Below, in pieces: positions 1 through 64,000 of a DNA stretch of 64,000 bases. Both the position numbers and the translations under genes were made by a program. How positions within the stretch are numbered: the stretch's first letter is position 1; each line of letters begins with the position of its first letter. Under the pieces are notes generated by a model. The model was not told the origin of the DNA. It did not search any database and saw only the letters and a program-made list of their open reading frames with translations. This stretch comes from Brevundimonas sp. (GTDB lineage Bacteria > Pseudomonadota > Alphaproteobacteria > Caulobacterales > Caulobacteraceae): contig NZ_JACESB010000001.1 in the NCBI RefSeq assembly GCF_013912005.1, positions 1 to 64,000 on the forward strand, in the 5' to 3' direction.

Positions 1-78
1 GGTTCGAGGGGGCGGGTCCTCCGCTTCCGGCTCCACCGACGATCCTTTTCTCAGAAAACCGATCCATGGAGATCAACA

Positions 79-225
79 ATGAAACGTGCTTTTTCGCTCG
101 CGGCCCTCGTGCTGCTGACCTCGGCCTCGGCTGCCTTCGCGGCCGCGCCCGACTCGGTGGTCAAGGCCGCCGCCTCCTGCTGCGAGCTTCTCGCGGCCTG
201 CTGTAACGGCGGACCCTGCTGCTGA
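79..225 (+). CDS. Small secreted cysteine-rich protein
   Basis: This 48-residue frame starts at ATG 79, eight bases after a GGAG ribosome-binding site. Residues 1-22 form a signal peptide (MKRAFSLAALVLL then an AFA-A cleavage site). The mature part is about 26 residues with six cysteines, all in CC pairs (SCCELLAACCNGGPCC), which suggests a thiolate metal site or disulfides in the periplasm. A second secreted Cys-pair protein lies at 29023-29250 in the copper region, so metal binding is a reasonable inference. I recognise no family. It stands alone, followed by a strong hairpin. Confidence 0.6.
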   Translation: MKRAFSLAALVLLTSASAAFAAAPDSVVKAAASCCELLAACCNGGPCC

Positions 226-238
226 TCCGCTGACGGAG

Positions 239-264
239 GACGCCCGCGCGAAAGCGCGGGCGTC
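239..264 (+). terminator. GC-rich hairpin behind the Cys-rich gene
   Basis: An 11-bp perfect stem (GACGCCCGCGC / GCGCGGGCGTC) closes on a GAAA tetraloop 14 bases after the stop codon. No T-run follows, so it may be a weak intrinsic terminator, an mRNA 3' end stabiliser, or a structural part of the nearby transfer origin. Confidence 0.5.
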
Positions 265-404
265 TGCCTCCGAGGCCGCTTCCCTCCTCATGATCCGTCC
301 GGCTGGGGCGTCCGACAGGACGGCGGGCGAGCGGCCGTGCAGCGGTCGCCGAGGGGAGGACGTGCAGCACCGGAGGCCTACGGGGCGAGGGGGGTGACGG
401 TCAA

Positions 405-416
405 GGGCAGGATAGG
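405..416 (-). other. Candidate oriT nick site, RP4-type
   Basis: The minus strand reads CCTATCCTGCCC. This matches the YATCCTG|Y nick consensus of P-type (RP4/VirD2) relaxases and, from memory, all 12 bases of the RP4 nick core. The predicted nick is on the minus strand between 408 and 407. It lies 37 bases before the MobC-like gene and about 550 bases before a VirD2/MobP-type relaxase. Transfer 5'->3' from this nick would carry the mob genes in last, as in known systems. Bases 265-452 hold no gene that I can support. Confidence 0.6.
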
Positions 417-452
417 CTTTGCGCCGGCAACGTCTGACAGACCCACCTCCCG

Positions 453-974
453 ATGGACCGCCTCACCCTTCGCGTCTCGCCCGATCTGATCCGCCGGTTC
501 GACGCCGCGGCGGCGGGGCAGGGCGGGCGCTCGCGCTTGCTTCGCCGGCTCATGGAGGGGGCTGCGCAGGCGTCCTTTCCGGCGCCGCCGGAGGCGGTCA
601 GCGCGCCCAGGTCGGGCAAGCTGACCCTGCGCCTCGGCGAGACCGACCTGCGTCTCCTGGAGGCCGAGGCCGCCGCCGTCGGGCTGTCGCGAACCCAATG
701 GAGTGTCGCGCTCATCCGGCGGCGGTTGCGGGATCGTCCGCAGTTCAGCCGTCCCGAGGCCTTGGCGCTGATCGAGGTGCGGCGCGAGCTGCGGCGCATC
801 GGCGTGAACATCAACCAGATCGCCCGCGCCCTGAACACGGCGGTGATGGAGGGGCAGGTGCTCGATCTGGAGATGGCCCAGCTCGGCGCCTTTCAGGCTG
901 AGATCGCGGCCTGGGTGGAAGCGCTCGGCGAGGCCTTTGACGGCAACCTGTCCTATTGGGCCGGGCGGCCGTGA
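453..974 (+). CDS. MobC-like relaxosome accessory protein
   Basis: The protein has 173 residues. The N-terminal 40 (MDRLTLRVSPDLIRRFDAAA) look like a ribbon-helix-helix DNA-binding unit, and a second RHH-like stretch (KLTLRLGETDLRLLEAEA) follows. Around residues 110-128 is the MobC signature with VNINQIARALN. MobC proteins bind oriT and help the relaxase open the nick region. Its position between the candidate nick site and the relaxase fits. Its stop overlaps the GTG start of the relaxase (GTGA), indicating translational coupling. No strong ribosome-binding site precedes ATG 453; it is the only start that keeps the RHH segment whole. Confidence 0.75.
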   Translation: MDRLTLRVSPDLIRRFDAAAAGQGGRSRLLRRLMEGAAQASFPAPPEAVSAPRSGKLTLRLGETDLRLLEAEAAAVGLSRTQWSVALIRRRLRDRPQFSRPEALALIEVRRELRRIGVNINQIARALNTAVMEGQVLDLEMAQLGAFQAEIAAWVEALGEAFDGNLSYWAGRP

Positions 975-1963
975 GCGACTTCCGCTCGCCGCGCGGGTTC
1001 GAGGAAGCCTTGCGGCCGCCGGTCGATCCGCGCCGCGCGCGGATCACGCCCGCGGTGCTTCGGCCGTCTCGGAACAGAGGGCAGGAGTCGGCCGCCCGCT
1101 TCATCCGGGTCCTGCGCCGGGCGCCGGAGGTGATGGTCAAGGTGACCGGCCGTACCCGGGACGGCGGCCACCTGAAGGCGCACCTCGACTACATCAGCCG
1201 CAATGGCGCCCTGACTCTGGAAGGGCCGGACGGGGAGCGGCTGGACGGGCGCGCTGAGGTGCATGCGCTCGCCCGCGACTGGGCCGAGGAGTTCGCGATG
1301 GAACCGGGACGCAGGCGTGACGCCTCGGTCTCCCTGTCGATCGTGCTCAGCATGCCGGCGGGGACGGATGCGGTGCGTCTGCACGACGCCGCCCGGGCCT
1401 TCGCGGCCGAGACCTTCAGCGAGCGCTTCCCCTATGTCTTCGCCCTGCACGACGAGGGACGGCACCCGCACGTGCATCTGACGGTGCGCCGGCTGGGACG
1501 CGAGGGCGAGCGGCTGAATCCGCGCAAGGCCGACCTGCAGATCTGGCGCGAGGGCTTCGCCCGGGCGCTGCGCGACCGGTCCATCGAGGCGGAGGCCACC
1601 CCGCGGCGGACGCGCGGCGTGACCCGAAAGGCGGAGCGGACGCCGATCCGCAAGATGCGGGAGCGGTTCGTGGCGGGGAAGGGCGATCTGCCCGAGACGC
1701 TCGCCGCCGCCTACCGCGACGCGCTCCGGGGCGACGGCGGGGAGGGGCCGTGGCTGGAGGCAATTCAGGCGCGTGAACTGGCGATGCGGCGCGCTCTGGT
1801 CGCGGAAGCGGTTCGACTGGGTCGGTCCGATCGGCTGGCGGATCGCACCCTGGCCCTGGTGGTGGAGCGGTTCGTGCGGGACCGGCCCGGGCCGAAGACG
1901 CGCGACCAGGCCTTGAGGGACGCAGGCGTCGATCGCTCGACCGGGCGAGAGCGAAGCCGATGA
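971..1963 (+). CDS. VirD2/MobP-type relaxase
   Basis: This 330-residue relaxase would nick one strand at oriT, stay attached to the 5' end and pilot it through the secretion channel. The three-histidine metal motif HPHVHLTV lies at about residues 165-172, and HLDYISRNG near residue 74 supplies a likely catalytic tyrosine. I chose GTG 971 because it overlaps the upstream stop codon; a longer frame from 956 is possible. The C-terminal third is Arg-rich and lacks a helicase or primase domain, as is usual for short P-type relaxases. An LPD7-like domain often fused to relaxases is encoded separately at 4492-5076. Confidence 0.85.
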   Translation: MSDFRSPRGFEEALRPPVDPRRARITPAVLRPSRNRGQESAARFIRVLRRAPEVMVKVTGRTRDGGHLKAHLDYISRNGALTLEGPDGERLDGRAEVHALARDWAEEFAMEPGRRRDASVSLSIVLSMPAGTDAVRLHDAARAFAAETFSERFPYVFALHDEGRHPHVHLTVRRLGREGERLNPRKADLQIWREGFARALRDRSIEAEATPRRTRGVTRKAERTPIRKMRERFVAGKGDLPETLAAAYRDALRGDGGEGPWLEAIQARELAMRRALVAEAVRLGRSDRLADRTLALVVERFVRDRPGPKTRDQALRDAGVDRSTGRERSR

Positions 1964-1994
1964 AGCGGCGCGACTCCACGGGCCCGGTTGCGAA

Positions 1995-2024
1995 GTGTCA
2001 GAAACAGAACTATATTTCTGACAC
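1995..2024. promoter_or_regulatory. Operator: perfect 10-bp inverted repeat before the AbiE operon
   Basis: GTGTCAGAAA and its exact complement TTTCTGACAC are separated by 10 AT-rich bases (CAGAACTATA), ending 10 bases before the antitoxin start. AbiEi antitoxins are known to bind inverted repeats in their own promoter and repress the operon, so this is the likely autoregulatory site. The spacer may contain the -10 element. Confidence 0.75.
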
Positions 2025-2034
2025 GGAGACGATC

Positions 2035-2628
2035 ATGCAAGTCCTTGCTGAACAGATCATGGAGCGCGTCCGGGCCCTGCCGGAGGGCGCGCCGGTCGCC
2101 GCCAAGGGGCTGCTCCATCTGGGCAGCCGCGCGGCGGTGGATCAGGCCCTGTCGCGCCTCGTGCGACGGGGGCGGCTCGTGCGCGCCGGGCGCGGCGTCT
2201 ACATGCGTCCGCTGGAAAGCCGCTTCGGATCGCGGACGCCTTCGGTGGAAACGGTCGTGCGCGCGGTGAGCGAGCAGCGCGGCGAGGTCGTCGCCTCCAA
2301 CGGGGCGGCGGCGGCCAACGCTCTGGGCCTGACCACCCAGGTGCCGATCCGCATGGTCTATCTGACCAACGGCAAGAGCCGGCTCCTCAACGTTGGCAAG
2401 CAGACGGTGGAGTTCAAACATGCGCCGGCATGGCAGCTGCTCCTGGCCGATCGTCCGGCCGGCGAAGCAGTTCGCGCCCTGGCCTGGCTGGGGCCGGAGA
2501 AGGCCGCGACGGCGCTGGAGGCCCTGAAACGAAAGCTGGGACCCGCCGCCTTCGGCGAACTGGTGTCCGTCGGACCGCGTCTGCCCACCTGGCTGGCGCG
2601 GTCGGTCAGCCAGGCGGCCCATGTCTGA
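2035..2628 (+). CDS. AbiEi-like antitoxin / transcriptional repressor (DUF6088-type)
   Basis: This 197-residue protein has an N-terminal winged-helix region (about residues 1-70: AKGLLHLGSRAAVDQALSRL, then RRGRLVRAGRGVY) and a C-terminal domain typical of AbiEi/DUF6088 antitoxins. In type IV AbiE systems this protein represses the operon and offsets the nucleotidyltransferase toxin without a stable complex. I chose ATG 2035 because the inverted-repeat operator ends just before it; the frame upstream runs through the operator. Its end overlaps the toxin start by 8 bases. Confidence 0.82.
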   Translation: MQVLAEQIMERVRALPEGAPVAAKGLLHLGSRAAVDQALSRLVRRGRLVRAGRGVYMRPLESRFGSRTPSVETVVRAVSEQRGEVVASNGAAAANALGLTTQVPIRMVYLTNGKSRLLNVGKQTVEFKHAPAWQLLLADRPAGEAVRALAWLGPEKAATALEALKRKLGPAAFGELVSVGPRLPTWLARSVSQAAHV

Positions 2629-3637
2629 AATCTTCCTGCAGCTTTCGGCCGAGGACCGCGCTGAAGCCCTCGCGGCGGCGGCGTCGGACTCCGGCCGGCC
2701 CGCCCATCTGCTCGAGAAGGACGTCTGGGTCGTCTGGGCCCTGAACGCGCTGTTCGAGTCGCCCTTGGGCGAAGGCCTGGTCTTCAAGGGCGGGACATCC
2801 CTGTCCAAGGCCTACGACGTCATCCAGCGGTTCTCGGAAGACATCGATCTGACCTGGGACATCCGTCGCCTGCTTCCCGATCTGGCCGATGCGCCTGAAG
2901 ACCCCGTGCCGCAGACTCGCGCCGAGGAGCGGCGCTGGTCCCGGGACGTTCAGCGGCTGTTGCCGCTCTGGGTAGAGGGCGAGGTGCGGCCGCTTCTGGA
3001 GGCCCGGATCGCCGCAGACGGCGTCGGCGCCACGGTGCGGATCGAAGGCGCCAAGGCCTTCGTCGACTATGCGCCGACCAGCACTGGCACCGGCTATGTC
3101 TCGCCCAGCGTGATGCTCGAGTTCGGCGCGCGGGCGACCGGCGAGCCGAGCGCGCCGCGACCCGTGGTCTGCGATGCGGCGGCCCATCTGCAAGGCGTCG
3201 TCTTCCCGACCGCCACGCCGCGGGTGATGGCGGCCGAGCGGACGTTCTGGGAGAAGGCCACCGCCGCCCACGTCTATTGCGCGCAGGGACGACTCCGGGG
3301 CGATCGCTTCTCTCGCCACTGGCACGATCTGTCCCGACTGGACGCGGCCGGCTTCGCCGAGACCGCGATCGCGGATCGGGCGGTCGCCGAGGCGGTCGCG
3401 CGCCACAAGGCGATGTTCTTCCGCGAGACCGCCGACGGCGCGGAGATCGACTATGGACAGGCGGTCACGGGCGGGCTGCGTCTGAAGCCTGAAGGCGCCT
3501 CGCTGGAGGCCCTCGGGGATGACTACCGCCGGATGGTCGAGGACGGCCTGCTGGAGGCGGACGCCGAGCCATTCGAGAAGCTCATGGAGACGTGTGCGGC
3601 GCTCGCGGACCGCGCCAACGCCGCGGCGACGGGTTGA
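2621..3637 (+). CDS. AbiEii/AbiGii-family nucleotidyltransferase toxin
   Basis: The 338-residue protein has the AbiEii nucleotidyltransferase signature: FKGGTSLSKAYDVI at about residues 55-68 and FSEDIDLTW at 71-79, supplying the phosphate-binding GGTS loop and the metal-binding DxD pair. A conserved basic site (WEKATAAHVY) lies in the C-terminal half. Relatives block growth by transferring nucleotides, reportedly to tRNA for some members; the target here is unknown. It overlaps the antitoxin gene and would stabilise the mobile element or act in phage defence. Confidence 0.85.
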   Translation: MSEIFLQLSAEDRAEALAAAASDSGRPAHLLEKDVWVVWALNALFESPLGEGLVFKGGTSLSKAYDVIQRFSEDIDLTWDIRRLLPDLADAPEDPVPQTRAEERRWSRDVQRLLPLWVEGEVRPLLEARIAADGVGATVRIEGAKAFVDYAPTSTGTGYVSPSVMLEFGARATGEPSAPRPVVCDAAAHLQGVVFPTATPRVMAAERTFWEKATAAHVYCAQGRLRGDRFSRHWHDLSRLDAAGFAETAIADRAVAEAVARHKAMFFRETADGAEIDYGQAVTGGLRLKPEGASLEALGDDYRRMVEDGLLEADAEPFEKLMETCAALADRANAAATG

Positions 3638-4482
3638 CCCCGCGCTACGCCCCGATCGAGCAGGAAGCGATCCTGCTCAAGGCGGTCTGGGACATGATCG
3701 ACGACATGGTCAATCTGGAGATCTTCGAGTACCCGATGACCTCCCGCCCGACCAATTTGGTGTTCAAGTCGGGAACCCACAAACGGGTCTTCGCCATCCT
3801 GCTGGCGGATTTCCTGGCCCAGCCCCGGCCGTCTGCGCTGCCCTTCGCCTTCGCCCCGTCGACCGCAGGCGCGCGCGAAACTGATCGAACCTATCTGTTC
3901 TATCTGGACGCCATCGGCCGTCAGCCGACGCTGGGCGCCGACGCCTCCGGTCTGGCGGCTTCCGCCTCGGCCTTCGCGGACTGGCTGAACGCGGAGTGCG
4001 TCTGTCCCAAGGTCTGGCTTCCCGGACTCGACCTGTCGGTGGACCTGCGCGTCTCCCGCATCTGGCTGCTCAAGGTCGTCGGCGACGCCAACAAGCACAA
4101 CTTCTCCCGGCTCGATGCCCGGGTGAAGCAGATCAGGGCGATGCTCGCGCGGCACGGCCATGAGGTCGATGAGGGGATGGTCTATCGGTCGGTGCCGGAC
4201 TTCCAGCAGTGGTTCTACACCGACGTCTTCTCCTATCACGCCAGCACCATCGGCGAGTTCCTGGACCAGATCCGCCGGGCCCTGTTCGCCTACCTCTCGC
4301 CGGAGTTCGCCCGGGCCTGGCGACGTGGCGACCGGTTCGAGGGCGATTACAGCTTCGATATTCCGGCGGACATCCGCGATCCGCTGGCGCTGGGCATGTA
4401 TTGGGACCTGATGAACCGGATGAGGGACGGCGTCGGATTCCCGGCCTTCACCGTGTCGCCGTATCTGAAGAACACTTTCTAG
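3634..4482 (+). CDS. Unknown protein, third gene of the AbiE-type operon
   Basis: This protein has about 282 residues from the TTG start at 3634, which overlaps the toxin's TGA stop. I do not recognise the family. It is mostly soluble and helical, with aromatic and basic patches (WLLKVVGDANKHNFSRL near residue 150, DFQQWFYTDVFSYHAS near 190) and no signal peptide or membrane segment. The overlapping start puts it in the same transcript as the AbiE pair, so it may be an accessory factor, a second toxin or unrelated cargo. It ends 9 bases from the convergent minus-strand transfer operon. Confidence 0.7.
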   Translation: MTPRYAPIEQEAILLKAVWDMIDDMVNLEIFEYPMTSRPTNLVFKSGTHKRVFAILLADFLAQPRPSALPFAFAPSTAGARETDRTYLFYLDAIGRQPTLGADASGLAASASAFADWLNAECVCPKVWLPGLDLSVDLRVSRIWLLKVVGDANKHNFSRLDARVKQIRAMLARHGHEVDEGMVYRSVPDFQQWFYTDVFSYHASTIGEFLDQIRRALFAYLSPEFARAWRRGDRFEGDYSFDIPADIRDPLALGMYWDLMNRMRDGVGFPAFTVSPYLKNTF

Positions 4483-4491
4483 GCGCGACCG

Positions 4492-5076
4492 CTAGCGCCG
4501 CCGCTCGCGGTCGCGCGTCGTGTCCCGTTCCGTCGGACGCGCGCGGCCGGCGCGCGCCCAGGCGGCCTCCAGCAGCTTGGTCTGGATGGCGGGATCGGGG
4601 ATGAGACGGGCCACCACCACGGCCGCGCGGGCGAGCCGCTCGGCGAGCGGATCCTGGAGGGCCTTCTGGGAGGAAGCCCGGTCGATTCCGGCCGCCTGGC
4701 GATCGCGGTCCCTGGGCCGATGGCCGTGGACCTCCAGACCCAGGCTCTGGGCCTGGATCCAGACCTCGCGCCGGAAGGCGGGGTCGCCAGAGACCTGTAT
4801 CCGCTCCCAGCCGCGGTGCCGCGCGATCTTGAGCATGTCGATGACGGCGTCGGGATAGGCCTGGGTCGAGGTGAGCGATCCACCCCGGTCGCGGAACATC
4901 GGCGCGGGCGCACGATGATCCCGGAAGAACCGCTCCGCCCGGCCCCTGAGATCGCGCTCGACCAGATAGCGGTCGAGCACCGCGTCCGGCACGTCGCCCT
5001 TGGCGGTGGAGCGGGCGGGTGCGCCGGGCGCGGGCCGCAGGCGGTTGACCGCCGGAGCGGGCTCTGACGGGGTCAT
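4492..5076 (-). CDS. LPD7-like conjugation-associated protein
   Basis: This 194-residue protein has a central segment (YPDAVIDMLKIARHRGWERI, then GDPAFRREVWIQAQSLGLEV) resembling the LPD7 polyvalent-protein domain that is often fused to the C-terminus of relaxases in mobile elements of Proteobacteria. The ends are Arg/Pro-rich and probably disordered. It is the last gene of the virB-virD4 operon and overlaps virD4 by ATGA. A role in relaxosome or DNA handling is inference from domain company and position. Confidence 0.6.
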   Translation of the reverse strand: MTPSEPAPAVNRLRPAPGAPARSTAKGDVPDAVLDRYLVERDLRGRAERFFRDHRAPAPMFRDRGGSLTSTQAYPDAVIDMLKIARHRGWERIQVSGDPAFRREVWIQAQSLGLEVHGHRPRDRDRQAAGIDRASSQKALQDPLAERLARAAVVVARLIPDPAIQTKLLEAAWARAGRARPTERDTTRDRERRR

Positions 5077-6893
5077 GGCTCGCGCTCCGGCGGGGTGGCG
5101 TCGACGACGCGGTCGAGCCAGGCCGCCACATCGGTTTCATCCGCGTCGGGCGGGGGCGGAGGAAGGCCTTCGGCGGCGAAGGCGCGGGCGATGACGTCGA
5201 AATCCATGGGATCCTCCTCGAGAGCGGGCGGGACGACCGGCGCTTCGACCGTCGGCCCGGGCGTGGGAGCGGGACGCAGACGGCGCTGGAAAATCCGGTC
5301 GCGCCAGTAGGCGATCTTGCGGCCGCGAACAGGCGGAAGACCGGCCTTCAGGACGATCAGGGCGGTCTGCGGAAGCTGCATGAGCTCCTGGGGCAGCATC
5401 AGCGCCCGGCGCTGGTCGGACACGGTCGTACTGCGTCGGCCGCGCGCGAGGCCGGCCGGCCGGCTGCGGCTTCGCCCGTCCGTCGTATAATAGCCCAGCC
5501 GTTCGCTGAGCTCCCGGGCGATCCTCAGTTCCTTGGGCGCGAAGACGATCTCGATGCCGCAATTGGTCATCACGTCCTCTGCCAGATCGGGTCCGTAGAG
5601 CGCCCGGAGCTGGGAGGGACTCTGAAGCACGGCCAGCAGACGCAGTCCGTAGCCCGCCACCCAGGCGAATGCGTGGGCCAGCACCGGCGCCGGGCCGAGG
5701 CGAGCGAATTCGTCGAGCAGGACGAGGGTCGGACGGTCGGCGGGGGCGGGAAGGCTGCGGCTGTTGAGATCGACCAGCTGCTGAAAAAGCAGCGCATAGA
5801 GCGGCTGGATCCTCAGCATGTTGTCCGGCGTGGCGCCCAGATAGAGGGAGAGATCGCCGCGGCGCAGGTCGCGCAGGTCGAAATCCGAGACCGAGGTGGC
5901 GGCGTCGATCCGGGGGTTGAGCCACAGCCCCATGCGAGTGGTGATCGACTGACGCACGGAGGCGAAGGTGTTCTCGCTGGAGCTGGTGAAGTCCGTCAGG
6001 GCGGCGACGACGGGCCCCGGAAGAGGGCGTCCCTCCCGCGCGCGCGCCGCGACGATGCGGGGCAGCCGAGCACGGGCGTTGCCGGCGGTCAGCTGGCGGA
6101 AGATCTCGCCGAGGGTGAAGGGGCGATCGGGCGTGGCGGCGACATAGCCGCCCACGCCGATGAAGCCAGTGCGCGACGCCTCGGCCCAGAAGGGATCGGC
6201 CCTGTCATGGACTGGAAACAGCATCGCCGCCATGCGCTGAAGCTCGTCCAGCACCTGGATCGGATCGGCGCGGTCGATGTGGGCCAGGGGGTTGAACCGC
6301 GCGGTTCGGCCGTCCGACGCCAGGGGATCGAACAGATGGACCGTCTGGCCGGCCTCGGCGCGGTAGCCGGCGGTGGCGACATAGTTCTCGCGCTTGATGT
6401 CCAGCACCACGACCGAGTCCGGCCAAGCAAGCAGGTTCGGGATGACCACGCCGACGCCCTTGCCGGTGCGCGTCGGGGCGTAGAGCATCACATGCTCGGG
6501 GCCGTCGGCGATCAGGAAGGCGCCGTCGGCCCGCCCCAGGACCACGCCGCGGCGCGACCTCAGACCGGCGTGGCGCTGTTCGGCCGCCGACGCCCATCGG
6601 GCGGCGCCGTGCAGCGGGCGTCTCTGGTGGAGCAGCACGGCGACGATCAGGATCCCGCCGACCAGACCCGCGCATGACAGGCCCACGGCCAGCCAGCGCC
6701 GCAACTCGGGATCGTGACGGTAGTACCAGAGCCAGCCGGGGACGCGCGTCGGGTCGATATCGCCGGAGAACCGACCCAGGCCGATGAGGGCGATGGTCAC
6801 GGTGAGAACGCCCAGGACTGCGGCGGCGGCGAGGCCCGCGGTGGCGATCAGCGCCCCCCTAGTCGCCGGGCTGGCGCTTGCGAAGCGGGTCAT
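5073..6893 (-). CDS. virD4: VirD4/TraG-type coupling ATPase
   Basis: The 606-residue type IV coupling protein has two or three N-terminal membrane helices (residues about 15-40 and 60-85), a Walker A motif in YAPTRTGKGVGVVIP near residue 139 and a Walker B in LVLLDEFARLG near 391. It docks the relaxosome onto the secretion channel and powers DNA entry. The start lies inside the 3' end of virB11 (35-base overlap), so translation is coupled. The C-terminal about 60 residues are Pro/Glu-rich and acidic, a common substrate- or partner-binding tail. Confidence 0.92.
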   Translation of the reverse strand: MTRFASASPATRGALIATAGLAAAAVLGVLTVTIALIGLGRFSGDIDPTRVPGWLWYYRHDPELRRWLAVGLSCAGLVGGILIVAVLLHQRRPLHGAARWASAAEQRHAGLRSRRGVVLGRADGAFLIADGPEHVMLYAPTRTGKGVGVVIPNLLAWPDSVVVLDIKRENYVATAGYRAEAGQTVHLFDPLASDGRTARFNPLAHIDRADPIQVLDELQRMAAMLFPVHDRADPFWAEASRTGFIGVGGYVAATPDRPFTLGEIFRQLTAGNARARLPRIVAARAREGRPLPGPVVAALTDFTSSSENTFASVRQSITTRMGLWLNPRIDAATSVSDFDLRDLRRGDLSLYLGATPDNMLRIQPLYALLFQQLVDLNSRSLPAPADRPTLVLLDEFARLGPAPVLAHAFAWVAGYGLRLLAVLQSPSQLRALYGPDLAEDVMTNCGIEIVFAPKELRIARELSERLGYYTTDGRSRSRPAGLARGRRSTTVSDQRRALMLPQELMQLPQTALIVLKAGLPPVRGRKIAYWRDRIFQRRLRPAPTPGPTVEAPVVPPALEEDPMDFDVIARAFAAEGLPPPPPDADETDVAAWLDRVVDATPPEREP

Positions 6894-7869
6894 GCCAGAT
6901 CTCCGTCACACGGAACCGGCCGTCGACCTTCTTCATCTGGACGACGACATCGACGAGCAGGTGCAACAGGGCGCGGATGTCCTCGCGCGGCAGATCGCGC
7001 CCGCCTTCGGATTCCCGCACCAGCAAGGTCAGTTGCTCGAAGGCGAGGGCGGCCGAATCCGCGTGCACGGTGGTGATCGAACCGGGATGCCCCGAGTTGA
7101 CGTTGCGCAGGTAGAAGAAGGCCGTGCCGTCGCGAAGCTCCTGCAGCAGGATGCGGTCCGGCCGCATGCGCAGGGCGCTTTCCAGAAGCTGTTTGGGGCC
7201 GATCCGAGCCAGACCCTGGCCGTCCTTGGAATAGACCAGATGGACGACGTTGCGGTGGGGCGTCACGAACTCGCGGGTGTCCTCGATCGTCAGCAGACGC
7301 TCGTGATCGGGGATGAGGGCGATCAGACCCTTGGCCAGGGTGGTCTTGCCCGAGCCGGTGGCGCCCGAGATCAGGATGTTGCGGCGGGCGGTGACCGCCA
7401 GGGTGAGGAAGCCCGGCCAGTCGCCGGTCTGGCGCAGGCGCATCAGCTCCGCGTCGACGGGATCGGCGGTCTCGGCGCGGGCGTTGGCGACCTGGTCGAA
7501 CAGGCCGGCGGCCGCGAACTCGGCCAGGCCGAGGCGTCGCCGCGACGGCTTTCTCAGGGTCAGGGACAGGCCGCCGTCGGCGACCGCCGGCGGCAGCACG
7601 ATCTGGCAACGGATGTCGCCGGGCAGGGTGGTCGAGCAGATCGGCTGTTCGGGGCTGACGTCCTGTCGGGTGTAGGCGGCGGCCGCGACCGCGAGGGTGC
7701 GCAGCCAGGCCTCGGTCAAGTCCGGCGCCTCGGCCCAGCGCCAGACGCCGTCGGCCTCGACCCCGACCTCGCCGGGGCGGTTGACGACGACCTCCGTCAC
7801 CGTCTCCGGTTCCAGAAAGGGGCGCAGCGGCGCGAGGTAGTGATCGAGGACGGAGGTGTCGTCCATCAC
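6859..7869 (-). CDS. virB11: VirB11/TrbB-type secretion ATPase
   Basis: This 336-residue hexameric traffic ATPase has Walker A GATGSGKTTLAKG near residue 170, an Asp box (TIEDTREF) and a His box (GHPGSITTVHAD). It acts on the cytoplasmic face of the channel, switching between pilus assembly and substrate transfer. Start and stop overlap the neighbouring virB10 and virD4 genes. Confidence 0.93.
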   Translation of the reverse strand: MMDDTSVLDHYLAPLRPFLEPETVTEVVVNRPGEVGVEADGVWRWAEAPDLTEAWLRTLAVAAAAYTRQDVSPEQPICSTTLPGDIRCQIVLPPAVADGGLSLTLRKPSRRRLGLAEFAAAGLFDQVANARAETADPVDAELMRLRQTGDWPGFLTLAVTARRNILISGATGSGKTTLAKGLIALIPDHERLLTIEDTREFVTPHRNVVHLVYSKDGQGLARIGPKQLLESALRMRPDRILLQELRDGTAFFYLRNVNSGHPGSITTVHADSAALAFEQLTLLVRESEGGRDLPREDIRALLHLLVDVVVQMKKVDGRFRVTEIWHDPLRKRQPGD

Positions 7870-8981
7870 CGCGACCGCAGCTGATAGACGCCGGAGAAAT
7901 CCAGATCCTGGGCGACGAAGATCGACACCTCCGCGCCCTGGCCCTTGCGCAGCGTCGGCGGGATATCAACCGAGCCCTGGAGGGCGACCCCGGCCGCGTC
8001 GGACGGGAGGCGAGCGGTCGCGCCGCCGTCGTCGCGGCCCACGGCGGCGTAGACGCCGTCATCGACGATCGACAGCAGCAGGGCGCCCCCGAACCGGTCC
8101 CAGAAGCGGGTGTCGATCACGCCGTCGAAGCCGGATCGGCCGAGCGCGTCGGCGGCCGGCGAGGCGAGGGCGACGGCGACCCCGGTCGGCGTCACCGCGC
8201 GGGTCCAGAGGACGAATAGACGGCGACGGCCTTGCTGGAGGCCGCCGCGATACTCGCCGAGAACCCGGGTGCCCCGCTCCATGAGCACCACGGCGCCGTT
8301 GTCGGACCAGGCGTCGCGGGACAGGACGCAGGTCACATAGCCCGGGGTGGTGCTGTCCATGGCGGTCTGCAGCACGCAGGGGACGCTGGTCCCGGCGGTG
8401 ATCAGCAGGTTGCGGTCGGGCAGGCGCCCCGCGCGGGCCTGACCGACCGGGGTGACCTGCCTGAGTTGGTCCAGGGAGGTCTGCGGTCCCGCAGGCGCGC
8501 CGGGCCCCGGGGCCTGCGGAGGAATGGCCGAGCCGCCGCCCGCCCGGCTGTAGGCCAGCACCGGCGCCCGCCGCGCGCCTTCGGCCAGAGCGCGTCGTTC
8601 CTCCGCAGGCGACGGACCGGAACGAGGCGCGCCTTGAGGTCCGGCCTCGATCGGCGGAACAGAGGGCCCGTCGTCGAGCACGGGGGCCTCGGGATCGACG
8701 ACTGGCTCGCTGAGCAGGGGCGCCGGGCCGCGTCGCGCGGGCTCGAACGGCGCGGTCTGCCGCGGCGGGTCATCACGCGTCGTCGGGCCTTCGGCGTCGC
8801 GGTCGCCGCGATCCCAGCTCGCGACCAGGAAGACGCCGCAGCCGGCGGCGAGCGCGGCGAGGGTGATCATCTTGCCGCGCGGTCCGCCAAACCGTCCGGC
8901 GATCGGGGAGACGCCGCGGTCCGCCGCCGTCGAGGCCGGGGACGGACTCTCGTCCGGAGGCGGCGCCGCGACCCCGGTCAT
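7866..8981 (-). CDS. virB10: VirB10/TrbI-type channel protein
   Basis: The protein has 371 residues: a cytoplasmic N-terminus, one membrane helix near residues 36-55 (MITLAALAAGCGVFLVASW), a long Pro-rich periplasmic linker and a C-terminal beta-barrel domain with LITAGTSVPCVLQTAMDS and LMERGTRVLGEY, both typical of VirB10/TrbI. VirB10 spans both membranes and transmits ATPase energy to the outer-membrane pore. It overlaps virB9 and virB11 by ATGA. Confidence 0.92.
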   Translation of the reverse strand: MTGVAAPPPDESPSPASTAADRGVSPIAGRFGGPRGKMITLAALAAGCGVFLVASWDRGDRDAEGPTTRDDPPRQTAPFEPARRGPAPLLSEPVVDPEAPVLDDGPSVPPIEAGPQGAPRSGPSPAEERRALAEGARRAPVLAYSRAGGGSAIPPQAPGPGAPAGPQTSLDQLRQVTPVGQARAGRLPDRNLLITAGTSVPCVLQTAMDSTTPGYVTCVLSRDAWSDNGAVVLMERGTRVLGEYRGGLQQGRRRLFVLWTRAVTPTGVAVALASPAADALGRSGFDGVIDTRFWDRFGGALLLSIVDDGVYAAVGRDDGGATARLPSDAAGVALQGSVDIPPTLRKGQGAEVSIFVAQDLDFSGVYQLRSR

Positions 8982-9805
8982 GACGGATCTCCGACGGGAG
9001 CCCGATCGACGACAGGCGAGGCCGTGCCCGTGCCCAAGCCCCTGCCGCGCGGATCGAAGGCGTCGTTGAACAGGCAGAGGACCGATGACCCGCGTCTCAG
9101 CCGCAGGCCGCGCGCGACTCCGTGGACGACCACGAACTCACCGCGTACGTCGTAGGGGATGAGCCGCTCCGAGCCGTCCTCGGCGACCTCGAACAGGGCC
9201 GGCAAGGCCTGAACCCCCGGAAAGCGCAGGACGGTGAAGCGGCCGTTGTCGCTGACCTCGCTCGGCTGCAGGGCCGCATCGCCCTGGGCGGACCAGGCCA
9301 GATTGCGCGGCCCTTCGAGAACGCCGCGGTCCAGCTCCAGGCCGATCAGGCGCTGTTCGACGGCCGCGGCCTGAACGGCCAGGGCGCGGGCGGCCTGGGC
9401 CTGATCGTCGGCCGGATAGCGGAAGCGCACCTGATAGGCGAGGGCGGCGCGGTCGCCAGGGTCGCGCGCGACCAGTTCGAAGGCGTAGTGGCGGATGACG
9501 CCGGCCCGCTCGGTGACCACCAGCAGATTGGTCGCCTGATGGCGCTCGCGCGGCTTCAGGAACAGCACCGACCCTTCGGCGGCCACCTCCCAGGCGACGC
9601 TGTCGCCGATCGCGGCGTGGCGGATGATCTCCTCGGGCGAGAAGACGATCTGGGTCGCCGTCCGGAAGGCGCCGGCGATGCGGTAGACCACCGCCGGATC
9701 GTAGACGATCTCCCGGATCCGGGGATCGGGGGGTGTTTGCGCCATCGCCGGAGCGGCGAGGACGATTCCGGCGATCAGCGCCAGGGCGGACAGGGGGCGT
9801 GTCAT
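8978..9805 (-). CDS. virB9: VirB9/TrbG-type outer-membrane channel protein
   Basis: This 275-residue protein has an N-terminal signal peptide (LSALALIAGIVLAAPAMAQ). The conserved N-terminal domain includes DPAVVYRIAGAFRTATQIVF, and the C-terminal beta domain includes RFTVLRFPGVQALPALFEV. With VirB7 and VirB10 it forms the outer-membrane core complex. I chose ATG 9805, which overlaps the virB8 stop; longer frames upstream are antisense artefacts. Confidence 0.9.
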   Translation of the reverse strand: MTRPLSALALIAGIVLAAPAMAQTPPDPRIREIVYDPAVVYRIAGAFRTATQIVFSPEEIIRHAAIGDSVAWEVAAEGSVLFLKPRERHQATNLLVVTERAGVIRHYAFELVARDPGDRAALAYQVRFRYPADDQAQAARALAVQAAAVEQRLIGLELDRGVLEGPRNLAWSAQGDAALQPSEVSDNGRFTVLRFPGVQALPALFEVAEDGSERLIPYDVRGEFVVVHGVARGLRLRRGSSVLCLFNDAFDPRGRGLGTGTASPVVDRAPVGDPS

Positions 9806-10485
9806 CGGATGACCTCCGGATCGGCGCGGTAGGAGGTCACCTGGAAGCCAAGAGGGTTCCTCAGCCGGTCCGGCTCCGACATCGGCGCGCGCGTGTAGGT
9901 GAAGGCGATGGTGGCGATCCAGTCGCTCTCGACGGTCTGTTGGGCCTGGCGGACCGTGCGTCGGAAGCGGACATTGGCGACGCCGGCGTTGATGAAGCCG
10001 ATGGCGCGGATCGCCACGATGGCCTCGCCGTCCGGACCGTACAGATTCTGCGGGCTGGCCGGGTTGGAGCCCCGGAACAGATCGGCCCAACGGCGTTGCT
10101 CGCCGGGCGCGGACAGGATGGACACCAGCCGGAAGGCGTCCTCCGCCGCCGGGTCGAGATAGCCCTCCCGCTGGCGGACATATTGTCCGAGAAAGTATTT
10201 GCTGACCGCTTCCTCGTAACGGACGGGCCCGCCCTCGGCGGAAAGGCCGCGCATGACATCGACCGCGCCGGTGGCCTGGTCGACCCGGATCACGAAGGGT
10301 TCGGTCGACTTGAGCGGCGTCAGCAGGGCGACGGCTCCGGTCGAGATCACGGCCAGACCCGTGGCGAGCGCCGCGGCGGACCAGGCCAGGCGGCGTGATC
10401 GGAGCGCCGAGGCCAGGCGGTCCTGGTCCCAGCGCCGCGCCTCGACGAAATAGCGCTTCAGCTCGGAGGAGGGGACGCCGCTCAT
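9802..10485 (-). CDS. virB8: VirB8-type inner-membrane assembly factor
   Basis: This 227-residue bitopic protein has a short cytoplasmic N-terminus containing YFVEARRWDQDR, one membrane helix near residues 32-55 (AAALATGLAVISTGAVALL) and a periplasmic NTF2-like domain with YEEAVSKYFLGQYVRQREGY. VirB8 nucleates the inner-membrane complex. Overlaps on both sides indicate operon expression. Confidence 0.9.
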   Translation of the reverse strand: MSGVPSSELKRYFVEARRWDQDRLASALRSRRLAWSAAALATGLAVISTGAVALLTPLKSTEPFVIRVDQATGAVDVMRGLSAEGGPVRYEEAVSKYFLGQYVRQREGYLDPAAEDAFRLVSILSAPGEQRRWADLFRGSNPASPQNLYGPDGEAIVAIRAIGFINAGVANVRFRRTVRQAQQTVESDWIATIAFTYTRAPMSEPDRLRNPLGFQVTSYRADPEVIR

Positions 10486-10673
10486 GCGCAGCCTCCCGTG
10501 TCCGGTGAGGCGACGGATTCGGCGGGAGGCTCGGACGCGGGCGTCAGCACCGATCCGTAGGGGTTGGCCGGTCGCCGGGCGGAGCCGTCGCAGGTCGGCA
10601 GCGCGGGATCGCCGCGGTGGGCGCAGGCTCCCAGCACCAACAGGCTAGCGAGCAGAAGTGAGCGGTAGGTCAT
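10482..10673 (-). CDS. virB7: VirB7-like lipoprotein
   Basis: This 63-residue protein has a lipoprotein signal peptide ending in the lipobox LGAC (Cys16) and a short Pro-rich mature part with two further cysteines. Size, lipobox and position between virB6 and virB8 identify it as the VirB7 equivalent, which anchors VirB9 in the outer membrane. The sequence is too short for firm homology. Confidence 0.75.
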   Translation of the reverse strand: MTYRSLLLASLLVLGACAHRGDPALPTCDGSARRPANPYGSVLTPASEPPAESVASPDTGGCA

Positions 10674-10674
10674 G

Positions 10675-11595
10675 TCAGGCGCCTCTCGGTCGGATGGAGC
10701 CGCCGCTCCTCGGGGGCTGGCGGCTGGATTCCTGCGGCCCCTGGGCGCGGCCCGAGCCGCGTCCGCCCAGGGCGGCGGCGTTGGCGAAGTCGGCCAGGCC
10801 GGCGCTAGCGCCGCCGGCGATCCCGGCGGCGATGGCGGGGGTCTGCAGGAAGAAGATCGCGCCCAGCAGGCACAGGGCGATGAAGATCAGGCCGCCAATC
10901 ATCGGATCGGCGCCCTGGATCGCGCCCCATTGATCTCGCACCAGCGACAGCACGAGCTGGAAGATGACGATGATCAGGGCGAACAGGACGAGATAGTTCA
11001 CCGCCTGGCTGAGCCAGCCGAAGAAGAAGCGCCGGGTCGCGTCGAAGAGGGCGCAGGCGATGAAGATTGGGCCGAGGGTGACGAGCAGGGCGAGGGCCAA
11101 CTTGGCCACCAGCACAACGCCGAAGCCGAGGGCCGCGGCCAAGGCGCCGACTAGGAAGACCGCCGCCGACACCACATAAGGGCCGGGGTTGAAGGCCGAC
11201 GCGTCGCGCGAGATGTCCTCGCCCAACCAGGCGGCATAGGCGAAGAACTGGTCGAAGGCCGCGCCGACGCTGGGCGTATCCGCTCCGCTGACCGCGCGGG
11301 TCAGGGCGTTGGGCAGTCCGGTGAACAACGGCTCGGTGACGAAGGTGGAATAGGCCGCCGTCGTCGCCAGCAGATAGAGGAAGGCCAGCTTCAGCGAGCG
11401 GACCGCGAAGTCCATCACCGGTTCGCTGATCGCGCCGCGCAGGATGGCGACGCCGTAGAGCACGACATAGAGGACCAAGGCGATCCGCAGCGGACCTTCG
11501 ACCTCGGCGATGACCGAGGACAGGCGGTCGCCGAGAAAGACGTTCAACCGCTCGTCGATGAAGTCGTAGCTGGGCTCGAAGACGCGGAAGCTCAT
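10675..11595 (-). CDS. virB6: VirB6/TrbL-type polytopic channel protein
   Basis: The protein has 306 residues with about six membrane segments, including IALVLYVVLYGVAILRGAI and YLVLFALIIVIFQLVLSLV. The central block with VTLGPIFIACALFDATRRFF is the usual TrbL/VirB6 signature. It forms part of the inner-membrane passage for DNA. The C-terminal 50 residues are Gly/Ala/Arg-rich and soluble. Confidence 0.9.
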   Translation of the reverse strand: MSFRVFEPSYDFIDERLNVFLGDRLSSVIAEVEGPLRIALVLYVVLYGVAILRGAISEPVMDFAVRSLKLAFLYLLATTAAYSTFVTEPLFTGLPNALTRAVSGADTPSVGAAFDQFFAYAAWLGEDISRDASAFNPGPYVVSAAVFLVGALAAALGFGVVLVAKLALALLVTLGPIFIACALFDATRRFFFGWLSQAVNYLVLFALIIVIFQLVLSLVRDQWGAIQGADPMIGGLIFIALCLLGAIFFLQTPAIAAGIAGGASAGLADFANAAALGGRGSGRAQGPQESSRQPPRSGGSIRPRGA

Positions 11596-11604
11596 GGCCG
11601 GTCC

Positions 11605-11820
11605 TCAGAACGCCTGCTCATAGGCGCGCATCCGGGCGTCACGCCGGGCCTCGGCCAGGCCGCGGCGCGCCGCCTCGCACTCCGTTTGCGTCCGGCCGGC
11701 GTCGCAGGCGGCCACGACCCGGGCCGCCGCGTCAGGGTCGGCCGCGAATTCCCCGGCCGTTCGGTCCGGCGCGCCGCAGCCGGCGAGCGCGAAGGCGGCG
11801 AGCAGGGCGATCCGCGTCAC
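11605..11820 (-). CDS. Small lipoprotein, entry-exclusion (EexN/TrbK)-like
   Basis: The 71-residue protein has a signal peptide and lipobox LAGC (Cys15). The mature part carries a pair of cysteines about 11 residues apart (VAACDAGRTQTECEAARRGL), as in EexN-type entry-exclusion lipoproteins. Such proteins sit next to virB5/trbJ and block redundant transfer between donors. Its C-terminus (RMRAYEQAF) closely resembles the end of the adjacent VirB5 (RMSVYERAFQ). Start and stop overlap or abut the neighbouring genes. Confidence 0.65.
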   Translation of the reverse strand: MTRIALLAAFALAGCGAPDRTAGEFAADPDAAARVVAACDAGRTQTECEAARRGLAEARRDARMRAYEQAF

Positions 11821-12545
11821 TGGAAGGCCCTCTCGTAGACGCTCATGCGCGCCGTGCGGGCGGCTTCGGCCCGTTCCCGGGCGCGTTGCTCCTCCAGCCG
11901 GGCCTCGGCCGCCTGGGTCAGGGCCAGACCTTGCAGCCGCACCTGTTCGTTCTGGATCAGAGCCTGTTCCGCCGCGAGCCGCGCCTCCAGATCCATCACC
12001 GCCCGGGCATTGGGCGCGGTGTCGAGGGCCGAGCGCAGCGTCTCCAGACCCTCAAGCCGCCGGTCGGCGGCTCCGGCCACCGCCTCGCCCACGGCGAGAT
12101 CGCGCGCCGTGCGGGCGCCGGCGCGTTCGAGGCTGTCCCGGTAATAGGCGTCGGCCGAGCTCAGATCGCCCGTCGGCGGCGTGTACAGCCGGGTGTCGCG
12201 ACGGATGGCGTTGGCGCGGTCAGCCAGGTCGCCGAGCGCGCCGAGGTCGCCGTTCGCCGCCGCCCGCATCGACCGCATATCGGGCAGGGGATTGCGCACG
12301 GTCGGCAGGCCGAGCTCGCCGGCCAGGGCGTTGACGTCGGACAGGTTGTTGAGACTGTCGAACAGCCGCTGGCCCTGTTCGACCTGGGTCTGCAGCGCTT
12401 TCAACTGATCCAGGGTGGTGCGTGCCTCCTCGATCATCTGGGCGAGGGCCCTCGGGTCGTGGACGATCTGCTGGGCCCGGGCGGCCGGAGCGCCAGCGAC
12501 AACGAGGGCGGCGACGGCCGCGGCGGACAGGATTCGGGCTCTCAC
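11817..12545 (-). CDS. virB5: VirB5/TrbJ-type minor pilus protein
   Basis: This 242-residue secreted protein has a signal peptide (MRARILSAAAVAALVVAGAP to ARAQ) and long coiled-coil helices (ARTTLDQLKALQTQVEQGQR near residue 45, LEEQRARERAEAARTARM near the C-terminus). VirB5 sits at the pilus tip and helps contact recipients. It lies directly after virB4 with a 4-base overlap. Confidence 0.85.
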   Translation of the reverse strand: MRARILSAAAVAALVVAGAPAARAQQIVHDPRALAQMIEEARTTLDQLKALQTQVEQGQRLFDSLNNLSDVNALAGELGLPTVRNPLPDMRSMRAAANGDLGALGDLADRANAIRRDTRLYTPPTGDLSSADAYYRDSLERAGARTARDLAVGEAVAGAADRRLEGLETLRSALDTAPNARAVMDLEARLAAEQALIQNEQVRLQGLALTQAAEARLEEQRARERAEAARTARMSVYERAFQ

Positions 12546-14893
12546 AGGAACCTCCTCTGGTTATGGAAGGGGGCGCGCCATTGCGCGTAGTCGTCGCCCG
12601 CCTCGGCGCGCAGACGGTCGAGCAAGGCGACGGTCTCGGTCCGGCCGGACAGGATGGCCAAGGCGTCGTCCATGCCGCGCAGGTCGAGTTCGACCACCAC
12701 GCTGTCGTGACCCTGTTTGACCAGGAAGCGGTGCGACTCCGGGGTCAGCACCTCGCGGACGAGCCGGAACTCCTCCTGGGTCAGGCCGAAACCGTCGACG
12801 TAGTCCCGGGCCTGGCCGTGGGCGTTGGGCAGGAAGATCTTGGTCGCGCACTGCTCGAGGATGGCGTGGGCGATGGGCGAGCGGAGCGCGTCGGCCGGCG
12901 ACTGGGTGCCGAACACCATCAGGGCGTTCTGCTTGCGCCAGGTCTTGAGACCGTCCCGGGCGAGCTCGGTGAAGGCCGGATCGTCCAGCACCTTCCAGAA
13001 CTCGTCGATGTCGAGCACGAGGCGTCGGCCATCGACGCGCTCGGCGATGCGATGAAACAGATACAACATCGCGGGCGTGCGAACCTCGTCATGGTCTAGC
13101 ATCTGGGTGATGTCGAAGCCGGCGAACCGCGCCTCCAGGCTCAGGGCGTCCTCCTCATTGTCGAGTACCCAGCCCAGCGGACCGCTGCGCTGCCAACGCT
13201 CCAGGCGCGCGCCCACGCCCCCGGCGTCGCCCTGGCCGAGCAGGCTGCGCAGGGCGGCGATGGATCGACGCTCGCGAGGCAGGGCCTCCAGCGCCGCGAC
13301 GCCCTGATCGATGGCGCGCGCCTCCGGAACCGTCAGGGTTTCGTGGGGGCGGTCGACCAGGGCGCGGACGAGGCGAACCAGGAAGGCGCGGTTCGCCGGC
13401 GTCGGGTCGAGCGCCTTGAATGGGGCGAAGCCCGTCGGCTCGCCGTTGCGCAGGGCGAGATAGGTCCCGCCGCAGGCGCGCACGAAGATCTCGGCCCCCC
13501 GGTCCTTGTCGATGAACAGCTGCTGGGCGCCGAAGCGTTCGAGCTGGGCCAGCATGAAGTTCTGGACGACCGTCTTGCCCGATCCGGACGGCCCGCAGAT
13601 GAAGGTGTGGCCCAGATCGCCGACGTGGAAGTTGAACCAGAACGGCGAGCCGGCCGTGGTGCGCAGCACCGCGACCGCCTCGCCCCAGTGGGCGCCGCGC
13701 GCCTTGCCGACCGGATGGGCGTGGAACGGCGCCAGGGCCGCGAAATTGCGCGAGGTGATGGCGGCCGGCCGGGTGCGGCGGGCGAAGGCGCCGGGGAACT
13801 GGGACCAGAAGGCCGCCTCCAGTCCGAGATCCTCCCGGGCCACGACCAGACCGGAATCGGCGAGAATGGCGCGCGCCTTGGATAAATGGTCCGCCAGCGC
13901 CCCCGGCGTATCGCCGTGCACGAGGATCGAAGCCTGGTGCTCGCCCATCACGAAGCGGTTGCTGACCAGGTCGTCGAGCGCGTCCGACAGGCCGGTGATC
14001 TGAGAGGCCGCGCGGTCGCGCGCGGAGACCATCTGGTTCTGCTTGCGCTCCATCACCGTCCGCGCGGCGGCCTTGGACAGGAACGCGAAGGACTGGCTCG
14101 CCACGAAGCCGAAGCGGACGCTCAGCAGATCGTCCCACAGCCCCGGCCGGGTCGTCGCCGGATATTCCTTCACCGCCAGGACGCCGGCGTAGCGAGCGTC
14201 GGCGACGTCCCGCAGCTCTAGGGTCTCGCGACCGAAGATGACGCGCACCGTATGAACGGCCGCGCCGAGGTGGCCGAAGACGATCGGAACCGCCGAGCGC
14301 CGACCTGTCAGAACCAGTCGCATCACCTCCATCGACTCGGAGAACCAGAGACCGTCACGTTCATACAGGCCGAGCCGGCGCGGCGCGTAGCGGTCGAGAT
14401 ACTGGATCAGGTCCCGGCCCGCTTCCTCGATCCGCTGGAGGTGGGCGGTCTCGACCTCGGCGTCCGCCCGCCGCGCCGCCTTCAGGCGACGCGCCAGGGC
14501 CGCGGCGCGATCGCCCGCCTCGCGGCCGGGGTGGAGGACGAGGGTGACGAAGAGCTCATTGATCCAGAGCCGACGCTCCGCGACCCGATCGTCGTAGAGC
14601 GCGCCCAGTTCGCCGGCGAAGTCCGAGCGGAAGCCGGCGGACCGCTCGAGTTCGGCCGGGCGGCGCACCACATGGTGCCAGATCGCCAGGCGATCGTCGG
14701 CCAGATTGCGCCAGGCCTGGTTCAGCTTGATATGCCAGTCGTTCAGATCGCGCGCATCCGCGGTCTCGAAACTGGCCCCGTCGATCTGGAAAACCATCAT
14801 CAGGGCGCCGTTGTCGAGCGCCACCACGGCGTCGGAGACGTGGCGCGCGTAGGGCAGATGACGCCTTGCGTCGGCCTCGCGCCGCAGGCGCAT
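12542..14893 (-). CDS. virB4: VirB4/TrbE-type secretion ATPase
   Basis: The 783-residue ATPase of the channel has Walker A GPSGSGKTVV near residue 430 and Walker B RLVLDIDEFWKVL near 628. The N-terminal CagE/VirB4 domain includes RFGFVASQSFAFLSK. It energises pilus biogenesis at the inner membrane. I chose ATG 14893, the first start at which the conserved N-terminus (HLPYARHVSDAVVALDNGAL) is complete and which lies 16 bases after virB3; GTG 14902 is an alternative. Confidence 0.92.
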   Translation of the reverse strand: MRLRREADARRHLPYARHVSDAVVALDNGALMMVFQIDGASFETADARDLNDWHIKLNQAWRNLADDRLAIWHHVVRRPAELERSAGFRSDFAGELGALYDDRVAERRLWINELFVTLVLHPGREAGDRAAALARRLKAARRADAEVETAHLQRIEEAGRDLIQYLDRYAPRRLGLYERDGLWFSESMEVMRLVLTGRRSAVPIVFGHLGAAVHTVRVIFGRETLELRDVADARYAGVLAVKEYPATTRPGLWDDLLSVRFGFVASQSFAFLSKAAARTVMERKQNQMVSARDRAASQITGLSDALDDLVSNRFVMGEHQASILVHGDTPGALADHLSKARAILADSGLVVAREDLGLEAAFWSQFPGAFARRTRPAAITSRNFAALAPFHAHPVGKARGAHWGEAVAVLRTTAGSPFWFNFHVGDLGHTFICGPSGSGKTVVQNFMLAQLERFGAQQLFIDKDRGAEIFVRACGGTYLALRNGEPTGFAPFKALDPTPANRAFLVRLVRALVDRPHETLTVPEARAIDQGVAALEALPRERRSIAALRSLLGQGDAGGVGARLERWQRSGPLGWVLDNEEDALSLEARFAGFDITQMLDHDEVRTPAMLYLFHRIAERVDGRRLVLDIDEFWKVLDDPAFTELARDGLKTWRKQNALMVFGTQSPADALRSPIAHAILEQCATKIFLPNAHGQARDYVDGFGLTQEEFRLVREVLTPESHRFLVKQGHDSVVVELDLRGMDDALAILSGRTETVALLDRLRAEAGDDYAQWRAPFHNQRRFL

Positions 14894-14909
14894 CGCGCTG
14901 ACGCCGCCC

Positions 14910-15245
14910 TCAGCCACGGGCCAGCTCCGTCGGACGGTAGCGCCGGATGAGAGGCAACGGTGTCGCCGAACTGCCGCCCCAGAGGGCGGCGTTGCGCGAC
15001 CGGCCCTTGGTGTCGACATAGACGAACAGCAGCCGGAAGGCGTTGTGATCCGCCCGACAGATCGCCCGGAACACCAGGTGCAGGGCCGGCGCGACGAGGA
15101 GATAGAGCAGGCTGCCGCCGACCAGGAAGACGACGCCCGAAAGGATGACATTCACGCCCATGGCCTCCATGGGGACGCCCAGGATCATGGCCGGTCGGGT
15201 GCAGGCCAGGAACAAAGGGTCTTCGGTCAGGCGCTCTTCAGCCAT
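14910..15245 (-). CDS. virB3: VirB3-type inner-membrane protein
   Basis: The 111-residue protein shows the VirB3/TrbD pattern: short N-terminus with DPLFLACTRPAMILGVP, then a membrane hairpin (GVNVILSGVVFLVGGSLLYL), then a cytoplasmic tail with DHNAFRLLFVYVDTKGRSRN. It partners VirB4 at the inner membrane. Confidence 0.87.
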   Translation of the reverse strand: MAEERLTEDPLFLACTRPAMILGVPMEAMGVNVILSGVVFLVGGSLLYLLVAPALHLVFRAICRADHNAFRLLFVYVDTKGRSRNAALWGGSSATPLPLIRRYRPTELARG

Positions 15246-15420
15246 GCGGGCCTCCGGCGGACAGGCGCGACAGGGCCAGGCCGATGGCGACGCCGGAGGC
15301 GAGGCCGGCGAAGATCTGGGCGAAGCGCTTGGGCGAGATCAGCTTCAGGCCGAGCATCAGGACCAGCGCCAGGAGCACCGAGGCCGATCCGATCACGACC
15401 CAGGAGAGGGCGTCGTCCAT
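15238..15420 (-). CDS. Small two-helix membrane protein between virB2 and virB3
   Basis: This 60-residue protein has two membrane helices (about residues 6-26, SWVVIGSASVLLALVLMLGL, and 36-52, IFAGLASGVAIGLALS) joined by a basic loop (ISPKRF). It overlaps virB2 by ATGA and virB3 by 8 bases, so it is surely co-expressed. It is not one of the standard eleven VirB proteins, and I do not recognise it. It could be a second pilin-like subunit or an assembly factor. Confidence 0.65.
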   Translation of the reverse strand: MDDALSWVVIGSASVLLALVLMLGLKLISPKRFAQIFAGLASGVAIGLALSRLSAGGPHG

Positions 15421-15719
15421 CAGGCGCCGCCCGTGATCAGATTGACGATCTCGGCCGCGCCGAAGACGACCACGATGCCGAGCACCACGATCGCCGCGCG
15501 CCGCAGGTCGAACAGGCCGAACATCCAGAGAATGCCGACGACCACGACCGCCAGGACGGCGAGCAGCCGCGCGGTGTTGCCGGTCAGCATGTCGACGACG
15601 TTCTGAAGCAGGCCTTCGACGTTGGCGGAGGCGAAGGCCGGCTGGACCAGAATCAGGCTGGTCGCCAGGGCGATGGCGCCGACGGCGCCGAACCGGCGAG
15701 AGGAGATGGAGGCGGTCAT
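15420..15719 (-). CDS. virB2: VirB2/TrbC-type pilin
   Basis: This 99-residue pilin precursor has a long basic signal peptide ending near PAFASA, then two hydrophobic helices (LLAVLAVVVVGILWMFGLFD and AAIVVLGIVVVFGAAEIVNL) separated by a short positively charged loop, as in VirB2. It is the major subunit of the conjugative pilus. Confidence 0.88.
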   Translation of the reverse strand: MTASISSRRFGAVGAIALATSLILVQPAFASANVEGLLQNVVDMLTGNTARLLAVLAVVVVGILWMFGLFDLRRAAIVVLGIVVVFGAAEIVNLITGGA

Positions 15720-16342
15720 TCAGAACTCCCGGTCTGGGTGGCGGTGAAGGTCAGGACCAGGCTGGTCCGGGCGCGCGCGAAGACGTCCCAGTCCGCCGCT
15801 GGCGCGGTCTGGACCGGGTCGGGCAGCGGCGCGGTCGCAAGGGGCTGGACGGGGCGCAAGGCCTGAACGCCGAGGCGGACGGCGGCCGCCTCGACCCGGG
15901 CGACATAGCCGTTGCGGAAGCCGCGCTCGGGATGACAGGTGTTGTAGCGGGAGAGGGCGATCCTCAACGTCGTCTGCGGATCGACGCCCTCGGCCGGCCG
16001 ATAGCCCGCGCGAAGCACCTGACCGGCGGCGGCGAGGTTTCGGCAGGGATCGAAGGCCGCCTCGACCGACAGGCCGAGCCAGTCGAGGTTGTCGCTGTTG
16101 ATCTGGGCGACGCCGAGATCGAGGTTCGCGCCTCGGGCCAGAAGGTCGCGCGCCACGCGCGCCGCCTCGGCGGCGTCGCGTGGCGTCCGCGCCGGCCGGG
16201 GGCCGCGGTTGACCCCGATGGCGTTCGGATTGAAGCGGCTTTCCGCATAGGCGACGGCCGCCAGGGTTTCGGGGGCCACATGCGGGGCGCAGGCTTGGGA
16301 CAGGCTGAGGATGAGGGCGAGGTCCAGCAAGGGAGGCTCCAT
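15716..16342 (-). CDS. virB1: VirB1-type lytic transglycosylase
   Basis: The 208-residue SLT-family enzyme has the catalytic glutamate in VAYAESRFNPNAIGVN near residue 35, the GVAQINSDNLDWLGL block near 90 and LRIALSRYNTCHPERGFRNG near 140. VirB1 opens peptidoglycan for channel assembly. The N-terminus is hydrophobic but only weakly signal-like. I chose ATG 16342; the frame upstream is Arg/Pro-rich noise. It is the first gene of the secretion operon. Confidence 0.87.
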   Translation of the reverse strand: MEPPLLDLALILSLSQACAPHVAPETLAAVAYAESRFNPNAIGVNRGPRPARTPRDAAEAARVARDLLARGANLDLGVAQINSDNLDWLGLSVEAAFDPCRNLAAAGQVLRAGYRPAEGVDPQTTLRIALSRYNTCHPERGFRNGYVARVEAAAVRLGVQALRPVQPLATAPLPDPVQTAPAADWDVFARARTSLVLTFTATQTGSSE

Positions 16343-16406
16343 CGTGAGCCCCGAGCAAAGCCGATGAGTCCCGGCCGCCGCGACCCGCGACCCTCCCGCC
16401 GGGCGT

Positions 16407-16667
16407 TTACGGTAGGAAGGTCCGGGGTTCAGGCGGCCGCTGGGCGGCCGCGAGCCGCGCCACGGCCTGGACGCGCGTCCGCACCCCGAGCGCACGGCAA
16501 GCGCCCATCAGATGTTCATCGACCGTGCGGGCGGACAGGCCGACCCTTTCGCCGATCGCCGCCGATGTCAGACCCTCGGCGGCCAGGGCAAGGCACTGCT
16601 TCTGCCGATCGGAAAGCCGGTCGAGCGTGGAGGAATCTGAAAGAGGGTCGGCGGGTAGCGGGCGCAT
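16407..16667 (-). CDS. LuxR-type HTH regulator (DNA-binding domain only)
   Basis: The 86-residue protein is essentially one LuxR/GerE helix-turn-helix: LSDRQKQCLALAAEGLTSAA then IGERVGLSARTVDEHLMGAC. It has no ligand-binding or receiver domain. It lies upstream of virB1 in the same direction and probably controls the transfer operon. A close relative at 28219-28461 shares RTVDxxL, AC and VRTR at the same spacing. Confidence 0.8.
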   Translation of the reverse strand: MRPLPADPLSDSSTLDRLSDRQKQCLALAAEGLTSAAIGERVGLSARTVDEHLMGACRALGVRTRVQAVARLAAAQRPPEPRTFLP

Positions 16668-16726
16668 CCGGTCATGAGGCGCCGAATGGAACCCTTGGAC
16701 CAGTCCGTAAGCCCGCCACCCGGGAT

Positions 16727-17227
16727 CTACGGTGCGCCCTTGTCCGAGCCGCCGTCGTCTCCGGTGGGGGAAACGAGCCGATGTCGCCGTTCCTCAAGCC
16801 AGGCGTCCGCCGCGCTCTCCCGGCGGACGGACTGCGCGGCCAGCTCGCGCAGGGCCTTGGTGAAGGTGTTGATGATGGTCAGGGACTCCAGCTCCGCGAT
16901 CGCGTCGCCCGCCTCCTCGTCGAACTCCTGCAGCACGACCGCGAGAATGGTGGCGAGCTTATTGTCGGCGCACCGCAAGGCGAAGGCGGGCGACCCGAGC
17001 GCCAGCGCCGCGAGGATCGCGTGGGGATCGCTGTCCGTGACCTCGGCGAAACGATGGACGCGCTCGATGTTGATGCGTCCGCCGCCGGACTCGAAATGCT
17101 CGTAGGAGCGCAGCGCCATGTTCATGGACTTGGCGACATCCGCCGCCCGCAGCCGACGATGGGTGCGGATCAGCCGAAGGGCGGTGGACAGGGTCTCGCT
17201 CTGGGACTGACGGTCGGCGCTCTCCAT
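16727..17227 (-). CDS. XRE-family HTH regulator
   Basis: The 166-residue protein has an N-terminal Cro/C1-type HTH (residues about 12-60: TALRLIRTHRRLRAADVAKS, then NMALRSYEHFESGGGRINIE) and an all-helical C-terminal half of unknown function. It lies upstream of the LuxR-HTH gene and the virB operon on the same strand, so control of transfer is the natural inference. Its start faces the GntR gene across a 256-base AT-rich gap. Confidence 0.8.
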   Translation of the reverse strand: MESADRQSQSETLSTALRLIRTHRRLRAADVAKSMNMALRSYEHFESGGGRINIERVHRFAEVTDSDPHAILAALALGSPAFALRCADNKLATILAVVLQEFDEEAGDAIAELESLTIINTFTKALRELAAQSVRRESAADAWLEERRHRLVSPTGDDGGSDKGAP

Positions 17228-17483
17228 GACGTCGCTCTAACTCCGTTTCCGAGCGCCGCGACTCGCGCGCACCGCACCCCTACTGGTTGAAAAATGAAGC
17301 AACCGTGCATCAAATGAAAGGTGGGAAACAAACGGGTCTATAAACCTTGTGTATTTGCGCAAAATATCTGCGGGTCGCACGCGAAATCTTTGCGGAAGTC
17401 GCCGATTACATGGTCGCATTCTCATCGCAACCCGAACTCGGCGTGGGTCGCGGCTTGAGCGCCCTCGCTGGGGGTTGGTCGTG
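17228..17483. promoter_or_regulatory. Divergent promoter region between XRE regulator and GntR gene
   Basis: This 256-base gap is clearly AT-richer than its surroundings, especially 17281-17400 (GTTGAAAAATGAAG, GGTCTATAAACC, GCAAAATATC). It must hold the promoters of the transfer regulators to the left and the lasso regulator to the right. I cannot assign -35/-10 boxes with confidence. Confidence 0.45.
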
Positions 17484-18095
17484 ATGCGATCGCGAGACCC
17501 CTATAACGACGCCCTGACCGCCTTGGCGGCGTTCGCCGGATCAGGCCGCTTCGGCTGGGGAGAGCCGTTGGTCGCCACCGCCTTGGCCGCCGAACTGGAG
17601 CTGTCCCAGACGCCCGTGCGCGAGGCCCTGGCCCGGCTCGCCGGCGAAGGTCTGATCGAACATCGCCCCGGGCGTGGCTACTACGCCCCCAGTCCCAGCG
17701 CCGACGACATCGTTGATCTCTACGAAATCCACCGGCGGCTGGTGCATTTGGCGATCGACCTTCTTGACGCCGCCGGAACGACTGTGGCGCTCCAGAGCGT
17801 CGGCGAGAGGAGCGAGGAGCGCTTCTACGCCGCCCTGGTCCGGTCGCCGGGGCGGGCGGTCTTGGCGCAAACCCATTGGCGCCTGACGCTGCGGCTTCGA
17901 CCCATTCGGATCGTCTCGGCCGAATTGGCGCCGCCGGACCTGGCCTGGATCGTCGGTGTCGAACGCCACGTCGCGGACGGCGCGCTCGTCGCGTTGCGGC
18001 GCGAGGTCGATCTGCATCATCGAGAGAGATCGGCGCTCGCCACCGCCGTCGTGGCAGTCATGCGACAATCTGTCGAAAGTATAGGACAGATATAG
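17484..18095 (+). CDS. GntR-family regulator of the lasso cluster
   Basis: The 203-residue protein has an N-terminal GntR winged helix (LAAELELSQTPVREALARLA then GEGLIEHRPGRGYY at about residues 30-72) and a short helical effector domain starting ADDIVDLYEIHRRLVHLAID. GntR genes are a known companion of isopeptidase-type lasso clusters in Caulobacterales and sphingomonads. It lies 71 bases before the precursor gene on the same strand. I chose ATG 17484 (GTG 17481 is adjacent); the longer frame reads through the AT-rich promoter region. Confidence 0.82.
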   Translation: MRSRDPYNDALTALAAFAGSGRFGWGEPLVATALAAELELSQTPVREALARLAGEGLIEHRPGRGYYAPSPSADDIVDLYEIHRRLVHLAIDLLDAAGTTVALQSVGERSEERFYAALVRSPGRAVLAQTHWRLTLRLRPIRIVSAELAPPDLAWIVGVERHVADGALVALRREVDLHHRERSALATAVVAVMRQSVESIGQI

Positions 18096-18132
18096 TTTGA
18101 ATATAGAGCCTCGCGGGCGCTGGCTTAGGGTG

Positions 18133-18149
18133 CGGGGCGTTTGGCCCCG
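18133..18149 (+). promoter_or_regulatory. Hairpin in the leader of the lasso precursor mRNA
   Basis: CGGGGC and GCCCCG form a 6-bp stem with a 5-base loop, 4 bases before the strong ribosome-binding site AAGGAGG (18153-18159) of the precursor. There is no T-run. It may be an mRNA stability or translation element at the 5' end of the precursor transcript; function is unproven. Confidence 0.4.
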
Positions 18150-18166
18150 TTCAAGGAGGCTACGAC

Positions 18167-18484
18167 ATGAAGACCAATCCCCTTCCGGGCCTGATCGGGC
18201 TCGGCTGCGCCAGCGCACTGACCCGCGCCGGCGGCGGCGTCGAAAAGATGGAGCTGATCCCGCTCTATTTCTACGACGACGCGTCCACGACCCAGATCGT
18301 CGGGCTCGGTTCCGCGGTGGAGCAGACCCGCGCCGACGGCCCGGGGCACAATCGGGAACTCAACCCGATCTACACCTACGTCGATCCCTCGGTCGCCCGC
18401 ATCGGCGGGGCCGCGGAGCAGACGCGGGCGGACCAGCCCAGCGGCAATCGCGAGCTGATCCCGGTCGAGCGTTGGACCGCCTGA
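18167..18484 (+). CDS. Lasso peptide precursor with three apparent cores
   Basis: This 105-residue precursor starts 7 bases after AAGGAGG. Residues 1-20 end in GLIGLGCASALTR, close to Caulobacterales lasso leaders (astexin-type ...LGKASAETR) with Thr at -2. Three cores can then be read: 21-38 AGGGVEKMELIPLYFYDD, 56-74 ADGPGHNRELNPIYTYVDP and 88-105 ADQPSGNRELIPVERWTA. Each begins with Ala after Thr-Arg, has Glu at core position 9 (a 9-residue macrolactam ring) and continues Leu-x-Pro with an aromatic or bulky tail. The spacers repeat the leader end (IVGLGSAVEQTR, ARIGGAAEQTR). Ala-initiated cores are known from caulonodins. The B and C enzymes follow directly. Core boundaries at the C-terminal side are inferred; the first two cores would need cleavage there. 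Confidence 0.85.
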   Translation: MKTNPLPGLIGLGCASALTRAGGGVEKMELIPLYFYDDASTTQIVGLGSAVEQTRADGPGHNRELNPIYTYVDPSVARIGGAAEQTRADQPSGNRELIPVERWTA

Positions 18485-18534
18485 GCGCGACGGCTCCGAC
18501 GGGGGGCGACGGCGGCGACGCCGCCGCCCCTGCC

Positions 18535-19164
18535 GTGCGCCTGTATTTCGCGCCGGACGTTCACCACGCCTGCGTCGGTGGTGACGCCGTCCTGCTCGAC
18601 GTGCGCGGCGACGGTTATCATTGCCTGCCGGACGGCGCCGCCCTGTGCCGGCGGCTCGCGGGAGGCGGTCTCGTCCGGATGAACGGCCCCGTCTCGGCCC
18701 TGATCGCGGCGGGGTTGATCGGAGCGGAGCCTTCGCCGAAGCCCCGGGTTCCGCCGGCTCGCCCGGTGCGTTCCGTGATCCACGCCGGAGGGCGTCTGGA
18801 CCTGATGCGGGACCTGATCCCGGGGCTCTGCGCGATGCACGAGGTGCGGGCCGCCCGGCGCGGGGCCGGCCTGTCGCCTTATGTCAGTCTGGGCGGCGCC
18901 GAGCCTCGTGACGACCCTATGGCCGCGATCGAGGCCGGTCGGCGGTTCTGGACCCTGATGGCCTATTTGCCGATCGAGGGGGAATGCCTCGTCCGGTCGG
19001 CGCTGCTGGTCCGTTTTCTCCGGCGTCAGGGGCTTCGGGCCGACTGGGTGTTCGGCGTGCGCCTGTGTCCGTTCACCGCCCATTGCTGGGTGCAGGTCGG
19101 CGAGGTCTGTCTCAACGATGATGTGGAGCGGCTCGTGGCCTACACGCCGATCATGGTGCGATGA
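18535..19164 (+). CDS. Lasso B protein: fused RRE and leader peptidase
   Basis: The protein has about 209 residues. The N-terminal 80 form the precursor-recognition (RRE) part, with VRLYFAPDVHHACVGGDAVL and LDVRGDGYHCLPDG. The C-terminal part is the transglutaminase-like cysteine protease: catalytic Cys in GECLVRSALLVRFLRRQG (near residue 150), His in PFTAHCWVQVG (near 182) and Asp in VCLNDDVE (near 193). It cleaves after the Thr-Arg site and hands the core to C. The fused form is usual in Proteobacteria (McjB, 208 residues). Start is uncertain: GTG 18535 gives the family length, while TTG 18472 or CTG 18481 would overlap the precursor stop. A longer frame back to 18097 is only a shadow of the precursor gene. 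Its end overlaps the C gene by ATGA. Confidence 0.9.
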   Translation: MRLYFAPDVHHACVGGDAVLLDVRGDGYHCLPDGAALCRRLAGGGLVRMNGPVSALIAAGLIGAEPSPKPRVPPARPVRSVIHAGGRLDLMRDLIPGLCAMHEVRAARRGAGLSPYVSLGGAEPRDDPMAAIEAGRRFWTLMAYLPIEGECLVRSALLVRFLRRQGLRADWVFGVRLCPFTAHCWVQVGEVCLNDDVERLVAYTPIMVR

Positions 19165-20900
19165 GCGGCGACGCCGGCTATCTCCTCGTCGCCGACGCCG
19201 CGGACGCCCGCGATCCCGCCGTCGAGGCGGCCCTGGCGGCGCTACTGCGGAGCGGCTGGACCCTGCGGCTCGACGGCTTCGGTCTGAGGATTCTGACCGG
19301 ACCGCAATTCCCATGGCCCGTCGCGCAGGTTCATCGCGCCCATGCCCTGATCGGGGAATGGCGCGGGGAGGGCGCGCATCCTTCCGCGATCGCAGGCCGC
19401 TTCCCCGAAGGACGCCCGCTCGGCGCGGGCCTCATGAGCGAAGGCTGGGGCGCCTATCTGATGGTCTGGCGAGATCGCGACGGCCACCTAAACCTGGTGC
19501 GGGATCCGACCGGAGCGGTGGATGTGGTGTGGTGGCGGCGAGGTCCCGTCACCTTGGTGACCGACTGTCCTCCGCCGGCGCTCGACGCCGTCTTGCCGGA
19601 CACGCTCGCGATCGACTGGCCACAACTGGGCGCCCTTCTGGCGACGCCTTCGCTTCTGACCGACGGATTGCCCCTCCAAGGTTTGACGCCGGTCGGCGCC
19701 GGTTGCTGGAGCCGGCCGGACCAAGACCTTCCCGACGAACCCCTGTGGCGGCCGGCCGACTTCGTCCGTCGGGGCGCCGACGACGCCCCGGACGCTCTCG
19801 TGCGGGTCGTCGATCGCACCATCGACCGCACCATGCGCTCGCGTCGCCGGGTGGTCTCCGAACTCTCCGGGGGACTGGACTCGGCCATCGTGGCGGGAAG
19901 CCTGAGGGCGACGGGGCACGCCGAGCGCGCGGTCTTCATCAACTACTATGGCGACGACGCCGAAGGCGACGAGCGTCGTTACGCGGAGGCGGCCGCGGCG
20001 CTGAGCGGCGTTCCGCTCGAGACCGTTCGCAAGCCGGTCGAGGCGATCTCCGACGCGGACTTCACCACCCTGGCCTCCGGACTCCGTCCCGCCCTCCAAG
20101 GGGTGGACCCGGCCTATGATCGGCACGCCGCGGGCCGACTGGCGGCGCTGGGCGCCGACGGCCTGTTGACGGGACAGGGCGGCGACAGCGTCTTCTTCCA
20201 GGCCCCGGATCCCCTCGTCGCCGCCGACCGGTTCCGCCGCCAGGGCTTGCGCGCCCTCAATCCGGCCTATCTGGCGGCGGTGGGCCGCTGGACCCGCCAC
20301 TCCGCCTGGACCGTCGGCCGACTGGCGGTGCGCGGCCGGACGCAGACCGGATCGGGGCCGCGTCACCGGTGGCTCGACGACGCGGCCGAGCTTACGCCCG
20401 CCAAGCGGGGGCAGCTGGAGCGGTTCGTGAACTGTCAGCTGTTCTGGACGGACTGTCTGAGGGCGCGCCAGGCCCCGCTGCTCAATCCCTTCCTCAGTCA
20501 GCCGGTCGTCGAACACTGCCTCGGCGTGCCGTCCGACCGGCTGACCCTGGGCGAACGGGACCGGGGCCTGGCCCGCCTGGCCTTCTCGGAGCGCCTGCCG
20601 CCCTTGATCGCCGAACGGCGGGACAAGGGCGATCTGAGCCACTTCTACGGCCAGGTCGTACGGGACAGCGCGCCGGCGCTCGCCGCCTTCCTCCTGGAGG
20701 GACGACTAGCGGCCCAGGGCGTCCTCGACCGGGCGACGCTCGAGGTTGATCTCGACCCGGCCCGCCTGCTCTGGCGCGAGGGCGCCAACGCCCCGTTGCT
20801 GGCCGCCGTCCTGGAGGCCTGGGCGCGCCACTGGGAGGGTCGGATCGCGCGTCGCCGGACCGAGGTAGCGCGCCAGCCAGTCGAGGATGTGGGCGTGTAG
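19161..20900 (+). CDS. Lasso C protein: asparagine-synthetase-like macrolactam synthetase
   Basis: The 579-residue homologue of McjC has an N-terminal Ntn-like fold lacking the glutaminase Cys, then an AMP-forming PP-loop SELSGGLDSAIVAGSLRATG near residue 236 and a second ATP-site block GLLTGQGGDSVFF near 335. It adenylates the Glu9 side chain of a core and closes the ring with the core N-terminus. Its last 65 codons (from 20706) overlap the convergent isopeptidase gene, and the tail after ARHWEGRIARRR is probably non-conserved. No ABC exporter gene follows, as is usual in isopeptidase-type clusters. Confidence 0.92.
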   Translation: MSGDAGYLLVADAADARDPAVEAALAALLRSGWTLRLDGFGLRILTGPQFPWPVAQVHRAHALIGEWRGEGAHPSAIAGRFPEGRPLGAGLMSEGWGAYLMVWRDRDGHLNLVRDPTGAVDVVWWRRGPVTLVTDCPPPALDAVLPDTLAIDWPQLGALLATPSLLTDGLPLQGLTPVGAGCWSRPDQDLPDEPLWRPADFVRRGADDAPDALVRVVDRTIDRTMRSRRRVVSELSGGLDSAIVAGSLRATGHAERAVFINYYGDDAEGDERRYAEAAAALSGVPLETVRKPVEAISDADFTTLASGLRPALQGVDPAYDRHAAGRLAALGADGLLTGQGGDSVFFQAPDPLVAADRFRRQGLRALNPAYLAAVGRWTRHSAWTVGRLAVRGRTQTGSGPRHRWLDDAAELTPAKRGQLERFVNCQLFWTDCLRARQAPLLNPFLSQPVVEHCLGVPSDRLTLGERDRGLARLAFSERLPPLIAERRDKGDLSHFYGQVVRDSAPALAAFLLEGRLAAQGVLDRATLEVDLDPARLLWREGANAPLLAAVLEAWARHWEGRIARRRTEVARQPVEDVGV

Positions 20901-23216
20901 GTCGCGCAGGTTGCCGGGGCTGGCGAGCACATGGCCCTCGCCATAGTAGGTCAGCAGAGCCGCGTCCCGGTTTAGTCGGTAGAGGACGCCGAACAACTTG
21001 CCCATGCGCGGCCGCTCCAGATCGCTTTCGATCAGCAGGGCCGGCGCCCGCAGGTCCGCCGCCGAGAACAGCGGGCTCATCTCGACATAGCGGGCGGCGT
21101 CCGCCGGGAAGGCGCCGATCGCCGCCTGGCCTGTCTCCGCCCAGCCGGACAGCTGGCCGATGGGCACGCCCTCGTCGGGTGCGGAGCGGAAGAAGGGCGG
21201 CAGTTCGAAGGCGCTGATCAGGTCGGCGTAGCCGTTGGAGGCGATCACCGCCGCGACCCGGTCGCTGTGGGGCGCCGCGTTGAGCACATTGAAGGCCCCG
21301 TAGCTGTGACCGAGCAGGGCGTAGCGGTCGGCCCGGACCCGGCCAGTGGCGCCGGCCGCATCGGCGATGGCGTCGATCTGCGCGGCAAGGGCCGCGCCGG
21401 ACCAGCGCCCATCCGGCGGGTTCGGCAGGCTGACATAGAGAACCGCATAGCCGCCCCCGGCGATGACCGCCGGATTGTTCTGGAGCATGGCGGAGCGGCG
21501 CGTGAGCGGTGACGGCGGACGCGACGAGACGCGGCCGGGGTAGACCTCGACGACCAGCGGCGCCTTGACCCCTTCCGGCAATCCCGGCGGCAGGAGCAGC
21601 CAGCTCTTCAGCGCCTGGCCGGCAGGACCGGTGTGCGCAACTTCGATGATTTCGCCCCAGTCGAAGGTCGCGCGATCGAGGTTGATCTCCGCCAGGGTCA
21701 GGCCGGCGTCGGCGCGATGGAGCCGGAAACGGGTGGATCCGTCGGCGGAGTCCTGACGGGCGACGACGAAGGCGCCGTCAGGACTGGAGGCGACGCGGGT
21801 TTCATCCGGTTCCAGCGGCGAGACGCAGACCGGCGCCGCGTCGATCGCGGCCTTGGCGCAGCCGTCGCTGATCAGGGTGCGGCCGGGGGTCGCCTCGCGC
21901 ACATAGGCGGCGCGGAAGCCGGCGTCGCGAGCCTCGCCGAGGTCGCTGATCCGGCCGGCGACGTCCGGGCCTCCGTTCAGGGACAGAAGCCGGTCGCCGC
22001 GCTCGATACGGGTCTCGCCGTTCCAGTCGACGAGCCGATCGCCCGTCTGGGCCGGGATCGGCGCGAGACCGCCCGGCACGCGCCATTGGGCGACGCCGGC
22101 GTCATCCAGGACCCGGAGCACGGGCGTGTCGCCGAGCCAGCCGCCCAGCGCCACCGGTTCGTCCCACGGGCTTCGCTCCGTCGCCGGCTTGTCCGCGAAC
22201 CTGGAGACCAAGCCGTCCAGCCCGATCGCGACATAGGCGCCGGACCGCTCGAAGCCGGCTTGGCCCACGTGGCGCGCGAAGGCGAGAAGCCGACGGCTGT
22301 CGGGGCTCCACGCCATCAGATAGGGGCCGTAATCGAGAGCGGGGTCGATCCGGGTTTCGGCGCCGGTGTCGATGTCGATCAGGCGCAGGGCGCGTCGGCG
22401 GATCGGGTCGCCGACCAGGACCGGGCGATCGGGATCGGGCTGCAGATCCTCGCGGTCCTCCAGCACGGCGATACGGGCGCCGTCCGGCGACAGGGCGAGA
22501 TCGAAGATCGCACCCGCGGCGAGCGGCGTCTGCGCGCCGCTACGCACATCCAGGCGGAGGAGCGACAACGGTGGGCGATGTTCGCGGGTGTCGCGGGCCG
22601 AGCCGCTCGGAATGAAGGTGCCGCCGACGGATCGGCCGGACGCTGTCGCCGCCCAGAGCGCCGCGATACGGTCCTGGGCCTGGAAGCCGGTGCGGGCGAT
22701 CTCGGGCAGCTGTCCGCCCGGCTGCACGACGACGAGCAGTTCGTCGACGGTTCGCCAGAGCGCCGTCAGCCCGAGCCGCGGGTCTTCCGGCGCGAGCGCG
22801 GTCCAACGGACCGCGCCGGTCTCGAGCGACAGGACGCCCAGCCGCCAGCTGTCCGGCGTCAGCTCGTAGACGATCAGCCGGCGACCGTCGGGCGAGAACC
22901 GTCCAGCCGTATAGCCGGCGGAATGGTCCGGGGTCTCCAGGGTGCGGACGACCTCGCCAGAGCGCGCGTCCACGATCTGGACGGCGCTGAGGAGGCGGTC
23001 GGTGTCCCTGGACAGCTTGTAGGAGGGCGCGCGGTCGTAGCGCGCCCGGCGTTCCAGCGCGATCCAGCGGCCGTCCGGACTGACGCGCGCATCGCCGAGA
23101 CTCTCCTGACGCAGCAGGGCGTCGATGGTGAAAGGGCCGGAGGACTGGGCAAGCGCGGGACAAGCGAAGGCGAGCCCGGCCGCAAGGCCGAGCATCAGAA
23201 CTGTGCGGTGCATCAC
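20706..23216 (-). CDS. Lasso peptide isopeptidase (S9C prolyl-oligopeptidase family)
   Basis: The 836-residue periplasmic protein has a signal peptide (MLGLAAGLAFACPALAQ), an N-terminal seven-bladed propeller (repeated DGRW/DGRR/DSRR turns) and a C-terminal alpha/beta hydrolase with nucleophile GHSYGAF near residue 637, acid ESDLERP near 728 and base GEGHVL near 760. AtxE-type enzymes hydrolyse the isopeptide bond and linearise imported lassos. It follows the TonB receptor with overlapping stop and start (GTG 23216, ATG 23213). The fold should end near LDWLARYLGP, so the last roughly 55 residues, antisense to the C gene, are an unusual extension. Confidence 0.88.
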   Translation of the reverse strand: MMHRTVLMLGLAAGLAFACPALAQSSGPFTIDALLRQESLGDARVSPDGRWIALERRARYDRAPSYKLSRDTDRLLSAVQIVDARSGEVVRTLETPDHSAGYTAGRFSPDGRRLIVYELTPDSWRLGVLSLETGAVRWTALAPEDPRLGLTALWRTVDELLVVVQPGGQLPEIARTGFQAQDRIAALWAATASGRSVGGTFIPSGSARDTREHRPPLSLLRLDVRSGAQTPLAAGAIFDLALSPDGARIAVLEDREDLQPDPDRPVLVGDPIRRRALRLIDIDTGAETRIDPALDYGPYLMAWSPDSRRLLAFARHVGQAGFERSGAYVAIGLDGLVSRFADKPATERSPWDEPVALGGWLGDTPVLRVLDDAGVAQWRVPGGLAPIPAQTGDRLVDWNGETRIERGDRLLSLNGGPDVAGRISDLGEARDAGFRAAYVREATPGRTLISDGCAKAAIDAAPVCVSPLEPDETRVASSPDGAFVVARQDSADGSTRFRLHRADAGLTLAEINLDRATFDWGEIIEVAHTGPAGQALKSWLLLPPGLPEGVKAPLVVEVYPGRVSSRPPSPLTRRSAMLQNNPAVIAGGGYAVLYVSLPNPPDGRWSGAALAAQIDAIADAAGATGRVRADRYALLGHSYGAFNVLNAAPHSDRVAAVIASNGYADLISAFELPPFFRSAPDEGVPIGQLSGWAETGQAAIGAFPADAARYVEMSPLFSAADLRAPALLIESDLERPRMGKLFGVLYRLNRDAALLTYYGEGHVLASPGNLRDLHAHILDWLARYLGPATRDPTLPVARPGLQDGGQQRGVGALAPEQAGRVEINLERRPVEDALGR

Positions 23217-26170
23217 CAGCTCCGGGTCAGCTGGAGCGAGACGTAGCGGCCGATGACGTCCGAGTTCGCCGCGTCATAGGCCACGCCTTCGGGCGCGTCG
23301 TAGAAGGGCGGATCACGGTCAAAGAGGTTCTGGATCGTCATGGCGACGGCCGTCCCGGCGAACGGACCCGTCTCCGGCGCATAGCGCACCTGAAGATCGG
23401 CCGTGGTCCAGGAGCCGATGCGACGCCCGGAGGTGTCGGCGTAGTCGGAGACATGATCCACCGCTCCGCCGAGGGTGAGCGGGCCCCTCGTCCAGCTGAG
23501 ATGGGTGCGACCCCGCAGGCCCACGGGATAGTTCGGTCGATCCAGCTGGGAGACCACGGGGGAGGTGGGCGTGGCCCGGGCGTCGAAGCGCTCCAGCCAG
23601 GTCAGGCTGCTGGTCAGATCGAAGGCGTCAGGGCCGACCGCGAAGGCGTAGGCGACCGTGAGGTCGGCGCCCTGGACCTGGACGCTGGCGGTGTTGACGT
23701 AGCGGGCGTCGACGATGGCGCCGTAATCGGTGGCCGGGAACAGGTCACGCAGGTTGGTGGTCGGCAAATCGAGGATCGCCTGCATGTCGGCGCGATCCTG
23801 GGCGTTGTTGGCCGGATCGATGATCCGAACGAACGGGCTCAGGGTGGTGTCGCTCAGCGCGGTGAGGATGTTCTCCAGAGCCGGTTGGCCGATCCGGTTC
23901 TCGAAATCCGTGCGGAAGGCGTTGACGCTGATCCGGAGACCCTGAACCGAGGCGGGCTCGAAATCGCCCCCAACCGTCCAGGTGTCGGCGGTTTCGGGCT
24001 CCAGATCCGGATTGCCGCCATACAGGATCATGGTCAGGATCTGGTTGGGTCCGCGGGGCAGGATCGAGGGACTGGCCGTCGCCGCGTCATTCACCTCGCG
24101 CAGGGCCGGCGCCCGGAAGGACCGGCCGTAGTTGGCCCGCAGGCGCGCGCCCGCCATGGGTTCCCAGACCAGACCGACCTTGGGGCTCGTCGTCTGACCG
24201 ACATCGCCATAGTCCTCGAACCGGGCCGCCAGCGACAGTTCGAGCCGTTCCAGTCCCGGACGGCTGTTGCCGGCCCCGAACAGGGGAATCCGCGCCTCCG
24301 CATAGACCGCCGCCACGTCGCGCTCGCTGGCGTTCAGCGCGCCCAGGACGGGCGCGATGCCGGAGGTGAAACTGTCCACCTTGCGGTCGAAATTCTCGCG
24401 CCGGAGCGCCGCCCCGACCGCGAGTTTCAACGGGCCGCCGGGCAGCTCCAACAGGTCGCCGTCCAGCATCACGTTCGCCGTGGTGATGCGGCTCTCGCTC
24501 CACAGATGGGTCCAGCCGCCCGTGATGAAGTCCAGCGCGGCCTGCGGATTGACGTTCCCCGCCCCGAACGGATTGAGAAAGCCGTCCCTGGCGGCGCTGT
24601 AGCCCGTGGCCGGATTGTCCGCCAAGGCGCCCAGCGCCTCGCGCAGATAGGTCGATTGCAGCGTGCCCGACGACCCGAAGCCGGCTTCTTCCGCGCCGTA
24701 GGCGAGATAGCTCGACAACCGCCACGAGCCGCCCAGGTCGAGATCGGCGCCGATCGTCGCGGACAGGGTCTCGACCTCCCCGGATTGCACCGGGTTGGGC
24801 GTCTGACCGGCGAAGGAATAGGCGATCAGGTGCGAATTCGCGCCCGTCGGGGATTCGAAGAAGGGGTTATTGCGGTTGACGGTCAGCAGCGTGGCGATCG
24901 GCGACGATCGGGTCTCATAGTCGCGCCGGGCCCAGCGCGCGTCGCCGGACAGGGTCAGCCGGCCGCCGAGATCCTGCCGTCCCGCCAGATAGGCGATATG
25001 GCGGGTCTGCCGCGGAAAGACGTTCATGCCGAACCGCTGATTGGTGCGGTTCTCCTGCCCCGGCAGGAAATCGCCCGGAGCCAGGTTGGTCCCGTCCTGA
25101 CCGCCCGGGATGGCGAAGGCGGAGACATAGGCGCCCGACGCCGGGTCGATCACCATGATGTTGCCGGGGTTGCTGTAGTTCAGTCGGCGATCCGATCCGC
25201 CGAAGCGGCGCAGATCGGCGTCACCCGCGCGATCGCGTTCGGCCGCGGGCAGGGCTTCGCGGTCCTGGTATTCGTAGACGCCCATAAGACTGCCGCTGCC
25301 CCATCGCCGCCCGATCGTCTGGGCGAACAGGACATCGGAGAAGGCGCCGTCGGCGGCCGTGCCGTAGCGCGCTCTGGTCTCGGCGCCGTCGTAGTCGTCA
25401 CGCAGGACCACATTGATGACCCCGCCCACGGCGTCGGCGCCGTAGAGAGCCGAGGCTCCGTCGAGCAGGACGTCGATCCGCTCAACGGCGGCCGTCGGAA
25501 TCGACGAGACGTCGGCGAAATCGCCCTTGGAGCCGGTCCCGGCGATCCGCCGGCCGTTGACCAACACCAGGGTCGCGTCGCTGCCGAGGCCGCGCAGGTT
25601 CACCCCATTGGAGTAGTTGGCGTTGGTGCCGCTGCGGTCGCCGCCGTTGCTGAGGGTGGCGTCATTGGCGGTGCCTGCGAAATTCTGCGGCAGCGCCGCC
25701 AGGGCTTGAGCGACGGTCGCGTGGCCGTCGCGATCAATCTGGTCGCGGCTGACGACCACCACCGGCGAGGGGCCGTCGAGCACCCCGCGCAGCAGGCTGC
25801 CCGTGACGACGACCTCGTCCAGCTGGACGGCTTCCAGCTGTTCGGCCTCGGCGCGTTGCGACGGGTCGATGAGGACGAACACATTGGGCCGGCTCCGTCG
25901 ATAGGTCAGGCCGGTGTCGCGCAGGAGCAGCGCCAGCGCCGTCTCGACGGAATAGTCGCCCGAAAGTGACGCCGAGGCCCGGTCCGCCACCAGGGCGCTC
26001 GGATAGAGGATCTGCTGACCGCTCTGGCGAGCGAAGGCGGGGAGGGTGCGCGCCAGCGGCCCTGCCGGGATGTCGAAGCGACGCGCGGACTCGGCCTGCT
26101 GGGCGCAGACCGGCGTCGCCGACGCCATCAGAAGCGCCGCGAGCGCCGTTGAAGTGAAGCCCTGTCTCAT
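23213..26170 (-). CDS. TonB-dependent receptor with STN signalling domain, lasso uptake
   Basis: The roughly 985-residue outer-membrane receptor has a signal peptide (MRQGFTSTALAALLMASATP to VCAQ), an STN domain (RFDIPAGPLARTLPAFARQS to YRRSRPNVFVL), a plug with NLRGLGSDATLVLVNGRRIA and a beta-barrel ending in an aromatic residue (LQLTRSW). STN domains signal to a FecR-type anti-sigma factor, and fecR and fecI lie just upstream. With the isopeptidase this forms the import-and-degrade branch of the cluster. I chose ATG 26170; nine residues upstream are possible but spoil the signal peptide. Confidence 0.9.
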   Translation of the reverse strand: MRQGFTSTALAALLMASATPVCAQQAESARRFDIPAGPLARTLPAFARQSGQQILYPSALVADRASASLSGDYSVETALALLLRDTGLTYRRSRPNVFVLIDPSQRAEAEQLEAVQLDEVVVTGSLLRGVLDGPSPVVVVSRDQIDRDGHATVAQALAALPQNFAGTANDATLSNGGDRSGTNANYSNGVNLRGLGSDATLVLVNGRRIAGTGSKGDFADVSSIPTAAVERIDVLLDGASALYGADAVGGVINVVLRDDYDGAETRARYGTAADGAFSDVLFAQTIGRRWGSGSLMGVYEYQDREALPAAERDRAGDADLRRFGGSDRRLNYSNPGNIMVIDPASGAYVSAFAIPGGQDGTNLAPGDFLPGQENRTNQRFGMNVFPRQTRHIAYLAGRQDLGGRLTLSGDARWARRDYETRSSPIATLLTVNRNNPFFESPTGANSHLIAYSFAGQTPNPVQSGEVETLSATIGADLDLGGSWRLSSYLAYGAEEAGFGSSGTLQSTYLREALGALADNPATGYSAARDGFLNPFGAGNVNPQAALDFITGGWTHLWSESRITTANVMLDGDLLELPGGPLKLAVGAALRRENFDRKVDSFTSGIAPVLGALNASERDVAAVYAEARIPLFGAGNSRPGLERLELSLAARFEDYGDVGQTTSPKVGLVWEPMAGARLRANYGRSFRAPALREVNDAATASPSILPRGPNQILTMILYGGNPDLEPETADTWTVGGDFEPASVQGLRISVNAFRTDFENRIGQPALENILTALSDTTLSPFVRIIDPANNAQDRADMQAILDLPTTNLRDLFPATDYGAIVDARYVNTASVQVQGADLTVAYAFAVGPDAFDLTSSLTWLERFDARATPTSPVVSQLDRPNYPVGLRGRTHLSWTRGPLTLGGAVDHVSDYADTSGRRIGSWTTADLQVRYAPETGPFAGTAVAMTIQNLFDRDPPFYDAPEGVAYDAANSDVIGRYVSLQLTRSW

Positions 26171-26234
26171 GTGTCTCCCCCGGTTTCTTATCCGCATTGA
26201 TGCGGGACCGGGAGGAGACGACCGGTCGCGGGCC

Positions 26235-27242
26235 TTACCCTAAGTCCGGGGTCAGATTATTTTTCGATGCGCCCGAAAGCACCACATGACCGTCCTCGGC
26301 CCGTTCGGCGGTGAGCGGATAGAGGTCGCGCAGCGCCGCCACGAAACCCTCGACGTCGCCGGCGTCGAACACCCCGCTCACCCGGATGGAGGAAATGTCC
26401 CCGGCGCGCAGTTCGATCGGATGACGGGTGTAGCGGTTGACCTCAGCCACGGCGACGCCGATCGGCGTTTCGTGGAAGGTCAGTCGGCCCGCCGCCCAGC
26501 TGGTCGCCGCGGGTAGATCGGTCGTGACCACCCGGGGTCGGGGGACGGACGTCACCAGCTGCTGTCCCGGCTGCATCGACCAGCGCCGGTCCGCCTGTCG
26601 TCCCTCGCGCACATCGACCCGGCCCTCGACAAGCACCACGCGTGCGCCCGTCCCGAAGCGCCGGACGTCGAAGCTCGTGCCCAAGGCCGTAACCTCGGTG
26701 TCGCCGGCCTTGACGACGAACGGCCGGTCCGGGTCGCCCTCAACATCGAACCGGGCCTGGCCCGTGACGAGGGTGACCAGCCGGCGGCCCCCGGTCAGGC
26801 GAACGTCGATCCTGGAGTCCGTGTCGAGCGTGATCGTCGAGCCGTCGGCCAGTTGAACGACGCGGCGTTCGCCGACCTGGGTGAGATAGGGGGTCGGCTG
26901 CTGCGCTGACCACAACCACCAGCCCACGGACAGGGCCGCGATCGCGGCGCCGACGGCGCCGACGGGGGCGAGAACACCGAGCAGGCGGGGGCGGGCCCTG
27001 CGGCGGGAGGCGGCGCGGGTCCGGGCGTCCGCCGAAAGCGCGGCCATCTCGGGTTGGTCGGCCAGGGTGCGACTCGCGTCCCACATCGCCTGCATGCGGT
27101 CGAAACTTTCGGCGTTCTTGGGGTCCCGTCGCCAGGCGCTGAAGGCCTTCACGTCCGCCGTGGTGACCTTGCGTTGGTTGAGCCGCGCTAACCAGTCGGC
27201 GGTCTCCTTGCGTCTGATGTCGGCGTCAGCCTCGGTCGTCAT
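26235..27242 (-). CDS. FecR-type anti-sigma factor
   Basis: The protein has 335 residues: an N-terminal cytoplasmic DUF4880 segment (ETADWLARLNQRKVTTADVK, then FSAWRRDPKNAESFDRM), one membrane helix near residues 87-106 (VGAVGAAIAALSVGWWLW) and a periplasmic FecR domain (RRVVQLADGSTITLDTDSRI, GQARFDVEGDPDRPFVV). It would hold the adjacent sigma factor until the STN domain of the receptor reports bound ligand. It lies 10 bases after the sigma gene. ATG 27242 is chosen because upstream codons are Arg-rich noise. Confidence 0.9.
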   Translation of the reverse strand: MTTEADADIRRKETADWLARLNQRKVTTADVKAFSAWRRDPKNAESFDRMQAMWDASRTLADQPEMAALSADARTRAASRRRARPRLLGVLAPVGAVGAAIAALSVGWWLWSAQQPTPYLTQVGERRVVQLADGSTITLDTDSRIDVRLTGGRRLVTLVTGQARFDVEGDPDRPFVVKAGDTEVTALGTSFDVRRFGTGARVVLVEGRVDVREGRQADRRWSMQPGQQLVTSVPRPRVVTTDLPAATSWAAGRLTFHETPIGVAVAEVNRYTRHPIELRAGDISSIRVSGVFDAGDVEGFVAALRDLYPLTAERAEDGHVVLSGASKNNLTPDLG

Positions 27243-27252
27243 CAGTCTTCGC

Positions 27253-27738
27253 CTAAAGGTCCAGCCGCAGCGCGCAGTAGTCGAGCGCCTTGGCCATCCG
27301 CCACTCCACCGTCTTGACGCTGATCTCAAGCTCCTTGGCGATCTCGGGATACGTCATACCGTCAAAGCGGCTCAAGACGAAGACGTCGCGGTAGAGTTGC
27401 GGCATGGATCGTATGATCTGGGCGAGCAGAACCTGATCGAACTGGGGCGCGCCTTCGGATTCGGGGGATTGGAGGTCGGCGTCGCTTGGCCGACGGCGCC
27501 TATGTTTGGCGTCATCGCGCACCAGATTGAGGGCGACCCGGAGCAGGAAGGCGCGGGGATGGGCGATCCCGCCGTCGGCGAAGGGCGCGATGCGGATATA
27601 GGTTTCCTGCACGACGTCGGCCGCATCGTCCGGACCGATCCGAGCCCGGAGGCGACGGTTCAACCACGCAGCGTAGCGGCGGTACAGGCCGTCCAGGCCG
27701 CCGCCGACCTCCGCTTGCAATGGCTTCGCTTCGCTCAC
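27253..27738 (-). CDS. FecI-type ECF sigma factor
   Basis: The 161-residue protein has region 2 (LYRRYAAWLNRRLRARIGPD, VQETYIRI) and region 4 (MPQLYRDVFVLSRFDGMTYP then EIAKELEISVKTVEWRMAKA). With FecR and the STN receptor it forms a cell-surface signalling set that presumably activates receptor and isopeptidase when an external lasso binds. GTG 27738 is the preferred start; an ATG at 27810 adds 24 low-complexity residues. Confidence 0.88.
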   Translation of the reverse strand: MSEAKPLQAEVGGGLDGLYRRYAAWLNRRLRARIGPDDAADVVQETYIRIAPFADGGIAHPRAFLLRVALNLVRDDAKHRRRRPSDADLQSPESEGAPQFDQVLLAQIIRSMPQLYRDVFVLSRFDGMTYPEIAKELEISVKTVEWRMAKALDYCALRLDL

Positions 27739-28218
27739 CCTGCCTCTCCGACCGCAATTCAGACGGCTGGAATCCGGGGCGCGAACGGACAGCCGGGCGC
27801 AGGCGCTCACACGCCTGACACGGTGATCCGGTCAGCGACAGCCACGCCGCGCGTGGGTCGTCGAAGAAGATATCGCACAGGGGATTCCAAGCCCCTGCCG
27901 ACGCTTAGGTCGGCCTGGCGAGCATGAATCAAACGGAATCCCGACGCAAGCGGGAGGGGTCGGGCGTTGGAATCCTCTGCGAACGAGGCCCGTTACTTCA
28001 GCGCGCAGCGCCGCCTCCGTCAGCGACGAACCCCGGCTCCGGCTGTGCGCCTATCTCGCGGCGCCCGACGGCCCCGCTGTAGTCGCGACCTGTCTGCGGT
28101 TCAACCGGCGGGGAGGCTTCCGTCCCGCAAGAATCCTGCGGGCGACCCGCAATTCATCGACGTTGCCCGGGCGCGAACCCGCCGTGTACGGAGGGAGTCG
28201 GACAACCGGTGGTGTAAT
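27739..28218. other. 480-base gap between fecI and the LuxR-HTH gene
   Basis: I see no supported gene here. The gap is divergent, so it should contain the fecI promoter (minus strand) and the promoter of the LuxR-HTH gene (plus strand). A frame from 27967 continues into the regulator, but its upstream part is Arg/Pro-rich and lacks a ribosome-binding site. No clear inverted repeat was found by eye. Confidence 0.5.
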
Positions 28219-28461
28219 ATGGAAGCTGTATCCGAAGATCCGGGCCGTGGATCGCACGCGGTCACCCTGAGCCCGCGCGAACAGGAATGTCTGCAATGGG
28301 TCTGTCGCGGGAAAAGCTCTTCCGACATCGGAATCATTCTGTCGCTGTCGCCCCGCACCGTGGACAGCTATCTTGAGAAGGCCTGCTCCAAACTCCGGGT
28401 CCGGACCCGGATCGAAGCGGTCGCCTCGGCGGTCCGGCAAGGTCTGATCGACCCGGGATGA
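28219..28461 (+). CDS. LuxR-type HTH regulator (DNA-binding domain only), right copy
   Basis: The 80-residue protein is a single LuxR/GerE domain: LSPREQECLQWVCRGKSSSD then IGIILSLSPRTVDSYLEKAC. It aligns throughout with the regulator at 16407-16667. It sits at the right edge of the lasso island, divergent from fecI. I chose ATG 28219; no convincing ribosome-binding site precedes it, and a longer start within the frame from 27967 cannot be excluded. Confidence 0.7.
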   Translation: MEAVSEDPGRGSHAVTLSPREQECLQWVCRGKSSSDIGIILSLSPRTVDSYLEKACSKLRVRTRIEAVASAVRQGLIDPG

Positions 28462-28655
28462 GGGGAGGGGGCGGGCCAGGAACTTCTGTGATGAAGCCCG
28501 GCGTTTCGCCGCCGATCGCCGCCGACGTTTGCACGTCCCCTGGCTCTTGATCGGCGCCTATCGTTCCCGGAACCCGCCGCCGGCGAGTCTAGATCGGCCA
28601 GCCCAAGCGCGCCAGCCGGGCTTGACCCCCGGCAGCAGTGGAGCAAGACACCCAG

Positions 28656-28955
28656 ATGGCTAAATACGCGCCGCTCGCAGCCTTTCTCCGACGTCAGAAG
28701 AGCGCCGAGGTGGACCTGTCCTTTCGGGACATCGAGCGGATCGTCGGGGGCATTTTGCCCAAGGCGGCGTCGCTGGAGGTTTGGTGGCGCGTGGATACGG
28801 CGAGGGCGCCGATGCCCCAGCATCTCGCCTTCGCCGAGGCGGGTTTCGTCGCTGAACCGCGGACGCGGGCCGAGACCGTCCGTTTCATCCGGATTGCGGC
28901 AGGCGGCGCCCCAGGGAGCGAGGCGCGGCTCAGCGCGGCGAAGACCGAGAGTTGA
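28656..28955 (+). CDS. Small DUF7662-like protein
   Basis: The 99-residue soluble protein has the pattern YAPLAAFLRRQKSAEVDLSF, then RDIERIVGGILP and a WW pair (SLEVWWRV), ending in HLAFAEAGFVAE. This matches small proteins of the DUF7662 type (lsFxeIExilGxxLP...WW...aGf), whose function is unknown to me. It stands alone between the lasso and copper islands. ATG 28656 is chosen over 28638 because the conserved part begins there. Confidence 0.65.
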   Translation: MAKYAPLAAFLRRQKSAEVDLSFRDIERIVGGILPKAASLEVWWRVDTARAPMPQHLAFAEAGFVAEPRTRAETVRFIRIAAGGAPGSEARLSAAKTES

Positions 28956-29022
28956 CGCCTGTCCGCTCCGGGCAGACCTCCGATCAGTCGGAGCGCCTGC
29001 CGGAGCGGTTCAAATCGGCCGG

Positions 29023-29250
29023 TCAGTTATGGTCGGCGTGACCTTGGGGAGCCGGAGCATCCGAGGGCGCCGGCGCGGGCGGCGCGGGTTCGGCGGGCGG
29101 CGAAGCGTCAGACTTCATCTTGTCGCAGCAGCTCATGGCGGCGTCAGCGGCCATGTCCTTGCAACAGTCGCAGCCTTCGGCGGCCAGGGCCGCTCCAGCG
29201 CTCAGGGCCAGGATCGCGCCGGCGGCGGCCAGCAGGTTGGAAACTCGCAT
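29023..29250 (-). CDS. Small secreted Cys/Pro-rich protein of the copper operon
   Basis: The 75-residue protein has a signal peptide (MRVSNLLAAAGAILALSAG to ALAA), a Cys cluster (EGCDCCKDMAADAAMSCCDK), a Pro/Ala linker and a His end (HADHN). It lies 10 bases after the CopC-like gene as the last gene of the cop operon. The mix of Cys pairs and His suggests a periplasmic metal buffer; that is inference. It resembles the Cys-pair protein at 79-225 only in general design. Confidence 0.7.
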   Translation of the reverse strand: MRVSNLLAAAGAILALSAGAALAAEGCDCCKDMAADAAMSCCDKMKSDASPPAEPAPPAPAPSDAPAPQGHADHN

Positions 29251-29260
29251 CGTCGTTCTC

Positions 29261-29644
29261 CTAGTGAACCATGAAGCTGACAGAGCCGGACATCTTGTGG
29301 CCGTCCGGACCTTCAGCGGTCCAGGCGGCCGTGTAGGTTCCCGCGGCGAGCCGGGGAAGAGCCACGCTGACGGTCGCGGCGGCCGGCGCGGCGGGGGCGT
29401 TCACGACCACCGGGGCCTGTCCCTCGGCGGTCAGGGTCACTGTCTTCAGGACCATCGCGTGGGGGAAGGTGACGCTGAAGCGTTCGGGCGACCCATGGGT
29501 CATCGCCCCGTTCGCCGGAACCGTGGTGACGCCCGATTGCGGCGCAGCGGCCTGCGCCGGCATCGTGTGCCCGGCGTGAGGATCCTGAGCGGCGGCGGCG
29601 CCGGCGAAGGCCAGGGCGGCCGTGAGGACGAGAGTGCGGATCAT
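29261..29644 (-). CDS. CopC-domain periplasmic copper protein
   Basis: The 127-residue protein has a signal peptide (MIRTLVLTAALAFAGAAAAQ), a DPHAGHTM metal motif right after cleavage and a CopC-like beta-sandwich with FSVTFPHAMVLKTVTLTAEG and GTYTAAWTAEGPDGHKMSG. The final GHKMSGSVSFMV strand is typical of CopC. It probably binds copper in the periplasm alongside CopA and CopB. ATG 29644 follows copB by 16 bases. Confidence 0.8.
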   Translation of the reverse strand: MIRTLVLTAALAFAGAAAAQDPHAGHTMPAQAAAPQSGVTTVPANGAMTHGSPERFSVTFPHAMVLKTVTLTAEGQAPVVVNAPAAPAAATVSVALPRLAAGTYTAAWTAEGPDGHKMSGSVSFMVH

Positions 29645-29660
29645 GGGGGGTCTCCTTCGG

Positions 29661-30857
29661 TCAGAACCAGGCCTTGAGGCCGACGACGAAGCGGGTGTCA
29701 TCAGCCTCACCGCCTCGGGCTTCGATGTAGTCGGCGGTGTCGCCGAGCGCTCGGCTCCACTCAACGCCGACATAGGGGGCGAACTCCTTGCGGAACTCGT
29801 AGCGCAGACGCAGGCCCGCCTCGATCGACGACAAGCCGGAGCCGATCTCCAGCTCCGGAATGTCGCTCGCCGAAGCGTCGATTTCGAGGCGCGGCTGGAG
29901 GATCAGGCGCTGGGTGATGCGCTGGTCGTATTCGGCCTCGACGCGGGCGGTCAGGTCGCCTTCGGTGGAGAGGAAGGCGGCCGCGTCGATCTCCCACCAG
30001 TAGGGCGCGAGGCCCTGCAGGCCGAGAACAAGGTGCGTCGTATCCTCGCCGTCGGGCCGGAAATCCTGGCGCACGCCGGCCTGCATATCCCAGAACGGCG
30101 AGATCGCGCGGCTGTACAGCGCCTGGACCTCGGCCTGCCCCAGCTCGCCGCCAAAGTCGCCTTCGCCTTCGGACTTCCACCAGAAGCGATTGATGTCTCC
30201 GCCGCTCCAGCCCTGGACGTCCCAGAGATACGACTCGCCGTCATCGCCGAAGCCGGCTTCCAGACGGTCGATGATGACGGCCGTGGTGCGGACGTCCCCG
30301 TTTTCGCGAACCAGGGTCTCACGGGCGGCGGCCATCGCCTCGGCGCCGAAAACCAGATCGGCGGCGTGCGCGGGACCGCTGAGGGCGGCGGCGGGGAGCG
30401 GATCCTCCGGAGGTCGGCCGGGATTGTCGGCGCTGGTCGGCACGTCCGGCGGCCCCTTGCTCATGGTCGACATGTCGTGACCGGCATGGGGATCGGCTTG
30501 AGCGGAGGGCATGGCGGACATGTCGTGGCCCGCGTGCGGATCGGGCTGCGTCGTTGGCGCCATGGTCGACATGTCGTGACCCGCGTGCGGATCGACGCTC
30601 TGGGGATCAGCCGGCATCGGATGACCGGCATGAGGGTCCGGCGCCGGCGGCGTTGGCGCGGGCTGCATGACATGACCGGCATGCGGGTCCTGAGCGGGCG
30701 AGGGAGGGGGCGTCTGAGGCCGGACGACCGGTTCAGGCGCGGGTCGCGGCGCCGGGGTCGCCGGCATGACATGGCCCGCGTGTGGGTCCTGCGCCTGGGC
30801 GCTAAAGGCGCTGGCGGCGAGGATCAGCGGAGCGAGGGCGACGGCGAAGCGGTTCAT
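29661..30857 (-). CDS. copB: CopB/PcoB outer-membrane copper protein
   Basis: The 398-residue protein has a signal peptide ending SAQAQ. Residues about 23-140 are a Pro/His/Met-rich linker with six copies of DPHAGHxM, and the C-terminal 260 residues are the CopB outer-membrane barrel (SYLWDVQGWSGGDINRFWWK, LRYEFRKEFAPYVGVEWSR, closing in Phe). CopB helps copper sequestration or efflux at the outer membrane. The repeats are probably copper-binding. It overlaps copA by ATGA. Confidence 0.9.
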   Translation of the reverse strand: MNRFAVALAPLILAASAFSAQAQDPHAGHVMPATPAPRPAPEPVVRPQTPPPSPAQDPHAGHVMQPAPTPPAPDPHAGHPMPADPQSVDPHAGHDMSTMAPTTQPDPHAGHDMSAMPSAQADPHAGHDMSTMSKGPPDVPTSADNPGRPPEDPLPAAALSGPAHAADLVFGAEAMAAARETLVRENGDVRTTAVIIDRLEAGFGDDGESYLWDVQGWSGGDINRFWWKSEGEGDFGGELGQAEVQALYSRAISPFWDMQAGVRQDFRPDGEDTTHLVLGLQGLAPYWWEIDAAAFLSTEGDLTARVEAEYDQRITQRLILQPRLEIDASASDIPELEIGSGLSSIEAGLRLRYEFRKEFAPYVGVEWSRALGDTADYIEARGGEADDTRFVVGLKAWF

Positions 30858-32665
30858 GACGCGGCTCCGTCCATGGGCCGGACCGTCACGACATTGAACA
30901 TGCCGGCGTGCATGTGCATCAGCATGTGGCAGTGGAAGGCCCAGTCGCCGGGCGCGTCGGCGGTCAGGTCGAAGGTCACCTTGCCCCCGGGCGCGACGTT
31001 TACCGTGTGCTTCAGCGGCTGATGCCCCGGGGGACCGCCGGTCACCAGTTCGAAGAAGTGGCCGTGCAGGTGGATGGGGTGGGCCATCATGGTGTCGTTC
31101 ACCAGGGTCACGCGCACCCGCTCATTCCGCTCGAAACGGATGGGTTCGACCAGTTCACTGAACTTCCGCCCGTCGAAGCCCCACATGAACCGCTCCATAT
31201 TGCCGGTCAGGTGTATTTCCATGGTCCGCGACGGCGGGCGTTGGTCCTTGTTCGGCTGCAGCGACACCAGGTCGGTGTAGACGAGAACGCGGTGATCGAC
31301 GTTGGTCAGGCCGATCGGCCGCTCGCCGAGGCGGTTGGCGGGGGCCATGGCTATCGCGTCGACGCCCACGCCGACCGCCATGTCCGGCGGGGCGTTCTCG
31401 GGATCTCGCATGTTCATGCCTGACATGGACATTCCGCCCATCTCGCCCGCCGGCGCCGCGCCTTGGGCTGGGGCGCCGTGGTCCATGCCGGCCATCGTGC
31501 CGTGGTCCATTCCGGACATGCCGCCCATTGAGCCGTGATCCATTCCGCCCATGCCCATGTCTCGCATGGTCAGGTTCGGGACCTCGCGCAGCGGCGGAAC
31601 CTCGGCGGTCATGCCCAGGCGCGGCGCAAGGGTGGCGCGGCCCATCCCCGAGCGATCGATCGCCTCCGAGACGATGGTGTAGGCCCGGTCTTCAGTCGGC
31701 CGGACGATGACGTCGTAGGTTTCGGCGACCGAGATCTGGAACTCGTCGGTCTCGACCGGGCGGACGTTCTCGCCGTCGGCCTGCACCACGGTCATCGGCA
31801 AGCCGGGGATGCGGACGTTGAAGATCGACATGGCCGAGGCGTTGATGATGCGCAGCCGCACGCGCTCGCCGGGGCTGAAAAGGCCGGTCCAGTTCTCCTG
31901 CGGCCCGTGGCCGTTGATCAAATAGGTATAGGTCGAGCCGCTGACGTCGAGGATGTCGCGCGGGTCCATCCGCATCTCACCCCACATGCGCCGCTCCTCC
32001 AGGCTCATGCGGTCGCTGCCGTTGATCAGACCGGCGAGCGTGGTGCGCTGCCGGTTGAAGTAGCCCGGGCTCTTCTTCAGCTTCTCCAGGATTTCGTGTG
32101 GGTGCATAAAGCTCCAGTCCGACAGGACCAGCACATGCTCGCGGTCGTAGGCGACGGGATCGGCGCCTGCCGGGTCGATGACGATCGGACCGTAGTGGCC
32201 CATCGCCTCCTGAAGATTCGAGTGGCTGTGGTACCAGAAGGTGCCTGACTGCTTGATCGGGAACTCATAGACGAAGGTTTCCCGCGGCTTGATGCCCGGG
32301 AAGCTGATGCCCGGGACGCCGTCCATCTGGAACGGCAGCAATAGGCCGTGCCAATGGATCGAAGTGTCCTCATCCAGCCCGTTGGTCACGGAGAGTCGCA
32401 CGTTCTGTCCCTCGCGCAGGCGCAGCAAGGGCGCCGGGAGCACTCCGTTGATCGTCACGGCATGGCCGGTCCGCCCCCCGACCGTGAAGGGCGAGTGGCC
32501 GACCGTCAGGTCGATGTTGGGCCCGCTCAACGTCGGCAGGGCCGTTCTCGAGCCCGCCGTACCGGTCTGCGCCCAGGCCGGCAGAAGTCCCTGCAGGCCA
32601 AGCAGCCCGCCGCCAACGGCGGCGCCCCTGAGAAGCATTCGGCGATCGAAACTTGGCATGGGCAT
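30854..32665 (-). CDS. copA: CopA/PcoA multicopper oxidase
   Basis: The 603-residue periplasmic oxidase has a twin-arginine signal (FDRRMLLRGAAVGG), copper sites HWHGLL, WYHSHSNLQEAMG, HPIHLHGHFFEL and HCHMLMHMHAGMF, and a Met-rich insert (GMGGMDHGSMGGMSGMDHG) that likely binds Cu(I). It oxidises Cu(I) and protects the periplasm. Starts at 32665 (MPMPSF) or 32659 (MPSF) are equivalent. The Tat signal fits export of a folded copper enzyme. Confidence 0.95.
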   Translation of the reverse strand: MPMPSFDRRMLLRGAAVGGGLLGLQGLLPAWAQTGTAGSRTALPTLSGPNIDLTVGHSPFTVGGRTGHAVTINGVLPAPLLRLREGQNVRLSVTNGLDEDTSIHWHGLLLPFQMDGVPGISFPGIKPRETFVYEFPIKQSGTFWYHSHSNLQEAMGHYGPIVIDPAGADPVAYDREHVLVLSDWSFMHPHEILEKLKKSPGYFNRQRTTLAGLINGSDRMSLEERRMWGEMRMDPRDILDVSGSTYTYLINGHGPQENWTGLFSPGERVRLRIINASAMSIFNVRIPGLPMTVVQADGENVRPVETDEFQISVAETYDVIVRPTEDRAYTIVSEAIDRSGMGRATLAPRLGMTAEVPPLREVPNLTMRDMGMGGMDHGSMGGMSGMDHGTMAGMDHGAPAQGAAPAGEMGGMSMSGMNMRDPENAPPDMAVGVGVDAIAMAPANRLGERPIGLTNVDHRVLVYTDLVSLQPNKDQRPPSRTMEIHLTGNMERFMWGFDGRKFSELVEPIRFERNERVRVTLVNDTMMAHPIHLHGHFFELVTGGPPGHQPLKHTVNVAPGGKVTFDLTADAPGDWAFHCHMLMHMHAGMFNVVTVRPMDGAAS

Positions 32666-32791
32666 AAGCGTGGGGTTCCTCGGACGCGTGTTGGCTTCTG
32701 GTTGACATACGCACGTCGGCGACAACGCCCTTGCGTCAGGTCGCCACACCGCGAAAAGAAACGCCCTTCGCCATCGGGCGGGCCGATGACA

Positions 32792-33355
32792 TCAAGCACC
32801 TCCCGGAACGGCCATGTCCTCGGCAAGTCGCTTGCGGGCGCGGGCGATCCGCGTCTCCACGGCCTTGGTCGTGACGCCCAGGATCGCCGCGATTTCGCCG
32901 TGCGAGCGACCTTCGAGCGTAGCGAGCAGGAGAGGGGCCTTGAGGCCGTCAGGCAGGCGGGTCAGCGCGCTGCGCAGCGCCTCGGCGCGACGGCGATCGT
33001 CCAGTCGGGCTTCGGGAGATGGCGTTTCCATCCGGACCGCTGACGCTTCGGGGGCGTCGAGGCCCATGACGCCGCGCACCACCCGACGCACCGCACGCCG
33101 ACGGCTCCAGTCCCTGCATTTGTTCAGGGCGATCGAGCGGAGCCAGACCTCGAAGGGGCGAGCCGGATCGTACCTTCGCAGGGCGAGCCATGCGGCGGTG
33201 TAAGTTTCCTGGAGCAGGTCGTGCGCTTCCGCTTCGTCGCCGACATAGCGGCGCACGAACCTGTAGAGATCGCCCTTGGTCGCCGCCATCAAGGCGCCGA
33301 ACGCGCCGGCGTCGCCGCCAGCCGCGCGGGCTTCAATGCTGTCGCCGTCCTTCAC
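32792..33355 (-). CDS. CnrH-like ECF sigma factor
   Basis: The 187-residue ECF sigma has region 2 (DLYRFVRRYVGDEAEAHDLL then QETYTAAWLALRRYDP) and region 4 (LPDGLKAPLLLATLEGRSHG then EIAAILGVTTKAVETRIARA). The gene order CnrY-like, CnrX-like, sigma matches the cnrYXH metal-responsive module. It ends 126 bases before copA, so the copA promoter in that gap is the likely target. The gap sequence was not assigned boxes. Confidence 0.85.
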   Translation of the reverse strand: MKDGDSIEARAAGGDAGAFGALMAATKGDLYRFVRRYVGDEAEAHDLLQETYTAAWLALRRYDPARPFEVWLRSIALNKCRDWSRRRAVRRVVRGVMGLDAPEASAVRMETPSPEARLDDRRRAEALRSALTRLPDGLKAPLLLATLEGRSHGEIAAILGVTTKAVETRIARARKRLAEDMAVPGGA

Positions 33356-33364
33356 GCGCCGCGC

Positions 33365-33805
33365 CTAGCCGGCGTCGGCACGCAGGGCGTCCACCACGGC
33401 GGCGTCGAAGACCTCGGCCTGCGCCGGGGTGAGCACCGACCGCATCTCGAAGACGTGGGCGATGGTCGCCTTCTGCAGATCGCCCATGGCCACGTGGAAG
33501 TGATCCACCGCCGCCTGCACCTGGGGCGTGTTCCCATCGCTTGCAGCGATGGCGGCGGCGAGCTCGCGGTTGGCGGCTCGCACTTCTGCCTCCAGCCCGG
33601 GGCGGCGCGCGGCGAAGCGCGCTTCGATCGCGTCCAGACGACCATCCTGTTCAGCGCTCAGGTTCAACTGCTCATGGACGACGCTATGCAGGCTCGGCGG
33701 CTGACGCTCGCGCATGACCCAGGTTGCGCTCGCCCAGGTCGCCGCGCCGCTGGCGAGCGCCGCCAGCACGGCTGTCAGGACGATCGATTTCCAGCGCGCT
33801 CTCAT
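33365..33805 (-). CDS. CnrX-like periplasmic metal sensor
   Basis: This 146-residue membrane-anchored helical-hairpin sensor has one N-terminal helix (SIVLTAVLAALASGAATW). Residues His40, His44 (SLHSVVHEQL), Glu61, His117 and Met121 (AHVFEMRS) match CnrX ligands His42, His46, Glu63, His119 and Met123 with a constant offset of two. CnrX binds Ni/Co and releases CnrH through CnrY. Here the set sits in a copper locus, so the real inducer is uncertain. It overlaps the anti-sigma gene by ATGA. Confidence 0.85.
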   Translation of the reverse strand: MRARWKSIVLTAVLAALASGAATWASATWVMRERQPPSLHSVVHEQLNLSAEQDGRLDAIEARFAARRPGLEAEVRAANRELAAAIAASDGNTPQVQAAVDHFHVAMGDLQKATIAHVFEMRSVLTPAQAEVFDAAVVDALRADAG

Positions 33806-34083
33806 CCCCGGGCATCCAGTGGACCGAGCGGCGACAGGCCCGCCGAGACGGTGAAGATGCGCAACTCAGAGGGCTCAGGCCGCGGCGACGCCACGAGGAG
33901 CAATCCACCGTTGGCCACGCCGAGCACGAGCGCCAGCCCTACGGCGGCGACCCGAACCTGGCCCATTGACGCCGCCTCCCGGCGCACGGCGATCCGTGTC
34001 CAGACAGCGTCTTCCAGGCCGTCCAGCCGCCCCGCATCGTCTGGCCCTTCCGCCGCAATCAGTCGTTCGATCTCATCAGTCAT
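33802..34083 (-). CDS. CnrY-like membrane anti-sigma factor
   Basis: The 93-residue protein has a cytoplasmic N-terminus of about 42 residues (DEIERLIAAEGPDDAGRLDG), one membrane helix (VRVAAVGLALVLGVANGGLL) and a short periplasmic tail. Size, topology and position in front of a CnrX-like sensor and an ECF sigma factor make it the CnrY equivalent that holds the sigma factor at the membrane. Confidence 0.75.
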   Translation of the reverse strand: MTDEIERLIAAEGPDDAGRLDGLEDAVWTRIAVRREAASMGQVRVAAVGLALVLGVANGGLLLVASPRPEPSELRIFTVSAGLSPLGPLDARG

Positions 34084-34212
34084 TGCGCACCTGCATCACG
34101 CCCCCTTTGCCATACGCGCCAAACCGTCCGGCCCCTTACGAGGGGACGAGATGTCCGCCGCGTAGATACCAGAGAACGACCGGGAGGACCCGCTCGTGTC
34201 GGGGGAGGCGAT

Positions 34213-35364
34213 GTGAGCGAGAGGACAGATCCGGCCGCGGGTCCGTTTCCGGATCGGCTCGATCCGCTGACGGGGGTGAGGTTCTTCCTCGCGCTCGGCG
34301 TGGTGCTGTTTCACTACCAGCTGCAATGGACGCTGCCCGAAGGTGCGGCCGGACTGTTAAACCGGGCCCGTCTCGGGGTCGATATCTTCTTCATCCTGTC
34401 TGGGTTCATCCTCACCCACGTTTACCTGCAGGGTGATCAGCCAGTGAACTACAGGCGGTTCATCGCGGCGCGGTTCGCGCGCATATACCCGGCGCATTTG
34501 TTCATCCTGTTGGCGATGCTGTTGCTGGTGTTCGCCGCGCCGGTGTTGGGCATCGGCCTGGAGCCCGGGCGGTTCAATCCTGCGGATTTTCTGGCCACCC
34601 TCTTTTTGGTTCAGGCCTGGTTGCCGCGAGACGGGATGGTCCTGTGGAACGGGCCCGCCTGGTCGCTGTCAGCCGAATGGTTCGTCTATCTCGCTTTTCC
34701 AGCCTATGCTGCGGTCGCCCTGCGGTTTCGACACAGGCCATGGATGCTCGTAGCCGCGGCGACGAGCCTGTTCATCCTGCTGGATGCGATCTACCGGCAT
34801 TGGTTCGGCTCGGTTCTGCCCCGGGCGGAAGACAATATGGGCGTCTTGCGCATCATTCCGGAGTTCCTGCTCGGGATTGGCCTCTACTATCTCGGAGCGC
34901 GCTGGGCGCCGTCCCCGCGCGTCGCGATCGTCGGCGCCGTCGGAGCCACCGCGCTCCTCTTGCTCGCTATGCAGATCGGGGCCGATGATCGCCTTATCGT
35001 CGCCGCGTCGGGACCCTTCGTTCTCGCCTTGGCGCTGCTCGCCAAGGCGGGTGTCAGAACCTTCCTGTCGCACCCGGTCGCAATCTTCGCCGGTGAGGCT
35101 TCGTTCGCCCTCTACCTCGTCCATATTCCGATCCTGATGGTCTGGCGCAATGCCGCCCAGGCCATCGGGGGCTGGCCGGGCGACTATCGAATGGGGCTTC
35201 TGGAACTGGCGGCGATGCTGGCGGTGACCCTCGCCGCGGCGGCCGCCATCTATGGTCTGGTCGAGCGACCGAGCCGCCAGTGGCTGAGGCGGCGCACCTT
35301 CGGTCGGATGCCGGATGCCGACGCCAGACGCACCGTTCACAGCGATCAGGGAGAGCCCTTTTGA
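34213..35364 (+). CDS. Acyltransferase 3 (OafA/YrhL) family membrane protein
   Basis: The 383-residue polytopic protein has about ten membrane segments. The N-terminal block LDPLTGVRFFLALGVVLFHY contains the conserved His after the first helix, and FFILSGFILTHVY and RFIAARFARIYPAHLF are family signatures. It would acylate a surface polysaccharide or lipid headgroup; the substrate is unknown. GTG 34213 starts the first conserved segment. Its place in a copper island may reflect envelope modification or simply cargo. Its stop overlaps the next start. Confidence 0.85.
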   Translation: MSERTDPAAGPFPDRLDPLTGVRFFLALGVVLFHYQLQWTLPEGAAGLLNRARLGVDIFFILSGFILTHVYLQGDQPVNYRRFIAARFARIYPAHLFILLAMLLLVFAAPVLGIGLEPGRFNPADFLATLFLVQAWLPRDGMVLWNGPAWSLSAEWFVYLAFPAYAAVALRFRHRPWMLVAAATSLFILLDAIYRHWFGSVLPRAEDNMGVLRIIPEFLLGIGLYYLGARWAPSPRVAIVGAVGATALLLLAMQIGADDRLIVAASGPFVLALALLAKAGVRTFLSHPVAIFAGEASFALYLVHIPILMVWRNAAQAIGGWPGDYRMGLLELAAMLAVTLAAAAAIYGLVERPSRQWLRRRTFGRMPDADARRTVHSDQGEPF

Positions 35365-35837
35365 CGACCGCCTACCTCCACCGAAGGCTTTTCTTAGGCG
35401 CCGCCGTCAGCGTCGCCCTGACCGGAACAGCCTGCGCCCAGACCCAGGCGTCGAGAACCCTCACGGTCTTCAAGACGCCAACCTGTGCGTGCTGCGACGC
35501 CTGGATCTCGCACATGCGGGAGGCTGGCTTCAACACGACCATCACCGTTCTGCCGAGCCTCCAATCCGTCCGCAGCAGCCGGGGGCTTCCGGACAGCCTG
35601 GCCTCCTGCCACACCGGGTTGATTGATGGTTATGTCGTAGAGGGCCATGTTCCGGCACGGGACGTCATACGGTTGCTTGCCGAGCGGCCGGCAGCGCTCG
35701 GTCTCGCGGTTCCGGCCATGCCCCTCGGTTCGCCCGGCATGGAGACGCCGCAGGGACACAAGGACCCTTACGACACGCTGCTGGTGCTTCGCTCCGGCGC
35801 GACGCAGGTGTTCGCCCGTCACAACCCGCCCACCTGA
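35361..35837 (+). CDS. DUF411 periplasmic metal-binding protein
   Basis: The 158-residue protein, from TTG 35361 overlapping the upstream TGA, has an N-terminal signal with RRLFLGAAVSVALTGTACAQ, the metal motif KTPTCACCDAWISHMREAG and a conserved CHTGLIDGYVVEGHVPARDV block with a second Cys-His site, then GSPGMETP. DUF411 proteins are common in copper islands and bind metal in the periplasm. ATG 35280 in frame would add 27 residues overlapping the acyltransferase gene and is less likely. Confidence 0.85.
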   Translation: MTTAYLHRRLFLGAAVSVALTGTACAQTQASRTLTVFKTPTCACCDAWISHMREAGFNTTITVLPSLQSVRSSRGLPDSLASCHTGLIDGYVVEGHVPARDVIRLLAERPAALGLAVPAMPLGSPGMETPQGHKDPYDTLLVLRSGATQVFARHNPPT

Positions 35838-35877
35838 CCTGACCTTGTCTCACCTGATTCATAAGCCGGAGCCCATC

Positions 35878-36369
35878 ATGTCCCCCAAACCTCTCGTTCT
35901 CGCCCTCTCTCTCGCCGTCCTGTCGGTGACGCCCGCTGTCGCGCAGGACCATTCTCACGGCCATGCCCAGACCGCGGGGTCGATCAGCGCGGAAGCGACG
36001 GAGGCGGCCACGACCGTCGATGCCTTCCATGCCGCGCTCAAGGCCGGTGACACATCTGCCGCCCTGTTGCTTCTGGCCCCCGACGTCATGATCTTTGAAG
36101 AGGGCGGAGCGGAGCGCTCGCGCGACGAATACGCCTCTCACCATCTTGCGTCGGACGCCGCCTTCGCGGCCGCGTCGGACAATGTCGTAAGCCGCAGATC
36201 GGGCTGGGCGGACGGCGATGTGGCGTGGATCACGAGCGAAGGCCGCACCACCGGTCAGTTCAACGGACGCGCCGTGGACCGTCTGACAACGGAAACCATG
36301 GTGCTAAAGCGCCACGCCGACGGCTGGCGCATCCATCACATTCACTGGTCGTCGCGCGCTCCGCGGTAA
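35878..36369 (+). CDS. Secreted SnoaL/DUF4440-like protein
   Basis: The 163-residue protein has a signal peptide (LVLALSLAVLSVTPAVAQ), a short His segment (DHSHGHAQ) and an NTF2-like domain (TTVDAFHAALKAGDTSAALL, LLAPDVMIFEEGG, ending DGWRIHHIHWSSR). These folds serve as small-ligand or metal-binding domains. The N-terminal histidines and context suggest copper handling; no reaction can be assigned. Confidence 0.75.
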   Translation: MSPKPLVLALSLAVLSVTPAVAQDHSHGHAQTAGSISAEATEAATTVDAFHAALKAGDTSAALLLLAPDVMIFEEGGAERSRDEYASHHLASDAAFAAASDNVVSRRSGWADGDVAWITSEGRTTGQFNGRAVDRLTTETMVLKRHADGWRIHHIHWSSRAPR

Positions 36370-36544
36370 TCCGCCTCTCCGGTTTGAACGCCTCAGTGCG
36401 AAAGCGCGCGGCGTTCAGACCGTATTTGTCCGCTTAAGCCGGGATCCGGGAAGCCCGATGGGAGGACGTGACAACATCTCGACCTCGGAGAATGGCGCCA
36501 CGACCGCAGCGGTGCTCCACGCCGCGGGCCACTAGATCGTCGGA

Positions 36545-37459
36545 TCACGTCGCGACCGGCGGAGGGAGGGTGCCCATAAGCGCGACGACGGCGAGGACGA
36601 CGAGCCCGAGGGCCGTCTCCGTGACGATACTGCGCCGCAGCCGTCGAACCGCCGAGATTGACTGTCCTGTGTGCTCCAGTTCCAGACGCAGGGCGGGTGT
36701 CAGGCGGAAACGGTTGTCCGCCGCCAGGCCCAGCATCAGCACGAAGAGCGCCAGCTTGGCGATCAGAAGCTGTCCATAGAGGCTTTCGCCAAGGTTCACG
36801 AAACGCTCCGATCCGACGAGGAACCAGCTGTTCGCGAGACCCGTGGCCACAAGAAGGGCTACGGCGAGCGTGCCCAGGCCCGAGAATCCATGCAAGGCAC
36901 GGTAGAGGGCCCCATCGTCGACCCCGGGGCGGCGAAGCAGCAGGATCGTCAGCGCTACAAGCGCACCAAGCCAAAGGGCCGCCCCGACGGAATGGACCAT
37001 GTCGGAGGCGAGGTGGACCAGGCCCTCGGGGCCTTCTGTCGCCGCGCCGTGTCCAGTCCAAGCGAAGCTCGCGACCACGAAGAGCCCAAGGCCTAGCGAG
37101 ATGCTCCAGGCCGTCTTGCCCGGTCTCAAGGCCAGGACCGCGACGACGGCTGCGAGGGCGAGGGCGGCCCGCGCGACCATGGCTTTCCCCAAGGCCGTGC
37201 CGGTGATCATGAAAGACAGAGACACAGGCTTGATGGCTTCCGCCAGCGAGCCCGCCATGACCGCTGTCTGTGCGAGTAGCGCCAGGAGCGCGCTCGCGAC
37301 GACGACCAAACCTGACCCTATCAGGATCGCGCGCGACCAGGTGAGATCCACGCCGTCGCCGCGCCTGAAGGTGTACAACAGGAACAACGGCGTCCCGAGA
37401 AGGACGACGGCTCCGGCGTACTGGAGCCACCGGAGCGCGACGACCGCGATCTCGAGCAC
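36545..37459 (-). CDS. copD: CopD-type copper import membrane protein
   Basis: The 304-residue protein has about eight membrane helices. The CopD core is in HLASDMVHSVGAALWLGALV with conserved His residues, and ARAALALAAVVAVLALRPG precedes it. CopD works with CopC in moving copper into the cytoplasm. It starts 4 bases after copC on the minus strand. Bases 36370-36544 behind it hold no gene that I can support. Confidence 0.88.
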   Translation of the reverse strand: MLEIAVVALRWLQYAGAVVLLGTPLFLLYTFRRGDGVDLTWSRAILIGSGLVVVASALLALLAQTAVMAGSLAEAIKPVSLSFMITGTALGKAMVARAALALAAVVAVLALRPGKTAWSISLGLGLFVVASFAWTGHGAATEGPEGLVHLASDMVHSVGAALWLGALVALTILLLRRPGVDDGALYRALHGFSGLGTLAVALLVATGLANSWFLVGSERFVNLGESLYGQLLIAKLALFVLMLGLAADNRFRLTPALRLELEHTGQSISAVRRLRRSIVTETALGLVVLAVVALMGTLPPPVAT

Positions 37460-37463
37460 GGCG

Positions 37464-37826
37464 TCAGCGCACCGTGAAGGTGTACGAGCCGGTCATGCGG
37501 TGACCGTCGCTCGAGGCGATGCGCCAGTCGACGCGATAGTCGCCAGCAGTCAGCGGTCGCGTCAGAGTCCCGGTCAGGGTCTTGCCGTCTTCAGCGACCG
37601 AAGTGCGGACCGCGAGCTTCTCGCCGGCCGAGTTGACCACGTCGAAGCCGGAGAACGCAGGCACAGAGCGCTCGCTGAAGGTCAAGGTCAGCGTGCGGGT
37701 CGCACCGACTGTGGCGTTCGGCGCGGGCGTGGCGCTGACAAGACGAGCGTGAGCTGCCGCAGGTCCAGCGGCGAGGACGACCGCAGTCGCCAGGGCGACA
37801 TAGGGAACGGGGTTGAATGCACGCAT
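37464..37826 (-). CDS. copC: CopC periplasmic copper chaperone
   Basis: The 120-residue protein has a signal peptide (YVALATAVVLAAGPAAAHA) whose cleavage would leave the N-terminal His of AHARLVSATPAPNATVG, the usual Cu(II) ligand of CopC. The end DWRIASSDGHRMTGSYTFTV carries the second His site. It forms the copCD pair with the next gene. Confidence 0.9.
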   Translation of the reverse strand: MRAFNPVPYVALATAVVLAAGPAAAHARLVSATPAPNATVGATRTLTLTFSERSVPAFSGFDVVNSAGEKLAVRTSVAEDGKTLTGTLTRPLTAGDYRVDWRIASSDGHRMTGSYTFTVR

Positions 37827-38026
37827 ACTGTGTCTCCTGACGAGTGGCCGGTCCGGCCTTCGACTAGTCTACGCGTCGCATCGACTTTCCCCTCGCCAAC
37901 GGCGGCCGACGCTGGCCGACCTCACGCCGTGAAACCGACGACAACACTCGGGGCGGCGAGCGAGGCCACCTCGAACGGGAATGGCGAGTTGGCGGGACCG
38001 GCGGACGTGTCCCGCCGGAAGAGCCG

Positions 38027-38473
38027 TCAAAGCCGATCCTGAATCGCCTGCATCTGTCGGATCTCGCGCTTCTGGGCATCGACGATCTCTGCGCACAGCG
38101 CGACCAGTTCCGGGTCGCTCAGCTTGGCCTTGCCGCACATCAGGATCGCGCCGGAGTGGTGGGGGATCATTCCTCGAATGAGTTCCTTGTCGCCGATCGC
38201 CGCCTGGGTGCGCATGGCGTAGAAGCTGCCCGCGAAGATGATCACCGAGGCCAGCCCAATGGCCAGGTTGAGCCGATTGTTCGGATACATCTCGCGCATC
38301 AGAACCAGCATGAGGACAGCCATTGGCGCGACCATCATCAGCGTCATGTAGAGATTGTTCAGATTGAAGTTGAAGTGATCGAGCGTCGCGATCATCGTGA
38401 ACATCACCAAATACATGATGATGAAGTGGACGATGAGTTCAATCGCGAGGTTGCGATAGCTCTTTTCGTGCAT
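38027..38473 (-). CDS. Membrane-anchored DUF305 protein
   Basis: The 148-residue protein has three membrane helices in the first 85 residues (AIELIVHFIIMYLVMFTMIA, LYMTLMMVAPMAVLMLVLM, LAIGLASVIIFAGSFYAM), then a DUF305 motif RGMIPHHSGAILMCGKAKLS and a helical end. DUF305 proteins have a His pair likely to bind metal and are frequent near copper genes. ATG 38473 is chosen; the upstream frame is noise. Confidence 0.82.
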   Translation of the reverse strand: MHEKSYRNLAIELIVHFIIMYLVMFTMIATLDHFNFNLNNLYMTLMMVAPMAVLMLVLMREMYPNNRLNLAIGLASVIIFAGSFYAMRTQAAIGDKELIRGMIPHHSGAILMCGKAKLSDPELVALCAEIVDAQKREIRQMQAIQDRL

Positions 38474-38569
38474 GAGTGACCTCCCGCCGGCGGACAGACG
38501 CCGACGATCGACGCCGTTCAAAAGCAAATACGCACGGGCAGACCAGTCCCCGCGCGTATTCGTCCCGCG

Positions 38570-39013
38570 TCAGGCTCCGGGCTGGACCGAACCCGAAGCG
38601 GGGGTTGCCGCGGCGGACCGATGTTGCGCGACCCACTGCTCCAGCGCCGTGATCTCCTGGCGCTGCATCGTAATCGTCTTTTCGGCCATCTCGCGGAGCG
38701 CAGCGTCCGGGTTCTCGCGCATCAGAACCTCCGACATGGCGATGGCGCCCCGGTGGTGCTCGATCATCTTCAGGGCGTAGGTCTCCTGCGGGTCTGCGCC
38801 GTGCGCCTGCATCATGGCCTGATGCATCTGCTGTTCAGAGGTGGAAAAGGGCGTCTCGGGCCCCGCCATCGGCTGGACCGCCGGAACGCTGTGTTCGGCC
38901 GCCGACCCCGAGTCGGCAGTCGCGGTTCTATCGGCCTGTCCCGCAGGATTGCACGCCGTGAGGAGCACGGATAGCGCGGCGGTCGCCAGACCAACGTTCA
39001 GTTTGATCGACAT
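38570..39013 (-). CDS. DUF305 lipoprotein
   Basis: The 147-residue lipoprotein has lipobox LTAC (Cys21) and the DUF305 signature YALKMIEHHRGAIAMSEVLM followed by DAALREMAEKTITMQRQEIT. It is the second DUF305 protein in a row. The paired His and Met residues make metal binding likely; its role is presumably periplasmic copper handling. ATG 39013 starts the lipoprotein signal. Confidence 0.82.
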   Translation of the reverse strand: MSIKLNVGLATAALSVLLTACNPAGQADRTATADSGSAAEHSVPAVQPMAGPETPFSTSEQQMHQAMMQAHGADPQETYALKMIEHHRGAIAMSEVLMRENPDAALREMAEKTITMQRQEITALEQWVAQHRSAAATPASGSVQPGA

Positions 39014-39159
39014 CTTCGTTCTCCGAAAGTGATGATCAACGAACAGTTCTGGCTGTGGGACGTTCCGGTCCTCGCGCTTGCGTGGCCACGCAGTCGGGTT
39101 TTTCCCAGGCGGGACGGCTGCCGGCCCTCGCACCCCGTTCGCCAAGACAGGGCAAGATT

Positions 39160-39573
39160 TCAAACCTTTTCACCCTGAAAGGCCGAAATGATCGGACACG
39201 GTCCGCTGTCGTTCGCCGCGCAAGCGCTCGCCAGTCGGCGCAACGCCGCTCTCGCCCCCTCAAGATCGGAGATGGTTCGATCCAGCGCCTCCAGCCTCTC
39301 CGCGGCCAACGCACGGGCGCGCGTGCGATCCTCGCCAGCGTCGAGCGACAACAGCTCTTTGATCTGCTCGAGGGTGAAGCCCGCCGTCTGTGCGGAGCGA
39401 ATGAACTTCAGCTGGCGCACGTCCTCCTCGCCATAGCGTCGAACGCCCGCGCCAGCGCCATCACGCGACCATTTGTCAGGCGTCGAAAGCAATCCGCGAC
39501 GCTGATAAAAGCGGACAGTCTCCACCCCGACGCCGCCGTCTCGCGCCAACCCTGCGATCGTCCGAACGTTCAT
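39160..39573 (-). CDS. MerR-family regulator with CueR-like metal loop
   Basis: The 137-residue protein has an N-terminal winged helix (TIAGLARDGGVGVETVRFYQ then RRGLL, VRRYGEEDVRQLKFIRSAQ), a long dimer helix and a metal loop ACAANDSGPCPII. The loop is C-x7-C followed by PII, as in CueR, and not C-x8-C as in MerR; the MerR Cys82 position is replaced (GEDRTRA). A Cu(I)-type sensor is the best guess. It is divergent from the glutaredoxin-MauE gene over a MerR-type promoter. Confidence 0.85.
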   Translation of the reverse strand: MNVRTIAGLARDGGVGVETVRFYQRRGLLSTPDKWSRDGAGAGVRRYGEEDVRQLKFIRSAQTAGFTLEQIKELLSLDAGEDRTRARALAAERLEALDRTISDLEGARAALRRLASACAANDSGPCPIISAFQGEKV

Positions 39574-39575
39574 GC

Positions 39576-39606
39576 TTGACTCCGTATCTAGGTACGGAAC
39601 CTAAGA
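39576..39606 (+). promoter_or_regulatory. MerR-type promoter/operator with long spacer
   Basis: The -35 TTGACT (39576-39581) is followed by the dyad CCGTAtctaggTACGG and a -10 near CTAAGA/TAAGAG, giving a 19-20 bp spacer. MerR-family activators need this over-long spacer. The dyad is close to the Tn501 mer operator (CCGTACATGAGTACGG). It drives the glutaredoxin-MauE gene to the right and overlaps the start of the regulator gene. Confidence 0.75.
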
Positions 39607-39641
39607 GCTGTAGCTCGGATTTGAAGATCAAGGAGCCTGCA

Positions 39642-40406
39642 ATGACCAAGACCGCTGTCATCTATCGGATGGTGATGCCCGACCACACCTGTCCGTGGGG
39701 GCTCAAGGCCCGGCATCTTCTCAAGAGCCGGGGCTACAAGGTCGAGGACCACTGGCTCACGACCCGCGAGCAGACCGACGCCTTCAAGGCCGAGCACGGC
39801 GTCAAGACGACGCCTCAGGTCTTCATCGACGGCCAGCGTGTCGGCGGCCACGACGATCTGCGCCGCTATCTCGGTCTCAAGGTCCGCGATCCCAAGGCGA
39901 CCACCTACACGCCGGTCCTCGTCGTCTTCCTGACCACCGCCGTGATGGCGACGATGCTCAGCCTGACGATTTTTGGCACGCCGTTCACCGTGCGGGCAGG
40001 GGAGTGGTTTATCGCCCTGTCTATGATGGCCCTCGCCATGCTGAAGCTCCAGAACATCGAGAGCTTCTCATCCATGTTCCTGAACTACGACCTGCTGGCC
40101 AAGCGGTGGGTGCCATACGGCAAGGTCTATCCGTTCGCCGAGTTCGGGGCAGGCGCGTTGATGGTCGCGGGCGTCCTGACCTGGTTGTCGGTCCCGGTGG
40201 CCCTGTTCATCGGCGGCATTGGCGCGGCCTCGGTCTTCAAGGCTGTCTACATCGACAAGCGCGAACTGAAATGCGCCTGCGTCGGTGGAGACAGCAATGT
40301 GCCGCTTGGCTTCCTATCCCTGACCGAGAACCTGATGATGATCGCCATGGCGATCTGGATGCTGGTTATGCACTACGCTCTGCCGGCGTCAGCGATGGCG
40401 ATGTAG
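39642..40406 (+). CDS. Glutaredoxin-MauE fusion membrane protein
   Basis: The 254-residue protein has a glutaredoxin-like domain (residues 1-80: MVMPDHTCPWGLKARHLLKS, VKTTPQVFIDGQRVGGHDDL) with a single Cys in the CPWG site, then four membrane helices of MauE/DoxX type and a CAC motif (KRELKCACVGGDSNVPLGF). It may pass reducing equivalents or metal across the membrane. The MerR-type promoter indicates metal-induced expression. ATG 39642 follows the AAGGAG-like site. Confidence 0.8.
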   Translation: MTKTAVIYRMVMPDHTCPWGLKARHLLKSRGYKVEDHWLTTREQTDAFKAEHGVKTTPQVFIDGQRVGGHDDLRRYLGLKVRDPKATTYTPVLVVFLTTAVMATMLSLTIFGTPFTVRAGEWFIALSMMALAMLKLQNIESFSSMFLNYDLLAKRWVPYGKVYPFAEFGAGALMVAGVLTWLSVPVALFIGGIGAASVFKAVYIDKRELKCACVGGDSNVPLGFLSLTENLMMIAMAIWMLVMHYALPASAMAM

Positions 40407-40772
40407 GTTCTGTTCATGCTAGTCTAGCGGAGGCAAGTGAACGCGCAAGAATCGATTGTTAATTCGAGTTTGAGATTGTCAATACGTCTCGAAAGATTGC
40501 GCGATCACGCGGTTTTTACATCGGTCTATTTATCTAATGTTTTCAGAACCAAGCCGAACGGTCGGGCGGCGAGCCGGTGTTGAAGTAGGTGGGCCGCGAA
40601 AAAACCAACTGATTCATGATTTTATCCAGCTTAGAGCAATCGAGTGGGAATGACCGCGGTCCGACTGCGGACGGATTTCCGCCGTCGCCTGCCCAGTTCC
40701 GGGGATGCTCCCGCCACGGGTCCGACCGACGCTCGAGGGTGGCCGCGACCGGCCGCCAGCGAGGCATACGTC
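40407..40772. other. 366-base AT-richer gap, possible edge of the accessory region
   Basis: No supported full gene lies here. Bases 40430-40620 are much AT-richer than the flanks. On the minus strand 40617-40543 reads a 24-codon frame (FSRPTYFNTGSPPDRSAW) that looks like the start of a longer protein, possibly a NudC-type N-terminus, cut short by a stop; this is weak. Accessory genes lie to the left and stress/respiration genes to the right, so an element boundary is plausible. I saw no flanking att repeats. Confidence 0.4.
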
Positions 40773-40961
40773 ATGTCCGACGCGCAGCGCCCGGGACCTC
40801 CGCCGGGCTTTCCCCTGAACCCGGAGGAGGCTGCGCACCGCGCCGAGGCGGGCCGATGCCGCGACGAGGCGATGCGGACCCGCAATCCGTTCCGGTCGGC
40901 GCGGCTGCATGCCCGGGCCGACCGCCACGTCGCGGCGGCGCGGAAACTTCGGGAAGCCTGA
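40773..40961 (+). CDS. Small unknown protein
   Basis: The 62-residue soluble protein (MSDAQRPGPPPGFPLNPEEA...) has a Pro-rich start and a basic helical end (RSARLHARADRHVAAARKLR). No family is recognised. ATG 40773 is preferred to the frame start at 40644 since upstream codons are irregular. It is convergent with the next gene, 4 bases apart. It could be spurious, but codon use matches its neighbours. Confidence 0.45.
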   Translation: MSDAQRPGPPPGFPLNPEEAAHRAEAGRCRDEAMRTRNPFRSARLHARADRHVAAARKLREA

Positions 40962-40965
40962 GCCG

Positions 40966-41556
40966 TCAGAGCGCCCGGGCGCCGAGCTTCTCCATGCGCC
41001 GCAGGATCGCCTCCCGGTCGCGACGGATCTCGATGCCGCCCAGCACCGTGTCGCGGATCGGCCCGAACCCGACCAGGGCCAGGATGCTGCGCCTCAGGGC
41101 CGCCAGCGAGTGGCCGAGGTAGAAGATCCGGAACACCGGAGCGGGCATGCCCATGGTCACGATGATGCGCGCCGACCGCCCCCTGAGACGGCCGCCGCCG
41201 GGCGCCGCCGCCTTGCCGCCGAAGGCGAAGGCGGGGCGGAAGGTCTGCTCCAGCAGCGCCTTGAGGCGGGCCGGCATGCCGCCGAGCCACAGCGGATAGA
41301 TCAGCACAAGGTGTTCGGCCCAGGCGATGTCGTCCTGGACCGCCCGCACGCCGGCGGGGGGCGCGGCGTCCTCCCAGTCGGCCCGGCCGGCGAGGGTGGG
41401 GAAGTCCATCGCCGAGAGCTGCAGTCGCCGGACCTCGTGCCCGGCGTCGAGCGCGCCCCGGGCGTAGGCGTCGGCGAGGGCGTGGCCGAAGCGCGCGGGG
41501 TCCGGATCGGGATGGCCGTCGAGGACGAGGATGCGCCGGGGGATCGGGCCGGACAT
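40966..41556 (-). CDS. Flavodoxin-fold NAD(P)H dehydrogenase (quinone) family protein
   Basis: The 196-residue protein has the flavodoxin-fold start RRILVLDGHPDPDPARFGHA and the FMN/quinone-site block LVLIYPLWLGGMPARLKALL then EQTFRPAFAF, as in NQO/KefF/MdaB relatives. It would reduce quinones or electrophiles with NAD(P)H. It follows the USP gene by 12 bases and likely shares the FNR-box promoter. Confidence 0.82.
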   Translation of the reverse strand: MSGPIPRRILVLDGHPDPDPARFGHALADAYARGALDAGHEVRRLQLSAMDFPTLAGRADWEDAAPPAGVRAVQDDIAWAEHLVLIYPLWLGGMPARLKALLEQTFRPAFAFGGKAAAPGGGRLRGRSARIIVTMGMPAPVFRIFYLGHSLAALRRSILALVGFGPIRDTVLGGIEIRRDREAILRRMEKLGARAL

Positions 41557-41568
41557 GATCCTGGACCG

Positions 41569-42399
41569 TCAGTGCGCCAGGCAGAGGCAGACCGGGCTCT
41601 CGGCCAGCAGGTCGCGGGTCACCCCGCCCAGCGCCCATTCGCGCAGGCGGGCGTGGCCGTAGCCTCCGGCCACGATCAGCCCGGCCTCGCGCGCTTCGGC
41701 CTCGGCGAGGATCTGCTGGCCGGCCGGCGCGTCGACCGGCGCGGCGACGACGGGTTCCGCCGCCACGCCATGCCGGGCCAGGTGCCGCGCCACCTCGTCG
41801 AGTTCGGCGGCGGCCGCCTCGCGGTCGTCATCGGCGCGGATGGCGAACAGGGTTACGGCCCCGCTGCGCTGGAGCAGGGGGAGGGCGCCGGCGAGGGCGA
41901 GCCGGGCCTCGCGGCAGTCCTTCCAGGCGACCAGGGCGGGGGCGCCGAGCGGCTCCCGGCGGCGCTCCGGCGGAGCGGCGAGGACCGGACGGCCGCAGCC
42001 CATCAGCACGTCGGCGGCGTCAGGGGCGTGGTAGGGGGACCGCGGGTTGCGCGCCCCGACCACGACGAGGTCGGCGGCGCGGCTGGCGCGGATGCACAGC
42101 TCGCCGGGGTAGCCGACCTGCCCGCGCCAGTCGGCGCGCACCTCGCGCCGCGCGACGATGTCGAGGAAGCCCTTGCGGGCCCGCTCCACGTCGGCCCGGG
42201 CCATGTCGTGGTAGAGGGTCATCAGCTCCCCGACCATCGCCCCGCCGGCCAGCGGATCGTACAGCGGCGGGGACACGGCCTCGGCCCCGAGACCGGTGAG
42301 GTGGGCGTCGAAGGCGGCGGCGAGGTCGCAGGCGAGCTCGACGCGGCTGTTGCTGGCGGGACCTTCGTCCACGGCGACAAGCAGGCTTCTGTAGGTCAT
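41569..42399 (-). CDS. Tandem-domain universal stress protein
   Basis: The 276-residue protein has two USP domains. The first begins YRSLLVAVDEGPASNSRVEL and ends RAADLVVVGARNP; the second begins GAPALVAWKDCREARLALAG and ends AGLIVAGGYGHARLREWALG, with the G-x2-G-x9-G(S/T)-like ATP site. Such proteins are typically induced by low oxygen or stress. Its start lies 47 bases from a perfect FNR/FixK box. Confidence 0.87.
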   Translation of the reverse strand: MTYRSLLVAVDEGPASNSRVELACDLAAAFDAHLTGLGAEAVSPPLYDPLAGGAMVGELMTLYHDMARADVERARKGFLDIVARREVRADWRGQVGYPGELCIRASRAADLVVVGARNPRSPYHAPDAADVLMGCGRPVLAAPPERRREPLGAPALVAWKDCREARLALAGALPLLQRSGAVTLFAIRADDDREAAAAELDEVARHLARHGVAAEPVVAAPVDAPAGQQILAEAEAREAGLIVAGGYGHARLREWALGGVTRDLLAESPVCLCLAH

Positions 42400-42445
42400 G
42401 GTGCGTCTCCTGATGCAACCAAACCGTCCCCCGGAAGCTCGCGCC

Positions 42446-42459
42446 TTGATCAGGATCAA
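42446..42459. promoter_or_regulatory. FNR/FixK box between USP and cytochrome c genes
   Basis: TTGATCAGGATCAA matches the FNR/FixK consensus TTGAT-N4-ATCAA in all fixed positions. It lies midway between the divergent USP (start 42399) and cytochrome c (start 42507) genes and can serve both. The local Crp/Fnr regulator at 46085-46738 has the matching recognition helix. Confidence 0.85.
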
Positions 42460-42506
42460 GGATCGGCGCGGCCGGACCCGTCAGCGTGAATCGAGCGAGA
42501 CATCCC

Positions 42507-42884
42507 ATGTTCAGAGGCCTTCCCGTCATCGCCCTTCTGGCCCTCGCCTGCGCCGCCTGCGGCGGGCGACCCGACGCCGTCGCGCCGGTCGCGGCCGCCG
42601 GTCCCGGGGAGGCGGCGGCGCTGCGCGGCGAGCGGCTGGCGACGACCACCTGCGCCCGCTGCCATGCGGTGGGACCGTCCGGCGCCAGTCCCCTGCCGGC
42701 GGCGACCCCCTTCCGGGAGCTGGTTCACCGCTATCCGCTGGACCGGCTGGAGCAGGCGCTGGAGGAGGGACTGGTGACCACCCACCCCGCCATGCCGCGC
42801 TTCGTCTTCCGGGCGGGGGAGATCGACGACCTCGTCGCCTGGCTGGAGCGCGTGCAGGCGCAGGAGACCGCCCCGCCCGCCTGA
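42507..42884 (+). CDS. Small class I cytochrome c, lipoprotein-like
   Basis: The 125-residue protein has a signal sequence (LPVIALLALACAAC) with a possible lipobox, one haem site CARCHAVG near residue 49 and an axial Met candidate in TTHPAMPRFVF near 95. It would carry electrons in the periplasm or at the membrane. GTG 42486 would add 7 residues. An FNR box is about 48 bases upstream, which fits low-oxygen expression. Confidence 0.85.
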   Translation: MFRGLPVIALLALACAACGGRPDAVAPVAAAGPGEAAALRGERLATTTCARCHAVGPSGASPLPAATPFRELVHRYPLDRLEQALEEGLVTTHPAMPRFVFRAGEIDDLVAWLERVQAQETAPPA

Positions 42885-42892
42885 AGGCCGGC

Positions 42893-42906
42893 TTGATCCG
42901 GATCAA
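42893..42906. promoter_or_regulatory. FNR/FixK box before the second USP gene
   Basis: TTGATCCGGATCAA is a perfect palindromic match to TTGAT-N4-ATCAA, 52 bases before the start of the USP gene at 42959 and 8 bases after the cytochrome c stop. Confidence 0.85.
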
Positions 42907-42958
42907 GGACGGTCCGCGCGCCCGGCGGCAGCATTCTCGTTGAAAGGGAGTATCCGTC

Positions 42959-43819
42959 ATGAGCCTGAAACGACTTCTCGCCCTGGCCTCGGGCGGCGGC
43001 GGCGACGCCGCGGGGCTGTCGTTCGCGGCCTGGCTGGCGCGCCAGCACGACTCGGTCGCGGAGGTGCTGCCGGTCTACGCCGACTCGGCGGCCGACATGA
43101 TCGCCCTCGGCATGACCCTGGGCGCGACCCTGTCCCGCGAGGCGGTGGAGCAGCTGGCGGCGGCGGAGAAGGAGGTCCACGGGCGCATCGTGGCGGCGGC
43201 CCGGCAGGCGGCGGAGGCGGCGGACCTCGCCTTCGGGCCTGGCGAGGGGGCGCCGCGGATGAGCGTGCTGACGCGCGGCCTGCAGCCCGCCCACGCCCTG
43301 TCCCGCGAGACAGCGCTGGCCGACCTCGTGGTGCTGGGGCAGGGGGCCCTTGCCACCGGCCCGGGCCAGCAGCTCGCCGGACAGGCCCTGATCGTCGACC
43401 GGGCGCCGCTGCTCGTCGCCCGCGGCGACCCCGACCGCCTCGGCGGCCCGGCGGCGATCGCCTGGGACGGCAGTCCGCAGGCCGGGCGCGCCGTGCGGGC
43501 GGCCCTGCCGCTGCTGGCGCAGGCCAGCGCGATCCTTGTGCTGCAGTGCGTGACCGGGCTGGACCGGCAGGCGGGCGATCCCGACATCGACGGCCTGAAC
43601 CGGTATCTGAAGCTGCACGGGGTCGGGACGGGCGTGGCCGTTCTCGTCGAGGGTGCGGACGAGGGGGCCGCGCTCGTCGGCGCCGCCCGGGGACGCGAGG
43701 CCGGCCTGCTGGTGGCGGGAGCCTGGGGCCACTCGCGGCTCCGCGAGACGGTCTTCGGCGGCGCGACCCGCGCCTTCCTGCGCGCCGGCGACGGACCCAG
43801 CCTGCTGCTGGCGCACTGA
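42959..43819 (+). CDS. Tandem-domain universal stress protein
   Basis: The 286-residue two-domain USP has a first half starting KRLLALASGGGGDAAGLSFA and a second half starting PAAIAWDGSPQAGRAVRAAL and ending AGLLVAGAWGHSRLRETVFG. A good ribosome-binding site (AAGGGAG) precedes ATG 42959, and an FNR/FixK box lies 52 bases upstream. It is followed by the LysE-family gene. Confidence 0.87.
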   Translation: MSLKRLLALASGGGGDAAGLSFAAWLARQHDSVAEVLPVYADSAADMIALGMTLGATLSREAVEQLAAAEKEVHGRIVAAARQAAEAADLAFGPGEGAPRMSVLTRGLQPAHALSRETALADLVVLGQGALATGPGQQLAGQALIVDRAPLLVARGDPDRLGGPAAIAWDGSPQAGRAVRAALPLLAQASAILVLQCVTGLDRQAGDPDIDGLNRYLKLHGVGTGVAVLVEGADEGAALVGAARGREAGLLVAGAWGHSRLRETVFGGATRAFLRAGDGPSLLLAH

Positions 43820-43847
43820 AGGTGGCGGCGACGATCGCGATGGCGCG

Positions 43848-44486
43848 ATGACGTTCGGCCTCTCCGTCGACCCGGCGGTCCTGCCGGCCTTCGCGCTCGC
43901 CATGGTGCTGGTCGAGCTCACGCCGGGGCCGAACCTGGCCTGGCTCGGCCTGCTGGGCGCCGCGCGGGGGCGCCGGGCGGGCTTCGCCGCCGTGGCCGGG
44001 ATCACCCTGGGCCTGGCCGTCTGGCTGCTGGTGACCCTGCTGGGCCTGACGCAGACGCCGCTGTTCTCGCCGGCGGGGCTGGAAGCGCTGCGCTGGGCGG
44101 GGGTCGTCTACATGCTCTGGCTGACATGGGACTCGCTCCGGCCCCCGCGCCGGCCCGCCGACCTCCCGCTCCGGGCTTCACCCGTCCTGCGAGGACTCGC
44201 CGCCAACCTGCTGAACCCGAAGGCGGCGATCTTCTACATCGCCCTGCTGCCGGGGTTCATCCGCGATGCGGCGGGACCCGTCAGCGCCCAGATCCTGACC
44301 CTGGGGCTGCTGCACATCGGCATCAGCGTGGTCATCCACAGCGCGGCCGTGCTCGGCGCCGCGGAGGCCGCGGCCCGGCTGCCCGCCGCCTGGTCGACCG
44401 CCCTGCGCCTCGCGCTGGCGGCGGGGCTGCTGGCGAGCGCGGCCTGGCTGGCCCTGCTTCCGCTGACCGGAGAGACCGCGCCATGA
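43848..44486 (+). CDS. LysE/RhtB-family exporter
   Basis: The 212-residue protein has six membrane segments and the family signature VLVELTPGPNLAWLGLLGAA near residue 20 (the conserved TPGPN), plus AANLLNPKAAIFYIALLPGF. These proteins export amino acids or small metabolites; the substrate cannot be told. ATG 43848 is used. Its stop overlaps the next start. Confidence 0.87.
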   Translation: MTFGLSVDPAVLPAFALAMVLVELTPGPNLAWLGLLGAARGRRAGFAAVAGITLGLAVWLLVTLLGLTQTPLFSPAGLEALRWAGVVYMLWLTWDSLRPPRRPADLPLRASPVLRGLAANLLNPKAAIFYIALLPGFIRDAAGPVSAQILTLGLLHIGISVVIHSAAVLGAAEAAARLPAAWSTALRLALAAGLLASAAWLALLPLTGETAP

Positions 44487-46063
44487 CCGTCCGCCTGACC
44501 TTCCACGGCGCCGCCGAATGCGTGACGGGGTCGTGCCTGCTGCTGGAGACGGGCGGCCGTCGCGTGCTGGTGGACTGCGGCATGTTCCAGGGGCCGAAGA
44601 CCCTCAAGGCGCTGAACTACGACGCCTTCCCCTTCGACCCCGGCTCGATCGACGCCGTCCTGCTGACCCACGCCCACATCGACCACTCGGGCCTGCTGCC
44701 CAAGCTGGTGCGCGCCGGCTTCTCCGGCGCCATCCACGCCACCGCGGCGACGCGGGATCTCTGCGAGGTCATGCTGGCCGATGCGGCGGGCATCCAGGAG
44801 AGCGAGGTGCGGCGGCTCAACCGGCGGAACGCCCAGCGCGGCCTGCCGCCGGTCGAGCCCATCTACACGACGGCCGACGTCGAGCCGACGCTGCGCCGCT
44901 TCCAACGGGTGAAGCCCGGGGAACGGACGGCGATCTGCGACGGCGTCGCGGCCATGTGGTGGCCGGCCGGGCACATGCTGGGGGCGTCGTCGATCGAGGT
45001 CCGGGCCGGGGAGGGCGACGGCGGCGTGAGCCTGCTGTTCTCCGGCGACGTCGGGTCCCGGCGGCAGCCCTTCCTGCCGCGGCCGGACGGCCCCGTGGGC
45101 GTGGACCATGTCATCCTCGAGAGCACCTACGGCGACCGCGAGCGCATCGAGCTCGAGCTGGACGCCCGCCGCCGGGCGCTGGCGGCGGAGCTGCGCGAGG
45201 CCCGCGCCGCGGGCGGGCCTCTGCTGATCCCGACCTTCGCCGTCGGGCGGGCGCAGGAGCTGGTGCTGGACCTGCTGGCGGTGATGGAGGCGGAGCCTGA
45301 TCTCGCCACCGAGATCTTCCTCGACTCGCCGCTGGCCATCGAGGCGACGGAGGTGTTTCTCCGGCGCGGCTGGAATCCGGAGAGCGGCGAGAATCCCTTC
45401 GAGCCGTTGCGGCGCGCGAAGCGGCTGCACCATCTGACCCACCCGCAGGACAGCGACGGTTTGCACCGGCTTTCCGGGTGGCACGTGATCCTCGCCGGCA
45501 GCGGCATGTGCGACGCCGGCCGGATCCGCAAGCACCTGAAGCGGCTGCTCTGGCGGCGGGAGACGACCGTGCTGATGACCGGCTACCAGGCGGCGGGCAC
45601 GCTGGGGCGATTCCTGCTGGAGGGGCGAAGCGCGGTGCGCATCCAGGGCGAGGAGGTGCGGGTGGCGGCGCGCATCCGCAGCCTCGACTGCTACTCCGGC
45701 CACGCCGACGCGACCGAGCTGGTGGAATGGCTGGGCGAGCGGGGGACGGTGTCCGGCGCCGTCCTCCTCAACCACGGGGAGCCGGAGGCGGTCGCCGCCC
45801 TCGCCGGCCGGCTGGGCGCGGGCGGCTGGCGCGCCGTGCCCGCGGAGCTCGACCGCACCTACGTCCTCGGGCCGGATTCGTTCGAGGTCCTGCGAGGCGG
45901 CGGCGCCCGACTCTCGCCCGGCCAGCCGACCCGCCCCGACTGGCACAACGATCGCGCCGCCCTGCTGGTGGCGCTCAACGAGGTCCTTCAGGGGATGCCC
46001 GACGACGCCCGCCGCGCCGACCTGCTGCGGCGACTGGCGCTGACGGTGGAGGCGGAGCGCTGA
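44483..46063 (+). CDS. Beta-CASP metallo-beta-lactamase-fold RNase-like protein
   Basis: The 526-residue protein has MBL motifs LTHAHIDHSGLLPKL (HxHxDH) and GHMLGASSIEV, the beta-CASP motifs PTFAVGRAQELVLDLL and GSGMCDAGRIRKHLKRLLW, and a C-terminal HADATELVEWLGE. This is the Ysh1/MTH1203-like group, RNA nucleases in the members studied. It lies in an FNR-box operon with USP and LysE, a frequent but unexplained pairing. Confidence 0.88.
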   Translation: MTVRLTFHGAAECVTGSCLLLETGGRRVLVDCGMFQGPKTLKALNYDAFPFDPGSIDAVLLTHAHIDHSGLLPKLVRAGFSGAIHATAATRDLCEVMLADAAGIQESEVRRLNRRNAQRGLPPVEPIYTTADVEPTLRRFQRVKPGERTAICDGVAAMWWPAGHMLGASSIEVRAGEGDGGVSLLFSGDVGSRRQPFLPRPDGPVGVDHVILESTYGDRERIELELDARRRALAAELREARAAGGPLLIPTFAVGRAQELVLDLLAVMEAEPDLATEIFLDSPLAIEATEVFLRRGWNPESGENPFEPLRRAKRLHHLTHPQDSDGLHRLSGWHVILAGSGMCDAGRIRKHLKRLLWRRETTVLMTGYQAAGTLGRFLLEGRSAVRIQGEEVRVAARIRSLDCYSGHADATELVEWLGERGTVSGAVLLNHGEPEAVAALAGRLGAGGWRAVPAELDRTYVLGPDSFEVLRGGGARLSPGQPTRPDWHNDRAALLVALNEVLQGMPDDARRADLLRRLALTVEAER

Positions 46064-46084
46064 CGTTCGGGTGACCGTACCGCG

Positions 46085-46738
46085 TCAGGCCGCGGCGAGG
46101 GTCTCGAGACGCGGGGACCGGCGGATCCGGAAGCGGCGGGCGCCGAGGAACTCGACCACGCCCTCGGCCTGCAGGCGGCCCAGCATGCGCGAGATGGTCT
46201 CGATGGTGAGGCCGAGATAGTCGGCCATGTCCTGCCGGCTCATGGGCAGGAACACCACATCGCCGCGGAAGCGGTCGGCGATGTCGAACAGGAACTGGGC
46301 GACCTTCTCGTAGGCGGTGGCGCGGCCCAGCAGCAGCATATGCGACTGGGTCCGCCGCAGCTCGGAGGCCGTGGCCTGCCAGATCATCCGGTCGAGATGA
46401 TGGTCGCCGTAGGCGGCGGAGCCGGAGCGGCGCAGGGCGAGCACCTCGCACGCCGACAGGGCTTCCGCGGAGAACCGGTGCACGGCCGCGATCTCCACCC
46501 CGAGGACGTCGCCCGGATAGTAGAAGTCGCCGATCTGGCGGCGCCCGTCGGCGAGCAGATGGGTGGTCCGCACGACGCCGCTGACCAGCCGGTAGACCAG
46601 GTCGGCGTCCTCGTCCTGGGCGTAGATCTCCGCGCCGGGGGCGAAGTGCAGCCGGGCGGCGCCGGCCCAGTCGTCAGGGACTCCCGGTCCCCGGGCGGTC
46701 GGTTGGGTCGAAAGCTCGAGGGACATGCTGGCCTCCAT
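46085..46738 (-). CDS. Crp/Fnr-family regulator, FixK-like
   Basis: The 217-residue protein has a cyclic-nucleotide-fold N-terminus (FAPGAEIYAQDEDADLVYRL, DFYYPGDVLGVE) and an HTH at about residues 160-195 (SRQDMADYLGLTIETISRML) with the E-x2-SR recognition pattern of Fnr/FixK, which reads TTGAT. It has only one Cys (SACEVL), so it cannot hold Fnr's [4Fe-4S] cluster; it is FixK/DNR-like. It probably acts on the boxes at 42446, 42893 and 48410. Start at 46738 or 46726. Confidence 0.87.
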   Translation of the reverse strand: MEASMSLELSTQPTARGPGVPDDWAGAARLHFAPGAEIYAQDEDADLVYRLVSGVVRTTHLLADGRRQIGDFYYPGDVLGVEIAAVHRFSAEALSACEVLALRRSGSAAYGDHHLDRMIWQATASELRRTQSHMLLLGRATAYEKVAQFLFDIADRFRGDVVFLPMSRQDMADYLGLTIETISRMLGRLQAEGVVEFLGARRFRIRRSPRLETLAAA

Positions 46739-46790
46739 CTCTCGCGACCGAACCTAGTCGCAGGGGCGGACCCGCACATCCCGGGAGCCT

Positions 46791-46816
46791 TCCCTAAGGG
46801 CGGCTCCCTAAGGGCG
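46791..46816. repeat. Two direct repeats TCCCTAAGGGCG upstream of the Crp/Fnr gene
   Basis: TCCCTAAGGGCG occurs at 46791-46802 and again at 46805-46816, 14 bases apart. Each copy contains the near-palindrome CCCTAAGGG. They lie 53-78 bases before the regulator start, a position suited to transcription control. I do not know the binding protein. Confidence 0.7.
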
Positions 46817-46836
46817 AATACGTAGCGCGCCCGGCG

Positions 46837-47040
46837 TCAGGAGAAGGCGACGCCTGACTTCAGCCCGAGGCGACGGAAGATCATGGCCGCCGGACAAAAG
46901 CCCGTGATCGAGGCCTGCACGAGGTTGGCCCCCACAAAGACGGTCAGCCAGGTCCAGCCGGGGTGGACCCAGTGCGCCAGCGCCAGACTGGTCAGGATCA
47001 TGAATCCGGCGAACATCATCACGGCGCGGTCGAGCGTCAT
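46837..47040 (-). CDS. DUF2892 (YgaP-type) inner-membrane protein
   Basis: The 67-residue protein has two membrane helices (FAGFMILTSLALAHWVHPGW and WLTVFVGANLVQASITGFCP) and the DUF2892 motif GFCPAAMIFRRLGLK. This domain is found alone or fused to rhodanese in sulfur-handling proteins. It overlaps the sqr stop, forming an sqr-DUF2892 operon. Confidence 0.87.
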   Translation of the reverse strand: MTLDRAVMMFAGFMILTSLALAHWVHPGWTWLTVFVGANLVQASITGFCPAAMIFRRLGLKSGVAFS

Positions 47041-48350
47041 TGGGCAGGCTCCTGGTCTTGGGTGGACGTGGTGGTGCGGCGCAGCTTGTGGGCGCCGATG
47101 AGATCGAGGGCGAGCTTCTCGTAGAGCGGCTCGGCCTGGCCCTTGCGGACCTTGTGCAGGAAGTAGCCCTCGAAGGCGGCCTTGGCCGTGTGCACCCAGC
47201 GGCCGCTGGCGGACCAGTTGATGTTCCGGGGCGGAATCTGCGGCTGGGCCATGAAGGCGACGCCGCCGTCGCCGAAGTCGGCCAGGCAGATGGCGTTCCA
47301 GCTGGCCTCGAAGGTGGGTTCGCGGCCGTCGAGGATCTGCTTCAGGTTGGCCGAGATGGCCGAGACCATGCTCTCGATCATGAAGCCGGTCTTCGGCACC
47401 CCCACGGGCACCGGGGTCGGCCCCGTCGGCGGGATGGCGATGCAGACGCCGAGGGCGAAGATGTCCGGCCAGGTCGGGTTGCGCTGGTGCTTGTCGACGA
47501 TGACGAAGCCGCGCGGATTGGTCAGGCCCTCGACGCCCCGGAGCGCCTCGACCCCGCGGAAGGCCGGCAGCATCATCGACCAGGCGAAGGGCAGGTCGTG
47601 GGTCGCCTTCACCCCGCCGTCCTCGCCGACCTCCTCGACGTGCATCAGGCCGGGGTCGACGGACGTCACCCGGGCGTTGGTGATCCACTTGATGTGGCGC
47701 TGGCGCATTTCGCTCTCCAGCAGGCCCTTGGTGTCGCCGACGCCGTCCAGGCCGAGGTGGCCGATGTAGGGCTCGGAGGTGACGAAGGTCATCGGCACCT
47801 TGTCGCGCAGCTTGCGCCGCCGCAGCTCGGTGTCGAGGATCATCGCGAATTCGTAGGCGGGGCCGAAGCACGAGGCGCCTTGGACGGCGCCGACCACGAT
47901 GGGGCCCGGATTGCGGACGAAGGCGTCGAACGAGGCCGCCGCCTCCACCGCATGGTCGACATGGCAGACCGAGACGGTGTGGCCCTGCGGCCCGAGGCCG
48001 GGGATCTCGTCGAAGGCCAGCTCCGGCCCCGTGGCGATCACCAGGTAGTCGTAGTGGAGGGCCCGGCCGTCAAGCAGGTCGATGCCCTTCTCGTGGGGCC
48101 GGACGCGGCTCGCGCCGACGTCGATGAACTCCACGCCCTTGCGGCGCATCACGTCCGGCAGCCGGACCTCGATCGCCTCGCGCTCGCGCCAGTGGACGGC
48201 GACCCAGGGATTCGACGGCGTGAAATGGAAGGTGTCGCCCTTCGACACCACCACGATCCGCGCGCGGTCGCCCAGCACGTGCCGCAGGTCGAAAGCGGCG
48301 ATCGCCCCGCCGAGGCCTGCTCCGAGGATAACGATCGTGGGCCGTTCCAT
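47037..48350 (-). CDS. sqr: Sulfide:quinone oxidoreductase
   Basis: The 437-residue FAD enzyme starts IVILGAGLGGAIAAFDLRHV. All three redox cysteines of SQR are present: Cys129 (SVCHVDHA), Cys161 (GASCFGPAYEF) and Cys355 (NAICLADFGDGG), each two residues from Rhodobacter capsulatus Cys127, Cys159 and Cys353. It oxidises sulfide to persulfide or polysulfide and reduces membrane quinone. An FNR-like box lies 60 bases upstream, and a SqrR-type operator lies in the same divergent gap. Confidence 0.9.
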   Translation of the reverse strand: MERPTIVILGAGLGGAIAAFDLRHVLGDRARIVVVSKGDTFHFTPSNPWVAVHWREREAIEVRLPDVMRRKGVEFIDVGASRVRPHEKGIDLLDGRALHYDYLVIATGPELAFDEIPGLGPQGHTVSVCHVDHAVEAAASFDAFVRNPGPIVVGAVQGASCFGPAYEFAMILDTELRRRKLRDKVPMTFVTSEPYIGHLGLDGVGDTKGLLESEMRQRHIKWITNARVTSVDPGLMHVEEVGEDGGVKATHDLPFAWSMMLPAFRGVEALRGVEGLTNPRGFVIVDKHQRNPTWPDIFALGVCIAIPPTGPTPVPVGVPKTGFMIESMVSAISANLKQILDGREPTFEASWNAICLADFGDGGVAFMAQPQIPPRNINWSASGRWVHTAKAAFEGYFLHKVRKGQAEPLYEKLALDLIGAHKLRRTTTSTQDQEPAQ

Positions 48351-48409
48351 TCAGCGTCTCCCTGTCCAGCTTTCATCGCTGATCCTGTGTCCGCTCCCGG
48401 CGGAGCGCC

Positions 48410-48423
48410 TTGACGTGGATCAA
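48410..48423. promoter_or_regulatory. FNR/FixK-like box before sqr
   Basis: TTGACGTGGATCAA differs from TTGAT-N4-ATCAA at one position. It lies 60 bases before the sqr start and about 83 before the RND adaptor gene, and has the same CTTGA...TCAAGG surround as the two perfect boxes. Confidence 0.7.
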
Positions 48424-48461
48424 GGTCGTTCCGGCGGTCGCGGCCGACCCTTGCCGGGCCC

Positions 48462-48502
48462 TTGCAGGCAGATTAGAGAAATCTAATATTAGCGCAAGCT
48501 AA
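48462..48502 (+). promoter_or_regulatory. SqrR/BigR-type double operator over the RND operon promoter
   Basis: Two perfect inverted repeats lie side by side: ATTAGAGAAATCTAAT (48472-48487) and TTAGCGCAAGCTAA (48489-48502). They overlap a plausible promoter, -35 TTGCAG (48462-48467), 16-bp spacer and -10 TAATAT (48484-48489). BigR/SqrR-family operators are AT-rich dyads of the ATTAG...CTAAT type. The ArsR gene at the end of this operon is the likely repressor. The ATG at 48506 would be only about 10 bases from the start of transcription. Confidence 0.8.
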
Positions 48503-48505
48503 GAT

Positions 48506-49543
48506 ATGGATTGCTTGATGACCACCTCATCCCATCTGCGCGGCGCCGTCGCCGCGCTCGTTCTGGCGGCGGGTCTCGCGGGCTGCAGCGGCGAGCCGTC
48601 GGTCGTCCCGAAGTCCTCCGTGGCCGGGGAGCGCCTGGTCCTCGCCGAGACGACCGTGACCGCGCTGAAGCCGGTCTCGGCGGTGATCACCTCGCGTGAT
48701 CTCGCGGAGGCCCGCGCCCGGATCCCGGGCACCCTGGTCCGGCTGGACGTACGCGAAGGCGATGTGGTGAGCCGGGGGGATGTCCTCGGCGTCGTCGTCG
48801 ACAACCGGGTCGGTCTCGAGACAGCGGCGTTCGGCGCCCAGGTCGCGGCGGCCGAGGCGGAGGCGGCGAGGGCCCGGGCCGACCTGTCCCGCGTGCAGGC
48901 CCTGTTCGACCGCGGCTTCTACGCCCAGGCCGCGCTGGACCGGGCGCGCGCCGTTTCCCAGGCGGCCGACGCCCAGGTCCGCGCCGCCCGCGCCCAGCAG
49001 TCCGCCAGCGCGGAGACGGGGGCGCAGGGGCGCATCCTCGCCCCCGCCTCCGGGCGGGTGCTGACCGCCGACGTGCCCCAGGGTTCGGTCGTCGCCGCGG
49101 GCCAGTCGGTCGCCACGATCACGGCCGGGCCGCTGGTGCTGCGGGTGGAGATTCCCGAGGCGCAGGGACGCGAGCTGCGGACGGGCCAGACGGTCGCGGT
49201 GGCGGGTGACGGCCTGCCGGAGAGCGGCGTCGTCGCCCAAGTCTATCCCGCCGCCGTCGCCGGACGCACGGTCGCCGACGTCGCGGTGGAAGGTCTGACG
49301 AGCGATCGCATCGGGCAGCGCGTCGCCGTGCTGGTTCCGGTCGGCCGCCGCACGGCGCTGACCGCGCCGCGCCGCTTCGTGGCGACCCGCTACGGAATCG
49401 ATTTCGTCCGCACGGTCGACCGGGCCGGCCGGGTGAGCGAGGCGCCGGTCCAGCTCGGCGAGCCCGTCGACGGCGACCGGGTCGAGGTGATCTCGGGCCT
49501 CAAGGCCGGAGATGTGGTGCTGGCGCCGGAGCGTGTCCGATGA
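48506..49543 (+). CDS. RND efflux periplasmic adaptor (membrane fusion) lipoprotein
   Basis: The 345-residue protein has a lipobox (LAAGLAGCSG), a lipoyl-like half motif (IPGTLVRLDVREGDVVSRGD), a coiled-coil hairpin rich in Ala/Arg and a second lipoyl half (GRILAPASGRVLTADVPQGS then VVAAGQ). It links the inner-membrane pump to an outer-membrane channel, which is not encoded nearby. Starts at 48506 or 48518 are possible. It overlaps the pump gene by ATGA. Confidence 0.88.
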   Translation: MDCLMTTSSHLRGAVAALVLAAGLAGCSGEPSVVPKSSVAGERLVLAETTVTALKPVSAVITSRDLAEARARIPGTLVRLDVREGDVVSRGDVLGVVVDNRVGLETAAFGAQVAAAEAEAARARADLSRVQALFDRGFYAQAALDRARAVSQAADAQVRAARAQQSASAETGAQGRILAPASGRVLTADVPQGSVVAAGQSVATITAGPLVLRVEIPEAQGRELRTGQTVAVAGDGLPESGVVAQVYPAAVAGRTVADVAVEGLTSDRIGQRVAVLVPVGRRTALTAPRRFVATRYGIDFVRTVDRAGRVSEAPVQLGEPVDGDRVEVISGLKAGDVVLAPERVR

Positions 49544-52500
49544 ACCTCGGGCTTTCGGGCCGGCTGACCCGCGCCACCCTTCATTCGCCCCTGACGCCGC
49601 TCATGCTGCTGGCGGCCGTCGCCGTCGGTCTGATGGCGCTGATGTCGATTCCCCGCGAGGAGGAGCCGCAGATCAGCGTCCCGATGGTGGACGTCATGGT
49701 CGCGGCCCCCGGGCTGAACGCCTCCGACGCCACCGAACTGGCCGCCAAGCCGCTGGAGGCGATCGTCCGGAGCATCGACGGGGTCGAACACGTCTACACC
49801 CAGGTCGAGGACGACCGGGTCATGGTCACCGCCCGCTTCGAGGTCGGCTCCGATCCCGACGACGCCGCCGTCCGGGTGCACGAGAAGGTCCGCGCCAACT
49901 ACGACGACATCCCCGTGGGCGTGTCCGAGCCCCAGATCGTCACGCGCGGCATCAACGACGTTCCCGCCGTGGTGCTGACCCTGACGCCGCGCGCCGACGC
50001 CGCCGGCCGCTGGAGCGACCAGGCCCTCTACGACATCGCCGCCCGGCTGCGCACGGAAATCGGCAAGGTCGAGGACGTCGGCCTGACCTTCCTCGTCGGC
50101 GGCCGGCCTTCCGAGATTCGCGTGGAGCCGGATCCGGCCCGGATGGCGGCGCGCGGCGTTCCCCTGTCCTCGGTGCTGGAGGCGGTGGGGCAGGCCAACC
50201 GGAGTTTCCCGGCCGGGACGTTCCGGGACGCCGGCCAGGCGGTGGCCGTGCGCTCCGGCGAACGCCTCGCCACCCCGCAGGACGCCGCCCTGCTGACGGT
50301 GACGTCGGTCACCGGCGAGCCGGTCTACCTGCGCGACGTCGCCACGGTGACGCTGGCCCCGCGCGAGGACCAGGCCCGCGCCGCCCACTACGCCCGGGTC
50401 GGCGACGGCTGGAGCCGCACGCCGGCGGTCAGCCTGGCCGTCGCCAAGCGGCAGGGCGCCAACGCCGTGGTGGTGTCCCACGCCGTGCTGGAGCGGGTGG
50501 AGGCGCTGAAGGGCACGCTGATCCCCGACGGGCTGGAGGTGGTGGTCACCCGCGACTACGGCGAGACCGCCAACGAGAAGGCCAACGAGCTGCTGATGCA
50601 CCTCGGGCTGGCGACGATCTCGATCGTCGTCCTGATCGGCTTCGCCATCGGCTGGCGCGAGGCGGCGGTGACGGCGCTCGTCATCCCGACGACCATCCTG
50701 CTGACCCTCTTCGCCTCCAACCTGATGGGCTACACGATCAACCGGGTCAGCCTGTTCGCCCTGATCTTCTCGATCGGCATCCTGGTCGACGACGCCATCG
50801 TCATGATCGAGAACATCGCCCGCCACTGGGCGATGAACGACGGGCGCAGCCGCGCCGAAGCGACGGTCGAGGCCGTGGCCGAGGTCGGCAATCCGACCAT
50901 CGTGGCGACGCTGACCGTGGTCGCCGCCCTGCTGCCGATGCTGTTCGTCTCGGGCCTGATGGGGCCGTACATGGCCCCGATCCCGGTCAACGCCTCGGCC
51001 GCCATGGTCTTCTCCTTCTTCGTCGCCGTGGTCATCGCGCCGTGGCTGATGATCCGCCTGGCGCGCCGGGCGCTGGCGGGAGGGCACGGGGAGCACGGGG
51101 AAGGCGCGCTGGGCCGGCTGTATCGGCGCGTGGCCGGTCCGGTGATCCGCACCCGGCGCAGCGCCTGGACCTTCCTGATCGCGGTCGGGGTGGCCACCCT
51201 GCTGTCGATGTCGATGTTCGCGATCCGCGCCGTGCCGGTGAAGCTGCTGCCGTTCGACAACAAGTCCGAGCTGCAGGTCGTGCTGGACATGCCGGAAGGA
51301 ACCAGCCTCGAGACGACCGAGCGCACCCTGGCCGGCGCCGCGGCGGTCGCGCAGACCCTGCCGGAGGTGGTCTCCCTCGAGAGCTACGCCGGCGCGGCGG
51401 CGCCGTTCAACTTCAACGGCCTGGTCCGGCACTACTTCCTGCGTGACCGACCCGAGCAGGGCGATCTCGCGGTCATGCTGGCGCACAAGGGCGAGCGCCG
51501 CCGCAACAGCCACGCCGTGGCGCTGGACCTGCGCCGGCGGCTCGCGGACCTGCCGCTGCCGGCGGGGGCGTCGATCAAGGTGGTCGAGGCGCCGCCCGGC
51601 CCGCCGGTCCTGGCCACGCTGCTGGCCGAGGTCTACGGGCCGGATGCGGCCACGCGCCGGGCGGTCGCGGCCGAGCTGGAGACCCTGTTCCGGGCGCAGG
51701 ACTCGGTGGTCGACGTGGACAACAGCTACGGCGTCCGCCGTCCGGTGCTGCGGCTGGTTCCGGATCGCGAGAAGATCGAGCGCTTCGGCCTGTCCGAGCG
51801 CGAGGTGCACGATTCGATCGCCGCGGTGATGGGCGGACGGACGCTGGGATACGCGCTCCGGGGGGACGAGCGGACGCCGGTGGAGATCGCCGTCCGGCTG
51901 CCGCAATCCGCGCGCTCGTGGAACGAGCGGCTGGCGGTGATGCCGGTCGCGACGACGTCGCTGGACGGCGGCCGCCGGCTGGTGGAGCTGGGCGAGGTGG
52001 TGGAGGCGCGCGAGGAGCTGGCCAGCTGGCCGGTCTACCGGCGCGACGGCCGCGCCGCCGAGATGGTCACCGCCGAGCTGGCGGGCCAGTTCGAGGCGCC
52101 CATCTACGGCATCCTTGCGGTCGATGCCGCCATCAAGGCGCACGACTGGAAGAACCTGCCGCAGCCGGAGATCCGCCTCAACGGCCAGCCGGAGGACGAG
52201 ACCGTTCCGACCGTGCTGTGGGACGGCGAATGGGAGATCACCTGGGTCACCTTCCGCGACATGGGCGCCGCCTTCGGGGTGGCCCTGCTGGGGATCTATG
52301 TCCTGGTCGTCGCCCAGTTCCGGGACTTCCGCATCCCGCTGGTGATCCTGACGCCGATCCCGCTGACCCTGATCGGCATCGTCATCGGACACATGCTGTT
52401 CCGGGCGCCGTTCACGGCCACCTCGATGATCGGCTTCATCGCCCTCGCCGGCATCATCGTGCGGAACTCCATCCTGCTGGTGGATTTCATCCGTCACGCC

Positions 52501-52764
52501 CGGAGTCCGGGCCGGCCCCTCCGCGAGGTGCTGCTGGAGGCCGGCGCGATCCGGTTCAAGCCGATCCTGCTCACCGCCCTGGCGGCGATGATCGGGGCGG
52601 CGGTCATCCTGTTCGACCCGATCTTCCAGGGTCTGGCGATTTCGCTGCTGTTCGGTCTCATGTCCTCGACCCTGCTGACGGTGCTGGTTATCCCGGCGAT
52701 CTATGTGGCGCTGAAGGGCGAGGCCGGCCCGTCGGCCCCGCCCGCCGCCGGAGACCTGCCGTGA
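49540..52764 (+). CDS. RND-family efflux pump (AcrB/HAE-1-like)
   Basis: The 1074-residue protein has the RND topology of twelve membrane helices and two large periplasmic loops. Helix 4 carries the proton-relay pair in FSIGILVDDAIVMIENIARH, and FALIFSIG and IALAGIIVRNSILLVDFIRH are also typical. The N-terminus (IPREEEPQISVPMVDVMVAA) is of the drug/organic-solute type rather than CzcA metal type. Its sulfide-type control hints at a redox-active or sulfur-linked substrate. Confidence 0.92.
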   Translation: MNLGLSGRLTRATLHSPLTPLMLLAAVAVGLMALMSIPREEEPQISVPMVDVMVAAPGLNASDATELAAKPLEAIVRSIDGVEHVYTQVEDDRVMVTARFEVGSDPDDAAVRVHEKVRANYDDIPVGVSEPQIVTRGINDVPAVVLTLTPRADAAGRWSDQALYDIAARLRTEIGKVEDVGLTFLVGGRPSEIRVEPDPARMAARGVPLSSVLEAVGQANRSFPAGTFRDAGQAVAVRSGERLATPQDAALLTVTSVTGEPVYLRDVATVTLAPREDQARAAHYARVGDGWSRTPAVSLAVAKRQGANAVVVSHAVLERVEALKGTLIPDGLEVVVTRDYGETANEKANELLMHLGLATISIVVLIGFAIGWREAAVTALVIPTTILLTLFASNLMGYTINRVSLFALIFSIGILVDDAIVMIENIARHWAMNDGRSRAEATVEAVAEVGNPTIVATLTVVAALLPMLFVSGLMGPYMAPIPVNASAAMVFSFFVAVVIAPWLMIRLARRALAGGHGEHGEGALGRLYRRVAGPVIRTRRSAWTFLIAVGVATLLSMSMFAIRAVPVKLLPFDNKSELQVVLDMPEGTSLETTERTLAGAAAVAQTLPEVVSLESYAGAAAPFNFNGLVRHYFLRDRPEQGDLAVMLAHKGERRRNSHAVALDLRRRLADLPLPAGASIKVVEAPPGPPVLATLLAEVYGPDAATRRAVAAELETLFRAQDSVVDVDNSYGVRRPVLRLVPDREKIERFGLSEREVHDSIAAVMGGRTLGYALRGDERTPVEIAVRLPQSARSWNERLAVMPVATTSLDGGRRLVELGEVVEAREELASWPVYRRDGRAAEMVTAELAGQFEAPIYGILAVDAAIKAHDWKNLPQPEIRLNGQPEDETVPTVLWDGEWEITWVTFRDMGAAFGVALLGIYVLVVAQFRDFRIPLVILTPIPLTLIGIVIGHMLFRAPFTATSMIGFIALAGIIVRNSILLVDFIRHARSPGRPLREVLLEAGAIRFKPILLTALAAMIGAAVILFDPIFQGLAISLLFGLMSSTLLTVLVIPAIYVALKGEAGPSAPPAAGDLP

Positions 52765-53108
52765 CCGACGCCATTCCTCCCCCGACGCCCGCCGCCCTGG
52801 CCGGGCTGGAGGCCAGCGCCGCCTCGGCCGCGCGGCTGATGCGGCTGTTCGCGAACGAGCAGCGGCTGATGCTGATGTGCCGGCTCAGCGAGGGCGACTC
52901 CCCGGTGGGCGAACTCGCCGCCTTCGCCGGCCTGTCCCAGTCGGCCTGCTCGCAGCATCTGGCGCGGCTGCGGGAGGCGGGGGTCATCGCCCCCCGGCGC
53001 GAGGCCCAGACCATCTACTATGCGATCGCCGACCCCGGCGCGGCGCGCGTGATCGCCCTGCTTTGCGACCTCTATCGCGACAAGCCGAAGAAGGAGCCGA
53101 CCCCATGA
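52761..53108 (+). CDS. ArsR-family repressor, SqrR/BigR-like persulfide sensor
   Basis: The 115-residue winged-helix protein (FANEQRLMLMCRLSEGDSPV, LSQSACSQHLARLREAGVIA) has Cys40 in helix 2 and Cys102 in the last helix (ALLCDLYRD), at about the positions of the dithiol pair (Cys41, Cys107) with which SqrR/BigR sense persulfides. A third Cys (63) is in the recognition helix. GTG 52761 overlaps the pump stop. It probably represses the promoter at 48462-48502. Confidence 0.85.
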   Translation: MTDAIPPPTPAALAGLEASAASAARLMRLFANEQRLMLMCRLSEGDSPVGELAAFAGLSQSACSQHLARLREAGVIAPRREAQTIYYAIADPGAARVIALLCDLYRDKPKKEPTP

Positions 53109-53488
53109 GCTATTTCCACGCCCGCACCCTCGAGGGCGATTTCGACAGCGCGGTCGAGCGCACCCGCGCCGCGCTGCAGAAGCACGGCTTCGGGGTGCTG
53201 ACCGAGATCGACGTCCAGGCGACGTTGAAGGCGAAGATCGGGCAGGATTTCCGACCCTACCGCATCCTCGGCGCCTGCAATCCGACCATGGCCCACGAGG
53301 CGCTGAAGCTGGAGCCGCACGTCGGCGCCATGCTGCCCTGCAATGTGGTCGTCCAGCAGGTCGAGGGCGGGGCCGAGGTCTTCGCCATCGACCCCGCCGC
53401 CTCGATGCGGGCCATCGACAATCCCGAACTGCTCGCCCATGCGGAGATGGTGGGGGCGCACCTGCGCGCGGCGGTTGACGAGGCCTGA
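53105..53488 (+). CDS. DUF302 protein
   Basis: The 127-residue cytoplasmic protein has the DUF302 pattern: AVERTRAALQKHGFGVLTEI, GQDFRPYRILGACNPTMAHE, then GAMLPCNVVVQQVEGG. Function is unknown; DUF302 often sits with sulfur-oxidation and ArsR genes. The ATGA overlap makes it the last gene of the RND-arsR operon. Confidence 0.88.
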   Translation: MSYFHARTLEGDFDSAVERTRAALQKHGFGVLTEIDVQATLKAKIGQDFRPYRILGACNPTMAHEALKLEPHVGAMLPCNVVVQQVEGGAEVFAIDPAASMRAIDNPELLAHAEMVGAHLRAAVDEA

Positions 53489-53499
53489 CGCGCCGACGT

Positions 53500-54363
53500 T
53501 CAGGCGTCGGCCGCGGTCTCGCGCAGGCGGGCCGGCGCGTGCGACAGGAGGAGCGGGCAGGGCGGATCGCCCAGCAATGATCGGGTGACGCCCCCGAACC
53601 AGCGCTCGATCGTGGGCGAGCGGCCGTAGCCGCCGAGCACCAGCAGCCCCGCCCCGAGCTCGCCGGCGACCGTCCGGATGACGGCGGCCGGACCGCCGGC
53701 GCCCGAGGTTCCGGTGCGGAGCTCCGGGCGGAAACCCGCCGCCTGCAGCCGGTCCATCAAGCCGCGGGTCGATCCGGGGGACGCCGCCCCGTCGACCACC
53801 AGCACGGTCAGCGGGGACTTCGGAGACAGCAGCGGCAGGGCCTGCTCGACGGCCCCGGCGGCGGCCGCGCCGCCGTCCCAGGCGATCAGGACCGGCCCCG
53901 CAAAGGGCTCGGGGCCCTCGTCCGGCAGCACCACCAGCGGCCGGCCGGCGGTCAGCAGAAGCCGGCCGGCGGACAGGGCCTCGGGCAGATCGGGCAGGGG
54001 CGGGTGCCCCGCCGCCAGCAGGTCCGCGTCGCGGATCAGCGGATCGGGCTCCGGCGTGTCGTCCCAGGCGACCCGGAACGCCGCCGGGGCGCCGGCGGTC
54101 GCCCCGGCGGCGGCCTCGAAGGCCGCCTGCGCCGCCGCGGCGGCTTCGCGGTCCTCGGCCCCGAGATGCCGGAGCACGTCGCGGATGCCCTCGCCGCCGC
54201 GGGCGAAGGTCTCCGCCGGCGAGGGCGCGGCGCGGCGCAGGCTGCGGAGACCGATCAGGTCGGCGTCCAGCCGGCGGGCGAGGGCGGCGGCGCGGCGGAC
54301 AAGGTCTCCGGCGCGGGGGGAGCCGTCGAGGCAGACGAGGAGGCGGCGGGCCGGGGCGCTCAT
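53500..54363 (-). CDS. Tandem-domain universal stress protein
   Basis: The 287-residue two-domain USP starts RRLLVCLDGSPRAGDLVRRA, with the second domain from GPVLIAWDGGAAAAGAVEQA to GLLVLGGYGRSPTIERWFGG. It is the third of its kind in the region and is convergent with the DUF302 gene. An imperfect FNR-like box lies 53 bases upstream. Confidence 0.86.
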   Translation of the reverse strand: MSAPARRLLVCLDGSPRAGDLVRRAAALARRLDADLIGLRSLRRAAPSPAETFARGGEGIRDVLRHLGAEDREAAAAAQAAFEAAAGATAGAPAAFRVAWDDTPEPDPLIRDADLLAAGHPPLPDLPEALSAGRLLLTAGRPLVVLPDEGPEPFAGPVLIAWDGGAAAAGAVEQALPLLSPKSPLTVLVVDGAASPGSTRGLMDRLQAAGFRPELRTGTSGAGGPAAVIRTVAGELGAGLLVLGGYGRSPTIERWFGGVTRSLLGDPPCPLLLSHAPARLRETAADA

Positions 54364-54415
54364 GGGGATCTCCGCGAGGGTTCCGGCAGCGTGCGCCCTC
54401 GGGCGCCCCGCCGCC

Positions 54416-54429
54416 TTGATCGAGCGCAA
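54416..54429. promoter_or_regulatory. Weak FNR/FixK-like box before the third USP gene
   Basis: TTGATCGAGCGCAA keeps the first half-site TTGAT but only CAA of the second. Its distance to the USP start (53 bases) equals that of the perfect box at 42446, which is the main reason to list it. It is also 95 bases before the patatin gene. Confidence 0.4.
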
Positions 54430-54523
54430 GCGGCGGCGATCCCGGAGAAGCGTCTTGACGGGACGGCGCAAGCAGGCGCCCATCCCCTCCGGCGGCCGCG
54501 GCCGCCGGAGGAAAGGAGGCGGC

Positions 54524-55669
54524 GTGCCGACGAAACGTGAGACGGGACGCCGGCGCGCGCTGCCGGACCGGCCGGGCGAGCCCCGCGGCTTCGCCGGCGT
54601 CCGGCTCGACGCCGGGCCGGGGGCCTCGCCGCTGGAGGCCCTGGCCGACGCCGTGTGTCCCCCGCGCGTGCGGGGCCGGCCGCTGAACATCCTCGCCGTG
54701 TCCGGCGGCGCGGCGGGCGGCGCCTTCGGAGCCGGGCTGCTGGTCGGGCTGGAGGCGGGCGGCCGCCGCCCGACGTTCGACCTTGTCACGGGGGTCAGCA
54801 CCGGCGCCCTGATCGCCCCCTTCGCCTTCCTCGGACCCGCCTGGGACGAGCGGCTGGCGGACGCCTACACCGGCGGCCACGCCGGGGCGCTTTTTGATCT
54901 GCGGCGGATGCTGCCAGGCATCGAGGCCGGGCTGTTCCGGGCCCAGGCGCTGGACGCGCTGATCGCCCCCTTCGTCGACCCGGACCTGCTCGACGCCGTC
55001 GCCGCCGCCCACCTCGAGGGGCGGCGGCTGTTCGTCGCCACCACTGATCTGGACCGGCAGCGGGGCTGCATCTGGGACATGGGGCGGATCGCCCTGGGCG
55101 CGCGCGGCGGCGATCCCGAGGGAGCGCTGGCCCTGTTCCGCAGCGTCCTCGCCGCCTCGGCTAGCCTGCCGGGCATGTTCCCGCCGCGGCTGATCGACTG
55201 CGAGGCGGACGGCGCGGCCTATGTGGAGATGCACGCCGACGGCGGCATGGCGGCGCCTCTGTTCGTCCTGCCGGAGGACCTGCTGCGCTGGCCGCGCATC
55301 CGCGAGCGGCTGCGCGGCGGCCGGGTGCACCTGATCGTCAACACGCCGCTGCACGCCGAGGCGAAGGCCACGCCCGCCAACCTGCCGGCGGTGCTGATGC
55401 GCAGCTTCGAGACCATGCTGCGCTTCTCCTACCGGCAGGCGATCAGCACCACCGCCGCCTTCTGCGCCGGGGCCGCCCTGCCGCTCGGCGTCGCCTCCAT
55501 CCCCGAAGGGGGCAACCCGCGCGATCTGGTCAGCTTCGACACCGCCAACATGCGCCGCATGTTCGAGGCCGGCATCGCCCGCGCCGCCGAGCCGGACCCG
55601 TGGTCCTTCGACCGGCCGGAGCCCGGACCGCTGGCGAGCCTGCTGCCGGGGTGGCTGAGGGCGGGGTGA
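54524..55669 (+). CDS. Patatin-like phospholipase
   Basis: The 381-residue protein starts at GTG 54524, 4 bases after GGAGGC. It has the oxyanion loop SGGAAGGAFGAGLLVGLEAG, nucleophile elbow GVSTGALIAPF and catalytic Asp in MHADGGMAAPL: the complete Ser-Asp dyad of patatins. It lacks a signal peptide, so it acts in the cytoplasm or at the inner membrane, releasing fatty acids from phospholipids. It is divergent from the third USP gene. Confidence 0.88.
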   Translation: MPTKRETGRRRALPDRPGEPRGFAGVRLDAGPGASPLEALADAVCPPRVRGRPLNILAVSGGAAGGAFGAGLLVGLEAGGRRPTFDLVTGVSTGALIAPFAFLGPAWDERLADAYTGGHAGALFDLRRMLPGIEAGLFRAQALDALIAPFVDPDLLDAVAAAHLEGRRLFVATTDLDRQRGCIWDMGRIALGARGGDPEGALALFRSVLAASASLPGMFPPRLIDCEADGAAYVEMHADGGMAAPLFVLPEDLLRWPRIRERLRGGRVHLIVNTPLHAEAKATPANLPAVLMRSFETMLRFSYRQAISTTAAFCAGAALPLGVASIPEGGNPRDLVSFDTANMRRMFEAGIARAAEPDPWSFDRPEPGPLASLLPGWLRAG

Positions 55670-55759
55670 TCGGGCTCCGGGGCGATGAGCGGATTTCGCG
55701 GAGTTCCGCGGAGGGTGGGGAGCGGTCGCCAGCGGCGGAAGCTTGCCTCAGAAGAGCGT

Positions 55760-56107
55760 CTAGCGCCCGTTCCAGAATCGGAGGACTCCCCGGACGCGCT
55801 CGCCTTCCGCAGGCCCGTCGGGCTTCATCTCGATCCGCGCGCCCCGCTGCATGGCGACGATGGCAGCGCGCCCAAAGCCATCGCCCGAAGGCGTTTCCGT
55901 CTCGATCTGGCAGCTTCGGAACGTTCCGTTTGCCCTGACGACGCAAATCACTGACGCCTCGCCCCGGCTGGAGGTGGCCTGTGTCGGGAACTCAGGCTGT
56001 GGGCGACGGAGGAAGGTGACCTCATCGCCATTCCAGAGACGTGGCGAGGGCGCATCCTGGCTCGCACCTGTGGCAAGCACGGCCATCATCATAAGAGCCA
56101 AAGTCAT
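55760..56107 (-). CDS. Short secreted TonB C-terminal-domain protein
   Basis: The 115-residue protein has an N-terminal hydrophobic signal (MTLALMMMAVLATGASQ) and a TonB-C domain (RRPQPEFPTQATSSRGEASV, VRANGTFRSCQIETETPSG). It lacks the Pro-rich spacer and long membrane anchor of a true TonB, so it is a periplasmic single-domain relative with unknown partner. Confidence 0.7.
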   Translation of the reverse strand: MTLALMMMAVLATGASQDAPSPRLWNGDEVTFLRRPQPEFPTQATSSRGEASVICVVRANGTFRSCQIETETPSGDGFGRAAIVAMQRGARIEMKPDGPAEGERVRGVLRFWNGR

Positions 56108-56208
56108 AGAAGCCTCCCTTGGCCCGAGTTGTCGCGGAGAACCTGTGCGTCCGCAACGGGTCGAAAGCCGCTACTCAGTCCCCGATGCAAAACGGACGTT
56201 CGATTCCC

Positions 56209-56556
56209 ATGCCCTGCACCCTCTACGGCATTCCCAACTGCGACACGGTGAAGAAGGCGCGCGTCTGGCTGGAGCAGCGCGGCGTCGCCTGCGCCTTCCA
56301 TGACTACAAGAAGCAGGGGATCGACCGGGCGCGGCTGGAGGGCTGGGTGGCGACGCACGGCTGGGAGACGGTGCTGAACCGGGCCGGGACGACCTTCCGG
56401 GCGCTGCCGCCGGAGGCGAAGGCGGACCTCGACGCCGGCAAGGCCGTGGCGCTGATGCTGGCCCAGCCGTCGATGATCAAGCGGCCGATCCTCGACCTCG
56501 ACGGGCGGAGCGTGGTCGGCTTCCGCCCGGAGGTCTACGAGGGCCTGTTCGGCTGA
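56209..56556 (+). CDS. ArsC/Spx-family protein, YffB-like
   Basis: The 115-residue thioredoxin-fold protein starts CTLYGIPNCDTVKKARVWLE and ends MIKRPILDLDGRSVVGFRPE, the YffB/ArsC-like signature. It has the single N-terminal Cys but not the arsenate-reductase context (no ars genes), so arsenate reduction is not supported; a glutathione-linked redox role is more likely. ATG 56209 starts the fold; 56185 is an alternative. Confidence 0.83.
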   Translation: MPCTLYGIPNCDTVKKARVWLEQRGVACAFHDYKKQGIDRARLEGWVATHGWETVLNRAGTTFRALPPEAKADLDAGKAVALMLAQPSMIKRPILDLDGRSVVGFRPEVYEGLFG

Positions 56557-58836
56557 TCAGCGGGTCAGGGTGAAGCGCGCCGGCTCGCCGGCCTGGGCGT
56601 TCGGGGCCAGCCAGACGTCGAACTCGCCCGGCTCCACCGTCGGCTGCAGGTCCGGGCCGAGGAACAGCAGGTCGTCGAACCGCAGCGGCAGGGCGACTTC
56701 CACCGAGCCGCCGGCCGGGACCGTCACGCGGCGGAAGGCCCTGAGCAGGCGCACCGGCTGGGTGATCGAGGCGGTCCGGTCGCGGATGTAGAGCTGGACC
56801 AGCTCCTCCGCCGGCCGGTCCCCGGCGTTGGTCAGGGTGACGCTGGCGGTCAGTTCCCCGTTCCAGGCCATGGTCGGCGTCGAGAGCCGCACCGGCGAGT
56901 AGGCGACCGGCGCATAGGTCAGGCCGTGGCCGAACGGATAGAGGGCGGTGTTTCCGGTCTCGCGGAACTGGGCCTTGAAGCCCTCGTCGCGCGAGCTGGC
57001 CGGGCGGCCGGTGGTCTTGTGGGCGTAGTAGAACGGCGACTGGCCCGAGAAATGGGGGAAGCTGACCGGCAGGCGGCCGGTCGGCGCGTGGTCGCCGAAC
57101 AGCACGTCCGCGACCGAGTGGCCGGTCTCCGAGCCGAGGAACCAGGTGACGAGGATGGCGGGGGCGTCCTTCACCGCGCCCGACAGCTCCATGGCCCGGC
57201 CGTTGCGGAGCAGGACCACGACCGGCTTGCCGGTGGCGGCCACGGCCTCGGCGAGGTCCAGCTGCGGCCGGGGGATGCCGATGTCGACGCGCGACTGGGC
57301 CTCGGCGGACATGTTCTGGCTTTCGCCGACCGCCAGCAGCACCACGTCGGCCTGGGACGCTGCGATGACCGCCGCCTCGATCCCGCCCTCAAGCGGCGCC
57401 TCCACGTTGGAGCCCTTGACCACGGTCAGGCCGGAGCCCTCGCCGAGGGCGGCGCGGAGGCCCTGTTCCAGCGACACCGCCAGCTCGGGATCCTTGAAGA
57501 TCGACCACGGACCGAACAGGTCGACGCGGTCGTCGCCGAACGGGCCGATCAGGGCATAGCGCTTGCCGGTCTTCGGCAGCGGCAGCAGACCGCCGTCGTT
57601 CTTGACCATGACGATCGACTTGCGCCCCGCCTCGCGGGCGAGGGCGAGGTGTTCGCGGCTGCCGGTGACCCGCGCCTCGAGGCGGACGTCGGAGCCGCGG
57701 TAGGGGTTCTCGAACAGCCCCAGCGCCGCCTTTGTCATCAGCACCCGGCGCACGGCCTCGTCGACCCGCGCCATCGGCACCTCGCCGGACTGCACCAGCC
57801 CCGGAATGTGCTCCATGTAGAGGCCGCTCTTCATCGACATGTCGACGCCGGCCATCAGGGCGATGCGGGCGGCGTCGCGGCCGTCGGCGGCGTAGCCGTG
57901 GGCGATCAGCTCCTGTTCCGAGGTGTAGTCGGAGACCACGAAGCCGGCGAAGCCCCACTCGTCGCGCAGGATGTCGGTCAGCAGCCAGCGGTTGCCGCTG
58001 GTCGGGACGCCGTTGAGGTCGTTGAAGGCGCTCATGATCGAAAGGGCGCCGGCGTCGATCGCCGCCTTGAACGGCGGCAGGTAGACCGAGCGCAGCTCGC
58101 GCTCGCTCATGTCGGTGGTGTTGTAGTCGAGGCCCGCCTCGGCGGCGCCGTAGGCGGCGAAATGCTTGGCCGTGGCGACGAGGCAGGACCAGTGCTTCAG
58201 GTCGTCGCCCTGGAAGCCCTTCGTCCGGGCGGCGGCGAACAGGTTGTTCAGCAGCACGTCCTCGCCGGCGCCCTCGACCACGCGGCCCCAGCGCTGGTCG
58301 CGGCCGACGTCGACCATCGGGGCGTAGGTCTGGTGCACGCCCGCCGCGCCGGCCTCGACCGCGGCCGCCCGCGCCGTGCGCTCGGCGAGGTCGAGGTCCC
58401 AGCTCGCCGCCTCGCCCAGCGGCACCGGGAAGGTGGTCCGCAGGCCGTGGACCACGTCCGAGGCGAACAGCAGCGGAATGCCCAGCCGGCTCTCGCGCAC
58501 GGCGAGGTCCTGGACGAAGCGGGTGGACTTCGCGCCCACGCCGTTGAACAGGGCCCCGATGCGCCCGGCGCGGATGTCGGCGGCGGCCTGTTCCTGGTTG
58601 GTGTCGAGGGCGTCGCCGGGGTTCACGCCTTCCGGCCGCCAGCGGAACGGGTCGTTCTGCAGGTTCAGCTGCCCGGCCTTCTCCTCGATCGTCATGCGGG
58701 CGATCAGGTCGTTGACCCGGGCGAGGTTCGCCTGCGCCTGCGCCGCCGCGATGCGGGGGGCCATCATCAGCCCGGCCGTCAACGCGCCTCCGGCCAGCAG
58801 CAGGCGACGGGTCGGGGCGAAGGGCGTATGGCGCAT
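56557..58836 (-). CDS. bglX: Glycoside hydrolase family 3 beta-glucosidase
   Basis: The roughly 759-residue periplasmic protein has a twin-arginine-like signal (PTRRLLLAGGALTAGLMM), the GH3 (alpha/beta)8 domain with nucleophile Asp in GFAGFVVSDYTSEQELIAHG, a C-terminal alpha/beta sandwich and a fibronectin-III-like end (TVEPGEFDVWLAPNAQAGEP). It cleaves terminal beta-glucosyl units from oligosaccharides. ATG 58836 precedes the signal; 58851 and 58869 are also in frame. Confidence 0.92.
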   Translation of the reverse strand: MRHTPFAPTRRLLLAGGALTAGLMMAPRIAAAQAQANLARVNDLIARMTIEEKAGQLNLQNDPFRWRPEGVNPGDALDTNQEQAAADIRAGRIGALFNGVGAKSTRFVQDLAVRESRLGIPLLFASDVVHGLRTTFPVPLGEAASWDLDLAERTARAAAVEAGAAGVHQTYAPMVDVGRDQRWGRVVEGAGEDVLLNNLFAAARTKGFQGDDLKHWSCLVATAKHFAAYGAAEAGLDYNTTDMSERELRSVYLPPFKAAIDAGALSIMSAFNDLNGVPTSGNRWLLTDILRDEWGFAGFVVSDYTSEQELIAHGYAADGRDAARIALMAGVDMSMKSGLYMEHIPGLVQSGEVPMARVDEAVRRVLMTKAALGLFENPYRGSDVRLEARVTGSREHLALAREAGRKSIVMVKNDGGLLPLPKTGKRYALIGPFGDDRVDLFGPWSIFKDPELAVSLEQGLRAALGEGSGLTVVKGSNVEAPLEGGIEAAVIAASQADVVLLAVGESQNMSAEAQSRVDIGIPRPQLDLAEAVAATGKPVVVLLRNGRAMELSGAVKDAPAILVTWFLGSETGHSVADVLFGDHAPTGRLPVSFPHFSGQSPFYYAHKTTGRPASSRDEGFKAQFRETGNTALYPFGHGLTYAPVAYSPVRLSTPTMAWNGELTASVTLTNAGDRPAEELVQLYIRDRTASITQPVRLLRAFRRVTVPAGGSVEVALPLRFDDLLFLGPDLQPTVEPGEFDVWLAPNAQAGEPARFTLTR

Positions 58837-58924
58837 TGTAACCGGTTCCATGACGAGGTCGGCCAGCACTAGCCGCCGCGACCGGCCAAGCCTACCCCCG
58901 GCCGTTCACAAGGCGTTGCTCGGC

Positions 58925-59281
58925 TCAGCGGCCGCGCCGCCGCAGGTAGTCGATCACCGCCGCCCGCTCGGCCGCCGGGCCGCCCTGGAAGGGCATGGCC
59001 GTGCCGGGCACGACGGCCTCCGGATCGGCGAGGAAACGCTCGAGGGTGTCGGCGTCCCAGGTCAGTCCGCGCCGCCCCGCCTCGCGCATGGCCGGAGAAT
59101 AGGCGAAGTCCTCCGCCGACGCGGCCCGCCGACCGAAGACGCCGTGCAGGCCGGGAGCCGTGGAGGACGAATCATCCGGGCGCAGCGAATGGCAGCCGCC
59201 GCAGCGCTGGAAGGCGCGCTCGCCGGGATCGCGCGTCTGCGGCGGCGCGGCCAGGGCGGCCAGCATCATCAGCAGGATCAT
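58925..59281 (-). CDS. Small periplasmic cytochrome c
   Basis: The 118-residue protein has a short signal (MILLMMLAALAAPPQ), one haem site FQRCGGCHSLRPD and axial Met in VVPGTAMPFQGGP, the cytochrome c2/c-552 pattern. It lies 4 bases after the propeller gene on the same strand, so the two form an operon, perhaps an oxidase with its electron carrier. Confidence 0.88.
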   Translation of the reverse strand: MILLMMLAALAAPPQTRDPGERAFQRCGGCHSLRPDDSSSTAPGLHGVFGRRAASAEDFAYSPAMREAGRRGLTWDADTLERFLADPEAVVPGTAMPFQGGPAAERAAVIDYLRRRGR

Positions 59282-59285
59282 CGCC

Positions 59286-60260
59286 TCACCCGCCGTAGCG
59301 GATCACCACCAGCCGGTCGGTCCCTGACTCGGCCCCCCAGACCTCGCCCGGCCGCCCCAGCATCTGGCGCACGTTCGCGCCCTCGCGGTCGCTCGGGAAG
59401 CTGCGGAAGGTCTCCGTCACCGGGTCGAACAGGACGATGGCGTTGGCGGCGAAGTCGGTCAGCCAGACCTTGTCGCGCTCGTCGACATAGACCGAGTAGG
59501 TCTTCGGCGCCTCGCCGGGCAGCTTCCAGGTGCGCCAGCTGCCGTCTCGGGGATCGTGGACGCTGACGTTCCCGCTGTTCCACTCGCTCACCCACAGCCG
59601 GCCGTGGCTGTCCGACCAGATGCGCCGCGCCCCCTGGTCCGGCGTCGGCGGCTCGACGATGGTCGCCTCGCCTGTGTCGAGGTCGATCCTGGCGATGTGG
59701 CTGCCCGCCAGCGAGGCGTACCAGACCTCGCCGGACGGGGTGGTGGTGATGCCGTAGGGGCCGCGGCCGCGCGGGGCGGACCAGACCTGCATGTCGTCCG
59801 CCGCCGGGTCCAGCCGGCCGTAGAAGCCCGTCTGGCCCGTGAACCAGATGCGGCCGCGCCGGTCGAAGGTCGCGGTGTTCAGATTGATCGGCCCGATGTC
59901 TTCCGGCAGCGGCCAGACCTTCACCTCGCGGGTCGCGCGATCCACGCGGACGATGGCGTTCTGGCCGCCGTCGGTGATCCAGGCGGCGCCGTCCGGCCCG
60001 ACGATCACGCCGTGCGGCGCGGAACCCTCGCCGAGCGGGACGAGGGTGGTCTCGCCCGTGTCGGGGTCGAGGACGCCGTGGGCGCCGCCGCGCTGGACCG
60101 TCCACCACACCTCCTCGCCGTCGGCGGTGACGGCCACGTCGTGGGCCCGGCCGCCGGGCGGCAGGTCGTAGTAGCGGACCTCCTGCGCCAGGGCGGCGGC
60201 GGGCAGGGCCAGCGCGAGGCCGAGAAGAGAGGCGGCGAGGGGACTCCGGAACGGGCGCAT
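59286..60260 (-). CDS. Secreted beta-propeller protein of the Vgb/SMP-30 type
   Basis: The 324-residue protein has a signal peptide (LAASLLGLALALPAAALAQ) and repeated propeller blades with DGAAWITDGGQNAIVRVD, GEVWYASLAGSHIARIDL and GRLWVSEWNSGNVSVHD. The fold matches virginiamycin B lyase relatives, but those names are given widely to periplasmic propellers; I see no clear reason to infer antibiotic degradation. Pairing with a cytochrome c suggests a redox or binding role. Confidence 0.78.
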   Translation of the reverse strand: MRPFRSPLAASLLGLALALPAAALAQEVRYYDLPPGGRAHDVAVTADGEEVWWTVQRGGAHGVLDPDTGETTLVPLGEGSAPHGVIVGPDGAAWITDGGQNAIVRVDRATREVKVWPLPEDIGPINLNTATFDRRGRIWFTGQTGFYGRLDPAADDMQVWSAPRGRGPYGITTTPSGEVWYASLAGSHIARIDLDTGEATIVEPPTPDQGARRIWSDSHGRLWVSEWNSGNVSVHDPRDGSWRTWKLPGEAPKTYSVYVDERDKVWLTDFAANAIVLFDPVTETFRSFPSDREGANVRQMLGRPGEVWGAESGTDRLVVIRYGG

Positions 60261-60326
60261 CGGGACCTCCTGATCGGATATCCGGCCATACGGCCGACTT
60301 CCGCCGCCGGATGCAACCTTCGCCGT

Positions 60327-60566
60327 TCAGCCCTCGACGGCGGGCTCCGGCCGGTCGTGCCCGTCGGCGCGCTCGGTCACCCATTCGCCGGAGGCGTCGG
60401 CGTATTCGATGTAGGCGTCCTCGTCCGGCACCCGCTGCTCGCGCGCCGCCGCCACCGCCGCCGCGCGGGCGGAGTCGTGGTCGGGGTAGGTCTCGGACCA
60501 GGTGTCTCCAAGGCGGTAGGCCCAGCCGCCGTCGTGCTCGGCGATGCGGTAGGTGATCTGCGCCAT
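60327..60566 (-). CDS. DUF2188-like small protein
   Basis: The 79-residue soluble acidic protein has the pattern YRIAEHDGGWAYRLGDTWSE then TYPDHDSARAAAVAAAREQR, as in DUF2188 (a beta-hairpin then helix repeat). Function is unknown. It stands alone. Confidence 0.7.
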   Translation of the reverse strand: MAQITYRIAEHDGGWAYRLGDTWSETYPDHDSARAAAVAAAREQRVPDEDAYIEYADASGEWVTERADGHDRPEPAVEG

Positions 60567-60634
60567 GAGGAACTCCGGTTCTGCGGTCTGGCTATGGTCG
60601 GCGAACGTCCCGGGGCCGCCCCGGTTGCTCCGCT

Positions 60635-61444
60635 TCAGACGAGCTTGAGGGTGGCGGCGACGCCGAAATGGTCGGACGCATCCTCTCCGTCGCCCGGCGT
60701 GTCGCCGATGATCGCGGCCGAGACCGGCGTGAAGCGGCCGGACTCGGCGAAGATGTGGTCGATCACCCGCGGGGCGTGGCCTTTCGCCGGGTTGAGCGTG
60801 GTCGCGGCGGCGCCCGGCGGCACGGCGCTGAAGAAGCGGTCGCCGGTCAGGGCGGCGAGTCCGGGGTCCGACTGTTCGGCGTTGAAGTCGCCGAGGATGA
60901 CGAGGGCGGCGGCGTCGTCCGGCAGCCAGGCCATCAGGTCGGCGACCTGCCGCGCCCGGGTGGCCGCCTGGTCCGGCTGCCAGGCGAGGTGGGTGTTGAC
61001 CACATCCACCGCGCGACCGTGGAGATCCACCCGCGCCCGGATCGCCGTCCGGTAGTCGTCGAGAGGCTCGAGCCGCTTCGACTCATGCGCCAGCACCGGC
61101 AGCCGGCTGAGAATGGCGTTGCCGTAGCGGCGCGGGGCGCCCTCCGGGTCGGTGGAGACGAAATACACCTGGTAGCCGCCCAGGGCGGCCGCGAGCGTGT
61201 CGGCCTGGTTGGGCAGGCCGACGGCGGCGTCTTCCAGCACCTCCTGCAGGCCGATGACGTCCGCGTCCGCCGCCCGCAGCGCCTCGACCAGTCGCGGCAG
61301 GCGGGCGGTCCAGTCGCCCTGATTGTGCCAGATGTTGAAGGTGACGAGGCTCAGCTCGCGCGCGCCGACCGCCGTCGGGATGGCGGCGCAGGCGGCGAGG
61401 GGGGCGGCGGCCAGTCCGGCGAGCACGGCGCGACGGTGGGGCAT
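60635..61444 (-). CDS. Endonuclease/exonuclease/phosphatase-family protein
   Basis: The 269-residue protein has a possible lipobox (AAPLAACAAI) and the EEP fold motifs: LVTFNIWHNQGDW, DVIGLQEVLEDA, VNTHLAWQPDQ, VILGDFNAEQSDPGL and final VIDHIFAESGRF, supplying the metal site and catalytic His. It is a secreted or membrane-anchored phosphodiesterase, nuclease or sphingomyelinase-like enzyme; the substrate is open. Confidence 0.86.
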   Translation of the reverse strand: MPHRRAVLAGLAAAPLAACAAIPTAVGARELSLVTFNIWHNQGDWTARLPRLVEALRAADADVIGLQEVLEDAAVGLPNQADTLAAALGGYQVYFVSTDPEGAPRRYGNAILSRLPVLAHESKRLEPLDDYRTAIRARVDLHGRAVDVVNTHLAWQPDQAATRARQVADLMAWLPDDAAALVILGDFNAEQSDPGLAALTGDRFFSAVPPGAAATTLNPAKGHAPRVIDHIFAESGRFTPVSAAIIGDTPGDGEDASDHFGVAATLKLV

Positions 61445-61599
61445 CGAAGGTCTCCGGTTCGGGCGCTTGTAGCCGGGTTCGCCCGCCTTACGAAAGTTTC
61501 ACTCCGGCCCGCGCATCCGCCGGGCCGCTCCGCCGCCTCTTGTCGTCAGAAGGCCGGGGCGTCACGCTCCTGCCGAATGAGGAAGAGGGGATAAACCCA

Positions 61600-62004
61600 A
61601 TGGAAGATTTCATTCCGATCTTCGGGATCTTCGCGGTCTTCGGAAGCATCACCGCCATCATCGTCGGACCGACCTGGCTGAAGAGCCGCGAGAAGCGCGA
61701 GATGCAGGCCACCCTGCGCTACGCGATGGACAAGGGTCAGTCGCTGCCGCCCGAGGTCATCGACGCCCTGACCCAGGACGTCTCGCGCAACCTGCCGTCG
61801 CGCAGCCGCGACCTGCGCCGCGGGATCATCTGGCTGGCGGTGGGCATCGGCATCGCCGCCTTCGGTCTGATCAACGACCTGAGCGCCGGCGGCAACGACT
61901 GGGGCGACAACTTCGGCGACGGGCTGCTGGGCGTCGCCGCAATCCCGGTCACCATCGGCCTGGCCTTCATCGTTCTGAGCTTCTTCAACAAGAACAAGGA
62001 CTGA
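61600..62004 (+). CDS. DUF6249-like membrane protein
   Basis: The 134-residue protein has one N-terminal helix (FIPIFGIFAVFGSITAIIVG), a basic helical segment (SREKREMQATLRYAMDKGQS) and two C-terminal helices (GIIWLAVGIGIAAFGLI, LLGVAAIPVTIGLAFIVLSF). It matches small envelope proteins of the DUF6249 type that are commonly encoded beside ECF sigma genes. It lies 25 bases before the sigma factor. Confidence 0.75.
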   Translation: MEDFIPIFGIFAVFGSITAIIVGPTWLKSREKREMQATLRYAMDKGQSLPPEVIDALTQDVSRNLPSRSRDLRRGIIWLAVGIGIAAFGLINDLSAGGNDWGDNFGDGLLGVAAIPVTIGLAFIVLSFFNKNKD

Positions 62005-62029
62005 GGCCGGACGGGACAGGGGGAACGTC

Positions 62030-62590
62030 ATGACCCAGCCTCTGGTCGACCGGCACGACGTCGAGCTCGCCGCCCTCGCGGCGGCGGGCGGGCGGCGGGA
62101 GTTCGGCGAACTGGTCCGCCGCCATGGCTCGGCGGTGCGGGGCCTGCTGCGCCGGATGGGCGCCCAGCCCGCGCTCGCCGACGACATCGCCCAGGACGCC
62201 TTCATCCAGGCGTTCGAGCGGTGCGGCGAGTTCCGCGGCGAGGGCACCTTCGCCGCCTGGGTGAAGCGCATCGCGGCCCGGCTCTACATCAAGCGGGTGG
62301 CGAAGGAGGCGCGCTATGTGGCGGAGGTGGACAGCGAGGAGATCGCGCCCGTCCCCGACCCCGGCGGGCGCGTCGATCTCGACGAGGCGCTGAAAAGCCT
62401 CAGCGAGGCGGAACGGCTGTGCGTTTCCCTGTGCCACGGCGCCGGCATGGCCCATCCGGAGATCGCCACGGCCCTCAATTTGCCACTCGGCACGGTGAAA
62501 TCTCATGTCAAACGTGGTCTGGATAAACTCCGCGCGCGGCTCCAGCCGGAGCCGGCCCGGCCCCTGGGGAGGACGCAGCATGTCGGCTGA
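62030..62590 (+). CDS. ECF-type RNA polymerase sigma factor
   Basis: The 186-residue protein has region 2 (FGELVRRHGSAVRGLLRRMG, DIAQDAFIQAFERC) and region 4 (LSEAERLCVSLCHGAGMAHP then EIATALNLPLGTVKSHVKRG). The two flanking membrane proteins are probably its regulators or targets. It overlaps the next gene by 11 bases. Confidence 0.88.
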   Translation: MTQPLVDRHDVELAALAAAGGRREFGELVRRHGSAVRGLLRRMGAQPALADDIAQDAFIQAFERCGEFRGEGTFAAWVKRIAARLYIKRVAKEARYVAEVDSEEIAPVPDPGGRVDLDEALKSLSEAERLCVSLCHGAGMAHPEIATALNLPLGTVKSHVKRGLDKLRARLQPEPARPLGRTQHVG

Positions 62591-62993
62591 CGACTTCGAC
62601 CCCGAGATCGAACGCCTGTTCGGCCGGGCCCCCGTCCTGCCCGACGCCGCCCTGTTCACCGCCCAGGTGGAGCGGCGGCTGCAGAAGGGATCGGCCGTGC
62701 GCGGCCTCGCCCTCACGGCGGCCGGGGTCATCGGCGGCGTGGTGGCGGTGCGCGAGACCCTGACGGTCAACCTCCGGTCCAATGACGGGGTGGTGGCCGG
62801 CGAAGCGCTGGGGCGGGGGGTCCGCTCCGTGTCCTTCACCGCCCAGGACGCGATCCAGTCCGGCCTCGACCAGTTCGGCCTCGGCGGTCTGGAGCTGGGC
62901 TCCATGAACGGCATGCAGCTGTTCTGGATCGTTGCGGGCGCGCTGATCGCCGTGGCGGCCGCCGGCGTGGTGCGGCTGTCCCAGGAGGTCTGA
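62580..62993 (+). CDS. Membrane protein coupled to the ECF sigma factor, possible anti-sigma
   Basis: The 137-residue protein has two hydrophobic helices (LALTAAGVIGGVVAV near residue 40, LFWIVAGALIAVAAAGVV near 115). The cytoplasmic N-terminus (DDFDPEIERLFGRAPVLPD) resembles short anti-sigma N-termini. Overlap with the sigma gene supports an anti-sigma role, but no zinc-binding or classic domain is visible. Confidence 0.65.
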   Translation: MSADDFDPEIERLFGRAPVLPDAALFTAQVERRLQKGSAVRGLALTAAGVIGGVVAVRETLTVNLRSNDGVVAGEALGRGVRSVSFTAQDAIQSGLDQFGLGGLELGSMNGMQLFWIVAGALIAVAAAGVVRLSQEV

Positions 62994-63049
62994 GGTGACG
63001 GCCGCCGGCCGACGACCTATCTAGGGAGTTCCGCAGAAGGAGCTCCGGG

Positions 63050-63886
63050 ATGTCCAGCCAGAAGCAGGAGACGGTGCGCCGTCTCGCCGCGCCCGATATC
63101 CGGGCCCGCAAGGGCGGCCAGCCGCTGGTCTGCCTCACGGCCTATGACGCGCCGACGGCGGAGATCCTCGACCCGCATTGCGACGTGCTGCTGGTCGGCG
63201 ACAGCGTCGGCATGGTGGTGCATGGCCTGCCCAACACCGTGGGGGTCACCCTGGAGATGATGATTCTCCACGGCCAGGCGGTGATGCGCGGCTCCCGCCG
63301 CGCGATGGTCGTCATCGACATGCCGTTCGGCTCCTACGAGGGCGGCAAGGAGCAGGCCTACGAGAACTGCGCCCGGGTGATGAAGGAGACGGGGGCGCAG
63401 GGGGTGAAGCTGGAGAGCGGGCCCACTGTGGCCGAGACCATCGCCTACCTGGTCCAGCGGGGCATTCCGGTCATGGGGCACGTGGGCCTGCGGCCGCAGG
63501 CCGTGCTGACCGACGGCGCCTTCAAGGCCAAGGGGCGGACCGAGGACGAGCGGCTGCGGGTCATGGCCGAGGCCGAGGCGACCGCCGACGCCGGGGCCTT
63601 CGCGGTGGTCATCGAGGGCGTCGCCGAATCGCTCGCCGCCGAGATCACAGCCGCGATCGACAAGCCGACCATCGGCATCGGGGCCTCGGCCGCCTGCGAC
63701 GGCCAGATCCTGGTCGTTTCCGACATGCTTGGCCTGTTCGACTGGACCCCGAAGTTCGTCCGCCGCTACGCCGACCTGAGGACGGAGATCGACCGCGCCG
63801 TCGCCGCCTATGCGACGGACGTCCGCGAGCGCCGTTTTCCTGCCGAAGTCGAGACCTACTTCTCGAAAAAGCCGGCCACGCCCTAA
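63050..63886 (+). CDS. panB: 3-methyl-2-oxobutanoate hydroxymethyltransferase
   Basis: The 278-residue enzyme makes ketopantoate from alpha-ketoisovalerate and methylene-tetrahydrofolate, the first committed step to pantothenate and CoA. Signatures are [34 protein letters not shown] (metal Asp), [13 protein letters not shown] and the catalytic Glu in [13 protein letters not shown]. Length is typical. An AAGGAG-like ribosome-binding site precedes ATG 63050. This core gene marks chromosomal sequence. Confidence 0.95.
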
Positions 63887-63978
63887 GCGGCGCGTTGCGG
63901 CGCGCAAGCCGACCCTCTAGGGTCCGGCCCGATTGAATTTCAGCGGGCTGAGGTCCGTTTTCCGGGGGTGACCTTTCC

Positions 63979-64000
63979 GTGGTTGATGTCTTCGAGCAGG
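63979..64000 (+). CDS. Possible start of a further gene, cut by the window end
   Basis: GTG 63979 opens a frame reading VVDVFEQ up to the window edge, with GGGGG about 10 bases upstream. Small YfgM-like tetratricopeptide proteins of alphaproteobacteria begin similarly, but seven residues cannot establish this. Confidence 0.25.

Follow-up and report, generated by a model that had tools for sequence, protein, structure and literature searches.

On the (+) strand of the window (i.e., the entire 64,000-nt stretch of Brevundimonas sp. DNA analyzed here), a short open reading frame (ORF), referred to as gene A, extends from position 18167 to position 18484 and encodes a protein of 105 residues followed by a stop codon. 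A Shine-Dalgarno-like AAGGAGG (18153-18159, + strand) is located 7 bases ahead of its ATG. Cutting the translation after every Thr-Arg yields four pieces of 20, 35, 32, and 18 residues (MKTNPLPGLIGLGCASALTR, AGGGVEKMELIPLYFYDDASTTQIVGLGSAVEQTR, ADGPGHNRELNPIYTYVDPSVARIGGAAEQTR, and ADQPSGNRELIPVERWTA, respectively), the last three of which begin with a putative lasso core. The original prediction had described three cores, each positioned behind Thr-Arg, starting with Ala, and carrying Glu9 followed by Leu-x-Pro, and the translation confirms this description, with Ala1, Glu9, Leu10, and Pro12 found in all three cores. In addition, core position 16 is aromatic throughout (Y, Y, and W, respectively). 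The combination that marks a lasso precursor, Thr at −2 and Asp/Glu at core positions 7-9, therefore occurs three times in this ORF, which, with more than one core per reading frame, also has the defining property of a multi-core RiPP. All three units share a single frame and a single Shine-Dalgarno sequence.

Further inspection of the precursor revealed that a leader is repeated ahead of each core (LIGLGCASALTR, IVGLGSAVEQTR, and VARIGGAAEQTR), with a hydrophobic residue at −12, L/I at −9, Gly at −8, Ala at −6, Thr at −2, and Arg at −1, while the placement of Ser varies from −5 to −7. Leaders 1 and 3 have Pro-14, which leader 2 lacks; the spacing of positions −14, −12, −8, and −2 agrees with the pattern common to lasso leaders. 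Specifically, sequence and unit alignment place leader 1 at residues 1-20 (18167-18226, with P-14, L-12, L-9, G-8, A-6, T-2, and R-1), followed by positions 1-16 of core 1 (AGGGVEKMELIPLYFY; 18227-18274), for which a ring between Ala1 and Glu9 and a plug at Tyr16 are predicted from the sequence and the column counts. The core 1 tail DDASTTQ and leader 2 (IVGLGSAVEQTR) occupy 18275-18331, with position −12 at 18296, which is also where the unit starts according to the profile described below. Positions 1-16 of core 2 (ADGPGHNRELNPIYTY; 18332-18379) have the same predicted ring and plug (Ala1-Glu9 and Tyr16), and the core 2 tail VDPS and leader 3 (VARIGGAAEQTR) cover 18380-18427, with position −12 and the profile unit start at 18392. 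Core 3 (ADQPSGNRELIPVERWTA; 18428-18481) consists of 18 residues, again with a predicted Ala1-Glu9 ring and with Trp16 as the predicted plug; all of these segments are on the (+) strand. The proposal of a tandem-core architecture thus stands as far as the three cores are concerned, but it had overlooked the leader repeats: whole precursors are fused, rather than three cores being placed behind one leader. Similarly, the tails LYFYDD and IYTYVDP given for cores 1 and 2 do not represent defined C-termini; the stop codon delimits core 3 alone.

A chance origin of the three units is ruled out by two lines of evidence. When the 105 residues were shuffled 200,000 times, three TR-x8-E units were obtained in none of the shuffles, and two or more were obtained in 89. 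Moreover, a profile derived solely from unfused-precursor loci (29 distinct units), which serves as an independent check, recovered exactly three domains in the ORF (domain E-values of 3.2e-5, 0.0074, and 0.0041; whole-ORF E-value of 4.7e-14), and among the 1,075 ORFs of the window it matched nothing beyond the precursor at E ≤ 0.01, the next best hit having an E-value of 0.2. By comparison, NF033522 (Benenodin family precursor) scored the protein at 15.8 bits, below its cut-off of 33. The possibility that units 2 and 3 are translated from starts of their own was also rejected, as the ORF contains no further in-frame Met after Met28; in two relatives (L084 and L085), a Met is present within leader 2 (SAMEQTR), and a start at this position would retain just a leader stub.

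Gene A is part of a cluster with the order GntR, A, B, C, isopeptidase-like protein, TonB receptor, FecR, and sigma factor, in which A lies on the same strand as GntR, B, and C. The GntR-like regulator is directly upstream of A (17484-18095, + strand, with ATG 17484 as the assumed start; PF00392, E-value of 6.4e-13 on ORF 17349-18095). The B protein (18472-19164, + strand; start uncertain, TTG 18472 or GTG 18535) carries a cysteine-protease (B2) domain in its C-terminal half, which matched PF13471 as well as NF033537 (E-value of 8.8e-20; 71.4 bits against a cut-off of 33), and NF033537 matched all 29 aligned B proteins. The protein contains GEC and AHCW motifs, whose Cys172 and His204 are shared without exception by the 29 aligned sequences. 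Its N-terminal part is presumed to be a leader-binding RRE; Pfam and NCBIfam gave no match to a PqqD-like RRE in this part of the 29 B proteins, and comparison of the window's B with solved structures returned nothing significant. The source genome has one B2 locus, the one adjoining gene A, which, together with the Thr-2, Ala1, Glu9, and aromatic residue 16 of each core, supports the earlier proposal that three tandem cores are served by one B/C pair.

The C protein (19161-20900, + strand) is an asparagine-synthetase-like macrolactam synthetase with SGGLDS at residue 236 (PF00733, E-value of 5e-22, above the cut-off), which matched the NCBIfam lasso cyclase model NF033535 weakly (35.4 bits against a cut-off of 525). 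On the opposite strand, an S9 peptidase resembling lasso isopeptidases (20706-23216, − strand) contains GHSYG (636) and GEGH (759) and matched PF00326 and NF033523 (the AtxE2 family; E-value of 2.1e-15), the latter with 56.6 bits against a cut-off of 400, and its best solved-structure match is an S9 peptidase (E-value of 2.8e-14). Judged by these profile scores, the protein is a relative of the AtxE2 family and not a certified member. Its ORF and that of C converge and share 195 bases at their 3' ends (20706-20900). The remaining genes, all on the (−) strand, encode a TonB-dependent outer-membrane receptor with an STN domain (23213-26197; PF00593, PF07715, and PF07660), a FecR-like anti-sigma factor (26235-27329; PF04773), and an ECF (FecI-like) sigma factor (27253-27810; PF08281 and PF04542). 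Profile matches thus reveal a GntR gene upstream and, following the isopeptidase gene downstream, genes for a TonB receptor and a sigma/anti-sigma pair, a layout described as nearly constant in isopeptidase lasso clusters (PMC9266682). The cluster is adjoined by type IV secretion genes (11817-16495, − strand), encoding a VirB5-like T4SS protein, a VirB4/TrbE-like protein, a TrbC/VirB2 pilin, and an SLT transglycosylase, and this neighboring region is possibly mobile or formerly mobile. Further along, a CopB copper-resistance protein (29661-30857, − strand) with many DPHAGH repeats in its N-terminal part adjoins a CopC-domain protein.

To place the precursor among its relatives, we used a unit profile (A1) built from 19 units, which gave hits in 42 of the 131 genomes searched within the genus (E ≤ 0.001) and in 26 of the 398 searched within the order (E ≤ 0.01). 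A total of 52 loci were collected, and 51, the window's included, were compared after one unit-like match without B or C nearby (L118) had been left out. Fused precursors were found in 22 of these loci (seven with three units and 15 with two), while 29 loci have separate or single genes. Within the genus, 21 of the 131 genomes contribute fused loci; the remaining fused locus is from a genome assigned to a different genus of the family. The two-unit class comprises 13 loci with a two-unit ORF and two in which such an ORF is accompanied by a separate unit; the unfused class comprises 25 loci with two separate genes, two with three, and two with a single gene. These counts leave out units scoring <14 bits as well as L118; they include near copies (the C proteins of L072, L084, L085, and L095 are 99-100% identical) and one locus scored as two-unit (L082) that shows one more separate unit by pattern on the same contig, seen as L136. 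The original prediction had proposed that homologues keeping only one unit would count against it, and the opposite was observed, with two or three whole units in each of the 22 fused loci. Because the same unit type occurs as a free-standing gene in the other 29 loci (two or three such genes in 27 and one in 2), a single unit suffices as a precursor.

Next, we analyzed which positions are conserved among the 67 distinct units (111 in total) of the 51 loci, noting that the units had been gathered by a profile of like units and that the counts accordingly favor the pattern, for which the unfused-unit profile provides the independent check. Thr-2 is present in 67 of 67 units, Arg-1 in 64, Ala1 in 63 (the others being two Ser and two Gly), Glu9 in 65, and Tyr, Trp, or Phe at position 16 in 64. 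The two units lacking Glu9 are the third genes of L112 and L113, where Glu was found at position 8 by eye. These separate genes also have Gly1 and an aromatic residue at 15, and they apparently encode an 8-residue ring next to two 9-residue rings of the same cluster. Across the 22 fused loci, Ala1, Glu9, and the aromatic residue 16 are retained irrespective of whether a unit is first, middle, or last; as read from these alignments, conservation is located on the lasso-critical positions of internal and last cores to the same extent. Spacing between units is modular: in fused precursors, position 16 and the following −12 are 4-8 residues apart, and the stretch beyond position 16 amounts to 2-8 residues in last units and 1-12, mostly 5-6, in separate genes. 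Position 16 is Tyr in the first core (Phe in two) and Trp in the last core in 42 of the 49 loci with two or more units, a pairing that is shared by fused and separate-gene loci.

A wider scan with the C alignment, from which the best 80 of 160 relatives were taken, gave 14 loci with two or more units per ORF, 52 with one unit per ORF, and 14 with none by pattern; inspection by eye showed that one of the 52 (L132) has a two-unit ORF, which brings the numbers to 15 fused and 51 single-unit relatives among these best 80. The C proteins of the fused relatives are 48-100% identical to that of the window, and their records are labelled Brevundimonas (including B. intermedia, B. alba, B. variabilis, and B. 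bullata), one Caulobacter sp. MAG, and one Caulobacteraceae. Single-unit relatives, which include Caulobacter, Phenylobacterium, Brevundimonas, and Sphingomonas, have C proteins up to 42% identical. Among the 14 relatives lacking a unit by pattern, four have <1 kb of upstream DNA and one (L143) contains a unit by eye. Within the stretches searched, no unit was found in two others, L133 (B. diminuta 470-4) and L134, whose C proteins share 51% and 53% identity, respectively, with that of the window; L133 has C, an isopeptidase-like gene, a TonB receptor, and FecR, and B was not found in the stretch searched. In B. albigilva (L106/L127; L127 is another of the 14), two cores are located in one frame and an ATG leader (LIGLGSA) in another (L127, 5049-5294 and 5077-5268), which could reflect either a defunct unit 1 or a faulty record (the genome, G605, is scored as only 89% complete). 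A tblastn search with the window precursor against 72,556 plasmid records returned no match, and NF033522 run over 385 genomes of the class gave one match, below the cut-off, in a 1,128-residue frame. Because NF033522 also missed the window precursor, this last scan does not test how common multi-unit precursors are.

A tree of 49 C proteins (two short ones, from L074 and L121, were left out) resolved the 21 fused loci it contains as one clade (support of 100/99) apart from the separate-gene loci, so that the fusion looks like one event. The three-unit loci fall in two places in the tree, and a single three-unit clade was ruled out, as holding them together was rejected by the AU test (p-AU of 2.6e-5). 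Yet the middle cores of the two three-unit lineages are mutual best matches (11-12 of 18 residues; score of 63-64 versus 50 for the next), although over whole units the lead is thin (for the L086 middle unit, 83 versus 82 for a first unit of L104). Internal cores resemble units that are first or middle elsewhere among the fused loci. Because the three-unit lineages are apart in the C tree while their middle cores match each other best, the third unit would be either old and lost several times, or it arose or moved between clusters more than once.

We also explored if the cores differ in constraint. Over core positions 1-16, pooled silent and amino acid changes per site were 0.307 and 0.093 for first, 0.204 and 0.029 for middle, and 0.334 and 0.092 for last cores, figures drawn from 13 locus pairs (three for the middle core) that overlap and have small single counts, and that include L082/L098, in which a fused last unit is set against a separate gene, and L097/L098, in which the "middle" is a second fused unit. 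The window precursor differs from its counterpart in L083, whose B and C are 81% and 85% identical to the window's, by 15 silent and 7 amino acid changes, only one of the 7 being within core positions 1-16; core 1 contributes one silent and no amino acid change and core 3 contributes neither. For the first unit of L075/L119, no silent change and one amino acid change were counted. In the pooled comparisons, amino acid changes were fewer than silent ones for every core class. At the level of these sequence comparisons, this shows constraint common to first, middle, and last cores, the exact strength of which is not given by the pooled figures.

Taken together, gene 18167-18484, which has three complete precursor units in one frame, probably encodes a lasso "polyprotein", and from its sequence we infer the following cutting, cyclization, trimming, and role. 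In lasso chemistry, B has to release the core amine before C can use it; therefore, each Thr-Arg must be cut. B would bind each leader motif (~12 residues), cut after the Thr-Arg before each core, and free the Ala1 amine, and C would then link Ala1 to the side chain of Glu9, closing a ring that encircles the threaded tail and is plugged by Tyr16, Tyr16, and Trp16 in the three cores, respectively. Core 3 would finish at its own C-terminus, while cores 1 and 2 would bear the next leader as a long tail (fragments of 35 and 32 residues), which other proteases may trim towards the plug. Three fixed products are thus predicted, and the term "combinatorial" used in the original prediction is too strong. 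Delivery of the precursor to B2 is attributed to B1 in PMC5067487. Long C-terminal extensions need not block lasso formation, by analogy with astexin-1, which still forms a lasso when fused C-terminally to GFP (PMC8498205), and with pandonodin, for which a tail of 18 residues is described (PMC13352647).

This reading has to be weighed against three others. That a natural C-terminus is present in core 3 only, and that the first leader of B. albigilva is out of frame with the cores, would both fit a precursor from which one core alone, most likely core 3, becomes a lasso, the other units being decoys, spacers, or decaying duplicates. We consider this improbable, since Ala1, Glu9, and the aromatic residue 16 are maintained in the first, middle, and last units of all 22 fused loci, pooled silent and amino acid changes are similar for first and last cores, and internal cores are like first and middle units elsewhere in the fused loci. 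Alternatively, B might cut the first Thr-Arg only, with C making one large lasso from the core 1 ring and an 85-residue tail in which the other units are included, and the tolerance of lasso enzymes for C-terminal extensions, as in the astexin-1 fusions (PMC8498205), is consistent with such a product. This scheme is highly unlikely, given that it leaves unexplained both the full L/I/V-12, G-8, A-6, T-2, and R-1 pattern in leaders 2 and 3 and the single-gene relatives of the same units. Finally, threading cannot be read from sequence alone, and the units might be cut out and joined without it (branched-cyclic peptides) or made into other products; we give this option equally little credence, because B, C, the isopeptidase-like protein, the TonB receptor, and the sigma/anti-sigma pair form the layout of lasso isopeptidase clusters, and isopeptidases are reported to require the threaded form (PMC9266682).

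If three lassos are indeed released from the polyprotein, their export would be followed by re-uptake through the TonB receptor and by opening through the isopeptidase, and the sigma/FecR pair would act as the sensor of lasso uptake. The presence of isopeptidase, TonB, and sigma genes suggests uptake and opening rather than killing; the function of isopeptidase-type clusters is described as unsettled, and a siderophore-like role has been suggested (PMC9266682 and PMC11006600). A tentative idea, which we regard as rather doubtful, is that fused precursors lock the members of a working lasso set into a fixed stoichiometry. If true, fusion would force a 1:1 output of Tyr16 and Trp16 lassos, or 2:1 in three-unit forms (Tyr, Tyr, Trp), the peptides may act together, e.g., on one receptor or cargo, and the internal segments would double as the tail of one lasso and the leader of the next.

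In the usual picture of lasso biosynthesis, a precursor consists of one leader and one core. A natural two- or three-unit precursor raises the questions of whether B and C can act on units within a chain, which unit they would process first, and what completes the internal tails; such a precursor would also be a ready template for several lassos from one gene. Since separate genes, two-unit fusions, and three-unit fusions occur in one family, the step to a polyprotein can be compared directly. We recognized no multi-core lasso precursor in the open-licence PMC literature, and an earlier report elsewhere is possible. Cyanobactin cores are each flanked by their own protease signals, and cyanobactins differ from the products predicted here in that they are head-to-tail macrocycles with heterocycles, made by unrelated enzymes. 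Like the window's gene, cyanobactin precursors hold several cores each, which was true of few RiPPs as of 2018: the list in PMC5934393 names cyanobactins, cyclotides, orbitides, ustiloxins, and phomopsins, plus microviridins, and lasso peptides are absent from that list. Several lassos per cluster are known, and they are described as coming from separate precursor peptides (PMC7549694). Among the closest systems are the isopeptidase-type proteobacterial clusters (astexin-2/-3, benenodin-1, caulosegnins I-III, and caulonodins), which have the same gene order as the window's cluster, but their cores are described as separate precursor peptides (PMC9266682), whereas in the window three units share one frame. 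In having several cores per polypeptide and one enzyme set, the precursor resembles AMdnA, a microviridin (graspetide) precursor with three cores, in which a leader guides the cores and ATP-grasp enzymes perform lactone chemistry (PMC5934393). Unlike AMdnA, the window precursor provides each core with its own leader motif, and each core would need a free N-terminus before cyclization.
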